Positions 1 to 48,363 of a stretch of 48,363 nt of DNA are shown one piece after another; within the stretch, counting starts at the first letter, position 1; every line of letters begins with the position of its first letter. The notes under the pieces are model-generated. The model searched no databases and was not told the origin of the DNA. It saw only the letters and a program-made list of their open reading frames with translations. Origin of the DNA: Anaerolineae bacterium CFX9 (lineage in GTDB: Bacteria > Chloroflexota > Anaerolineae > Aggregatilineales > Phototrophicaceae); contig SZPD01000001.1 in assembly GCA_030263515.1 (NCBI GenBank), forward strand, positions 1 through 48,363, in the 5' to 3' direction. Both the position numbers and the translations under genes were made by a program.

Positions 1-2622
1 TATTTACGCCGTCCCGGAACACTGGTTGAGTACGACGCCCGTACTTATGGGAAGATTGGACTGGATGAAACCGGGATCATCATCCGCCAACTGCTGGAGG
101 GGCTGCGCGTCGCCGGGTTAGTTGAAGTTACCCGCGAACCAGATGGTGAACAGGATGTCCCCGGTTATCAACTGGTGGCATCGGCGATGCGCTGGTATGC
201 CGGAATGGGTGAACGTGCATTTCATGACCCGATTCGTGTACCGAATGAGTCGCAGGAAGGTGGACGCCCCAATACCTTCTTCGTCGAGTTCTATCGAAGT
301 GTCGCCCAATCACTCGTTGGGCTGGAAGCTCATGAACACACAGCACAAGTCCCGTATGATGAGCGCGAGAAACGTGAGCAGCAGTTCCGCACAGGCGCAC
401 TTCCCATTCTCTATTGCTCTCCAACAATGGAACTGGGAGTCGATATTGCCGAACTGAATGTCGTCAACCTGCGGAATGTGCCACCAACCCCCGCCAATTA
501 CGCGCAGCGCAGCGGACGCGCCGGACGCAGCGGGCAACCCGCTTTGGTTTTTACCTACTGTTCCGGGGGCAGCCCGCACGATCAGTATTTCTTCAGACGC
601 CCGGAGCGCATGGTCGCAGGTGCGGTCACGCCACCGCGATTGGACTTGAGCAACGAAGACCTGCTACGAGCGCACATTCACGCCATCTGGCTGGCGGAAA
701 CCGGCATTGATCTGAAAGACACGCTCAAAGAAATTCTGGATATGAACGGCGATCCGCCGTCGCTGGAACTTCTGCCGGAAATCTACCAGCAAGCCGAGTC
801 GGTCACGGCACGGCAGGCGGCACGGCAGCGGGCGGAACGGGTGCTGAAGACCATACCCGATGTCGCCCATCCTGATGAACTGTTAGAAGTCACGATGCAG
901 AATATCGTCCGCACTTTTAATGCCACCTGTGAGCGCTGGCGCGGTCTGTACTGGTCAGCACTCAAACAGGTCAAGGTGCAGGAGGACATCCGCCGTGACC
1001 CGACCCGTCAGCAAACGGATAAGCGACAGGCAGATCGGCTGCGGCGTGAGGCACTGTCACAGATTGACCTGCTCACTGAGGTAAACAGTCTGGCGCAGTC
1101 AGATTTCTACAGCTATCGCTACTTCGCCACCGAAGGGTTTCTACCAGGATACAGTTTCCCACGCCTGCCGCTGTCGGCGTTTATCCCGGCGCGTCGGGCA
1201 AATCAACGGGATAACTTTCTCTCACGCCCACGCTTCCTAGCGGTTTCGGAGTTTGGACCGCGCGCCATCATCTACCATGAAGGCTCGCGGTATCTCATCA
1301 ATCAGGTCATCATGCCTGTTACGGAAGATGACGACGGGCCGCTCACAACCCAGATCAAACAGTGCAATAACTGCGGCTACGTTCATCCGGTGAAGTCAGG
1401 TGTCGATTATGATCTCTGCCAACGCTGCGGGATGCCGCTCGACCCGCCGCTCCAATCGCTGCTGCGCCTGCAAAATGTCGTGACTCGTCGTCGTGATCGC
1501 ATCAGCGCTGACGAGGAAGATCGTTTGCGACTGGGATATGAGATTCGCACTGGAGTCCGTTTTCGAGAACAGGACGGTGAGTTGGACGTTCGCACCGCAT
1601 TCGTCCGGCAGGGCGACCATGAACTGGCGCGATTGACGTATGCTCAGACGGCGACTCTGTGGCGGATTAACCTCGGTTGGGCACGGCGCAAAAACCGGGG
1701 GCAGTATGGCTTTGTCCTCGATATCGAGCGTGGTTATTGGGGACGCAACGAACAAAATGAAGATGACCCCGAAGACCCCATGTCGGAACGCACCCGGCGT
1801 GTGATCCCCTACGTTGAAGATAACCGCAACTGTCTGCTGATTGAGCCATTGATCGGGTTGGAAGTTGAGGAAATGGCATCGTTACAAGCAGCGCTCAAAC
1901 GAGCCATTGAAACCGTGTTCCAGCTTGAAGACAATGAACTGGCGGCGGAACCTCTGCCGGATCGGGATAACCGCCAGATGCTGCTGTTCTATGAGGCGGC
2001 AGAAGGTGGAGCGGGTGTCTTACGGCGGCTGGTGGATGATCCTTCAACCCTAGCACTCGTCGCCCGCGAAGCGCTGCGAATCTGCCATTTCGATCCCGAT
2101 ACAGGCGATGATTTACGTCATGCCCCGCGTGCGCGTGAGGATTGTGAGGCAGCCTGCTACGACTGTCTACTCAGCTACGGCAACCAGCGCGAACATCCCA
2201 TTCTGGATCGGCAGGTGATTCGCGCAGTATTGGAAATGTTCGCTGGCGCAGATGTCAGGATCAGCCCCAGCAGCGCAACACGGGATACGCATCTGGAAAC
2301 GCTGATCAGCCTGTCCGAGTCTGAGTTAGAGCGGGAATGGCTGTCCATTCTCAACGAGCGCGGGTTACGCTTGCCGGATTCAGCACAGGTTTATATAGAG
2401 GACTGCCAGACCCGCCCGGATTTCATCTATAACAGCGGTGGTGTGTATGCGGCAATCTATGTGGATGGCTCTCATCACGACTATCCACAGCGGCAGGGAC
2501 GCGACCGCCAACAGACGGAATGCCTGGAAGACTATGGTTATCGGGTCATTCGCTTTGGCTACCGTGATGATTGGGCAGCGGTTTTGCAGAAAAATAAGCA
2601 TATTTTCGGGGGTGAGCGGTGA
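1..2622 (+). CDS. DISARM-like DUF1998 helicase with C-terminal nuclease-like domain (5' partial)
   Basis: The reading frame is open from base 1, so the N-terminal helicase half lies outside the window; 873 residues are visible. The first part is an SF2 helicase C-terminal domain with motif VI QRSGRAGRSGQ near residue 168. A Cys4 zinc ribbon follows (CNNC at 455-458, CQRC about 472-475). A DUF1998 module comes next, with its CEAACYDCLLSY signature near 713-724. The last 100 residues resemble DUF559/Vsr-type PD-(D/E)XK nucleases (SELE, RPDF, then YVDGSHHD), but the usual acidic residue before VDG is Tyr, so activity is uncertain. DrmA and DrmB of DISARM carry helicase and DUF1998 domains on separate proteins; here they are joined. 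The stop overlaps the next start as GTGA. DruE of Druantia or a DpdJ-like helicase are alternatives, but the SNF2 and Eco57I neighbours favour DISARM. Confidence 0.8.
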   Translation, partial: YLRRPGTLVEYDARTYGKIGLDETGIIIRQLLEGLRVAGLVEVTREPDGEQDVPGYQLVASAMRWYAGMGERAFHDPIRVPNESQEGGRPNTFFVEFYRSVAQSLVGLEAHEHTAQVPYDEREKREQQFRTGALPILYCSPTMELGVDIAELNVVNLRNVPPTPANYAQRSGRAGRSGQPALVFTYCSGGSPHDQYFFRRPERMVAGAVTPPRLDLSNEDLLRAHIHAIWLAETGIDLKDTLKEILDMNGDPPSLELLPEIYQQAESVTARQAARQRAERVLKTIPDVAHPDELLEVTMQNIVRTFNATCERWRGLYWSALKQVKVQEDIRRDPTRQQTDKRQADRLRREALSQIDLLTEVNSLAQSDFYSYRYFATEGFLPGYSFPRLPLSAFIPARRANQRDNFLSRPRFLAVSEFGPRAIIYHEGSRYLINQVIMPVTEDDDGPLTTQIKQCNNCGYVHPVKSGVDYDLCQRCGMPLDPPLQSLLRLQNVVTRRRDRISADEEDRLRLGYEIRTGVRFREQDGELDVRTAFVRQGDHELARLTYAQTATLWRINLGWARRKNRGQYGFVLDIERGYWGRNEQNEDDPEDPMSERTRRVIPYVEDNRNCLLIEPLIGLEVEEMASLQAALKRAIETVFQLEDNELAAEPLPDRDNRQMLLFYEAAEGGAGVLRRLVDDPSTLALVAREALRICHFDPDTGDDLRHAPRAREDCEAACYDCLLSYGNQREHPILDRQVIRAVLEMFAGADVRISPSSATRDTHLETLISLSESELEREWLSILNERGLRLPDSAQVYIEDCQTRPDFIYNSGGVYAAIYVDGSHHDYPQRQGRDRQQTECLEDYGYRVIRFGYRDDWAAVLQKNKHIFGGER

Positions 2623-5456
2623 GTTTTACAGTCGGATCACTGGTCAGAGTGCGCGGACGTGAATGGGTTGTGCTGCCGGAATCGACGGATGAACTGGTTC
2701 GGGTGCGTCCGTTAGGCGGCACAGAAGATGAAGTCACGGGTATTTTTACCGCGCTGGAACCTGTCGAACCGGCTCAGTTTGCCCTGCCTGATCCAGTACA
2801 AATCGGTGACTATCGCTCAGCACGGTTGCTACGGGCAGCGGTTCGCCTAGGGTTTCGCTCCAGCGCGGGTCCGTTCCGGTCATTTGCCCGCATTAACGTC
2901 GAACCCCGCCCCTACCAACTTGTGCCGCTCCTAATGGCGCTCAAGCAGGACCCGGTGCGCCTATTGATTGCCGATGACGTGGGCATCGGGAAAACAGTTG
3001 AGGCGCTGCTGGTCGCCCGCGAGCTGTTGGATCGCGGTGAAATCGACCGGTTGGCTGTATTGTGTCCACCGCAGCTTGCCGAACAGTGGCAAACAGAGCT
3101 GCGTGAGAAGTTCTACATCGAAGCTGAACTCGTACTTTCTAGCACAGCGACTCGTCTGGAACGCCATCTGCGGATGGGCGAGTCGCTTTTTGAGCGGTAT
3201 CCCTTTGTGGTTGTTTCGACTGACTTCATCAAATCAGAACGACGGCGAAACGAGTTTTTACGCACCGCTCCCCACTTTATTATTGTCGATGAAGCACACA
3301 CCGTTGCCCACACCACTGATAATCGAGGTGGGAGACATCAGCGTTATGAATTGGTAGCGACCCTAGCAAATGACCCAAGCCGCCATATAGTGCTGGTTAC
3401 AGCGACACCGCACAGCGGTAAGGAAGATGCTTTTCGCTCACTGCTGGCAATGCTAAATCCTGAATTTGCTGATTTGCCTGAAGATCTCACAGGCGTGGAA
3501 AATGAGAGTCTGCGCCGTGAACTGGCGCATTACTTCGTCCAGCGACGGCGTGGTGACATTCGCGCCTACATGGATGCGATCACCCCGTTCCCGGAACGGG
3601 ATACCGCTGAAGAAACCTACAAGCTCACCGACGATTACAAGCGCCTCTTTGACCGTGTGCTGAACTATGCGCGGGAAACTGTCTTGCAGCCGGGGGAAGG
3701 CTATCGCCAGCGGGTGCGTTGGTGGTCGGCGCTGGCACTCCTGCGTTCACTGGCATCCAGTCCGGCTGCCGCCGCCGCGACGCTTCGCAGCCGCGCCGCG
3801 ACCACTGAGGCGGATAACGAGATTGATGTGGACGACATCGGACGGCGCACAGTGCTGGACTTGATGAACGATGAATCTGCCGAAGGGATAGATGCCATTC
3901 CCGGCAGCGATATTGGCGAACTCGCGGGGGACGAAACCAGCCACCGCCGCCGCTTGCTCGACATGGCACGGGCAGCCGAAGCGCTGCAAGGCGAGGCAGA
4001 CAGCAAGCTGGAGCGCCTGATCGCCATTGTCAAAGACCTGCTGCGTGAAGGTTATAACCCGATTGTGTTTTGTCGCTTCATCCCGACGGTGGACTATGTG
4101 ACCGACGCTTTGCGGGAGGCGACGCGCGGCGTGGAAGTGGCGGGTGTGACCGGCACGCTCCCGCCGTCGGAACGTGAGGAGCGCGTGACGCAGTTGAGTC
4201 AGGCGGCGAAGCGTGTGCTGGTTTGTACCGACTGCCTGAGTGAGGGTATCAACCTACAACAGGGCTTTGATGCCGTCATTCACTACGACCTGTCCTGGAA
4301 TCCCACGCGCCACGAACAGCGCGAAGGGCGCGTGGATCGTTACGGACAGCCGAGCCAGCGTATCAAGGTTGTGACGTACTACGGCATTGACAACCAGATT
4401 GACGGTATCGTGCTGGATGTGCTGCTGCGGAAACACAAAACGATCCGTAACTCGCTGGGGGTTTCCGTGCCTGTCCCCGGCAACAGTGAGGATGTCATCG
4501 AGGCAATTTTTGAGGGATTGCTGCTCCGCGAAAATTCCAGCTTCAACCAGAATCTACTGCCCGGATTCGATGAATATATCAAGCCTCGTCAGGCAGAGCT
4601 TGATTTGCAGTGGGAAGCGGCAGCCGAGCGGGAGAAACGCTCCCGCACGATGTTCGCTCAACAGGCTATTCGCGTGGATGAAGTTGCTGCCGAACTGAAT
4701 GCTGCCCGTGAAGCCGTCGGATCGGGCATTGATGTCGCCGGGTTTATGAAGGACAGCGTGCGGATGCATCGCGGGGTCGTGTCTGAGAATGGCGCGGTAG
4801 GTTTCGATTTGACGGAAACACCGCGCGGGCTGCGTGATATGCTCGGCAAAGCGCAGTTCGCCGCCCGTTTTGAACTGCCCGTGAAAGAGGGACAGCTTTA
4901 TTTGACGCGGACTCACCCGCTGGTCGAGTCGCTGGCGGCGTATGTGATGAATACGGCGCTGGATGCCGCCGAAGTTGATGAGGATCAACCTCACGCTCGT
5001 CGCGCTGGCGCGATACGCACGACAGCCGTGCAGCGGCGAACCACGTTGCTGCTAGTACGCTTCCGTTATCATCTCATTACCCGCACTCAAGATGAGGAGC
5101 GCCAATTACTGGCAGAGGACAGCCTGACGCTGGCTTTTGAAGGTTCGCCTGAAAATGCGGTATGGCTTGAACCGGAGGCAGCCGAAACCCTGCTAAACGC
5201 TGAACCCGATGAAAATATTCACCCACAGCAGGCAGCGGAGTTTGTAGGGCGTGTGATCGAAGGTTTTGACTATCTTGCTCCAACACTCAACGACATCGCG
5301 CAGCGACGCGGTGATGAACTGCTGGCGGCGCACGTTCGTATACGTGAGGCGGCGTACCGGCGTGGAGAACGTCGCCCGCAGCATCGTGTCGAAGCACAGC
5401 TTCCGCCGGATGTGCTGGGGATTTACGTGTTTTTACCCGCAATGAGGAGCAGGTAG
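2619..5456 (+). CDS. drmD: SNF2-family helicase, DrmD-like
   Basis: This is a 945-residue SNF2/RapA-type ATPase. An N-terminal SH3-like stretch (LVRVRGREWVVLPES, RPLGG) is typical of DISARM DrmD. Walker A is DDVGIGKT near residue 120, the DEAH box is IIVDEAH near 222, and the C-lobe motif REGRVDRYGQ is near 568-577. A long C-terminal region follows that I do not assign. The start is GTG at 2619, overlapping the previous stop, with a GGGGGTGAG ribosome site inside the upstream gene. The family is expected to translocate on DNA and remodel protein-DNA complexes during recognition of unmodified phage DNA. It sits between the DUF1998 helicase and the Eco57I methylase, the expected partners of class 1 DISARM. 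The DrmD assignment rests on recalled family resemblance and context, not on a search. Confidence 0.8.
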   Translation: MSFTVGSLVRVRGREWVVLPESTDELVRVRPLGGTEDEVTGIFTALEPVEPAQFALPDPVQIGDYRSARLLRAAVRLGFRSSAGPFRSFARINVEPRPYQLVPLLMALKQDPVRLLIADDVGIGKTVEALLVARELLDRGEIDRLAVLCPPQLAEQWQTELREKFYIEAELVLSSTATRLERHLRMGESLFERYPFVVVSTDFIKSERRRNEFLRTAPHFIIVDEAHTVAHTTDNRGGRHQRYELVATLANDPSRHIVLVTATPHSGKEDAFRSLLAMLNPEFADLPEDLTGVENESLRRELAHYFVQRRRGDIRAYMDAITPFPERDTAEETYKLTDDYKRLFDRVLNYARETVLQPGEGYRQRVRWWSALALLRSLASSPAAAAATLRSRAATTEADNEIDVDDIGRRTVLDLMNDESAEGIDAIPGSDIGELAGDETSHRRRLLDMARAAEALQGEADSKLERLIAIVKDLLREGYNPIVFCRFIPTVDYVTDALREATRGVEVAGVTGTLPPSEREERVTQLSQAAKRVLVCTDCLSEGINLQQGFDAVIHYDLSWNPTRHEQREGRVDRYGQPSQRIKVVTYYGIDNQIDGIVLDVLLRKHKTIRNSLGVSVPVPGNSEDVIEAIFEGLLLRENSSFNQNLLPGFDEYIKPRQAELDLQWEAAAEREKRSRTMFAQQAIRVDEVAAELNAAREAVGSGIDVAGFMKDSVRMHRGVVSENGAVGFDLTETPRGLRDMLGKAQFAARFELPVKEGQLYLTRTHPLVESLAAYVMNTALDAAEVDEDQPHARRAGAIRTTAVQRRTTLLLVRFRYHLITRTQDEERQLLAEDSLTLAFEGSPENAVWLEPEAAETLLNAEPDENIHPQQAAEFVGRVIEGFDYLAPTLNDIAQRRGDELLAAHVRIREAAYRRGERRPQHRVEAQLPPDVLGIYVFLPAMRSR

Positions 5457-5459
5457 CGA

Positions 5460-9509
<4,050 letters not shown>

Positions 9510-9520
9510 GGGAATGACCA

Positions 9521-10036
9521 ATGATGCCAGATGACGAAAAGGCGATAACCATTGCGCGGCGTACTCGTAAAAACCTCGACTTCATCTATTCTGCTAAAGC
9601 GCAAGGCGCAGATGTTGAGGAAGTTACTCAACTGCTCAACAGCATGTTGGGGATGCTGATCTGTTTACGGGAGGAGTATTTTCACGGGCGAACTGTGACA
9701 TGGGATGATGTGCGCCACCATAATCTTCACCCCGTTTCTGTCTCCGCACAAAAACGCAATGACGATGCAGACATATGGAACGCCTATCAACCAAGTTTCA
9801 GTCAATTGATTACATGCCTACGCCATGCCTTCGCTCACAACTGTTTTTCATTGGTTGGAGACACATCACAACCTCGCGCTAATCGTGAAATTGTCGGGCT
9901 GGATGTTTGGAATACCCCCACTGGCAAAAAATATAAGACTTGGCAAGCGAAGCTGACAATCGACGATTTGAAGGCTATCGCGTATTTGTTTATTGACTAC
10001 CTTGAAACGACACGTGGACACGAACTTGCTGCGTAA
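9521..10036 (+). CDS. HEPN-domain protein, probable RNase-type effector
   Basis: This 171-residue, mostly helical protein carries the HEPN signature R-x4-H as R101-HAFA-H106. It resembles the HEPN group typified by pEK499 p136 (a long helix with LLNSMLGMLICLREEYF, then the R-x4-H helix). HEPN proteins are commonly metal-independent RNases acting in toxin-antitoxin and abortive-infection settings. It begins 11 bp after the methylase stop; tandem ATGs at 9521 and 9524 are both possible. No MNT-type nucleotidyltransferase antitoxin is next to it, so either the system itself restrains it or the 255-residue neighbour does; that is inference. The bases are slightly AT-richer than the preceding genes. 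The R-x4-H call is direct; the subfamily is recalled. Confidence 0.68.
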   Translation: MMPDDEKAITIARRTRKNLDFIYSAKAQGADVEEVTQLLNSMLGMLICLREEYFHGRTVTWDDVRHHNLHPVSVSAQKRNDDADIWNAYQPSFSQLITCLRHAFAHNCFSLVGDTSQPRANREIVGLDVWNTPTGKKYKTWQAKLTIDDLKAIAYLFIDYLETTRGHELAA

Positions 10037-10113
10037 TGGAACAACGTGGGATGTTAGCCAATGGAAGGGCGCATCCTAATCGGCAATAACGAACTGAAAA
10101 GGACAAACTGCAA

Positions 10114-10881
10114 ATGAGTAACGGGAGAAACAGGACATCGCACTATATCCGTTCCGAGGGACCAAAACCCGACGCGGTGAAACGAGGTCTTGTTTGGCTT
10201 CTCGAATTGGGGCGCAAAGAAAACAGGAAATCTGCGTTGCTCGCTGTCCCGGTCATGGATAATCTGAGCGGCGTAATTGAAGAAGTTTTGGGTGAGCGAG
10301 CGATCAAAGCATTAAAGCAAGGCAGCGCCGTAAATCTGGAGTCGGTTGTTTCCGTTTCTCTGCTTACAGAACGCAAAGATGTGTTCAATCACCAAGGTCC
10401 AGTGATCGCTGTGTATCCAAACAAGAAACTTCTAGACAAGATCGACAACATGCGGGGCGTGACTGATGTGCTGGTTATCCCCTGGTCATTACAGGAGATA
10501 CAGTATTGGATCGAAACCTGGCAGGCATTGGAGCTTGGTGCTTCCGGGAATTCTCCAATTGAGCAATCGTTCTCGAATCCAGTCGTTGAAGAGGCTCTTA
10601 AAAGTTTGACATCTCGTGTCAACCTGCGTGCGGGTATCGCACATCCGATGGATAAAGCAGCAGCAGTTGATCTCTTTAAGAAACTTAAAGCGGCTAAGAT
10701 CGCTTATGACCCGACTGAGATCAGAGGATGGCTCGTCCGACATGGATGGGAAAGCGATGATGCAGATGAGGTAAAAGATATTGCCGAGAAGATTTCGCAG
10801 GGTCGCGCCGTGCGAAGTGCAAATGGTGGTTGGGCAGATGATATCGTCAACCTTTGGCGCGAAAGAGCATCTAAATCCTAG
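10114..10881 (+). CDS. Hypothetical protein of the DISARM-like operon
   Basis: I do not recognise this 255-residue protein. It has no signal peptide or membrane segment. Residues about 85-130 alternate strand and helix (GPVIAVYPNKKLLDKI, DVLVIPWSLQEIQYWIETW), suggesting an alpha/beta core. The C-terminal part is charged and helical (DLFKKLKAAKIAYDPTEIRGWLVRHGW) and could bind nucleic acid or a partner. The ribosome site AAAGGA lies 10 bases before the ATG. The gene sits between the HEPN gene and the NERD helicase in the same direction, so it is probably cotranscribed. It may be an accessory specificity factor or the HEPN antidote, but the sequence does not decide. Confidence 0.65.
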   Translation: MSNGRNRTSHYIRSEGPKPDAVKRGLVWLLELGRKENRKSALLAVPVMDNLSGVIEEVLGERAIKALKQGSAVNLESVVSVSLLTERKDVFNHQGPVIAVYPNKKLLDKIDNMRGVTDVLVIPWSLQEIQYWIETWQALELGASGNSPIEQSFSNPVVEEALKSLTSRVNLRAGIAHPMDKAAAVDLFKKLKAAKIAYDPTEIRGWLVRHGWESDDADEVKDIAEKISQGRAVRSANGGWADDIVNLWRERASKS

Positions 10882-11019
10882 CAGAAGGCGACTGTTGATT
10901 TAAGCGTGGCACATATGAGGTATTCGCAACTTGATGGTCCGAGTGTGAAGATTCGCCAAGTGAAAGTGGGTAATACAAGAACAGGTAAGCAGTGCTGAGT
11001 ATCCCTGCCAGAAAGATTA

Positions 11020-13005
11020 GTGATGCCGATCCCCTCGCAGAACGATTTTCTACGTCCCTTCCTGACCATCCTCAGTGATGGGCAGACGTATACGCGGTCG
11101 CAGCTCCAGCACCGGCTGGTGAAGCATTTCGGCATCAGCGACGAAGATGCGCGGCAGATGAGCGGCAAGCAGCTCACGCTGGTTAATCGGCTGGCATGGT
11201 GTGATGCCCATTTTGTCAAAGCCGGTTTTGTGAATAAACGCCAGCACCATGCGGACAGTCTGCAAGATCAGTTTCGCATCACATCGCTCGGCATCCGCGA
11301 ACTGAATCGCCGACCGGAGAAAATCACGGTCGGTTATCTACAAGGATTCTATCTCGGCAAGGTGCATCGCGGAGCAGGCTCTGACGACACAACCAGCGAC
11401 GCCGAACTTGAACTCTATGAAGCCTTTGAGAAGCTGCCGGACGAGTTCACGGTCTTTCACAGCGTCAAATGGTTTGCCAAAGCGCGCGGCACGGTTGGCG
11501 AGATCGACTTTTTGATCGCGCACCCGCAGCGCGGCGTGCTGGTGATGGAAGTGAAAGGTGGGGTCATCAAGCTTGAAAATGGGGACTGGTACAGTACAGA
11601 TCGCAATGGACGTACCAGCGGAATCAAAGACCCCTGTGAGCAGTCGGAACGCAATCGTAGAGCGCTATCGGATTGGCTCGCCGACGACTTTCGCACCAAA
11701 CGCTTCAACTATGCCCTGTTTCCCGCAGTTGCCCTGCCCGATTCGAGAGTTGATCGGGATATACGCCCGGATTGCCCGCAGGACATCTTCATCGATATGC
11801 GGCATTTGCCCGATCTCCCTGCTCGGCTGGATCAGATATTTGATTACTGGCAAGCCCATGCCGATGCTCGAAATCAACGAATGGACGGACAGGCTGCGAT
11901 TGCCGCGCTCGTTGATCTATTCGTGCCATCGCGTCAGCTTCAGCCGCGCATCGCCGATGTATTTGAGCGGGAACGGCGCAAAATCGAAGAACTGACACAA
12001 CAGCAGTTCCTGATTTTGCGGGTACTGCGGATGCAAAAACGAGCAGCGATTGTCGGTGGTGCCGGAACAGGCAAAACCATGCTGGCGATGGAGAAGGCAC
12101 AGCAATTGCTTGACGCTGACTATCGCGTGTTGTTCCTGTGCTTCAATCAAAATCTGAAACAGTGGCTGGAAAGCAGTTTGCGGCATCCGAATGTGACAGT
12201 TGCGACCTTTCATGGGGCGGTGGGGACGATCATTAACTGGACGGGTGTCCGCAAGCCGCCCGGCAATTTCTATGAGCAAGCCGCCGACCTTCTGACTGAT
12301 GCGACGCAGGCGCTGCAAGCACAGCAGTCAGATAAACTGTTTGACGCGATCATCGTCGATGAGGCACAGGACTTTGAAGATACCTGGTGGATTCCATTAC
12401 CGGATCTGCTAAAAGACCCGGACAACGGTGTTTTCTATGTCTTCTTCGATGATAATCAGCGGATCTATACCCAAATCAGCAATATCCCCATGAGCAGTGA
12501 ACCGCTGCTCCTCAGCGATAACTGCCGCAATACGCAGCATATCCATGCTCGCCTTAGCCCGTATATGCAAGAGCGTCATGAGACAGTATGTCTCGGACCA
12601 GAAGGACGCCCGGTGGAAGTCATCGGCGCAGAAACCCCACAGGCAGCGCGCAGAGCATTGCAGTCGCTGCTGAACCGGCTCGTCAACGAGGAAGGCATCC
12701 GCACAGAAGATATCATTGTGCTGACGGCGGCGTCCGAGAAGCGAAGTCAATGGAAGCAGGATGAGCAATTAGGTAATTTCATCCTTTCGTGGTATCTCGA
12801 CACTGAGATGGAGCTTGCTGTTCGCGTCGCGTCGATCTTCTCCTACAAAGGTTTGGAAAACGCTGTCGTCATTCTGACTGAACTGGATATGGTTTCACGA
12901 GGTGAAATCCAAAGTCAACTGATTTATGTGGGTATGTCCCGTGCGCGGCATCATGCAGTCGTTATCGGCAGATTACCTGAACCGCAGCAGCCCCCAGCAG
13001 TATAG
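11020..13005 (+). CDS. Mrr_N - NERD nuclease - SF1 helicase fusion
   Basis: This 661-residue protein joins three modules. Residues 1-97 form a winged-helix domain like the N terminus of Mrr restriction enzymes (YTRSQLQHRLVKHFGIS, LTLVNRLAWCDAHFVKAG). Residues about 125-240 are a NERD nuclease domain with D163 and E177-V-K179 as the PD-(D/E)XK residues. From about 320 there is a UvrD-type SF1 helicase: Walker A GGAGTGKT near 345-352, IIVDEAQD near 444, and a C-terminal YVGMSRARHHAVVI motif. It is likely a DNA-degrading or DNA-processing effector. The start is GTG 11020 or the adjacent ATG 11023; neither has a strong ribosome site. About 140 bp of non-coding DNA lies upstream. NERD-helicases are known in defence islands; the Mrr_N extension is the unusual part. 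Confidence 0.82.
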   Translation: MMPIPSQNDFLRPFLTILSDGQTYTRSQLQHRLVKHFGISDEDARQMSGKQLTLVNRLAWCDAHFVKAGFVNKRQHHADSLQDQFRITSLGIRELNRRPEKITVGYLQGFYLGKVHRGAGSDDTTSDAELELYEAFEKLPDEFTVFHSVKWFAKARGTVGEIDFLIAHPQRGVLVMEVKGGVIKLENGDWYSTDRNGRTSGIKDPCEQSERNRRALSDWLADDFRTKRFNYALFPAVALPDSRVDRDIRPDCPQDIFIDMRHLPDLPARLDQIFDYWQAHADARNQRMDGQAAIAALVDLFVPSRQLQPRIADVFERERRKIEELTQQQFLILRVLRMQKRAAIVGGAGTGKTMLAMEKAQQLLDADYRVLFLCFNQNLKQWLESSLRHPNVTVATFHGAVGTIINWTGVRKPPGNFYEQAADLLTDATQALQAQQSDKLFDAIIVDEAQDFEDTWWIPLPDLLKDPDNGVFYVFFDDNQRIYTQISNIPMSSEPLLLSDNCRNTQHIHARLSPYMQERHETVCLGPEGRPVEVIGAETPQAARRALQSLLNRLVNEEGIRTEDIIVLTAASEKRSQWKQDEQLGNFILSWYLDTEMELAVRVASIFSYKGLENAVVILTELDMVSRGEIQSQLIYVGMSRARHHAVVIGRLPEPQQPPAV

Positions 13006-13017
13006 GAAAGTACGAAT

Positions 13018-14328
13018 ATGGCAACGGTTGAAGAACTCCTCGAAAAAGCAGAACGGTTTGCAGGGCAGCAGCGCTGGGAAGAAGCTGCTCTTGTGGCTCG
13101 TCAGGCTGTAGACACCGTGCCAGAGCATCGTTGGGCAAAGGATAAGCTCGGTTGGTATTTATCACGCGCAAAAAAACACGCCGACGCTATTGAAGTGTAT
13201 TCACTACTCGTTCAAGAGGCACCTGAGAACCCCAAATATCCCTATATGCTGGGCTACCAATATTATGATCAGCAGGATTTCACGAACGCCGTTCCTTGGT
13301 TCAGAAAAGCCCTTGATCTGAAGCCTGACTATCTAGTTGTGCTGTATCGGTGCGGCTATGCTCTTGTGAAGACGGGCGATGTGCGCGCCGCCGAAGCATT
13401 ACTCCGTGATTGCGTGAGGTATTGGCGGGAATTAGAAGAGGGCGATGCCAAGGATCGCGAGAAAAAGAATTACGCTGATGCCTGCTTTCAACTCGGCAAG
13501 ATTTACAGCGACCGCGATGACTGGGTCTCAGCAGTTAAGGCGTTTACAGAAGCGGTTGCTCATGAAAGCAATGATGCTGACAAGCTCTATAACCTCGGAA
13601 AAGCACTTGTCAAAGTAGAAAACTTTGAGGAAGCCTTAGCTGCCTTACTTAAGGCGGATCAAATTGCTCCTCGAAAACACTACATTCAGACCTATCTTGC
13701 CATCGCTCACCATCAACTCAATAATCTGGTAGAAGCCGAACGTATATTTGACGGCATTCCTTCCCATATCAAAGATCAGTTTCCGTATATCTGGCAACAC
13801 CATGCCGGGTTATATCGCACCCAGGGACGTACTTCTGACGCGATTCGTATGCTTCGTGCCGCTACTCGCAGACCAAATGAAAAAGGTTTACACAGTTGGT
13901 ATGACATTTTCATACTCTTGGCGACCAGTTGCGAAGAGGCGGAGGACATTCAAGGCGCTTATATTGCATATCAGGGTGCCAACACATGGCATGTAAAGAG
14001 CCGCGGCAAGGACTCCCCTATTGCCCTGAAAAAGATCAAAGACCTAAAGCAGGTAGCATCTGAACGCAGCATTGATTTGGAATCCACATCCACCGCTGCA
14101 TATAGTTCAACCGACGCAGGACAGTCTAACGCCCAAGTTGCCTACATAAAGAAATTTTTTACTGACAAAGGCTATGGGTTCATACAGCAAACTACTGGAG
14201 ATGATCTTTTCGTGCATATTCGAAACATCATTAACTCCGAAAGCATTCGCGAAGGTGCGCGTGTTGAGTACCAGATTGGTCAGGGGCGAAAAGGACCCGA
14301 AGCAACGCATGTACATATAATAGACTAG
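13018..14328 (+). CDS. TPR-repeat protein with C-terminal cold-shock domain
   Basis: This 436-residue protein is made of tetratricopeptide-like repeats from about residue 5 to 330 (for example YMLGYQYYDQQDFTNAVPWF and KLYNLGKALVKVENFEEALA). A linker rich in Ser and Ala leads to a cold-shock domain at about 376-436 with the RNP motifs KGYGFI and DLFVHI. Cold-shock domains bind single-stranded RNA or DNA, and TPRs bind proteins. The product may therefore link a nucleic-acid trigger to a partner in this operon; that is inference. It starts 12 bp after the helicase stop, with AGGAAAG ahead of the ATG, and is followed at about 50 bp by a strong terminator, so it is the last gene of the unit. No enzyme motif is visible. 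Confidence 0.8.
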   Translation: MATVEELLEKAERFAGQQRWEEAALVARQAVDTVPEHRWAKDKLGWYLSRAKKHADAIEVYSLLVQEAPENPKYPYMLGYQYYDQQDFTNAVPWFRKALDLKPDYLVVLYRCGYALVKTGDVRAAEALLRDCVRYWRELEEGDAKDREKKNYADACFQLGKIYSDRDDWVSAVKAFTEAVAHESNDADKLYNLGKALVKVENFEEALAALLKADQIAPRKHYIQTYLAIAHHQLNNLVEAERIFDGIPSHIKDQFPYIWQHHAGLYRTQGRTSDAIRMLRAATRRPNEKGLHSWYDIFILLATSCEEAEDIQGAYIAYQGANTWHVKSRGKDSPIALKKIKDLKQVASERSIDLESTSTAAYSSTDAGQSNAQVAYIKKFFTDKGYGFIQQTTGDDLFVHIRNIINSESIREGARVEYQIGQGRKGPEATHVHIID

Positions 14329-14378
14329 AACAATTCCTCATCATCTTCTACACAATCGTAGAGTATAGGCTTTTTGCT

Positions 14379-14411
14379 GAGGAGCGATGCATAACATCGC
14401 TCCTCATTTTT
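14379..14411 (+). terminator. Intrinsic terminator of the DISARM-like operon
   Basis: A perfect 11-bp stem, GAGGAGCGATG with CATCGCTCCTC, around a 5-nt loop is followed by ATTTTTG. The tail is T-rich only on the + strand, so it ends the rightward operon. The ssb gene comes in from the other side and stops 10 bp beyond. Confidence 0.85.
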
Positions 14412-14420
14412 GTGTGCCTG

Positions 14421-14789
14421 TTAGAACGGAATATCCTCTGTATCTTCGCTGTGACCGTTGTCACCGTTCTCGGCGCGATCCAGAAGGACGAGGCGGTTGG
14501 CATCGATGTCGAGGCTCGGCTGCGGCGTGCCGCTCTGGTCGATCCACGCCGACGGGCGCAGCCACTCCGCCATCACCTGCACCAGCGATCCCTTGCGGAC
14601 GTACTGCTCCGCCACTTCCGCCAGCTTGTTCCAGCAGTTGACGCGCACCCAGACCGTCTGCTTGTCGCCCGCGCGGTTCTTGCGGCTGACCGCCACCGAG
14701 AACGACGCGACACTCTGTTCCCCCACCTGACGCACCTGCGGATCGCTGCCGACGAAACCCGTCATCTGAACGTTGAGGCTCGTACCCAT
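14421..14789 (-). CDS. ssb: Single-stranded DNA-binding protein
   Basis: This 122-residue SSB has an OB-fold core (LNVQMTGFVGSDPQVRQV, VASFSVAVSRKNRAGDKQTVWVRV reduced to its key WVRVNCWNKLAE) and ends in the acidic tip EDTEDIPF, which recruits repair and replication partners. It is shorter than chromosomal SSBs (about 150-180 aa), as plasmid and phage copies often are. GAGGAG lies about 9 bases before the ATG. It is the last gene of the leftward backbone unit, separated from its upstream neighbour by the structured RNA-like element at 14847-14999, so it may have its own promoter. Expected role: protecting single strands during plasmid replication or transfer. Confidence 0.93.
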   Translation of the reverse strand: MGTSLNVQMTGFVGSDPQVRQVGEQSVASFSVAVSRKNRAGDKQTVWVRVNCWNKLAEVAEQYVRKGSLVQVMAEWLRPSAWIDQSGTPQPSLDIDANRLVLLDRAENGDNGHSEDTEDIPF

Positions 14790-14846
14790 GATGTTTTTCT
14801 CCTCGCGCCTGAGCGCTTTTGCTATCCATCGACCCTGTGCCGATTT

Positions 14847-14999
14847 CTGACCAGCACATCAGCAGGCGCATCAAAGCGCAGTGTCACCTGAAAGGCGCTC
14901 GGCGTTTTTGGTGAGCGAAGCGGCACAAGCCAGGAGAAAACGCCGAAAGCGACCCCGCTAGCGGGGTTGACCCGGTGCTGCGGCTGCTAGGATGGTCAG
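14847..14999 (+). ncRNA. Structured RNA candidate, copy 1 (HEARO/omega-RNA-like)
   Basis: Non-coding. A closing stem CTGACCA (14847-14853) pairs with TGGTCAG (14993-14999). Inside are a GCGC-6 nt-GCGC hairpin (14866-14879), a 10-bp stem (14899-14908 with 14937-14946) enclosing GAGCGAAGCGGCACAAGCC, and the hairpin ACCCCG-CTAG-CGGGGT (14952-14967). A second copy at 30037-30191 keeps the single-stranded core but changes the stems with pairing preserved. G:T pairs in the stems fit + strand transcription. The HEARO (IscB-associated) identity is a hypothesis; no iscB gene is nearby. Confidence 0.6.
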
Positions 15000-15015
15000 T
15001 GACAAATCGGCACGT

Positions 15016-15354
15016 TCACAGGTCAGATGGATAAAGCGCCGCGCCGAAGGAGGAGCAGAGGACACGAGCAGTAGATGACTGGATCGGCAAGCCCGCGTAC
15101 CAAAGGGGAATATAAGCAGCACTCGGAAAGGTCAGCCCAATGCAGGCAAAGCCGGCTGTGTGTGTGAGGAACAGCGGCGAAGGCGGCGTTTCCGCACTGA
15201 TGGGAGGGGATGCGGACTGCGCCAGCGTGGGGAACATGGCACACCGCGAGCATCTACATCCAGGCAACCCGGACTGCTCGCGCAGGAGAACGGTTCGGTC
15301 ACGGCGATGGAGATATTCCGGGCAGAAATAGGCAGTGGGGAGAGTGTCAGACAT
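15016..15354 (-). CDS. Small hypothetical protein, translationally coupled
   Basis: I do not recognise this 112-residue protein. Its ATG lies in ATGTCTGA, overlapping the stop of the upstream gene by 8 bases, which is why I accept this start and not longer forms. The N-terminal third has a cysteine set (C11, then CRCSRC) that could hold zinc. The rest is rich in Pro, Ser and aromatic residues. It ends just before the RNA-like element upstream of ssb. It could be a small accessory protein of the plasmid backbone, or a chance open frame; the clean coupling favours a real gene. Confidence 0.5.
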   Translation of the reverse strand: MSDTLPTAYFCPEYLHRRDRTVLLREQSGLPGCRCSRCAMFPTLAQSASPPISAETPPSPLFLTHTAGFACIGLTFPSAAYIPLWYAGLPIQSSTARVLCSSFGAALYPSDL

Positions 15355-15964
15355 CGCCCTCGTCGGAAAAGTAGATGCTGCGGAAGTTGTACAGCGACGG
15401 CTGTTGGCTGTGACGCACGCCCTCGTAGAGTGCGCCGGTGATGTGGTGCAGCCCGTTCCTGAGCTTTTCGCGGATGTATGTCTCATCATCGTGCGCCAGT
15501 AGCGTGATCGCTGCGTAGGTCAGATACTCGACGGCAGCCAGCAGTTCGTATGCCATCCGTCCGCGCCAGCTGTGAACGCCATTGGCGTGAGCCGTCGCAG
15601 TCTTGAGATCGTCCAGTCCGCGATAAGCAATCAGCAGCGCTTTCGCCGTCGCCTCGAAATCATCGATGCGCGCGTCATCCGGTGAGAAGCGGCGCAGAAA
15701 GTTCCGCATTGCATCGACGGTGTGAACCGAGATCGAATGCTGCCCGCAGAACACCGCGAGTGTGTGCCATGCCTCCTTGAAATCGGGATGTTGACACAGT
15801 TCAAAAGCGGCGTTCTGCACGGCGATCATGCCGTCTACAACGCGCTGGTCATCCTGTTCAGCGTTCAGATTGGAAGCGAGAAACTCGCCAATGGCGTTGT
15901 ACTGGTCGTTGTCAAAGTGGTCATGATACTGCTGCATGGCAATGGCATTCAGATCGTGCGTCAT
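15347..15964 (-). CDS. Hypothetical backbone protein
   Basis: This 205-residue, largely helical protein has no recognisable motif. It has an acidic N-terminal half and a helical C-terminal half (AYELLAAVEYLTYAAITLLA, which is amphipathic and not a clear membrane span). AAAGGA lies 9 bases before the ATG. It follows the 135-residue gene by 15 bp on the same strand and is coupled to the next small gene. It belongs to the cargo downstream of the PRTRC cassette; no function can be assigned. Confidence 0.7.
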   Translation of the reverse strand: MTHDLNAIAMQQYHDHFDNDQYNAIGEFLASNLNAEQDDQRVVDGMIAVQNAAFELCQHPDFKEAWHTLAVFCGQHSISVHTVDAMRNFLRRFSPDDARIDDFEATAKALLIAYRGLDDLKTATAHANGVHSWRGRMAYELLAAVEYLTYAAITLLAHDDETYIREKLRNGLHHITGALYEGVRHSQQPSLYNFRSIYFSDEGDV

Positions 15965-15979
15965 GCGATTATCCTTTGG

Positions 15980-16387
15980 CTAAAGAAGCTGCGTTAAACG
16001 GGCGAGGAGTGAGAGCGTCAGCGGATCGGTCGGCTGTTGGTCGATGTGTCGAATCAAGCGGAGCAGCATGGTGTTGGCGATGCCGTAGGGGGAAAACACA
16101 CTGTCGGTATACGGCAGCACCCACGTCCCGGACGGGAGCAGCTTCGCGCCTTTTCCGTGCAGCCTAAACGCAATATCCGGCATGGATGCGAGTGTCCAGC
16201 CAGTGGTACAGACCAGCGCTTCGGCGCGCTCATCGGCTTCGAGCGTCCAGTCGGCATAAAGCAGCCGTTCACCGTGCAGCGCAAGATAGGCACGTTGGAG
16301 CGACCAGCCGCCCCATCCGCCGAACGGCAGGCGCACAACTTTGAGCAGGATGACCGGCTGCCAGTCGAGATGCGTGAGCGTCGTCAT
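15980..16387 (-). CDS. Hypothetical protein
   Basis: This 135-residue protein is not recognised. It is rich in beta-prone stretches (PVILLKVVRLPFGGWGGWSL, ALVCTTGWTLASMPDIAF) and ends in a helical segment. I checked it as a candidate for the missing PRTRC JAB peptidase, but it lacks the HxH...D metal motif. Its ATG overlaps the stop of the upstream 82-residue gene as ATGA, so translation is probably coupled. Confidence 0.65.
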   Translation of the reverse strand: MTTLTHLDWQPVILLKVVRLPFGGWGGWSLQRAYLALHGERLLYADWTLEADERAEALVCTTGWTLASMPDIAFRLHGKGAKLLPSGTWVLPYTDSVFSPYGIANTMLLRLIRHIDQQPTDPLTLSLLARLTQLL

Positions 16388-16632
16388 GGCAGCGCCTCGA
16401 ACCAGAAGCCGCTGAAGCGGGTGATCTCGCCGTTATCCAGAAACCTGACGAATACGGTGTGAATGCCAACGCTGAACCGATGATCCGCACTGTCACACAG
16501 CGGATAGTGACTGACGATGCACTTGCGGTGGGGATTGATGGTGGACAGCCCGACGATATGCCCAACTGTGCCGGGCGGCGGCAGCTTCGAGTGATGGACG
16601 TTTTGACGATGGCATTGCAGCATGGCACTCAC
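16384..16632 (-). CDS. Small hypothetical protein
   Basis: This product is up to 82 residues and has no known motif. A GTG at 16632 overlaps the upstream stop as GTGA; an ATG four codons later (16623) is the alternative start and gives 79 residues. The protein is rich in His and aromatic residues (HRKCIVSHYPLCDSADHRF) and appears to be beta-rich. It is coupled at both ends to its neighbours in the same leftward unit, which supports its reality. Confidence 0.6.
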   Translation of the reverse strand: MSAMLQCHRQNVHHSKLPPPGTVGHIVGLSTINPHRKCIVSHYPLCDSADHRFSVGIHTVFVRFLDNGEITRFSGFWFEALP

Positions 16633-17480
16633 TCGCTTTCGTCAGGGTCGCAGGACGTCACCGTGTTGCTGTAGCCGTTGACGATCTGGACGGACTGACC
16701 CCGTTCCCGTGCGGCGCGCTGCATGGCGATCTGCGCGGCGTTCCAGTCGTAAAATTCGCCATACTCGTCGAGTGTTTCATCATCCATGTTGCTGAGATGA
16801 AATGGCGGGATCGGGTCGCAGTTCTCGCTTTCAGCCCGTATCTCGGAGGGGATTTCGACCACCACCACAGCATCAGGGGCGGTCATGACACAGATCGGAT
16901 CGCCGGACTGTGCCGCCAATCCCACCAGCGGCGGGTGATGGTCAATCCACGTCACCGCGTATTCACTTCCAACGGGCAGCTGCGTCCCGTTGAAGGCATT
17001 GACCTCGCGCACCAGCCGCACCTGCCCGCCGGGATAGATGTGCTGCGGCTGTCCATTGACCTCCGCCACCAGCGGGTCGCCTTCGTTCACCGGATAGAGC
17101 GCCGCCACGAAACTCTCAAAATCGTCGGACAGGTCAATCGAAACCTGCACGAAGCTGTCCAAGTCGAGCAGGGATGCCTGCTGGATGGCTTCATCCATCG
17201 CTTCATCCGGTTCGACAACTTCCGCTGAGGAGAGGTCGAGCGGCTCCGCCAGTTCATCAGGCGTGCGACCCGACAGGTCATTCACGTCGTAAAACAGGAT
17301 GAGACACCAGTTATGGACACCGACGCGGTCATAGGCGGTGGCGCGCACGCCACTGCCTAGCTGCTCCGCCAGTTGATTGACGGCGCGGATGTAGATGGCA
17401 CGGTAGACTTCCGCGCCATCCGGCACGGCTCCGCCGTCGTTGAAGCCGTACTTGGTTCGCATGTCGTCCCAGTAACGCAT
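16629..17480 (-). CDS. Hypothetical protein downstream of PRTRC ThiF
   Basis: This 283-residue acidic protein starts at MRYWDD; GAAAGGAG lies 6 bases before this ATG, so the longer form beginning upstream is rejected. The N-terminal part has DMRTKYGFNDGG and a helical AIYIRAVNQLAEQL stretch; the middle is acidic. No catalytic motif is evident. It is the first gene after the terminator that follows the ThiF gene, so it probably needs read-through or its own promoter. It heads the small-gene group that runs down to ssb. Function unknown. Confidence 0.7.
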   Translation of the reverse strand: MRYWDDMRTKYGFNDGGAVPDGAEVYRAIYIRAVNQLAEQLGSGVRATAYDRVGVHNWCLILFYDVNDLSGRTPDELAEPLDLSSAEVVEPDEAMDEAIQQASLLDLDSFVQVSIDLSDDFESFVAALYPVNEGDPLVAEVNGQPQHIYPGGQVRLVREVNAFNGTQLPVGSEYAVTWIDHHPPLVGLAAQSGDPICVMTAPDAVVVVEIPSEIRAESENCDPIPPFHLSNMDDETLDEYGEFYDWNAAQIAMQRAARERGQSVQIVNGYSNTVTSCDPDESE

Positions 17481-17514
17481 GATACTGCTCCTTTCAAACC
17501 CTCGGATAAAAAGC

Positions 17515-17536
17515 AAAAACTCCGCTGCGAGCGGAG
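17515..17536 (-). terminator. Intrinsic terminator after PRTRC ThiF
   Basis: On the - strand, CTCCGCT-CGC-AGCGGAG is followed by TTTTTGCTTTTT. It lies just past the ThiF stop (17569) and marks the end of the PRTRC unit. Confidence 0.8.
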
Positions 17537-17568
17537 CCTGCTGGCGGACAATCGGTTGGAGAGATGAA

Positions 17569-18384
17569 TCAGTTGTCGGCAGGCTGCGGTAGATACGCCA
17601 GCAGTTCGTCGCGGCAGATCGGTAGACTGCGGACGCTCATCCCGTCAAGGCTAATGAAGCTGGCGAAGGTGCGGATCGGTTGGCGGCGCAGTAGCGTGTG
17701 GACGTACTGCCCGACCATGCACGCCATCCAGTCGTTGACGAGGCACGCTTGCTCACCGCGTAAGACTAATTCAGCGCAGGACAGGTCAGGTTGTGGTCCA
17801 GACGCGGGCGCTTCGGGTTCGAGCAGTGCCGGAAAGAGCAGCCCTTCTTTCGGCAGATAGGCGTACTTGCCCTCCCTACCGTCGATGTGCCGCCGCATCT
17901 GCTCCGGGTCGGTGACATTGCCAATCACAACCTGACCGCCGTCGCGGTAGTTGCCCGCGCCGATCAGGATGCCCTGCGCCTTGTGCAGGTCGCGCCGTGC
18001 CAGATGGTTGTCCACACAGCCGATCACGAGCTGCGACCCGTAGCGGCTGCTGTGCTTTTCGGCATCGAACGGCTCGACGCACCACGCGATGTCCAAGCCG
18101 AGCGCCATGTTCAGGCGTCTGCCGACGACTTCGACTTTCGGCAGTTTGAGCGCGGCATCTGCTGGCGTGAACAACTGGCGACCGACGTTCTTCTCCTCCA
18201 CGATGTCAGGATCGACCAGCAGGATACCCGGCGTATGCAGTCGGGCGCGGCGCATGTCATAGACAATGCGCGCCACGATACGAGCGACCTGCGCCCCCGT
18301 CCCGCCACAGCCGACGATCACGATAGTCTGAATATGGGTGTTGGGATCAAAGACGTTCATCCTTTCGGGATTGCCTGCGCTCAT
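17569..18384 (-). CDS. PRTRC system ThiF-family E1-like adenylyltransferase
   Basis: This 271-residue E1/ThiF-fold protein should adenylate the C terminus of the ubiquitin-like PRTRC protein C using ATP. The Rossmann nucleotide loop G25-C-G-G-T-G30 is followed by DPDIVEEKNVGRQLF, whose Asp, Asn and Arg are the conserved ATP and Mg contacts. CVDN forms the next family motif, and C203 (PDLSC) is a candidate thioester cysteine. The ATG overlaps the stop of the E2-like gene as ATGA. Order and coupling (C, F-like, B, ThiF) match known PRTRC cassettes on plasmids. The target of conjugation is unknown for the family. Confidence 0.88.
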   Translation of the reverse strand: MSAGNPERMNVFDPNTHIQTIVIVGCGGTGAQVARIVARIVYDMRRARLHTPGILLVDPDIVEEKNVGRQLFTPADAALKLPKVEVVGRRLNMALGLDIAWCVEPFDAEKHSSRYGSQLVIGCVDNHLARRDLHKAQGILIGAGNYRDGGQVVIGNVTDPEQMRRHIDGREGKYAYLPKEGLLFPALLEPEAPASGPQPDLSCAELVLRGEQACLVNDWMACMVGQYVHTLLRRQPIRTFASFISLDGMSVRSLPICRDELLAYLPQPADN

Positions 18385-19088
18385 CGCGTTTCATCTCCCA
18401 GAACTTGTGCCAGTGTTTTCTTGACAGGGATCAGATCGCCGGTCGGATAGCGCCGCGCCTTTTGCGCTTCGAGGTCGATCAGCAGCTTGCGGATGTCCTG
18501 AGACTGGCGCTTGCTCTTGCCGCTGACGGCATGATCGCCGAACGACGAACCGAGCAGCATCGTCCAGTCCTCCACCAGTCCCGCGCTCTGCAAGGCGGTG
18601 TCGGTCACGCGCTGCACCGTTCCCCAGCAGATCGCGCCGGAACCAAACACGTTCGGCAGCGGCGCGTGGAACAAGGGGAGATTGAGCGTTTCGGGACGAC
18701 GTTTGACCGCGTACACGCCGTAGACTGGCGCTTTATCCTCCGCCGTCACGCGGATCATGACCAAGCCGGGCAACGGCACGCGCAGCGCGACATCCGAGCC
18801 ATCGAGGAACACGCCGGTCTTGCCCGGCGGGCGGTATTCGACAATGGTCTTTTTCACGCCTTCCTGCCGTACCAGCAGCGTATTGCCGCCGAGCAGTCCG
18901 GTATCGAAGGTGACTTTCGCCGCCAGCGCCAGCGCGACCTGTGCCGGATCAACCGGATACTCCGTTGTCTGCTCACCGTCGGTCTTACGCAGCATCACCC
19001 CGAACGAGTAAAAACTGAGCGTCAGCGACGGCTGCTCGTTCAGTGCTGCCGCTAGGACCCGTCCATTCCAGTCGGATGGATTGTTCAT
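18381..19088 (-). CDS. PRTRC system protein B (E2-like, Prok-E2 family D)
   Basis: This 235-residue protein is the expected conjugating-enzyme partner of the ThiF protein. The E2-like core is seen in LPNVFGSGAICWG, where C154 is the candidate catalytic cysteine after the P-N element (P145, N146). The start MNNPSDW at 19088 is chosen because AGAAAGG lies 7-8 bases upstream; a start nine codons earlier lacks this. Its first 104 bases overlap the 3' end of the upstream F-like gene in another frame, an unusually long overlap for this operon. The stop is coupled to ThiF. The family assignment comes from the sequence pattern and context. Confidence 0.82.
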   Translation of the reverse strand: MNNPSDWNGRVLAAALNEQPSLTLSFYSFGVMLRKTDGEQTTEYPVDPAQVALALAAKVTFDTGLLGGNTLLVRQEGVKKTIVEYRPPGKTGVFLDGSDVALRVPLPGLVMIRVTAEDKAPVYGVYAVKRRPETLNLPLFHAPLPNVFGSGAICWGTVQRVTDTALQSAGLVEDWTMLLGSSFGDHAVSGKSKRQSQDIRKLLIDLEAQKARRYPTGDLIPVKKTLAQVLGDETR

Positions 19089-19866
19089 TGAGCTTGCCTT
19101 TCTGCTTGAGTTCACGATAGAGGGTGGCGATATGGCGTTCCAACGTCGTCATTAGATCCGGCGTGGTCTTGAGGATGTCCAACCCCGCCATTGCATCGTG
19201 CATGATGCCGTCCGCTTCTTCGATCATCTCGACGGCGAAGGCGATATCTTCTTTTGACCACGAGAGTGGCGGGATTTCGCCCAGCATCTCGTCGCTGTAA
19301 TCGACCAGCGAGTTGCCGGTGCAGCTAAACAGCCAGCCGAACAGCCAACTGACCTGCTGTAACGCAGGATCGGTTTGTTCGTGCAGGCTGTGAGCAATCG
19401 CGCCGCTGACCTGACGGATCGCTTCCGGTACGTCGATGTGGTAGGTTTCCCCTTCGGGGATGTCAATGCCGAACGGCGCGAGGATCGGCAGCAGGTCGCT
19501 GTGAACGGCATAGAATTGCGGATCTTCAAGTTCAATACCCAACGCGACCAGCGGGATACCCCAACCGATGGTTTCGAGATCGTCAATCGGGATGCCTTTC
19601 GCGGAAATCCCCCGGCACAACAGCCGATCCAATTCCGCATATGGCACGCCCGCCCGCAGTCGCTCAATTGCGTCGGCATAGAGGTCGGGGAACGCACCGC
19701 GCGTCACCTGCAAAGCAATCGTCAGCGGGTCGGTGTCGTAGTCGATGTCGTCTTCAAACTCATCCCAGAAGGGATCGAAGGTGGCTGCCGCCGCTGCGAG
19801 CAGCAGCAGGGGATCGGTGGTCAGCGCAACCGCCAGGTGGTCGTAAATCGCCGTGATCGCTTTCAT
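18985..19866 (-). CDS. PRTRC protein F-like (assigned by position)
   Basis: This 293-residue, acidic, helical protein has repeated short helices (DPLLLLAAAAATFDPFWDEF, LQQVSWLFGWLFSC). No enzyme motif is seen. In PRTRC cassettes protein F lies after E and C and before A and B, which matches this place, but I cannot confirm it by sequence. The last 35 codons run over the beginning of the E2-like gene; the sequence CTCAATGAAC at that point would give a coupled ATGA stop with a single-base shift, so a small indel may have removed the natural stop. The ATG overlaps the upstream stop as ATGA. Confidence 0.65.
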   Translation of the reverse strand: MKAITAIYDHLAVALTTDPLLLLAAAAATFDPFWDEFEDDIDYDTDPLTIALQVTRGAFPDLYADAIERLRAGVPYAELDRLLCRGISAKGIPIDDLETIGWGIPLVALGIELEDPQFYAVHSDLLPILAPFGIDIPEGETYHIDVPEAIRQVSGAIAHSLHEQTDPALQQVSWLFGWLFSCTGNSLVDYSDEMLGEIPPLSWSKEDIAFAVEMIEEADGIMHDAMAGLDILKTTPDLMTTLERHIATLYRELKQKGKLNEQSIRLEWTGPSGSTERAAVADAQFLLVRGDAA

Positions 19867-20123
19867 GCGCCGAACTCCAGCACGCTGGCGGTCAACAGCG
19901 GGATGGGCGTGAGGTTCGCTAGATGCCGCGCCGCTGCCGTGCAGCGTCCGGTGTAGGCGACCAGTTCGGTCACGGCTTCGACCAGTGTCTCACGCGGGAG
20001 GCGCGCCGTCCCGGTGATCAGGTGGGGCTGCTGCGCGAGCAGCCCCATGCCTTTCAGTTCAACCGGCGTGATGGACAACAGGCAGTCGCGCAGTGCGTCC
20101 ATGCCGAATGGAATGCTGCCCAT
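19863..20123 (-). CDS. Small hypothetical protein in the PRTRC operon
   Basis: This 86-residue protein starts 5 bp after the stop of the ubiquitin-like gene, with AAAGGCTGA upstream, and overlaps the next gene as ATGA. It is helical (ALRDCLLSITPVELKGMGLL, EAVTELVAYTGRCTAAARHL) with no known motif. It sits where some cassettes carry ParB or protein A, but it is far too short for either and lacks JAB metal ligands. Probably a real small operon member of unknown role. Confidence 0.65.
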   Translation of the reverse strand: MGSIPFGMDALRDCLLSITPVELKGMGLLAQQPHLITGTARLPRETLVEAVTELVAYTGRCTAAARHLANLTPIPLLTASVLEFGA

Positions 20124-20128
20124 AAGCT

Positions 20129-20350
20129 TCAGCCTTTACGCCCCGGTTGCGGCAGGAACTCGACCACGCGCAGTCCGTTTTCGCCTTCGGTTCGTTCGCG
20201 CAGCGTGGCATTGGCGATTTCCGGGTAGCTGGTCTTAAGCAGATCGCGCACCTGCTCGTTAGTCAAATCGGACATCGACGGGTCTTCGACGATGCGCGTC
20301 GCGCCGATCTTGAACACGCGGGACGAAGCGTTCTGGTTTTGCTCGGTCAT
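20129..20350 (-). CDS. PRTRC system protein C (ubiquitin-like)
   Basis: This 73-residue protein matches the prokaryotic ubiquitin-like family of PRTRC cassettes: a beta-grasp pattern with RVFKIGATRIVEDP, LTNEQVRDLLKTSYPEIANA and RVVEFLPQPG. It ends in GRKG, a single exposed terminal glycine that the ThiF E1 would adenylate. AAAGGAC lies 9 bases before the ATG. It lies between the E-like gene (30 bp upstream) and the 86-residue gene (5 bp downstream). Burroughs, Iyer and Aravind classed such proteins with Ub-like modifiers; whether this copy is conjugated to anything is not known. Confidence 0.85.
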   Translation of the reverse strand: MTEQNQNASSRVFKIGATRIVEDPSMSDLTNEQVRDLLKTSYPEIANATLRERTEGENGLRVVEFLPQPGRKG

Positions 20351-20380
20351 GGTGAAATTGTCCTTTCCTGGTGAAATGAA

Positions 20381-21040
20381 CTAGAGCAAAGCAGTGGTTT
20401 CGGATGCCCCATTGGTCGAAATGGCGGGTGAAGTCGGGACTTCCAGCGTGAGCGGTTCGTTGTCTTCAACGGCGGCGGGTGGTTCGTCGCCGTCGGTGGA
20501 GTCGCCGACCTGCACGAAGTCTTCCAGCGCGAACAGCGCCATATCCCGCGCGGTCAGATGCTTCATCTTCTTCGTCAGCGCGTACACGTCGGGGATACGG
20601 ATCGGCGTTTCGCCGTCCCACAGCTTGCCATCGATCAGGGTGGCAGCGAGCTGTACCGCCTGACGGTAAGCGGCAGCATCCGTCTCTCCGCCCGTGAGCT
20701 TGAGATGGCTGATCTTGACCGTCTTCACCCCCTTCTTGAGCGGAATATCGACCGTCGGTTCCGCAGGCGCAGGTGGCGGCGCAGTTTTCTTGCTGCTGAC
20801 TGGTGTCGTTGTCGGCGGAGGCAGTTCGGCGATGATGGGCGGTTCGGCTTCGACGGCAGACAATGCCATCACGCCGTCTTTGATGATTGCCGTGAGATCG
20901 GACAGGTTGGCGTAGGCGAACTGACGGACGTGCGCGAGATCGCCGCGCTGAATGAGCAGCGTGCCGTGCCGTTCATCGCTCTCACTGTCAGGCAGCGTGA
21001 GCGTGATGACGGTCGGTGCTTTGGCGTTTTTCTTTGCCAT
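20381..21040 (-). CDS. PRTRC protein E-like (by position)
   Basis: This 219-residue protein has an N-terminal beta-rich segment (PTVITLTLPDSES, GTLLIQRGDLAHV), a Pro/Thr-rich linker around residues 70-95, and a C-terminal helical part (AYRQAVQLAATLIDG, LTKKMKHLTARDMALFALEDFV). No catalytic motif is present. It directly precedes the ubiquitin-like gene, the usual place of PRTRC protein E, but sequence proof is missing. GAAAGGAAA lies about 7 bases before the ATG. It probably heads the PRTRC unit. Confidence 0.65.
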   Translation of the reverse strand: MAKKNAKAPTVITLTLPDSESDERHGTLLIQRGDLAHVRQFAYANLSDLTAIIKDGVMALSAVEAEPPIIAELPPPTTTPVSSKKTAPPPAPAEPTVDIPLKKGVKTVKISHLKLTGGETDAAAYRQAVQLAATLIDGKLWDGETPIRIPDVYALTKKMKHLTARDMALFALEDFVQVGDSTDGDEPPAAVEDNEPLTLEVPTSPAISTNGASETTALL

Positions 21041-21133
21041 GAGGCGTTTCCTTTCACTGATTTAGCGGATGAGATGGGGATTTGAGACAGGCGTTTTGGA
21101 GACGGGCATCACCTCCTTTCGTGGCGCATCGTT

Positions 21134-21358
21134 TCAGTCATGGGACTGGCGCTCGCGCTCGTCCAGCACGTCAAGCGCGAATGCCTGGTGCAGCGCCTGC
21201 GGGTCATAACTGTCTTCATCGAGTTCCTGTGCTACGATGTCTTCCCGTGCGGCATATCGGATCGCGTCGGGCTGTAAGTGATCCAGATCGCTGCCCATCG
21301 TGCGCGCGTATTGCACGCCAAGACGGTAGAAGTCGTGCCATCGTTTGTCGTTGTTCAT
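21134..21358 (-). CDS. Small hypothetical protein coupled to the primase
   Basis: This 74-residue acidic protein starts at MNNDKRWHDFY. The ribosome site GAAAGGAA lies inside the end of the primase gene and the ATG overlaps its stop as ATGA, so the longer form starting at 21421 is rejected. The sequence is helical and acidic (AREDIVAQELDEDSYDPQAL). No known motif. It precedes the PRTRC E-like gene by about 90 bp. Confidence 0.6.
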   Translation of the reverse strand: MNNDKRWHDFYRLGVQYARTMGSDLDHLQPDAIRYAAREDIVAQELDEDSYDPQALHQAFALDVLDERERQSHD

Positions 21359-22287
21359 AGCGTTCCTTTCATTCGTGCCTGTGGGCTGTTGATTGGGAGA
21401 TGAATACCGAGTGCCGGACACAAATCCCTGAGCAGGAGCGTGCCGCAGACGTGGCAGAAGCCGTAGCCGGTTTTTCTGTTGAACCCGAAGGAAGGATGGT
21501 GGTCAGCGTGTTTGTGACGCTCCGGGAAGGGACACACGCCGTTGAGCCAATCGCCGCGCGGTTTGCAGCCGCACGCGAGCAGCGTGTTCGTCACCTGTGC
21601 AACGAGATCGGGATGGGGGATGTACGGTGAAGATTGATGACTGGCGCGGCACTGGGTGACGCGCGGCGATACCGAGGATACCGGCAGGAAGGTGGTGAAG
21701 TCATCCAGTGCGTAACGCTGCTCGTGGAGTTCGATCAGGTGGCAGCGGGCATGATGACGTGATGGTTTTGTGTTCACCGTCGATGGGATTCGCAGGCTCT
21801 GGGCAACACTGAGCCTGTCGCCATGCAACGCAGCGGCTAATCCGCACAGCAGACAGCGCGTCAGTTCGAGATCGGCTGTTGGTTCGTCCAGCCACCAGTA
21901 GGCGTGATACCCGCCGCCGCTGTGGACGATGCACGAGGGCGTTGGTGACGCAGCTTGCAACCGTCTGAGCGCATTGGGCGATGGATCGTCAACATCGACA
22001 AACAGCGCCGGAAGCGCGACGACATCCGCTGTGCTGCCGCGCTGCCACCGAGTCAATCCCGGACGACGCAGCCCGACCGCGAAATACGCCCCCCAATTGA
22101 GCGCGTTCGCGCCGTCGAGCTTCGCCAGCGCGTCATGTAGTGCAGCAGGATTGTCCAGCGGAATGTGACGCGAAGGTGTGCGCTGTTTTCCGTCGGGATG
22201 GATGGCGGTAAGCGTGAGGCAGGTCTGAGGATAGGCGGCGCAGCACGCCAGCAACGCCGCGAAAAACGTACCCCGTTCGTCACGCAT
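21355..22287 (-). CDS. AEP/RepB-type primase-like protein with C-terminal zinc finger
   Basis: This 310-residue protein resembles plasmid replication primases of the archaeo-eukaryotic primase superfamily. LFVDVDDPSPNAL (near residues 91-103) supplies the metal-binding DxD, and IVHSGGGYHAYWWLD (near 118-133) the SGGGxH nucleotide site. The last 70 residues form a CHC2-like zinc finger (CPFPERHKHADHHPSFGF, then FCHVCGT) of the sort used by DnaG-type primases for template contact. It starts 4 bp beyond the end of the methyltransferase-helicase gene. Likely role: priming plasmid replication. The weak upstream start region leaves the N terminus a little uncertain. Confidence 0.8.
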   Translation of the reverse strand: MRDERGTFFAALLACCAAYPQTCLTLTAIHPDGKQRTPSRHIPLDNPAALHDALAKLDGANALNWGAYFAVGLRRPGLTRWQRGSTADVVALPALFVDVDDPSPNALRRLQAASPTPSCIVHSGGGYHAYWWLDEPTADLELTRCLLCGLAAALHGDRLSVAQSLRIPSTVNTKPSRHHARCHLIELHEQRYALDDFTTFLPVSSVSPRVTQCRASHQSSPYIPHPDLVAQVTNTLLACGCKPRGDWLNGVCPFPERHKHADHHPSFGFNRKTGYGFCHVCGTLLLRDLCPALGIHLPINSPQARMKGTL

Positions 22288-22291
22288 GGCA

Positions 22292-25200
22292 TTAGAACAA
22301 TGCCAACTGTTGCGTGAGCGGCTCGTTGTCGGCTTCGGACTGCGGAAAGGCGATCACTCTGTGTTCGGTTCGGCGTGAAGGCTTCGACGAAAGCGGACGC
22401 TGCGGCTTGACGACACGGACGGCAGGCTTATTGTCGCCACCGCTGGCACTGAGCACCAGCAGTTTCGCGGACACTTCCTGCTCACAGCCCGGAAAGACGA
22501 TGCGATGTTCGGTCAGCCATGCCGCGATCTCCGCCGCAGCGCCGCTGTCGAGCAGTGTCATCAGATCGGCACGCAGTCGCACCCACTCGTTCTCGTCGGC
22601 TACCAGATGCACCGTCTCCAGATAGGCGGTGACGGTTTCGACCGGACGCGCAGCGACTTCATCCGCTGCCACTCGCTTGCGTGATGAGTGATCATCGACT
22701 GGGGTGATCGTCGCGCCGAGTTCCAACGCTAACGCGAACAACGGATCCGGCTCGTCCACTGGCAGAGGATCGCTGCCCGCATCAATGCTTTCAATGTTCC
22801 AGTACGCTGCATCCTCGGTGTCGATCTCGCTCACAGCATCCGACGCCTTGAACAACTGCGATGGGTCGAGCAGGCTCTCGTCGCGCCCAATCGCTTCCAG
22901 CAGCGCTTCTTCGAATCCGCCCTCACCTTCGGTTAGAGCGTCCAGCCCGGTCAAGCCGACATCGCCCGTGAGCAGCTTTGCTGCCCGCTGCTTGCGCGAC
23001 ATCAACTGGACAGCGGTCTGCTCCATCGTTCCCTCAGCGTACAGATACACGACCTTGCAGTGTTCGTGCGTCTGATTCAGGCGGTACGACCGCGCTGCCG
23101 CTTGCATTAGCGTCGAGAGATTGAAGACCAGCTCGTAGAAGATCAACGTCGGGAAGTGGATGAGATCCAAGCCGGTTTTGACCAACTCGGGATTACACAG
23201 GACGACGTTTGTTCCTTTCGCGATCTCGCGCTCGATGACCGCTTCGCGCCGCTCGGCATCGACCGTGTTCTTGAGGATGAAGGTCCGCGCTTCCGGCACC
23301 TGCTGATTCAGCAGACTTTCGAGGCGCGGCTGGATGTCGCGGGTGGCCGTTTGCCGGAAGTAGATCACGCACGGGCGATTGGCGGCCAGTTCTGCTTGCA
23401 CCAGATCGATCAGTGCCTGTTCTTTGGCATAGATACGCTCTTCGCCGTAGCTTGGCAGGCTGACAACCGTGTACGGTTCCTTCGCACCGGTGATCGGGTG
23501 TTTGAGGTTGTGAATCACGTCATATGGGCGATAAGGTGCATTAGGCCAGCCCATCGACCACTGCAAGTACGCGCCACGAAACGTCGTGTCGCCCTCCCAT
23601 CGCCGCTGGATGAGGTAGTCCTTGAGGCGCTGGCGCGTGCGGTCGTATTCGGCGTAGACGTCCTTATCGAGTTCGACCGGCTGCGCGATTTCCTCGTACT
23701 GCGGCAGCGCTTTGCCTAAGTCGGCGAGCGAGAAGAAAATCGCATGATCCAGCACTTCGGCGACCAGCAGCGGCGAGATGCCCGGCGCTTCCTGATACGG
23801 ACGCTCGTAGGTCGATGTCCCCGTGTACGCGCCGGTATCGCGGTCATAGCTTGGGCGTTCCTCGACAACTTGCTCCCTAACTCCCATATCGGCAACCCAG
23901 CGCGACTCGGCGCGCCCACGCTGATAGCGAAGCTCACCGAAGGTATTGCTGCTCTCACTCACTACCTCTTGAAATTGGTGGGAGCCACGCTCTTTCCGGC
24001 TGAAGCGTTTGCCGCCGCCCCAGTTATAGCGCTGGCGCACGCGCGGATTGATGGCATATTCGAGGTTGAAGATCGACGACGAGCGTCCGTTGAATGGCGT
24101 GCCGGTCATCGCCAGCACTTTCTGCGCCAGTCCTGCCATCCGGCTGAAGGCTTCGCCGTTGCCGGTGTCGCCGTGCTGTGCCTCATGCACTTCATCCCAG
24201 ATCAGCAGATAGACCCGATCCGGGTACATCCTTTTGAGGTATTCATCCAGCCGGTAACGTGGATTCTTCGGCGGATATTTCTCGCCCGGCTTCGGTTGTG
24301 AACCACGGTCACGACTTTCGCGCCAGAGCGGTGTCTGACACACGCCGCAGGTGCGCTTGCCGCCTTCCAGCCACGATTGCGATGCGGTTGCGCTCACGCC
24401 TTTCTTTTCCTGCATGATCGTGCCCCCACAGTGCGGGCATTTCGGCACGCGCTCACGGCGGATGCGCTGATGCGGCAGATAACCATCGGGTACAGGCGAT
24501 CCGTGTCGCCACAGCGCGACCGCTTCGCTCCGCCAGACGACCGCTGATTCCCACGCACAACCCAACTTGGTCAGGTCGCGTTTGATCAGACCAATCTTCG
24601 GCACATGCGCGGGCAAGGCTTCCGCGCGATCCATGAAGCGCTTGACCTCTTCATGCCGGTCGAGACGTTCGATAGCCGCTTTCGGCGCAATGCTGACCAG
24701 TTCGCGTTTCCACTTCTCGATCAGGTGCGGCGGCGCGACGATCAGGACGACTTGCTTCGGGCTGATGTCATTTGCTAAAGCTTTCACAACGCCGGAAGCC
24801 ATACTGATTGCTGCCGCTCCGCCCATGAGCGTTTTTCCCGTGCCCATCGAACCGATCAGCAAAATACTGTTTCGGGACTGAAAGCCCCGCGCCACTGCGC
24901 CGACGACGTGCTTCTGCGCGGTATACATGGGGTACTTTCCCTTCAAACGGATGCGATCCAACCAGCCACCGATCCCGGCAAAGTCAAAACCGTACATGGG
25001 TTTGAACCTGGTGCTGAGATACTGGGCCAGTGCCCGCTTGTTGGATGTGATGAAGCCAAGCAGTGCCTCATCGCCTTCCATCTCGACCGTTGTGCCATCG
25101 CTGCCGAGCAGGGAGAGTGTCGTCGTCGGTTTCAGGCGGATGGTCGTCTTCTTGACCTGCCGTTCCGGGTCATTCGGATCAGCTTCGACCTCGACGCGGG

Positions 25201-26122
25201 CGACCTGCTCGACGTGACGGGTTTTGCCGCGCAGCGCCACCCGTCCGTACTCGTCAGTCTCGATCACCGCACCGTCGGCGACCCCGGCTGCCAGCACCAG
25301 TGCCAGATGTCCCGGACGTGGCGCAACCACCGGCTCGATCTCGGCGGGTGGCGGTGGCACGTCCAGCAGCGCTTGAAACCCACTCGTCTTCCATGCGCCC
25401 TGCTCTTCAATCAGCTTCAGTCCGGCAGTCTCATCGAGCATGTCCGGCGCGAACACGAAGCGCTGGATGGCGCGCGGTGCGGGCAGGCGATAACGCGGTT
25501 CTGCCTGCACGGTCAGCGGCTGCGGATGATCGCGATCACGGATGATCTGGTCGTAGAGCGCCGTTGCGTCGAGCGGCACACCTTTGACCGCAGCGACGAC
25601 GCACTGGTCGTACTCGCCGAGATGCTTCCCCGGCAACGCCCACACGTCTACGCGGCTGCTGTGCTTGGCCAGAAACGCTGCCGCTTCCTGGGTGATGTGC
25701 TGGCGATACACGCACCACAGCGCGAGTCCGCCGTCCTGTATCCACTTCCACGCATGACGCAGATAACGGAACTCGACCCGCTTGCTGCCGGATGCCGCCG
25801 TGTCGTGGTCGTAAGGTGGATTGAGCCATGCCGCGCCAAAGGCATTGTTCGATGCCACTAGACGCTCGACATCGCAGCGCACCGCCTGCGTTGTGCCAAA
25901 GCGGGTGATGCACGCCGCCGCGCGCTCGCCGTCGAGTTCATTGGCATATGGCGTGACATGCCATGCCTGTGCTGCCGCTTCGAGAAACGCGCCGTCTCCG
26001 GCGAATGGATCCAGCAGCCGCACGGCAGAGGTACTGGGCATGACTAATGAAAGGAGCGCCGGATAGTGGCGCTCCTCGATGGGCAGATAGCCCATGATCA
26101 TTTTCGATTCGGCTCGTGCCAT
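22292..26122 (-). CDS. DNA N6-adenine methyltransferase (DUF6094-like) fused to SNF2-type helicase
   Basis: This 1276-residue protein has two enzymes in one chain. Residues 1-200 form a Rossmann methyltransferase with SAM motif DPFAGDG at 38-44 and catalytic NPPY at 101-104, as in DUF6094 proteins of mobile elements. A linker leads to a large SF2/SNF2 helicase: Walker A GSMGTGKT near 424-431, DEVH near 640, and a C-lobe with AARSYRLNQ. A Cys4 zinc insert (CPHC near 563, CGVC near 593) is embedded between the motor motifs. CAGGAGC lies 7 bases before the ATG, and a terminator separates it from upstream genes. It probably modifies and remodels plasmid DNA, perhaps as anti-restriction or during transfer. 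Confidence 0.87.
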   Translation of the reverse strand: MARAESKMIMGYLPIEERHYPALLSLVMPSTSAVRLLDPFAGDGAFLEAAAQAWHVTPYANELDGERAAACITRFGTTQAVRCDVERLVASNNAFGAAWLNPPYDHDTAASGSKRVEFRYLRHAWKWIQDGGLALWCVYRQHITQEAAAFLAKHSSRVDVWALPGKHLGEYDQCVVAAVKGVPLDATALYDQIIRDRDHPQPLTVQAEPRYRLPAPRAIQRFVFAPDMLDETAGLKLIEEQGAWKTSGFQALLDVPPPPAEIEPVVAPRPGHLALVLAAGVADGAVIETDEYGRVALRGKTRHVEQVARVEVEADPNDPERQVKKTTIRLKPTTTLSLLGSDGTTVEMEGDEALLGFITSNKRALAQYLSTRFKPMYGFDFAGIGGWLDRIRLKGKYPMYTAQKHVVGAVARGFQSRNSILLIGSMGTGKTLMGGAAAISMASGVVKALANDISPKQVVLIVAPPHLIEKWKRELVSIAPKAAIERLDRHEEVKRFMDRAEALPAHVPKIGLIKRDLTKLGCAWESAVVWRSEAVALWRHGSPVPDGYLPHQRIRRERVPKCPHCGGTIMQEKKGVSATASQSWLEGGKRTCGVCQTPLWRESRDRGSQPKPGEKYPPKNPRYRLDEYLKRMYPDRVYLLIWDEVHEAQHGDTGNGEAFSRMAGLAQKVLAMTGTPFNGRSSSIFNLEYAINPRVRQRYNWGGGKRFSRKERGSHQFQEVVSESSNTFGELRYQRGRAESRWVADMGVREQVVEERPSYDRDTGAYTGTSTYERPYQEAPGISPLLVAEVLDHAIFFSLADLGKALPQYEEIAQPVELDKDVYAEYDRTRQRLKDYLIQRRWEGDTTFRGAYLQWSMGWPNAPYRPYDVIHNLKHPITGAKEPYTVVSLPSYGEERIYAKEQALIDLVQAELAANRPCVIYFRQTATRDIQPRLESLLNQQVPEARTFILKNTVDAERREAVIEREIAKGTNVVLCNPELVKTGLDLIHFPTLIFYELVFNLSTLMQAAARSYRLNQTHEHCKVVYLYAEGTMEQTAVQLMSRKQRAAKLLTGDVGLTGLDALTEGEGGFEEALLEAIGRDESLLDPSQLFKASDAVSEIDTEDAAYWNIESIDAGSDPLPVDEPDPLFALALELGATITPVDDHSSRKRVAADEVAARPVETVTAYLETVHLVADENEWVRLRADLMTLLDSGAAAEIAAWLTEHRIVFPGCEQEVSAKLLVLSASGGDNKPAVRVVKPQRPLSSKPSRRTEHRVIAFPQSEADNEPLTQQLALF

Positions 26123-26142
26123 GAGAGCTGGCTCCTGGAATC

Positions 26143-26168
26143 AAAAAAGTCCTCGTTTGCACGAGGAC
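26143..26168 (-). terminator. Intrinsic terminator upstream of the methyltransferase-helicase
   Basis: On the - strand the stem GTCCTCG/CGAGGAC with a 6-nt loop is followed by TTTTTTG. It lies 26 bp past the stop of the 82-residue gene and 21 bp before the next start, so the methyltransferase-helicase needs its own promoter or read-through. Confidence 0.82.
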
Positions 26169-26193
26169 TTTAGCGGTCGATTAGCGTGGTGCG

Positions 26194-26442
26194 TTACTGC
26201 TGCTCGAATAAATCGAGATATTCGGTCGGCATCAGCCGGTTAGGGAGTTCAGAGTCGGCATCCAGCGGTTCGTGGAAGCCCAGCTCGATCATGCAGCGCA
26301 GGATGGCATGATACTGGCGGACAATCGTCTCAGCGTGGGGAGCATTTTTGTTTCCCCGCCACAGCGCTGCTAAATCGCTGAGTTTAAGTTCCATCGTCTT
26401 GAGCAGTCGCTCATCGACCGGGATCGTATTCGTTGGCATCAT
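26194..26442 (-). CDS. Small hypothetical protein
   Basis: This 82-residue helical protein (ERLLKTMELKLSDLAALW, ETIVRQYHAILRCMIELGF) has no known motif. Tandem ATGs at 26442 and 26439 are both possible; GGAAGG lies about 10 bases upstream, inside the end of the preceding gene. It follows the papain-like candidate by 3 bp and is the last gene before a strong terminator. Confidence 0.65.
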   Translation of the reverse strand: MMPTNTIPVDERLLKTMELKLSDLAALWRGNKNAPHAETIVRQYHAILRCMIELGFHEPLDADSELPNRLMPTEYLDLFEQQ

Positions 26443-26445
26443 CAG

Positions 26446-26991
26446 TTAATTTCCTTCCGGTTTCCAACGTGTGCCTTCACTTTCCAGCACCGCAATGTAA
26501 CGCGCCAGCTGTCCGGTGGGTTCCGGGAGCGGCAGTGCCAGACGACGGGGAAAGGTCGCGCAGTTATCCCGATCCGGCAGCGGCGGTTGTCCGCGTTCGG
26601 GGAAGGCATACGTGAATACTGTTTTTTCAGTATACCACTGAAGTGCCTGCGCTCGAACCTGCTCATAGTCCGCATCGGGAAGTTCAACGGTCACTTGCCA
26701 TACATCAGTTCGCGCGCCACTTTGATGCAGTTCATCGGCACGCACAAAAATTGCGCGGTCAGCTTGCAGTGCGCCGTCGAGCGGCTCATTTTCCTTCAAC
26801 CACTCAATCGCTGCTTCCTCGCCACCTACAGCTTCAATGGCTTCGGGTGTCGGGTGAAAACCAAAGATGAATTGAGGATCGTCCTCAAACGCAAAGCCGA
26901 CATGCCCGGCACGGATCAATGCCGGTTCTGTTTTGTATTCCGGTGCTTGAAAGCTCGTGCCGCGAAAGCCAATGAGATAGATTTTCTTCAT
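26446..26991 (-). CDS. Hypothetical protein, possible permuted papain-like (NlpC/P60-type) fold
   Basis: This is a 181-residue protein. AGHVGFAFEDDP with an early His, FGFHPTPEAIEAV, and a later DNCATFPRRLALPLP with Cys recall permuted NlpC/P60 or LRAT-like enzymes, where the His precedes the Cys. If right, it would be a thiol hydrolase or acyltransferase. No signal peptide is present, so it would act in the cytoplasm. It could instead be a structural relative. It is transcribed with the 82-residue gene and follows the 726-residue gene by 33 bp. The fold suggestion rests only on motif spacing. Confidence 0.65.
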   Translation of the reverse strand: MKKIYLIGFRGTSFQAPEYKTEPALIRAGHVGFAFEDDPQFIFGFHPTPEAIEAVGGEEAAIEWLKENEPLDGALQADRAIFVRADELHQSGARTDVWQVTVELPDADYEQVRAQALQWYTEKTVFTYAFPERGQPPLPDRDNCATFPRRLALPLPEPTGQLARYIAVLESEGTRWKPEGN

Positions 26992-27024
26992 ACGTACTCC
27001 GATACAACACTGTCAATTATACGC

Positions 27025-29205
27025 TCAAGGCAGGCTGATAATGCCCTGTTCTAGCCCGCCGGTGATCAGGCGTGTCCACGCATCGACATCCAGATCGACG
27101 CTCAGAAGATCAATCCCGCCTGCCGAGCGCGTCTTGCGGACGAGCATCGCTTTCTGACCCGTGTCGTACAAGTACGCCGACCATGCATCGAACACTGGGA
27201 TGTTGACGAGTTGCGTGACATGATGCTTGAGCTTGGCGGTCGCCTGCGCGTCGCTGGTACGAAAGATGAACGTGGTCGCCTTGCCGCCGTAGTTCGGTGT
27301 CACCGCCCAATCATGGACGAGCAGCAGCGATGCAAACCGTGCTTCGGGTAGATAATGCAGATAGGGATGATACATGCCTGAGTTCCCCTCTCCGGCAGTC
27401 AGTTCGGTGGCAGGCGCATCCAGTGGGATGACGGAAACCTGTTCACCTTTCGACAGTTTCGCCCGGATCGCTTCAACCGCCATGCGCGGTCCCGCCATAT
27501 TCACGAAGATACAAATGCCCTCATGTACCGACCAGCCATAGCAAAACACCTGTCCGGTGATGCTGCCCGTCATTTCGCCGACATACGTCTGCCCAATCTG
27601 TGCCATCCGTCCGTTGGAGAGGGGAACTGTTGGCGGCGTGGCAAGAACTTCCATTTGCGTGGCGCGAATAGCCGATTGCACCGCATCGAGCGGTTCGCCT
27701 TCAGATGGCATGGGGACAGGCTTGATGATGCGGATGGCAGGTGTCTGTTCTTCATCCGGCACGGCAGAAGTTTCGATACCGTTTTCAGAGACGTCAGATG
27801 GTGAATGGACGGGCGCTGGCTGTAATCCAGCATCGATGAGCTGACGTTTGATTTCAGCATCGGTTGGCGGCAGCGCTGCGCCGGGCGGTACGACAGCACC
27901 ATGCTCGATCTTGATACCGGGGATCGGTTCGAGCATGGTGAGTTCACGCTCAAAGCACCAGCAGACACCGATGCCTTCAAACTCCACATCATAGCTCCAG
28001 CCATGTGTGGCGTTATGGTTGTACAGCCGAACCACCTTTCCGCGTCTTCCAGTCGGAATAGGTTTGCCATCCTCTGTTTCGAGTTCATGACGCGCGTAGA
28101 CGGTCTCAGTTAGCCCGAATAACCGCGCTAGCGGCTCATTCGCGGATGTTTTCCTGATCGGCATCCCCAGGATTTGCGCTGCTTCAGCGACGGTACAAGG
28201 CTCCTCATCGATGAATGGCACAGCCGCCACCAGCATGTCCAGTGCTGCCACTTTGTCCGGCTGCTCGAAATGCCATTTCCGCGTATAGAGAGAATACAGA
28301 GCGTTGTTGACTTGGAGCGCTTTCTGGATGGTCGGTAACGGATTGCCCGCGCGATCCTGAGGTGGCAGGTCAAATTCCCATACGATGTTGGGTTGATCGC
28401 GGCGGTTGCGCCAGGTTGTCCGCGTGGCAAAAATGCCATTCTCTCCCTTCACGATGATGTCGCCGTTCGAGCCGCGCTCCTTGCCGATGATCCGTCCACC
28501 GAAAATCGTCAGAAGTGGCGACGCTGATTCTACGACTGGTTCTGTGTCGGATGCCTCATCGCTAGACTGCGTTTCACTCGTCACCAGCGTGTGAATCGCA
28601 GCGGGCAGTTCCGCACCGATGAAATACCACGCCTTACGTTTGCCACTCCAGCGCGCGCCCTGTCGCTTGAGCAGGTCACGGTGCGGATAGGTGTCACCGT
28701 GCAGCCACCACCAGACTCTGCCGCCTTCTTCGCGCTGGCTGCGTTCAGCCGTGATGCCCGTCACTGCGCTCTCCCGCACACCTGTAGATGGTGATGGCGG
28801 ACGGAAACCCGTCGGATCAAAGTTCGGACCGACGCGATAGCCCGGCTCGGTATAGTCGGCGTGCGTGCTGTCAGGCAGCGCCCACCACTTCCGGTCGCGC
28901 CACAGATACACTGCAGCACGATGATGCTGACGGGTGATTTGCACCGCCTTCGCCAGTTCATCCACACTCACCGTGAGCAGGATGTGACCGTGCCTCACGA
29001 CAACATCGCTATCAACCTGAAGGTAGCGATAGGATGCCTGCCTGGGCGACACATCATGGGCATTCTCGCCGTACAGCGTCAGCAGCACGGGCATGACGGC
29101 GCTGGTGTAGCCCAGCTTATACGCACTGACGGTTTTGCCAGTCTGCGGATGCCTGATCCGCTGTGCGCCGTAAGTATCGACCGCGATGATGTGTTGATCA
29201 GCCAT
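27025..29205 (-). CDS. Large hypothetical backbone protein with DUF5710-like segment
   Basis: This 726-residue protein starts at MADQHII. The ATG overlaps the stop of the SLOG gene (ATGGCTGA), so the longer open frame upstream is rejected. A short segment near residues 175-205 (GDTYPHRDLLKRQGARW, then KAWYF) resembles the DUF5710-type motif found in plasmid primase and ArdC-like proteins. The middle holds a region on a Pro/Thr-rich linker, and the C-terminal part (about 550-726) is alpha/beta. No catalytic motif is evident. It probably belongs to plasmid maintenance or transfer. Confidence 0.75.
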   Translation of the reverse strand: MADQHIIAVDTYGAQRIRHPQTGKTVSAYKLGYTSAVMPVLLTLYGENAHDVSPRQASYRYLQVDSDVVVRHGHILLTVSVDELAKAVQITRQHHRAAVYLWRDRKWWALPDSTHADYTEPGYRVGPNFDPTGFRPPSPSTGVRESAVTGITAERSQREEGGRVWWWLHGDTYPHRDLLKRQGARWSGKRKAWYFIGAELPAAIHTLVTSETQSSDEASDTEPVVESASPLLTIFGGRIIGKERGSNGDIIVKGENGIFATRTTWRNRRDQPNIVWEFDLPPQDRAGNPLPTIQKALQVNNALYSLYTRKWHFEQPDKVAALDMLVAAVPFIDEEPCTVAEAAQILGMPIRKTSANEPLARLFGLTETVYARHELETEDGKPIPTGRRGKVVRLYNHNATHGWSYDVEFEGIGVCWCFERELTMLEPIPGIKIEHGAVVPPGAALPPTDAEIKRQLIDAGLQPAPVHSPSDVSENGIETSAVPDEEQTPAIRIIKPVPMPSEGEPLDAVQSAIRATQMEVLATPPTVPLSNGRMAQIGQTYVGEMTGSITGQVFCYGWSVHEGICIFVNMAGPRMAVEAIRAKLSKGEQVSVIPLDAPATELTAGEGNSGMYHPYLHYLPEARFASLLLVHDWAVTPNYGGKATTFIFRTSDAQATAKLKHHVTQLVNIPVFDAWSAYLYDTGQKAMLVRKTRSAGGIDLLSVDLDVDAWTRLITGGLEQGIISLP

Positions 29206-29659
29206 AAGGTTGTGGACTCCGGTCAAAGTTGATGAGATGCGCTTCCTTGCCGCGCTGCACCGCATATTCGTACCCGGCGAACGTGCCGGGACTGTCGCCG
29301 TTCCAGATAAATACCGAGCGCTGGCACATATCAACCATCCAGCGATCGCGGGCGGTGTAGCCAGCGAGCAGCCTGCCGCCGGAACTGCGATACAGATCGT
29401 GCGCCACCTTGACATAGCTGCCATGTTTGCAGCCGTAGTTACGGGGGAAATTGGCGATACCGGCGACAATCACCCGTGCTTTCAGGCGGCGGCATTCCTG
29501 CACAACCGCCATATCCACGCCTTTCGGGTTGTCGCCGACGAGGATCATCCAACCGAGCCGATGCGCGCGGCGGACGGCACGGCAGGTGTAGTCGAGCATT
29601 TCGCGGGTGGCATAGCGGCTGCCCGCGATCATCAGGTGTGTGGTCGTCTGAATCTGCAT
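29198..29659 (-). CDS. SLOG-superfamily protein (DUF2493/YspA-like)
   Basis: This 153-residue Rossmann-like protein has the SLOG signature: HLMIAGSRYATREML, then LGWMILVGDNPKGVDMAV, and a late GTFAGYEYAVQRGKEA. SLOG proteins bind nucleotides or their derivatives, and some sense second messengers; others act on nucleoside ligands. The start MQIQ at 29659 is fixed by a strong AAGGAGG 5 bases upstream; a start 10 codons earlier is rejected. It heads a leftward unit whose 5' leader contains a long imperfect hairpin (29698-29741). Coupled to the 726-residue gene. Confidence 0.8.
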   Translation of the reverse strand: MQIQTTTHLMIAGSRYATREMLDYTCRAVRRAHRLGWMILVGDNPKGVDMAVVQECRRLKARVIVAGIANFPRNYGCKHGSYVKVAHDLYRSSGGRLLAGYTARDRWMVDMCQRSVFIWNGDSPGTFAGYEYAVQRGKEAHLINFDRSPQPYG

Positions 29660-29888
29660 AACCACCTCCTTGAGAGATACATAGGTCAAGAAATGGAACC
29701 GCGCCGCCTCTCAGTCTGTGAAGCTGAGAAGCAGCGCGGAGCAATAGCCGTTGAAACTCCTCTATGATGCCCGGTTGCGGCCCGAACGTGACCCACTGAG
29801 AGCGCCTCATGCGACACTCCAGCACGTATTCAGAGGTCTTTCCGACGCGGCTTCTTTTTCTTCACCGCAGTTCGCGACCATCGGTCAT

Positions 29889-30021
29889 ACCCCGCCGAAT
29901 TGCGGGGAGGAGGTTGCATCTTAGAACCAGCTGCTGCTCGCTAGAGCTTCTGCTGCGGATAGTCCGCAGCGCCATGGTGAGCTTTGCAATCCACCCGTAG
30001 CAGCATCTGGTTCGGTCGATG
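29889..30021 (-). other. Cluster of strong inverted repeats, possible IS605-type end
   Basis: Non-coding. An outer stem (29924-29938 with 29999-30013; 14 bp with one mismatch) encloses a perfect 8-bp hairpin GCTGCGGA-TAG-TCCGCAGC (29952-29970). Next to it lies CCCCGC-6 nt-GCGGGG (29890-29907), which on the - strand is followed by TATGACC. This arrangement resembles the right end of IS200/IS605 elements, where TnpB guide RNAs are made, but no tnpB remnant was found. The strand is uncertain. The rest of the gene-free stretch 29660-30507 holds the leader hairpin, RNA copy 2 and otherwise nothing I can identify. Confidence 0.35.
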
Positions 30022-30036
30022 ATTTTTTAAGGTGCG

Positions 30037-30191
30037 GAACGCCGCCCCAACAGCACGGCGCGATGAAAAGCGCATGTCGGCTTGTCCCTGCCGGATTTTG
30101 CGTGAGCGAAGCGGCACAAGCCCGGAGCAAAATCCGAGCAGCAGCCGCTTGCGGCTGGACGTGCGCTCGCGTCGTGCTACGGTGGCAGTTC
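30037..30191 (+). ncRNA. Structured RNA candidate, copy 2 (HEARO/omega-RNA-like)
   Basis: This is the partner of the element at 14847-14999. The closing stem is GAACGCCGCC (30037-30046) with GGTGGCAGTTC (30181-30191). The GCGC-8 nt-GCGC hairpin is at 30058-30073, the 10-bp stem CGGATTTTGC/GCAAAATCCG at 30092-30101 and 30127-30136, and the hairpin CAGCCG-CTTG-CGGCTG at 30142-30157. The enclosed GAGCGAAGCGGCACAAGCC and the 3' TGCTA are the same as in copy 1. The stems differ in sequence but still pair. Confidence 0.6.
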
Positions 30192-30507
30192 GTCCGCACC
30201 CGAAAACATCGACTGGATGTCATATTACGGAAAGGACAACGCCTCGCCGCTATGTCAGCACAGTTCCAACACCTGCTCCGACAGTATTGATAAGTAACAC
30301 AGTCTGTTGTCCCTTAGAACAGTATCGATGAGACATGCGAGGCAAAATGTAGAAAAACGGTCAGGATCGCTGACGGGTTGACCGGAGTTGATCGATTTAA
30401 TCAGTTATTTTGCTGCTCCATATTCAACCGCCACCACCGACAACACGCCATTCTCATGTCGATCAATATGAACTGGATGCAATTTAGGAGTTTGGGGAGA
30501 CGCTTGA

Positions 30508-30732
30508 ATGGCTACCGAGAATGAAGTGAGATACATCAGGCTGTTTCAAATGTTCAGCGTGATGGCACACGCCGTTCGCGCATCCGATTTAATGCTGCGA
30601 ATGCGCCGCGTGACTTTAGGGCGAAGGGACTTTTTACCTCTTCGGATATACAAGTGTTTTCCCCTCCCAAGCGGGAGCTTTGCGGAAGTTTGTCGCACAG
30701 TCGCTAAATTTTCTTCCTACAAACAGAATTAA
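30508..30732 (+). CDS. Doubtful small ORF
   Basis: This is a possible 74-residue basic protein. GGGGAG lies 9 bases before the ATG, and the first 30 residues (MATENEVRYIRLFQMFSVMA) look protein-like. The remainder is basic and low in structure. No neighbour is coupled to it. It may be the shortened 5' remnant of a longer gene, or chance. The bases around it are AT-rich compared with the backbone. Confidence 0.28.
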   Translation: MATENEVRYIRLFQMFSVMAHAVRASDLMLRMRRVTLGRRDFLPLRIYKCFPLPSGSFAEVCRTVAKFSSYKQN

Positions 30733-30825
30733 GCATTCTTCTGAGGAAGAATAACTGTGATCTCGCAATCCATCGATTGATACTTTTCTATGGTGTAGGT
30801 AAAACAAGTGAGCAGGGAGCAAATT

Positions 30826-31299
30826 TCAATCATCAGAATCATTATCAATGTCATCGGAAAGATACTCATAATATTTTCTTTCTAACTCGGGAAAATGGAC
30901 TTCATTTGCTTCTATATAGTCCGCAAAACTATCCAGTTCCTCGGTCAATTCGAACATAATATCTGAGTCATTATCTTCACCTACCAAGCGTGAAAGTGCC
31001 ATTAATTGTTCCAGTAGTTTATCTACGTTTGCCATTACGAATGAAAAGCGGATAAATGTATTTGGGTGCAATCCTTCTTTGCGAATCTCTTGAGCACGCA
31101 TTTCGCGGCAATAAGGGAAAAGGTGTTCTCCTATATATATTGCTTTCAGATAGTCGTAGGCGATGTCATTGGTGTCTTGCGCAGGGATATTCCAACAGGT
31201 CATTTCTATTTCGACCAGTGGCTCCGTTAAAAGCGTTTTCGCTAGTTCATCGACAGAAAATTTGCCAAGTGTTTCAATATCTAGCGGAATTGAAGGCAT
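30826..31299 (-). CDS. Acidic hypothetical protein divergent from the glycosylase
   Basis: This 157-residue protein is strongly acidic (about 36 Asp/Glu against 12 Lys/Arg) and ends in an Asp/Ser-rich tail (SDDIDNDSDD). Helices include FSVDELAKTLLTE and VDKLLEQLMALSRLV. AAGGGG lies about 10 bases before the ATG. It is divergently transcribed from the mismatch glycosylase gene across about 100 bp, so it may share regulation with the restriction-modification-like cluster. The charge would suit a DNA mimic that restrains a nuclease, but this is only a suggestion. No family is recognised. Confidence 0.6.
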   Translation of the reverse strand: MPSIPLDIETLGKFSVDELAKTLLTEPLVEIEMTCWNIPAQDTNDIAYDYLKAIYIGEHLFPYCREMRAQEIRKEGLHPNTFIRFSFVMANVDKLLEQLMALSRLVGEDNDSDIMFELTEELDSFADYIEANEVHFPELERKYYEYLSDDIDNDSDD

Positions 31300-31405
31300 T
31301 ATCTTGTTGACCCCTTTATAGGCTACAGCGTTTCACAAGAGTGACGGCGCTCGAGGATAATAGTATCAGGAGTTTTGTCAGAGCAAAACCAGATACAATA
31401 AGGGA

Positions 31406-32080
31406 ATGGATGAATCAAGTCAGCTAAATCAACTTGCTGAAAAAGTCACTAAATCGGCAGAGCAACTCGCCAGTTCGGATTTTGAAGATAATGAATTACC
31501 CTGGCGTCAGTACTGTACACCTTACCGCATTTTCTTAGCTGAATTTCTGCTAGTCCGAACACGAACCGACGTTGTTGCAAAATTATACGAAGATATTTTT
31601 CGAGCTTACCCTAGCCTCGAAGCTATAGCCGCTGCCAGCGACGACGAACTTGCTGTCGCTCTTAACCCACTTGGCTTGCAAAAAAGAGTGCCGTACCTGA
31701 AACGCGCCGCCGAATACTTGCTACACAACCATGACGGCGAAATACCATGCGATATAGACGAGCTAATGAAAGTGCCGGGTTTAGGGGTTTATACCGCTAC
31801 GGCTATAGAGGCGTTTGCCTGTGACTTGCCGAGTGTACCGGCTGACGTAAACATTCTTCGTTTTGTTTCGCGCCTAACCGGATTGGAAATGGAACATATA
31901 ACAAAAGGCTCGAAAGCTATTCGCGCCCTGTTGCCGTTCTTATCAATGCGGAACAGCGGATTAAGACCGCAAAACCTACTGGATTTTACCCGTTTGATCT
32001 GCCGACCTCGAAATCCCCTCTGCTCCAAGTGTCCGCTGACCGAAATGTGTGCCTACTTTGAATTACACAACCCAAAATGA
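31406..32080 (+). CDS. HhH-GPD DNA glycosylase of the Mig/T:G mismatch type
   Basis: This 224-residue endonuclease III-fold enzyme has a helix-hairpin-helix (VPGLGVYT, 123-130), catalytic Asp D147 (VPADVNI), and a [4Fe-4S] loop C199-x6-C206-x2-C209-x5-C215. EndoIII has Lys and MutY Ser at the position where this protein has Y129. Tyr there is the mark of the T:G mismatch glycosylase Mig.MthI, with the same 18-residue spacing to Asp. It would remove thymine formed when 5-methylcytosine deaminates, which fits the C5-methyltransferase in the same cluster. ATG follows AAGGGA closely. It begins the rightward part of the cluster; a separate promoter lies before the HerA gene. Confidence 0.85.
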   Translation: MDESSQLNQLAEKVTKSAEQLASSDFEDNELPWRQYCTPYRIFLAEFLLVRTRTDVVAKLYEDIFRAYPSLEAIAAASDDELAVALNPLGLQKRVPYLKRAAEYLLHNHDGEIPCDIDELMKVPGLGVYTATAIEAFACDLPSVPADVNILRFVSRLTGLEMEHITKGSKAIRALLPFLSMRNSGLRPQNLLDFTRLICRPRNPLCSKCPLTEMCAYFELHNPK

Positions 32081-32189
32081 GATAATATAGACGCTCATAA
32101 TTCCCGCCTCTTTAGACCGACTTTCCGATTCATCCTGCCTCTGACACATACGTGATGGATGGAATTTACCTTTTCAATTTCCCAAACTA

Positions 32190-32218
32190 TTTACACAAAA
32201 TAATATGTGAAATATAAT
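32190..32218 (+). promoter_or_regulatory. Sigma70-type promoter for the herA unit
   Basis: TTTACA (32190-32195), a 17-bp spacer and a perfect TATAAT (32213-32218). Transcription should begin near 32225, which rules out the ATG at 32217 and supports the HerA start at 32250. The surrounding bases are AT-rich. Confidence 0.8.
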
Positions 32219-32249
32219 GGGAAAATCGTGTCCTATGGAGACATGTTAT

Positions 32250-33800
32250 ATGAAAACCAAGATCGGCTTGGACGAGAGCCACAAAATCGGAACAACATCA
32301 TCGTCGCCTTTTTCCGGGTCGCCTACGTTCGATCAAATTCCGTTTCATGTTGACGCCGGATGCAAACCCGCACTCGGAACGTATGTCGTAGTTGAGGGCG
32401 ACAACATGAACGCAGTTCACTACGGAAGGATTATCGAGGGAACAGAAGAAAATCCTCGTGCCGAACCGACACGGCTACAGCAGAACCAAGCATATCAGGT
32501 CGGGCAGCGTGACCCGCGCACCGGAGACCGTTCACCGCATGTCACGCGGATTATGATGGTCGAAGTGCTAGGGGAAATTCATTCCCAGAACGACGGGATG
32601 GAGATCAGAGAAGCAAAATCATTGGCACAGACGGGCAAAGGCGTATATCAGATACCCGCCGATCTCATCCCGATATTATTGAACACGCCGACTTCGCCGG
32701 ACGAGGGTTTGTATCTCGGCAATATACAGTCCGGTGATGACGAGGTGGGGCTTATCCTGCCGATGGAAGCACTCGCCCGACACATTGCCGTAGTCGGGAA
32801 AACCGGTGTCGGCAAAAGCTATGCAGTAGGTGTTGTAGTTGAAGAACTGGCGCGGTTGGGTATCCCCGTGCTTGCATTCGACGTACTGGGTGATTTTCGA
32901 GAGGCGACAGAAGATTTAGGGGGATGCAATCTGACCGGTGGCGTCAACTTCAGAGTTCCGTATTCGCTGATCGGAGCAGGCGAATTCCTCAATTTCATGC
33001 CGAACTTGACCGTTGACCAGCGCGAGATTATCACAGCCGCCTACGAGCGCATCGGCGGACAGGCGCTTGATGATTTAGACCGGGCGGGAAACGTGTCACT
33101 GAACATTGATAGTCTCGTTACCGAAATAGAGGACACGGCTACTGCATTCGGGCAAGCTGCCGTCGGCGGACGGGCGGTTACGAAAGTCAGGGCTGCATAT
33201 AACAGAAGTTCAGTTCTAACCGTCGGGATAGGCGACTGGATAGAGGAACTCAAGACCAAGCCGATTGTGAATGTATTTATCGGTAGACTGTCGCAGAATT
33301 CCCGTAATCTCTTGGTCGGAGCGGCAGCCCGAATTATACAAACGCTTCGCAGGCGCGAGATGATCCCGCCGTGTGTGTTCATCCTAGACGAAGCCCACTT
33401 TTTCCTGCCGAGCGGCGGTGCTACTACACCATCAACCCAAATTATACGGGAGATGATTAGAACAGCACGCCATGACGCAATCGGCATCGTTCTCATCAGC
33501 CAAAGCCCCGGTTCGATGGACAAACAGGCGCTATTGACGTGCAATACCCGGCTCATCTTCGCGCTGGATAAGGAAGATTTATCCACCGTCGCAGGCACGA
33601 TAGATGCACCCGACGCCGTAATTTCGAGAATACCCAAGCAGGCGAAAGGCACGGCTATCTTGACCTCCGGTACGGACATCATGCGTCATTCGGCGACCAT
33701 AAGAATTCGTCAACGCAAAACGCGCGAAGGCGCTCCAACCCCTAATCTGGCGAAAGGTGTAAAGGTATGGCGCGAGAAAAATCAGAAGCCGACGTTTTAG
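32250..33800 (+). CDS. herA: HerA-type DNA-translocating ATPase
   Basis: This is a 516-residue FtsK/HerA-superfamily ATPase. It has an N-terminal beta-barrel (HAS-type) domain, then Walker A GKTGVGKS near residues 182-189 and Walker B FILDEAHFF near 377-385. The arginine finger region follows (MIRTARHDAIGIVLISQSP). HerA hexamers pump DNA into the NurA nuclease. The start at 32250 has TATGGAGA upstream and agrees with the promoter. The gene overlaps the NurA-like gene by 34 bp, fitting a fixed stoichiometry of the two products. HerA homologues occur both in archaeal end resection and in bacterial defence; this context suggests defence. Confidence 0.87.
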   Translation: MKTKIGLDESHKIGTTSSSPFSGSPTFDQIPFHVDAGCKPALGTYVVVEGDNMNAVHYGRIIEGTEENPRAEPTRLQQNQAYQVGQRDPRTGDRSPHVTRIMMVEVLGEIHSQNDGMEIREAKSLAQTGKGVYQIPADLIPILLNTPTSPDEGLYLGNIQSGDDEVGLILPMEALARHIAVVGKTGVGKSYAVGVVVEELARLGIPVLAFDVLGDFREATEDLGGCNLTGGVNFRVPYSLIGAGEFLNFMPNLTVDQREIITAAYERIGGQALDDLDRAGNVSLNIDSLVTEIEDTATAFGQAAVGGRAVTKVRAAYNRSSVLTVGIGDWIEELKTKPIVNVFIGRLSQNSRNLLVGAAARIIQTLRRREMIPPCVFILDEAHFFLPSGGATTPSTQIIREMIRTARHDAIGIVLISQSPGSMDKQALLTCNTRLIFALDKEDLSTVAGTIDAPDAVISRIPKQAKGTAILTSGTDIMRHSATIRIRQRKTREGAPTPNLAKGVKVWREKNQKPTF

Positions 33801-35887
33801 AATTGCTACAAGGCGAAGCTGCCGGTCTGGAGCTAGGGGCGATTATCGAACGGCTTGGGCTAGAAGATGAAGTCTCTTCCCGAACCGTTCGTAACATGCT
33901 AAACGGTTTGGTTGACGAAGGCGTTTTGGTCAGGCAAAAGCAACGAACCGGAAGTCCTGGGAAACCCCCGTATATCTATATCTTGCCCGCGTTCGTACCG
34001 CAGCAATTACGCCTCTTCGGAGATGCCAAATTGGACGTTCTGACGATAACCGAGGCGAATTTAGAAGAACTCGACTATCAAGAACGTGACCGCATAGAAC
34101 GAGGGTTAAGCGCCTTAGAAACGATTGCGCGCGGGCATATTCAAGAGGATCGATTTGCGAAAGCGATCATACGGATTGCCCCGCAGGTCGCCACCGAAAA
34201 TCCTGTCGAGCTTCTGACGCGCATGGCAGGATGGGTTGTAGAAGACATCAACCGCACGGCATCAGAACTTACCCGATTACGCAACGCCAGAGCGTCCGCA
34301 CACGAGATCGACAATCTTGCAGGGCGTATTAACGTCCGGTTGCAAATGGCACGGCAATACTTTCACAACCTCTGGTGTCTGGACAAGGACGGGCGAGACG
34401 AACCGATCATGGATTTGCCGACCAGCGCCGACGAAATTCTGAGGTATGGGCGAACTGCCTCAATCAATGTTGACCTCGCTCTGGAAAGACTCCGATCTCG
34501 CGTCGCCGGTGAAACGGTTATATATGAGTGGCAACCCGGCGATAACATTCCGACATCTGCCGTCGGTACGGATGCATCGGTAGCCGATGTCTACCTCCAA
34601 CACGCAACTGGCAAGTTTATGCGTCCCGATCCGGTTGCCGTGATGATTGCCGCAGCAGCGCAGATCACGCGCGAAAACGGCTCGATAATCGGGGAGTTTC
34701 AGGATTTCGATGTATTTCCCGACGATCTCAAGGAATATGAAGAACACACGGCAGCCAGGAACGGGCTAATCATTTCGCCAGCAATGCGGGAAATACTACC
34801 GGAGAGTGACTTCAAGCATTCCCGACTCGCCGCGATGGAACTGCGCCAGTATGTTGAAGACCTTCGCATCGTACTCGGTCAAGCACGATGGCGACCCATC
34901 GGTGAACTACAAAATCTGAACGTTTCCCCGCATAAAGCATCCCTGATTATTCGTGATGGTCGCGTATTTCCGCTGGTGCATCGGTTGAACGATTACGAAG
35001 ACGGCGGGTTATACGGGCAGATCGTTCGCAACCAGATCAAGCGGTTCGCAAGCGTTATTCACCACACCATGTCGGGACCGGAAGGCGATATTGTGTACGG
35101 TGCGGCGGTTAAAGACCCACAGCAATCTTGGATAGCGCCACTGGTGTTCTGGTACGCCTATATCAATCAAGGCGAAGAAGACACCATCCTTTCCCGTGAG
35201 GACATTTATAAATATCCCTTCACCGATACCGCCGTATCACACCTTCTGTTTTTGGGGATCGCAAATGGACTGACGGAATTTCCTCAAAACCGGCTATTGG
35301 TGACATTCCGTGCCAAACGTCGTTTCTCCGATATCGCCATAACAGCCGACGAAACCCCTAAAATCGAGGTAAACGGCAGTTTTCGGCACGTTGATGTTGA
35401 CGACGAAAACGATTGGAAACTCTTTATCAAGCAGCGCATCGCCGAGGCGAACCGTCGTGGAAGAAAGAACGTCTTGCCCGACGAGCGTGATTATAATTAC
35501 TTCACCTACCTATGTTCACGGGTAGGAGTCTCCATGTTCTACGCAGCACCGGAGAGCGCCTACGAATTGCTGGTTCAGGACAACTCCGAAGGCGCGGGGC
35601 ATTTCCTGCTCTGTAGGTTGGAAGTATCCGTCAAAGTCGGAGACGAGGACCATGAAGTTCGGAGCATGGAAGGCATGTTGGCTTGGTTGGCATCAGGCGG
35701 TTGGGAGTTCGACCACGCACATAACCCTACGGGTTTCGATACAGGACAGGGCGGCGGAATTCCGATTCTAGTACCCGATGTCGTTGTCCCATCGCACGAA
35801 ACGGTAACGTTTGCCCGTGACCAAGTGGGCGAAGAAGTAGAAGATGCACTCCGTCAGTTGATAACGGAGCTAAGAAAACGAGTTTGA
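33767..35887 (+). CDS. NurA-like protein with winged-helix N terminus
   Basis: This 706-residue protein begins with a winged helix (residues 1-70, SSRTVRNMLNGLVDEGVLVRQ). The middle is helical. From about residue 375 it resembles NurA nucleases: IIRDGRVFPLVHRL (near 394) gives the DG metal site, and IPILVPDVVVPSHETVTFA near the C terminus fits the last NurA motif. The preceding overlapping HerA gene is the usual partner, which supports the call more than the motif does. NurA is a 5' end-resecting nuclease. The size (NurA is about 340-450 aa) and the DNA-binding head are unusual. Confidence 0.7.
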   Translation: MAREKSEADVLELLQGEAAGLELGAIIERLGLEDEVSSRTVRNMLNGLVDEGVLVRQKQRTGSPGKPPYIYILPAFVPQQLRLFGDAKLDVLTITEANLEELDYQERDRIERGLSALETIARGHIQEDRFAKAIIRIAPQVATENPVELLTRMAGWVVEDINRTASELTRLRNARASAHEIDNLAGRINVRLQMARQYFHNLWCLDKDGRDEPIMDLPTSADEILRYGRTASINVDLALERLRSRVAGETVIYEWQPGDNIPTSAVGTDASVADVYLQHATGKFMRPDPVAVMIAAAAQITRENGSIIGEFQDFDVFPDDLKEYEEHTAARNGLIISPAMREILPESDFKHSRLAAMELRQYVEDLRIVLGQARWRPIGELQNLNVSPHKASLIIRDGRVFPLVHRLNDYEDGGLYGQIVRNQIKRFASVIHHTMSGPEGDIVYGAAVKDPQQSWIAPLVFWYAYINQGEEDTILSREDIYKYPFTDTAVSHLLFLGIANGLTEFPQNRLLVTFRAKRRFSDIAITADETPKIEVNGSFRHVDVDDENDWKLFIKQRIAEANRRGRKNVLPDERDYNYFTYLCSRVGVSMFYAAPESAYELLVQDNSEGAGHFLLCRLEVSVKVGDEDHEVRSMEGMLAWLASGGWEFDHAHNPTGFDTGQGGGIPILVPDVVVPSHETVTFARDQVGEEVEDALRQLITELRKRV

Positions 35888-35945
35888 TGGCTGTGAGCCA
35901 TTTTCAACCAGCCGCCGAGCGTATCGGCTATGAAGGGAACTACAC

Positions 35946-38849
35946 ATGATCGACATCAACACGATACTACAAACTAAGCTTGATCCTACCCAAGGTATTG
36001 CTGCTCAAGATACAACCGCCGAGGTAATTGCCCTTGCATGTGCCGGTTCGGGTAAATCAAGGACAATGGCTTTTCGTATTGCCCGATTGATAGCCGAAGG
36101 CGAAAACCCGAAAAGCATCGTTGCATTCACATTCACCGAAAAAGCTGCCGATTCTATTAAGTTGAGAGTTTCGCAAGCGTTACGTGAAGCCGGACTTGAG
36201 CCGACGATTCTCGGCGCTATGTACATCGGTACGATTCACTCGTACTGTCAGCACGTATTGTCCGAAATGGACGCCGTATATAGGCAGTACGCCGTGCTGG
36301 ATGACAACCGATTCATCTTGTATCTGCAATCACGCTACAACGAACTGGGTCTTGCCCATGTGCGTGACAGAATCGGGGGCGGCAGATATTTTGATACACT
36401 GACGGCGGTCTACAGCGCATGGACGACCATGAACGATGAACTGATAACCGTTCACGACATTGCCGCACATGACCGGGAATTAGCCGACGTACTTCAGACA
36501 CTCAGCGACCAGCTTGACCGGGACGAGTTTATGGATTTTTCTCTTATGATCCGCCGTGTAGCGTCAGCCCTGCAAGCTCACGATGAGATTGCGATGCGGG
36601 TCGTCGGCGAAGTTAGCCACCTTTTGGTTGACGAGTACCAAGACGTTAATACGGCGCAAGAGGTTCTCATTCGGGAGATGAGACCCCTTATCAAGACCCT
36701 CTTCGTCGTGGGGGATGACGATCAAAACATTTATGGATGGCGCGGCGCTGACATCAGCAATATTTTAGAATTTAACCGCCGGTATCCCGGATGTGCGTCG
36801 CATACGCTTTCCCATAATTATCGAAGCACGGAAGCCATTGTGAGTACCGCCGATGATTTTGTCGGTCAAGAATTGGGCGGAACACGGATAGTAAAAAACC
36901 CTACGGCTACCAATGCGCCCGGCTCACGCGATTTCCGCAAATTGTGGTTTCCGTCAAGAGGTGAAGAGGCGGAATGGGTAGCGGAGAGAATCAGCCAGTT
37001 AATCGGCACTGCCTACATTGAGAGCAATGGACAAAAGAGGGGGCTTACTCCGGCGGATTTTGCAATCCTGATGCGCTCCACAAAGGGAAGTCACCAACTC
37101 TTCACCGACGCTCTACATGCCAGAAACATTCCGTTTTCACTTGAAGCAGGAGGCAGTATCTTCGACAGACCGGAGGTAGCCGCTCTCTCAACCACATTTG
37201 AGTTGCTTCGTAATGGAAACCCTGACCGTAACGCATTGCGAATTCACTTCGATAACGAAGTTCTGCCTCTTTATCCTCACGCGGATTTTCGTGATTTCAC
37301 GCAGGTAATGGCGACATGGGGGCGAAAGATTCATACGCCCGCTGGTGGCGCTCGGCAGAAACTCTATCCGCAGGATTTGGTGCATGACTTGCTCAATGCC
37401 TTCCATATAAACGCTTCGGCGTTCGACGAAGGTATCATGCGCGATATAGGAGTGTTCAGCCAAATTCTGCTCGATGTGGAAACGGTCTACACCAGTATTG
37501 ACTCTTCGCAGCGGTTTGCTGGTGTGCTTAATTTCCTCTCAAACATGGCAGAAGCAGGGTATATTTCGAGCACCTACGATATGTTATCGCGCCCTGATGC
37601 TGTCACCGTCTCAACGGTGCATAAAGTAAAGGGGCTTGAATTTCCGGCGGTTTTCATCGTTGACGTTGAAGCCCAACGATTTCCCCTGAACAGGCGAAAC
37701 TACGGTGGCGTTTTGCCTCCAGTCGTGATCCAAAATTCGCTCGATCAAGGACTTTATCAAACTACTCGTGAGGGTGAAGCCCGACTGTTTTACACGGCAC
37801 TCACACGCGCCGAAAGATACCTGTATGTGACCGGTAGCGAATGGCTTCCGGGGGGGCGGAGAGCAAGGCAACGATCCCCCTTCTGGAACAGGCTCAATCA
37901 TCCCGAACTGTCTACAGATGCTACGGGAGTGCCTGCCGGGTTATCCCCTGCGACACCGGTTCGCAGGGTTGACGAGTCTGTTTTGCCCACCACCTTCTCG
38001 GAAATCCGATATTATTTGCGCTGTCCGAAGGATTATCAGTTCCGCAAAATCTACGGCTTTAACCCCCCTGTGCCGGAAATGTTCGGTTACGGTCAAACGG
38101 TACATACTGCAATCGAGCGGTTACATCAAAACGCCCGCTTTGCAAACCAAGCGCCTCGTCCAGACGAGGCTGAAGAACTGGCGCAGGACACGTTTCATCT
38201 GAAACACGTGTTTCCCAAGAGCAGCCCTACAGCAAACGACGGCCCCTATGAGAACGCACGGAAAGCAGCGGGCAAGACGGTGCGAAAGTATGTTGAGGAA
38301 TTCCCCGGCGATTTCACCCGCAGCCGAACCGTTGAAGCACGGTTTGAGATTCCAGCCGAACAGACGGTTATCTCCGGCTCGATAGACTTGCTTATCGAAG
38401 AGGATGCTGGCGGAGAGATTCTCGATGCCAGCGTATTGGATTTCAAGACGATGGAGGGCGGCCCTGAACCGACGCAAAACGAATCACTGAACTGGACGGA
38501 ATTGTCGCTTCAGGTGCAGCTATATGCGAAAGGCGCTCGTGATGTCTTGGGTGAGAATGCTAGGACGGGTGCTATTCATCTGCTCAAAGACAATCAGCGG
38601 GTAGACGTACCGGTAAGTGACGAGGCTGTAGATGCTGCAATCAACAATATTGAATGGGCGGTTGCCAACATCGTCGCGGGTGATTTTCCGATGCGTCCTC
38701 ACCCCGAAAAATGCGCCAACTGTGACTTTGCCAGACTATGTCCTAAGAGAACAGAGGCATTTCAGACGAACAACCCACCGCCTGAGGTTCATATTCCGGG
38801 ATCACGCGAGCGCGTTCAAGCATTCAGCAAATTCGAGGCGCTCACTTAA
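35946..38849 (+). CDS. RecB/AddB-like helicase-nuclease (UvrD helicase with Fe-S PD-(D/E)XK domain)
   Basis: This is a 967-residue fusion. The SF1A helicase has Walker A CAGSGKS near residue 30, DEYQD near 230, GDDDQNIYGWRGAD near 258, and TALTRAE near 620. The C-terminal Cas4/RecB nuclease has IDLL, LDFKT and QVQLYA (motif QxxxY). Four cysteines suit an Fe-S cluster: one at LRCPKDY near 697, and CANCDFARLC near 920-929. Proteins of this type unwind and degrade DNA ends. GAAGGGA precedes the ATG, 58 bp after the NurA-like stop. Its 3' end overlaps the end of the methyltransferase gene on the other strand by 48 bp. It is probably the third part of the nuclease machine. Confidence 0.87.
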   Translation: MIDINTILQTKLDPTQGIAAQDTTAEVIALACAGSGKSRTMAFRIARLIAEGENPKSIVAFTFTEKAADSIKLRVSQALREAGLEPTILGAMYIGTIHSYCQHVLSEMDAVYRQYAVLDDNRFILYLQSRYNELGLAHVRDRIGGGRYFDTLTAVYSAWTTMNDELITVHDIAAHDRELADVLQTLSDQLDRDEFMDFSLMIRRVASALQAHDEIAMRVVGEVSHLLVDEYQDVNTAQEVLIREMRPLIKTLFVVGDDDQNIYGWRGADISNILEFNRRYPGCASHTLSHNYRSTEAIVSTADDFVGQELGGTRIVKNPTATNAPGSRDFRKLWFPSRGEEAEWVAERISQLIGTAYIESNGQKRGLTPADFAILMRSTKGSHQLFTDALHARNIPFSLEAGGSIFDRPEVAALSTTFELLRNGNPDRNALRIHFDNEVLPLYPHADFRDFTQVMATWGRKIHTPAGGARQKLYPQDLVHDLLNAFHINASAFDEGIMRDIGVFSQILLDVETVYTSIDSSQRFAGVLNFLSNMAEAGYISSTYDMLSRPDAVTVSTVHKVKGLEFPAVFIVDVEAQRFPLNRRNYGGVLPPVVIQNSLDQGLYQTTREGEARLFYTALTRAERYLYVTGSEWLPGGRRARQRSPFWNRLNHPELSTDATGVPAGLSPATPVRRVDESVLPTTFSEIRYYLRCPKDYQFRKIYGFNPPVPEMFGYGQTVHTAIERLHQNARFANQAPRPDEAEELAQDTFHLKHVFPKSSPTANDGPYENARKAAGKTVRKYVEEFPGDFTRSRTVEARFEIPAEQTVISGSIDLLIEEDAGGEILDASVLDFKTMEGGPEPTQNESLNWTELSLQVQLYAKGARDVLGENARTGAIHLLKDNQRVDVPVSDEAVDAAINNIEWAVANIVAGDFPMRPHPEKCANCDFARLCPKRTEAFQTNNPPPEVHIPGSRERVQAFSKFEALT

Positions 38850-39965
38850 GGCTTCGGGTTGAACTGCCTGAAGCTGAATAATAATCTGGCGTGCAATCGC
38901 CTCGGCGAGAAGCGGAGGGACGGCATTGCCGATCTGCTCCGCTATATCGTCAGAATTTCCCTCAAAAGTAAAATCTTTCGGGAAACTCTGAAGTAGCGCC
39001 GCCTCACGGAAACTGATACCTCTGTTTTGAGTCGGATGGACAAAACGCCCTTTTGAGACGTTTGTGCATCCCGTCGTTACTACAACCGAGGGATGATCGA
39101 GGGATAGCCGTCCATAAACGTCGGCATGACCACAATTATCCTTTTTGTGACAATCCAGCCAGCGTTCTCTAGGCACTTCGAGGCGACTACCTCCGTCCTG
39201 AGGGACAAGGCTGATGAAACCGAGTACACGCTCTCCAATTGAACGCGCATAGTGATTTGGATCATCTTGGCAGATTTCACCCGGCTCAAGGGGTGATAAT
39301 CCGTTTAGAACATCTCCTACCGTTCGCCAAGGTTGTAACCTCCCGGAAGTGACTTCCGGGCGATTAGGTTTTCCGTGAGTGGGTTTCGGATATTTCATCC
39401 TAAGACCATCTCTGCCAGCGATCAATACCGCTCGTTCCCTTAACTGCGGCACACCGTAGTCGGCGGCGTTCAGCGTCCGTCCCGGCTTTTTGTAATCGAC
39501 CTTGTAGCCTAACTTTCTCAAGCCTCTACAAAGCTTTTTATAGAACTTTTTACCGTGTTCCTGTTTGAGAATGCCGGGTACGTTTTCAAACACAACACAC
39601 CGGGGGCGGATAACTTTGACAAAGTCTAAATACCGCAAGACCAAATCGTTTCGAGGGTCGCTTGCTCCCTGCCCATTCCGCATTCTCGTGAAGCCCTGGC
39701 ATGGCGGGCAGCCCACCAAGACGGATACCTCATCCGGCTGAAGATTGAACTCTGCAAGTAGGTCTTCCGGCTCAATCTCCCTTATATCTTTTACCAGCGG
39801 TTGAACCCCTATGTTACGTGCATAGGTCTTTGCTGCACTCGGATTGATGTCGAGTGCGCCAACGATTGTAAAACCCGCACGTTTAAATCCGAGTGCAGTT
39901 CCGCCCGCCCCGGAAAATAAATCAATGACCGTATATTCGTTGTTTCTACTTATTGGGGAAGTCAA
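38802..39965 (-). CDS. C5-cytosine DNA methyltransferase
   Basis: This 387-residue enzyme has the standard motif order: DLFSGAGG (15-22) for SAM, GCPPCQGF with catalytic C89, ENV, QLRER, a target recognition region around 230-310, and GNAVPPLLA near the end. It makes 5-methylcytosine in a sequence-specific way; the target site cannot be read from the sequence. The best start is TTG at 39965, as no ATG precedes the SAM motif in frame. The promoter (40001-40029) overlaps a palindromic operator. It is convergent with the RecB-like gene and divergent from the HTH regulator. It probably protects host DNA from the HerA/NurA/RecB-like effector. Confidence 0.92.
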   Translation of the reverse strand: MTSPISRNNEYTVIDLFSGAGGTALGFKRAGFTIVGALDINPSAAKTYARNIGVQPLVKDIREIEPEDLLAEFNLQPDEVSVLVGCPPCQGFTRMRNGQGASDPRNDLVLRYLDFVKVIRPRCVVFENVPGILKQEHGKKFYKKLCRGLRKLGYKVDYKKPGRTLNAADYGVPQLRERAVLIAGRDGLRMKYPKPTHGKPNRPEVTSGRLQPWRTVGDVLNGLSPLEPGEICQDDPNHYARSIGERVLGFISLVPQDGGSRLEVPRERWLDCHKKDNCGHADVYGRLSLDHPSVVVTTGCTNVSKGRFVHPTQNRGISFREAALLQSFPKDFTFEGNSDDIAEQIGNAVPPLLAEAIARQIIIQLQAVQPEALSERLEFAECLNALA

Positions 39966-40000
39966 AGTATCTCTTGCCTACTTTAGAACGATACACTTAG

Positions 40001-40087
40001 ATGATATTGAGAACGATGGCATGTCACAATATCAATATATTGATATTGTAGCGCCCAATTCCCGAAACGTCAATATATTGATATACT
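40001..40087. promoter_or_regulatory. Divergent promoters with two palindromic operators
   Basis: A perfect 24-bp palindrome (40026-40049) has core TCAATATATTGA, and the same core recurs at 40070-40081, 38 bp away. On the - strand TTGTGA (40024-40029) and TATCAT (40001-40006), 17 bp apart, form the methyltransferase promoter, whose -35 overlaps the first operator. On the + strand a TATACT (40082-40087) lies just after the second. This resembles C-protein control of restriction-modification genes. Confidence 0.75.
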
Positions 40088-40121
40088 GATGTTTGCCTTA
40101 ACTAATTGAATGGGGTGGTAT

Positions 40122-40349
40122 ATGAAGATTGTCCATTTCAAGCTGAAAGAGTATATGGATCGGAACAAAATTACACAGGCTAAACTCGCCCAAGATACGA
40201 ACTTAGCCCCCAACACGGTCAAAGCGTACTATCACGATGATGTGATTCGTGCCGAACTCCGTGTTATCGCCGTCCTCTGCAACTATCTCAAATGCGATAT
40301 TTGCGACATTATGGCTTTAGAGGATATGCAACAGACCGAAATAGAATAA
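40122..40349 (+). CDS. Small XRE/Cro-type HTH regulator, probable controller of the methyltransferase
   Basis: This 75-residue Cro/C1-type helix-turn-helix protein has the motif KITQAKLAQDTNLAPNTVKAY, with the recognition helix at its end. It is about the size of restriction-modification controller (C) proteins. The start MKIVHF at 40122 follows GGGGTGG by 5 bases; an ATG four codons earlier lacks a ribosome site. It lies next to two operators with identical cores and is divergent from the methyltransferase gene. It likely represses or balances both transcripts. Confidence 0.8.
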   Translation: MKIVHFKLKEYMDRNKITQAKLAQDTNLAPNTVKAYYHDDVIRAELRVIAVLCNYLKCDICDIMALEDMQQTEIE

Positions 40350-40538
40350 ATTAGGAGATACAACTGCTAAGAGTGAGCGCCTCGCTAAATATCGGTTTAT
40401 TCCTCTAACAGCTTGACTAGTCCTCTCTGAAATCCTCATATACCCCGAATACAGCTTCTTCACTCTCGATAATTTCAGGCGAGCTATTTGATTCGCGCTT
40501 GCAATAATCAGATAGCAACCTGAAGGTACAATATAACT

Positions 40539-40853
40539 ATGCAATTTGAGCGAGACCAAGGACTTGATTACGAACTCGTGCGGCAATTTGCGTTAGCTTT
40601 TATCAACCAGCGGCGTACTGAATCGACGAGGCGCAGCTTCGTAAAAACAGGCGGCATTTCGCCCGCTCTGTCTGGATTGGAGCGAACGGCAGGATCATTT
40701 GGCTGGAGCACTGGGCACGGCGCTGACAAACTGTTTTTTGAGCACCAGTGGTTGAAACGGGTTTTCGGCACGCGGGCGGCGCGCCTGACCGAAGCTGGGC
40801 GTGCCGGAAAGCGGGAATGGGATGTGCAGGTCGATAAGCTGACGTTACCGTGA
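40539..40853 (+). CDS. Small hypothetical protein
   Basis: This 104-residue basic protein is not recognised. The N-terminal 35 residues are helical (DYELVRQFALAFINQRRTES), followed by a Gly-rich turn region and a C-terminal segment (RVFGTRAARLTEAGRAGKREWDV) that is like the wing of a winged-helix. GAAGGT precedes the ATG at some distance. The 189 bp upstream (40350-40538) hold nothing I can identify. Confidence 0.5.
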   Translation: MQFERDQGLDYELVRQFALAFINQRRTESTRRSFVKTGGISPALSGLERTAGSFGWSTGHGADKLFFEHQWLKRVFGTRAARLTEAGRAGKREWDVQVDKLTLP

Positions 40854-40973
40854 TACACCCTAGAGCGTCAAAACGATTTCAGCAATCGTCAAGTTGACTG
40901 CGAAACCCCATACTTCAAGAAACTCCATATAATGGTCGAAACAGTATAGCAATTTTATTCTGCGAGGCTCTCG

Positions 40974-41861
40974 ATGTCCGACTCAACTACTTTAAGTTCT
41001 CCCAAAGCAGCACAAACGCCATTCGAACGTATTCGTCAGGTTGATGAAGATGGAGTGGAATTCTGGTCAGCGCGTGATCTGATGCTGGCTCTCGAATATG
41101 CAAGTTGGCAAAAATTCAAAAGCGTACTGCTTAAGGCGCAGCTTGCTTGCGAAAATAGTGGGTATGACCCAAGTGACCATTTTATCCAAGCGGTTAAAAT
41201 GGTCGCCATCGGGTCGGAGGCAAAACGCGAAGTCGAAGATATGCACCTCTCGCGTTATGCCTGCTACCTCATCGTCCAGAATGCCGATCCGACCAAGGAA
41301 GTCGTCGCGCTCGGTCAAACCTATTTCGCCGTACAGACCCGTCGTCAGGAGATTTCAGACGCGGAAGCTCTCGCTGAGTTGACCGAAGACCAGCGGCGAC
41401 TGCTCTTGCGTCAGCGCATCAAAGTGCAGAATACCGATCTCGCCTCAGCCGCGAAAAATGCGGGTGTAATCACAGGAATTGATTTCGCCATCTTCCAAAA
41501 TCATGGCTATCGCGGGCTGTACAACGGCCTCACCGCAGAGGACATTCACAAGCGGAAGAAACTCAAAAAGAGTCAGCATATTCTCGACCACATGGGAACG
41601 ACAGAACTCGCAGCCAACCTATTCCGCAGCACCCAGGCAGAGGACAAGCTGCGGCGCGACCAGGTGCAGGGGAAAGCCGCCGCCAACGACGTGCATTATC
41701 AGGCAGGTGTCGTTGTGCGTCGGGCAATTGCCGAGCTGGGCGGGACGATGCCCGAAGATTTGCCGACTGCTGACAGCATCAAGAAGCTGGAACGCGCGGA
41801 GAAGAAGCGGCTTGCCGCGCCGAAATCCAAAGGCAAGAAGAACGATGAACCGTCATCCTGA
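40974..41861 (+). CDS. dinD: DinD-like DNA damage-inducible protein
   Basis: This 295-residue protein fits DinD: an N-terminal BRO/Bro-N-like domain (FERIRQVDEDGVEFWSARDL, YASWQKFKSVL) followed by KREVEDMHLSRYACYLIVQN and a charged C terminus with a Lys-rich tail. E. coli DinD inhibits RecA filament-mediated strand exchange and is SOS-induced. I see no clear LexA box in the 120 bp upstream. It converges with the CoiA-like gene, leaving 8 bp between stops. On a plasmid it may limit RecA activity on incoming DNA. Confidence 0.83.
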   Translation: MSDSTTLSSPKAAQTPFERIRQVDEDGVEFWSARDLMLALEYASWQKFKSVLLKAQLACENSGYDPSDHFIQAVKMVAIGSEAKREVEDMHLSRYACYLIVQNADPTKEVVALGQTYFAVQTRRQEISDAEALAELTEDQRRLLLRQRIKVQNTDLASAAKNAGVITGIDFAIFQNHGYRGLYNGLTAEDIHKRKKLKKSQHILDHMGTTELAANLFRSTQAEDKLRRDQVQGKAAANDVHYQAGVVVRRAIAELGGTMPEDLPTADSIKKLERAEKKRLAAPKSKGKKNDEPSS

Positions 41862-41869
41862 ACGCTTCA

Positions 41870-43030
41870 TCATGCAGGTTCCGTGATCTCGGCAGCGTAC
41901 ATGCGCTGATATTGGTCGGTGAATCGTTCCTGATAGGCGTGTCCGTAGTCTGTGATGTGCAAATGCAGATCAGTAAACCCTGACGCAAATTCAATCAGCG
42001 GGCGTGTTCGCTCGCCTAAGCGGTGATTCTGCAATTCCAAGCGCGCCTCAAAGTTTCGTTTCGCCTCATCACTGGAAAAGTTTGAGAGCAGCCACCATGC
42101 TCTCTCCGAGAGCATTTCGATAGGAACCAACTCGCAGCGATCAACCCTGGATGGCTCACCTGCCAATATTGCGTGCTCCATCTCGGTGAGTTCCTTAGCC
42201 TTCATGCGCCGCAGATCGCGCAACACGGCTTTCACATCCTCGAAAGCGAAATACTCGGTCAGCGTCCCAATCGGCTGTTGAAAATGGCGGTAGCGGTGCT
42301 TGAAGTACAGTTCGACATTGCCACGATGCATCCATGTACCAAGCGGGATTAGTTCGACACTACCGAAGTGCGGTATGAGGTCGGCGCGGATTTCGGCGAG
42401 GCGCTGCTCCAGCGGGCGGGTGGTCACACCGATCTTGTGCAGGATACCCGCGCTTGTTCGCACTTCGATGAAATAGAGCGTCGTTTCCAGAATGCGCCGC
42501 ATCTGCGCTCGGAAAAGCACTAAATCGGTCAATGCCGTGCTTTCTTCCACAGTACAGAATGCCGCCAGCGCCGCCTGTTCAAGCTTGTCGTGTCGCTCGC
42601 GGATGAGGGGTTCCTGAAACTGGTTGAATAGATTGAGCGATAGGTCGCCGAACGGGATTTTACCCTTATGGGTGAGGTTGTAACGCTCGTTGCCGTATGG
42701 TGTAATGAAGGACTTGACGACCCCGTAATCCTCCAGCCAGTAGCCATCACTGTCATCATCCTCATCGTGAAACCGTCGCAGCGCCTCCCACACCTTGCCA
42801 GAGAGGTGCAGCCGGAACGAATCATAGATGGGCAGCGCTACAGTTTCCGTTGAGCGCCGCACCTCCCGGCACGTTTTGCCAGCATGGGCGAAGTGCGGCG
42901 CAATTTTCGTGCCTTTTCGCGCGATGAGCGGCATCGCGCAATAGGGGCATCTCAAAGTCGTTTTCCCACGCCCAACACTCTCGATATAGATGAGCTGTCC
43001 TTGTTCGTTGATGCCATAGGGTAGATACAT
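41870..43030 (-). CDS. CoiA-like zinc finger fused to GIY-YIG-type nuclease domain
   Basis: This 386-residue protein starts at MYLPYGI (GGAGAACC upstream). Residues 15-60 match the competence CoiA N terminus: C28-PY-C31, then HFAH at 46-49. A T5orf172/MUG113-like GIY-YIG segment lies near 190-225 (LYFIEVRTSAGILHKIGVTT, then RLAEIR). The remainder is helical. GIY-YIG domains cut DNA; CoiA acts in recombination of taken-up DNA. The protein might act during plasmid entry. Catalytic residues of the GIY-YIG domain are only partly clear, so activity is inferred. The longer upstream form is rejected. 98 bp separate it from the primase-helicase gene. Confidence 0.77.
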   Translation of the reverse strand: MYLPYGINEQGQLIYIESVGRGKTTLRCPYCAMPLIARKGTKIAPHFAHAGKTCREVRRSTETVALPIYDSFRLHLSGKVWEALRRFHDEDDDSDGYWLEDYGVVKSFITPYGNERYNLTHKGKIPFGDLSLNLFNQFQEPLIRERHDKLEQAALAAFCTVEESTALTDLVLFRAQMRRILETTLYFIEVRTSAGILHKIGVTTRPLEQRLAEIRADLIPHFGSVELIPLGTWMHRGNVELYFKHRYRHFQQPIGTLTEYFAFEDVKAVLRDLRRMKAKELTEMEHAILAGEPSRVDRCELVPIEMLSERAWWLLSNFSSDEAKRNFEARLELQNHRLGERTRPLIEFASGFTDLHLHITDYGHAYQERFTDQYQRMYAAEITEPA

Positions 43031-43128
43031 TTCGGTTCTCCTAAAACAAACTGCTACCCTACATACCCTGCATGGCTTTTCTCTCAACCATGAACGGTAT
43101 GTAGGCTTTGAACGGTCTGAACGGTTTT

Positions 43129-45696
43129 TCAGCGGTTTTCGTAAACCACCGCCACGTCATAGCGGCGCATCATGTCGATCACATCGAGCGGCTTGACGGC
43201 ATAGGTGATGCCATCCATCCCGCGTTTGCGTCCCGCTTCATCAAGCAGGTGCAGTCGCTTGATGATGTGTCCGATCCACTGCGCATCACCCAGCTTTTCG
43301 ACCGGCTGACCCAGCAATCGTGCAACTTTCTCGCGCAGCGCCGCCGCCTTGATCCAGACGACTGCGGTCTGCCCGCGCGTCAGCAATTCGAGCGCTTGCA
43401 AGACCGCTTCTTCGCGCTCGCTGAGTGCCTTGCCCTGACTGATTTGTTCGTCGTTTTCCGCCGCCGCTGCGATGGCTTGCAGCAACCCGGACACGCCACC
43501 CTGCTCCTCGAAGAACGCTGCCAGCGCGACCAGCGGCGACCACAGTTCGCTGGATCGGTTATGCAGGGTATGCAGCGCCGGACGCTCAAAATAGTTGGTG
43601 TAGAGATGTGGAAACGCGGTCAGCGCCAACGTGTAGAGCTGGTGACGGATTGCGGCACCGTCGAAATCGGGTGGGAAAGAGGGCATCTTCCGGTCGGTGC
43701 GGCGCATCGGGATGGCAATGCAGCGCGACGCGAGAATGTCCTCCAACCCGGCAATCGCCGCCAGAATTTTCGGTGAATACACGTCGAACGCCTGCGGTTT
43801 CATGTCTTCGCCAATCAGCCGGATGGCAGGCATCCCCTGTTTGTAGCCGCTGTTGAGCAGCTGGCGAATTTGCTGCATTCCGGGGTCTTTGGGATTGTGG
43901 TAGCGCTCAGCTTCGTCGATGCCGACCGTGCAGGACGTATAGTGGATCAGACGAAACATGGACGGTCCGGTGGGATCGGAGGTGCTGACCATGTTGAATG
44001 CCAGCGGCTGCATGACGCGCATGACGGTACTCTTGCCGCTGTTCTTCGGTCCGTTCAATGCCAGATACGGATACGCCGGGAACATCGTGTAGAAGTAGGT
44101 GCCAATCGTCCACAGCGCGAGGATAGCGCTCTCGACCTCCGAGCGGAAATCGACGTAGCGCGTGAACAGATCATGCACGGTCTTGAAGACCTGACCGGGG
44201 TCGCTGGTCTCGCCCTTCAAGTAGCGCTGGATGTCGCTGAAGCGCCAGCGCATCAGGAAGTCTGAGCCTTCCGGCAGCACGCGCAGCGCGATTTCTCTGC
44301 CGTTGAGGGGGATGATCTGGGCATCGCTCACACGGACAAGTTCGCGTGACGATGTAACCAGATACGGCTGCGTGTTCAGCCGGTTCTCTTTCGTCCGCTC
44401 GACCACCGAAACGGTCACCAGCGCCACATCGCGCTGGAAACCGAGCGCGGGCGACAGCAGCGGCACGTCGTCACCGAGAATCTGCGGCATGTCGTTTGCA
44501 TCCTGTTGGGTCTGTTCGATCTTTTTCCGCGTCGCTTTGAGCAGATCGTTGAACACCCGCCCTTTGATGCCGAGCTTTGCCAGCGCTGCACGGAAGTCGC
44601 TCAGTTCCATCTCGTCGAGATCAACCGCGTGCTGGAACAGGTCGCGCACTGCGTCCTTGCGCTCCAATCCGACCAGAAAGGCGACGCGCTCAATCTCGGT
44701 TTGCAGCCATGTCTTCGCTTTGTTGAGTGCTTCCTGCGCCGTTTCGACTGTGCCACCCTGCGTCAGCCAGTCGTTCGCGTCCTTCACACCATCGGGCAGA
44801 CGCGGCACGAGTGATGTTGCACCAAGCCGCCTGGCAATCTCACGGTTCTTGTCCATTGCTTCTGGCGTGTTGTCGAGCGCGACGAATACGCGGGGGTGCT
44901 GGCGCAACTGACCGAGCAGATCGTCCGAGATGTGCATCCCGGCAATCGCCAGCGCTGGAACACCCCACTCGCTGAAGGTGATAGCATCCGCCTGCCCTTC
45001 GACGAGCGCGATCTGTTCGGCATCAGCGCTGTAGAGGTGATTGTAGTAGGGACGGCGCTCACCAAGGATTTCGCGCGGCGAATTGTAGTGCTGTTTGCCG
45101 GTGATGGAGCGCCCGCTCAGATACGCTAAACGTCCCTGCTCCAGATGGATGTAGACCAACATTCCTGAGGGGAATTTACTGATGACCATTCGCCACTTAT
45201 CGGGCAGGTTGAGGTCTGCCAGCAGCGGACGCTTGTCCTGGGGCATAAATCCGAGCCGTGCGGCTTTCACAGTGGCGGGTTGCCAACCGCGAATCTTGGT
45301 TACGTATTCCAATGCAGCGGGAGTATTGAGCAGCGCCTCGTGCAGCCGCTGCACCAACTGGCGCTCTGCCCACGCAAATGACTTGTGGAAGTCAGCCTGC
45401 ATTTCGATGACAATCCCTGCCCGCTGCGCCAGATAGCGAACCGCTTCCATGAACATCGCCGCGTCGCGGTTGTTCCAGCGGTTGTCATAGCCGAGCAGAT
45501 GCCGTCCGGCGAAGTCGAAGGCGTCACCATATTCGCCTCTGGAATTCCAGAAATACTGTCCAGTCTGTGGGGTGACGACCAGACTATCATGTTCCACGCC
45601 GACGTAGCGCGTTCCCTGTCGTCTCAAGGCGAACTTCTCGCCGACGAGCTGTTCAATTGGATTGGCGGAGCGGATCTGCTCCAAATCGATACTCAT
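43129..45696 (-). CDS. Toprim primase-helicase with degenerate zinc finger
   Basis: This 855-residue replication protein has three parts. Residues 1-65 are DnaG CHC2-like in shape (HDSLVVTPQTGQYFWNSRG) but lack the zinc ligands. Residues about 225-300 are a Toprim domain (VEGQADAITFSEWG, VFVALDN). From about 500 there is a P-loop ATPase, Walker A GPKNSGKST near 548-556, like phage and plasmid DUF927/SF3-type helicases. It probably primes and unwinds plasmid DNA. AAGGAG lies 10 bases before the ATG. The 250-bp leader contains a strong bulged hairpin (AACCGTGTC/GACACCGGTT, about 45738-45763). Confidence 0.83.
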   Translation of the reverse strand: MSIDLEQIRSANPIEQLVGEKFALRRQGTRYVGVEHDSLVVTPQTGQYFWNSRGEYGDAFDFAGRHLLGYDNRWNNRDAAMFMEAVRYLAQRAGIVIEMQADFHKSFAWAERQLVQRLHEALLNTPAALEYVTKIRGWQPATVKAARLGFMPQDKRPLLADLNLPDKWRMVISKFPSGMLVYIHLEQGRLAYLSGRSITGKQHYNSPREILGERRPYYNHLYSADAEQIALVEGQADAITFSEWGVPALAIAGMHISDDLLGQLRQHPRVFVALDNTPEAMDKNREIARRLGATSLVPRLPDGVKDANDWLTQGGTVETAQEALNKAKTWLQTEIERVAFLVGLERKDAVRDLFQHAVDLDEMELSDFRAALAKLGIKGRVFNDLLKATRKKIEQTQQDANDMPQILGDDVPLLSPALGFQRDVALVTVSVVERTKENRLNTQPYLVTSSRELVRVSDAQIIPLNGREIALRVLPEGSDFLMRWRFSDIQRYLKGETSDPGQVFKTVHDLFTRYVDFRSEVESAILALWTIGTYFYTMFPAYPYLALNGPKNSGKSTVMRVMQPLAFNMVSTSDPTGPSMFRLIHYTSCTVGIDEAERYHNPKDPGMQQIRQLLNSGYKQGMPAIRLIGEDMKPQAFDVYSPKILAAIAGLEDILASRCIAIPMRRTDRKMPSFPPDFDGAAIRHQLYTLALTAFPHLYTNYFERPALHTLHNRSSELWSPLVALAAFFEEQGGVSGLLQAIAAAAENDEQISQGKALSEREEAVLQALELLTRGQTAVVWIKAAALREKVARLLGQPVEKLGDAQWIGHIIKRLHLLDEAGRKRGMDGITYAVKPLDVIDMMRRYDVAVVYENR

Positions 45697-45923
45697 AAGA
45701 TCACTCTCCTTGCGCTGTGCGCAGGCAATGTTGAAGAGAACCGGTGTCGAAAAGACACGGTTTGAGCGCGATATCGAGTTGCACAGGGAGAGAGGTTGTG
45801 ATACATTGTGAGTGCCTAGTTCACTATGTACCCCAGTCCGCCGCCCATGTGCTTTCCAGCTTGTGGGCTTTTTATTTGTCTACGGCGGTGAGCGTATATA
45901 TCGGTTCACTGTTTCCTCCTTTG

Positions 45924-45949
45924 AAAAGGTAAACGCACGTTTACCTTTT
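45924..45949 (-). terminator. Terminator-like palindrome at the end of parB
   Basis: AAAAGGTAAACG-CA-CGTTTACCTTTT is a perfect 12-bp inverted repeat that begins at the parB stop codon, ending in TTTTC on the - strand. It could also serve as a protein-binding site. Between here and the primase start (45697-45923) I see only the leader hairpin noted above. Confidence 0.65.
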
Positions 45950-47150
45950 ATTCCGCTCCCAGGTAACGTTCAGCTTCAGTGATGAGTTTCCTTAGCGCCT
46001 GTAGGCGGGCTTTGGCGACAGCGGAGTCACCTTCCTGCAACATAATTGCACGGGCTAACTCTTGTGCTGATGTCACCTGAGTTGATTGGGCAACTTTTGC
46101 GATTTTCATTGCTGACGGCGATATATCTTTTCTGACATCATCATCGTCCTGATCTGCGTTACCACTGTCGCATAGCTCTTTGACTTGCTTGGCTGAGAGA
46201 TTGAAGTCGATGATTTGGCGCATGATCTCAGCGTGATATTCTGCTGGCACAGCAAGCACTGGACGTAACCGATATTCTTCAATGCTATAGCGATCAGCCA
46301 GCTCTAATGCTTCATCAGAAAGCTTCAGCAATGCCTTGTACTGACTGAACTGCATCTTGCCCATCCCGCCCATCGCGCTGAGAACTGCATCCGTGTACTC
46401 GCGCTTGCTTCGCAGATCAAGATCGAGCGCCTGACGGTAGAAATCATTTTCGACGGCATAGGCAGGGATTTCATAACCGTGAACGGTGAGCAGCAGCAGC
46501 GCCGCCTGTCGCGCCAGTGCCACCGCTGTTAGCCCGGAGCGTGCCGTGTTCTCTTTTGCCTGCCGAAAAACCGACGAGCGATTCGCAGGAATGATGATGC
46601 ATGGGATCATGCCGTCGCCGGTGTAGTTGGGGATGAAGTCGCGCAGCAGCCATGTCGCCCAGTAACGCCGTTCGCCAGTTTCGATCCGAAACAGCCGTGT
46701 CACTCCTTGACTGGCATCCACCACCGTCAGTGGATTGACCTGTCCATCATCCCGGATCGTGATCGCCAGATTGACCAGATCGCGCAGAAACACTTCCTCT
46801 GGTGTGAGGATTGCGGCGGGTTCATCGTCGCGCTCATCATCGGCGTTTGGGAGCAGCTCAAGCAGGTTGTTGAACGGTCGTCCGCGATGCCGCGCTGCAA
46901 TCTGGACGATCTGTACCAGTTCGCGCAGCGCCTGCGTCGGCGTGATCTGATTCTGATGAAATCTAAGATGAATACTTTCCGGCAACACGCGACGCGGCTG
47001 CACCGGATCAGGGCGTACCATTTCCAGCAGGATGCGCTCAACATGGATCGCGTTGCCATTTAGATTCTGCGGTAGGTCGCCGAGCAGGTCGCTGGTGACG
47101 GATGCCAGCAGGTCGTCCATACGCTGCGTATCGTGATTCGGGCGCGCCAT
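45948..47150 (-). CDS. parB: ParB-family partition protein
   Basis: This 400-residue ParB/Spo0J-fold protein has the N-terminal CTPase/DNA-clamp domain: EMVRPDPVQPRR (45-54), GQVNPLTVV (136-144) and TGERRYWA (158-165) as box motifs. A large acidic insert (about 100-115) separates the first two. A helix-turn-helix region follows near 255-300. The C-terminal part is helical (dimerisation). Its ATG is joined to the parA stop as TAATG. With ParA it should segregate the replicon. No clear parS repeat was found near it. Alternatively it is the ParB-related member of the PRTRC set. Confidence 0.88.
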   Translation of the reverse strand: MARPNHDTQRMDDLLASVTSDLLGDLPQNLNGNAIHVERILLEMVRPDPVQPRRVLPESIHLRFHQNQITPTQALRELVQIVQIAARHRGRPFNNLLELLPNADDERDDEPAAILTPEEVFLRDLVNLAITIRDDGQVNPLTVVDASQGVTRLFRIETGERRYWATWLLRDFIPNYTGDGMIPCIIIPANRSSVFRQAKENTARSGLTAVALARQAALLLLTVHGYEIPAYAVENDFYRQALDLDLRSKREYTDAVLSAMGGMGKMQFSQYKALLKLSDEALELADRYSIEEYRLRPVLAVPAEYHAEIMRQIIDFNLSAKQVKELCDSGNADQDDDDVRKDISPSAMKIAKVAQSTQVTSAQELARAIMLQEGDSAVAKARLQALRKLITEAERYLGAE

Positions 47151-47980
47151 TAGTCGCCACCCTTTGCTAGATAACGTACTAGCGATGCGACCACCTGCAT
47201 GTATGCTTTGCTCGCTGACGCGACGGGATTATAAGTGAACAGACTCTGATGGCTGCTGTGCGCATACGAGACCGCTTCGTTGGCAGGGATGACACCGAGC
47301 AACAGTTTGCCCAAAACTGGATGCGCTTTGACCTCCGCTAGCAAGTGATTATGTCCGCGTATCCGGCTATCCATCTTGGTCACGAGTAGCCCGCTCACGC
47401 GCAGCGTCGGATGTCGCCAGCCTTCGCGGATGTCATTGATCTTCTCGATCACGCTGGTCAAGCCGACCGTTTCCAGATAGCGTGGCTCGACCGGCACAAT
47501 CGCGTCGGTCGCAGCAAGCAAAGCCATCTCGGTTAGCAGGCTGAAGGAGGGGCGCGTGTCGATGATGATGGCGGCATACTGGTTGGCGATCTTGCTGACC
47601 GGATCGGTCAGACGATATGGCGCGCCTGCCACGCCCATCAGTTCCCGCTCCGCACCTTCGAGCATGGGGGAAGCGGGCAGAATGTGCAGATCGGTATCCC
47701 ACTGACTCTGTATGATGCAATTGAGCAGCGTTTGCGGGGCATTGACGCGATCTGCCATGAGGACAGAATAGAGACTGTCGTCCGCGCCGTAGTCTTTGCG
47801 TCCAGTCGTGACCAGCGACGCATGGCCCTGTGAATCAGTGTCGATGATCAGTACGCGCGGATTGGCTACATTGGCGCGGCGCAGCAGGTGTACCATGCCG
47901 AGCGCGATGTTGGTGGCGGATGTCGATTTGCCGACGCCACCCTTATGGTTGGTAAATACAAACGAACGAGTCATTGCCAT
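47150..47980 (-). CDS. parA: ParA-family partition ATPase
   Basis: This 276-residue deviant Walker ATPase has KGGVGKST at 13-20, Walker A' LIIDTDSQGHAS, and IIIDTRPSFSLL as Walker B. It lacks the long N-terminal HTH of type Ia ParAs, so autoregulation is likely to depend on ParB or on the leader. GAGGAG lies 5 bases before the ATG. That ribosome site and start codon can pair with a perfectly complementary 10-mer upstream in the leader. ParA forms ATP-dependent patterns on the nucleoid and moves ParB-bound plasmid. Confidence 0.95.
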   Translation of the reverse strand: MAMTRSFVFTNHKGGVGKSTSATNIALGMVHLLRRANVANPRVLIIDTDSQGHASLVTTGRKDYGADDSLYSVLMADRVNAPQTLLNCIIQSQWDTDLHILPASPMLEGAERELMGVAGAPYRLTDPVSKIANQYAAIIIDTRPSFSLLTEMALLAATDAIVPVEPRYLETVGLTSVIEKINDIREGWRHPTLRVSGLLVTKMDSRIRGHNHLLAEVKAHPVLGKLLLGVIPANEAVSYAHSSHQSLFTYNPVASASKAYMQVVASLVRYLAKGGD

Positions 47981-48062
47981 ATCTCCTCAGAACCCAACGA
48001 ACCGTCAAATTCGCTGCTGCTGTGTTTTTCACAGCCCTGGCAAGGACTTCGCGGAGATATGG
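47977..48062 (-). promoter_or_regulatory. Inverted repeat in the parA leader that can hide the ribosome site
   Basis: CCATATCTCC at 47977-47986 (+ strand) is the exact reverse complement of GGAGATATGG at 48053-48062. In parA mRNA the upstream CCATATCTCC could pair with GGAG and the AUG. This would silence translation unless a factor or ribosome opens it, or it may be an operator. Confidence 0.5.
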
Positions 48063-48108
48063 TAAATTGACAACCGGAAGTCTTGCTGGCACGGGCAGCG
48101 AGCTTCAA

Positions 48109-48336
48109 GGTGGGTGGGGGAGACGAAACCTCCTCCGCTCACCGCAAAAGCCGATTTAGTCCAAGGTTGAGAGGCGCACGAGATGTGCGTAATGGGGAAA
48201 TTGAATGCGTTGGATAAAAGTTGAGCGATTTAAGCTAGGGGATTGTTCGGATAAGTTCCTGTTGCTCCCGCAGCTTAGGACGGTAAGCGAACATTCCGTT
48301 CTGACAAAACCAGCAGCAGATTTGCTGCTGGTTTTT
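48109..48336 (+). ncRNA. Structured, terminator-ended non-coding RNA candidate
   Basis: A 14-bp hairpin (48109-48122 with 48130-48143, loop ACGAAAC) includes three G:T pairs that only fit + strand RNA. A small hairpin near 48173-48188 (CGCAC/GTGCG) and a TTAAGCT...AGCTTAG stem (about 48232-48280) follow. It ends in AACCAGCAGCA-GATT-TGCTGCTGGTT with TTTTT (48308-48336), a strong terminator. No open frame is credible. No clear promoter is seen, so a longer upstream gene outside my recognition is possible. Confidence 0.45.
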
Positions 48337-48363
48337 GTTTTGCTATAACCCTGTATTTCCTCT

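Follow-up and report, generated by a model that had tools for sequence, protein, structure and literature searches.

Paired DNA hairpins with a four-way junction as probable single-stranded promoters of a conjugative element in Chloroflexota

What are two look-alike folded segments doing in the genome of Anaerolineae bacterium CFX9, and do they fold as RNA or as DNA? The window analysed (48,363 nt, positions 1 to 48,363 of contig SZPD01000001.1) contained both segments, at 14847-14999 and 30037-30191, with a common 19-nt identity for which the chance expectation in the window was 0.02. The first-pass annotation had described them as two copies of one structured RNA. Three of the stems proposed there were recovered: the closing stem of the first segment (CTGACCA at 14847-14853 with TGGTCAG at 14993-14999), the inner stem (GGCGTTTT/AAAACGCC in one segment versus CGGATTTT/AAAATCCG in the other) and the hairpin ACCCCG-CTAG-CGGGGT versus CAGCCG-CTTG-CGGCTG. 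A further GCGC-loop-GCGC hairpin in the 5' arm was unsupported, as the family fold pairs that stretch with the 3' arm. The fold z-scores of the two segments, here named HP1 and HP2, were -3.8 and -6.1 with RNA parameters and -4.2 and -5.5 with DNA parameters, respectively. The features of the window are shown in Table 1.

A search of about 85,000 species genomes of bacteria and archaea returned the exact conserved tip of the element (GAGCGAAGCGGCACAAGCC) in 16 stretches. The tip records with the right fold were nearly all Anaerolineae/Chloroflexota MAGs, with the exception of one unplaced record and two that were labelled Clostridiales and Pleurocapsa, respectively. The MAG titled Pleurocapsa minor (L011, JAHHHY010000013.1) carried the same element as a genome of the window's genus (G055), and its title is probably wrong. 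Relatives beyond the exact tip were added by degenerate patterns, and a covariance model (R1) was then built. This search for homologues, suggested earlier as a check, matched HP1 at 14842-15001 (140 bits, E 1.8e-36), HP2 at 30033-30191 (102.9 bits, E 6.4e-26), 30 of the 98 genomes of the family, 44 of the 154 genomes of the order (more than 140 copies) and 4 of 400 genomes sampled across the phylum; shared ancestry among members inflates these and all other family counts. The distribution is patchy and multi-copy, as expected of a mobile element. One site, G346:C1:639621-639774, was matched by R1 on both strands and is therefore close to a palindrome. The type C loci (L014/L047, L038 and L051), which share the tip and have no evident -10, were left out of the family; they showed a TTGA-type stem and a long palindrome after the element (12-bp arms, 4-nt loop). 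No match to the exact tip sequence was found in viral contigs, and a tRNA/tmRNA search returned none. Rfam 15 (gathering threshold and E up to 10) gave no match to the elements bar one chance hit, and plasmid records queried with HP1 gave only a 22-nt chance match and no similar plasmid DNA.

Table 1. Coordinates of the hairpin elements and of the genes they are predicted to serve (positions of the window)
Feature	Coordinates	Strand	Basis or remark
ssb, predicted first gene under HP1 with the + strand as template	14421..14789	-	Pfam SSB 5.6e-18; start codon ~50 nt from HP1
HP1 (probable hairpin promoter 1), four-way-junction element upstream of ssb	14847..14999	+ (folding strand)	R1 match, fold
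HP1 P2 mini-hairpin CCT-GAA-AGG (GNA triloop)	14887..14895	+	
HP1 P3 apical stem, bears the conserved tip	14896..14951	+	
HP1 conserved tip GAGCGAAGCGGCACAAGCC, including d(GCGAAGC) at 14915-14921 and GGC-ACAA-GCC	14913..14931	+	
HP1 P4 hairpin ACCCCG-CTAG-CGGGGT, stacks on -35	14952..14967	+	Predicted fold
HP1 -35 element TTGACC, across the P4/P1 junction	14967..14972	+	
HP1 extended -10 TGC-TAGGAT	14985..14993	+	Invariant alignment columns
Predicted leading-region operon: ThiF, Prok-E2_D (PRTRC type), RepB-primase-like, DUF6094 methylase-helicase, unknowns	15347..29205	-	
First gene predicted to be served by HP2, operon head	29198..29659	-	Homologue in relative fused to RNase H domain
HP2 (probable hairpin promoter 2), fold as HP1	30037..30191	+	R1 match, fold
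HP2 conserved tip	30104..30122	+	
HP2 -35 element TGGACG	30156..30161	+	
HP2 extended -10 TGC-TACGGT	30175..30183	+	

The 22 first members shared a fold in which a long stem (P1) is topped by a four-helix junction, and 87 of 100 distinct later members were parsed into it. The junction had no unpaired nucleotide (a perfect four-way junction) in 76 of the 87 parsed members. P2 is usually a 9-nt hairpin of the form NNN-GNA-NNN, P3 is long and bears the conserved tip, and P4 is short. The stems were kept in the further homologues: with 22 homologues, double-changed cells numbered 189 against 69 in shuffles, the covariation score was 0.461 against 0.159, and none of 500 shuffles scored as high. Both sides had changed in 12 of 14 P3 pairs. 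Among the helix cells nearest the junction, 1,265 of 1,305 were Watson-Crick, 11 were G·T and 2 were A·C. G·T would be expected of a + strand RNA and A·C of a - strand RNA, and since both are nearly absent the fold appears to be one of DNA rather than RNA. A GNA triloop was present in 60 of the 80 nine-nt P2 hairpins, with all four bases occurring in the middle position, and the tip occurred in the versions GC-GNA-GC, GT-GNA-AC and GG-GAA-CC. GNA triloops are known as hyper-stable DNA mini-hairpins, with d(GCGAAGC) as the classical case, in the passage of PMC6479982 that cites Hirao 1994 and Yoshizawa 1997. The DNA energy parameters gave no GNA bonus, so this argument for DNA rests on the loop sequence and the literature and not on computed energies.

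Promoter sequences were found in the 3' arm. In type A, the four-way-junction type, a -35 element (TTGAC/TGGAC) was followed after 14-17 nt by an extended -10 (TGCTAnnnT). Of the 82 distinct 3' arms, 65 contained the pattern TGnTAnnnT, against a single one among the 82 mirrored 5' arms, and the -35 score peaked only 14-17 nt upstream of the -10 (3.70 versus 2.12, sd 0.07, when shuffled). Types B and D, which are without P4, carry TTGACG-16-TAGGCT and TTGACA-16-CATCGT; as they keep about 16 nt, like type A, the -35/-10 spacing persists where the topology changes. Sigma is strictest in its reading of T(-12), A(-11) and T(-7); these bases are kept in the -10 while the middle three are free. In the predicted folds, A(-11) was unpaired in 57 of 87 members and a loop of at least 3 nt in the 5' arm lay opposite the -10 in 73 of 87, the -10 being picked by score in both counts. 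The unbiased statement on the -10 is therefore given by a MAFFT alignment, not chosen for promoters, in which TGC-(T)A-nnn-TG shows no variation at T, G, C, A, T and G. As counterpoints, most members have a short spacing of 14-16 nt, and a weak -35 or a -10 of the form NAnnnT occurs in some.

The direction of the predicted promoter depends on the state of the DNA. In double-stranded form it faces away from the genes nearby and could fire in that direction, while as a + strand hairpin it points toward them, onto the 5' flank. Among the 92 members called with a simple gene finder, 83 had their nearest 5'-side gene on the opposite strand; the remaining 9 had a + strand call, and two of these were recovered as ssb by tblastn. 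The 5'-side gene was ssb in 35 members, in most cases 44-56 nt from the hairpin, and all 34 such genes had a Shine-Dalgarno sequence (34/34). The alternative 5'-side gene was the head of a long operon, about 300-520 nt away. Beyond the ssb hairpin, 69.8 kb of genes lay on that opposite strand versus 8.5 kb. On the 3' side, gene orientation was mixed and the flank was unconserved (13 of 244 columns conserved), its distal part offering no conserved promoter able to make a leader RNA. In L062, L086 and L090 a long + strand ORF stops 30-48 nt short of the hairpin, with no ssb found at that place; ssb has perhaps been replaced by cargo at these loci.

The surroundings of the elements resembled those of a conjugative element. 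The window operon is syntenic with its counterpart in G366, a genome in one contig; the shared features are ssb, HP1, the ThiF/E2 genes, the methylase-helicase, the head gene and HP2. In G366 the 5' side holds a VirB4-like gene, a type IV coupling protein (T4CP), a relaxase-like gene and RHH genes. The 1,276-aa DUF6094 methyltransferase-helicase of the window (22292-26122) showed 67% identity over 1,253 aa with that of the G366 element. The product of the G366 operon head gene (L129:13487-14371) has an RNase H domain fused to its N-terminus (E 2.1e-33), which would be fitting for the handling of RNA made on the incoming strand. In about 11 of the 12 contexts of the element, a coupling protein was encoded on the 5' side, beside RHH and relaxase-like genes; oriT was not located. 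The window itself contained no transfer genes, those of its genome being on other contigs. The relaxase family PF03432 was absent in 8 genomes, and the relaxase-like protein had no Pfam, NCBIfam or PDB relaxase match. Its assignment rests on invariant Y33, H130, H143 and H145 in proteins of about 220 aa (L075, L076 and relatives) that adjoin an RHH protein, and the family is possibly a new MOB family. Among R1 matches within 25 kb of each other, 25 pairs had the same orientation and 1 the opposite. From these pairs and the 5'-side transfer genes, the + strand is the predicted transferred strand, with oriT predicted left of ssb. Leading regions laid out in this way have been described for F and many plasmids (PMC11541004, PMC9849209, PMC7736820). 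Left of ssb, the + strand of the window (175-13005) carries defence-like cargo, namely DruE-like and DpdE-like helicases (DpdE E 2.9e-262), a large Eco57I/DrmMI-type methylase, HEPN and a Mrr-NERD helicase, in an orientation that could not be expressed from an incoming + strand.

The explanation that we favour, and hold to be quite probable, is that each element is a single-stranded-DNA promoter of a conjugative element, with HP1 serving ssb and HP2 the leading operon. During conjugation the + strand would enter the recipient as single-stranded DNA, 5' end first, and the incoming element would fold into a long stem topped by the perfect four-way junction. The stem would rebuild a double-stranded promoter, with the 3' arm as non-template strand carrying the junction -35 and the extended -10. 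The -10 would sit in a built-in bulge and, as proposed here, would thereby be already partly open. Host RNA polymerase would start near the stem base and continue onto the single-stranded 5' flank as template, yielding ssb mRNA from HP1 and the long leading operon mRNA from HP2, so that the element's protective genes would be expressed before a second strand exists. The transcript may also prime second-strand synthesis. Once that strand is made the hairpin would be gone, and transcription from the element would be expected to stop.

The claim that the segments are a conserved RNA and not a DNA repeat was borne out in its second half, as the copies have diverged through compensatory changes that keep one conserved structure and are not a plain repeat. 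The RNA nature is probably wrong, in view of the near-absent G·T and A·C wobble, the DNA-type GNA mini-hairpins, the directional -35/extended -10 in one arm, the opposite-strand genes on the 5' side and the apparent conjugative-element context; judged from these sequence features, the molecule is probably a single-stranded DNA fold acting as a promoter. Covarying helices are shared with the structured non-coding RNAs of Rfam 15, but the wobble pairs usual in RNA helices are nearly absent here and no Rfam match was obtained. The + strand non-coding RNA proposed at first would account for the stable fold and the covariation, yet RNA helices are usually rich in G-U and just 11 of 1,305 cells were G-T, the promoter-like sequence lies inside the 3' arm and not upstream of the 5' end, and neither the fixed link with opposite-strand genes nor the GNA triloops fit it; we consider it very unlikely. 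A structured leader on the - strand, with the hairpin in the 5' UTR of the mRNAs for ssb and the operon and regulatory like a riboswitch or an autoregulated leader, would be in the right place, directly upstream of both, and covariation alone cannot separate RNA from DNA. This reading is also unlikely: no conserved promoter is seen farther out on the 3' side, where 13 of 244 columns are conserved, - strand G-U would read as A-C in the + strand (2 of 1,305 cells), a fixed-spacing -35/-10 in one arm is not predicted by it, and Rfam holds no match.

Two further explanations keep the DNA and change its role. In RSF1010, the ssi used with the RepB' primase is a folded single-stranded start site for complementary-strand synthesis, and we know of no promoter elements in it. 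The elements could likewise be start sites for second-strand synthesis, recognised by the RepB-like primase of the element or by the host primosome and with no promoter role. A RepB-primase match in the same operon (21355-22287, weak at E 4.8e-4 and below the cut-off) resembles the RSF1010 arrangement, a protein could bind at the conserved tip, and Frpo of F itself also primes synthesis (PMC7736820). A priming site, however, needs neither a -35/extended -10 nor a distance of about 50 nt to a Shine-Dalgarno/ATG on the template side, and priming without a promoter role is judged quite improbable; the ssi and promoter roles may go together. A cruciform driven by supercoiling could instead switch a double-stranded promoter in the resident element, as in phage N4, where GNA hairpins favour extrusion (PMC4496689). 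Extruding a hairpin of about 150 nt would be costly and the duplex -35/-10 point away from ssb, which makes this extremely improbable.

As single-stranded promoters, the elements were compared with known systems. F carries two copies, Frpo1 and Frpo2, one of them upstream of ssb (PMC9849209, PMC11541004), and in Frpo1/Frpo2 and ColIb-P9 ssi2/ssi3 a stem-loop of the transferred strand rebuilds the -35 and -10 (PMC9849209, PMC11541004, PMC7736820). The present elements are alike in having two copies per element, one before ssb, a predicted one-strand hairpin with -35 and -10 in its stem, and served early genes 5' on the opposite strand (83/92; ssb in 35). They differ in host (Chloroflexota), in sequence, as no similarity to plasmid records was detectable with HP1 as query, and in build, with a compact stem that ends in a perfect four-way junction, mini-hairpins of the GNA type, a conserved tip and an extended -10 set in a bulge; in a direct comparison, the F region folded into a longer, differently branched stem. 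By analogy the elements most likely work like Frpo, being most likely Frpo-like single-stranded promoters non-homologous in sequence to the known ones. For the virion RNA polymerase of phage N4, too, a DNA hairpin whose GNA-type loop contains a sheared G:A pair marks a promoter on single-stranded DNA (PMC4496689), but there a phage-encoded polymerase reads the small hairpin itself, whereas here a host-type -35/-10 is present and the GNA hairpins are located at the junction and at the tip. Whether the elements form an independently evolved class of single-stranded-DNA promoter seems to us evenly balanced; in such a class P4 would be stacked at the four-way junction for the -35, GNA hairpins would act as locks, the bulge would pre-open A(-11), the tip would recruit a protein of the element, and the promoter, GC-rich and weak as duplex, would be strong only when single-stranded.

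The single-stranded promoters demonstrated in the cited literature are those of enterobacterial plasmids, and candidates elsewhere rest on similarity or loose folds. The structure described here is defined by covariation over more than 80 parsed copies, which gives a searchable model and precise mutational predictions. A pre-opened -10, if true, would explain the silence of the promoter as duplex. If the proposed role is true, the element would be a rare example of a conserved fold selected as DNA, and early expression from the incoming strand would have arisen in Chloroflexota elements with a different architecture.
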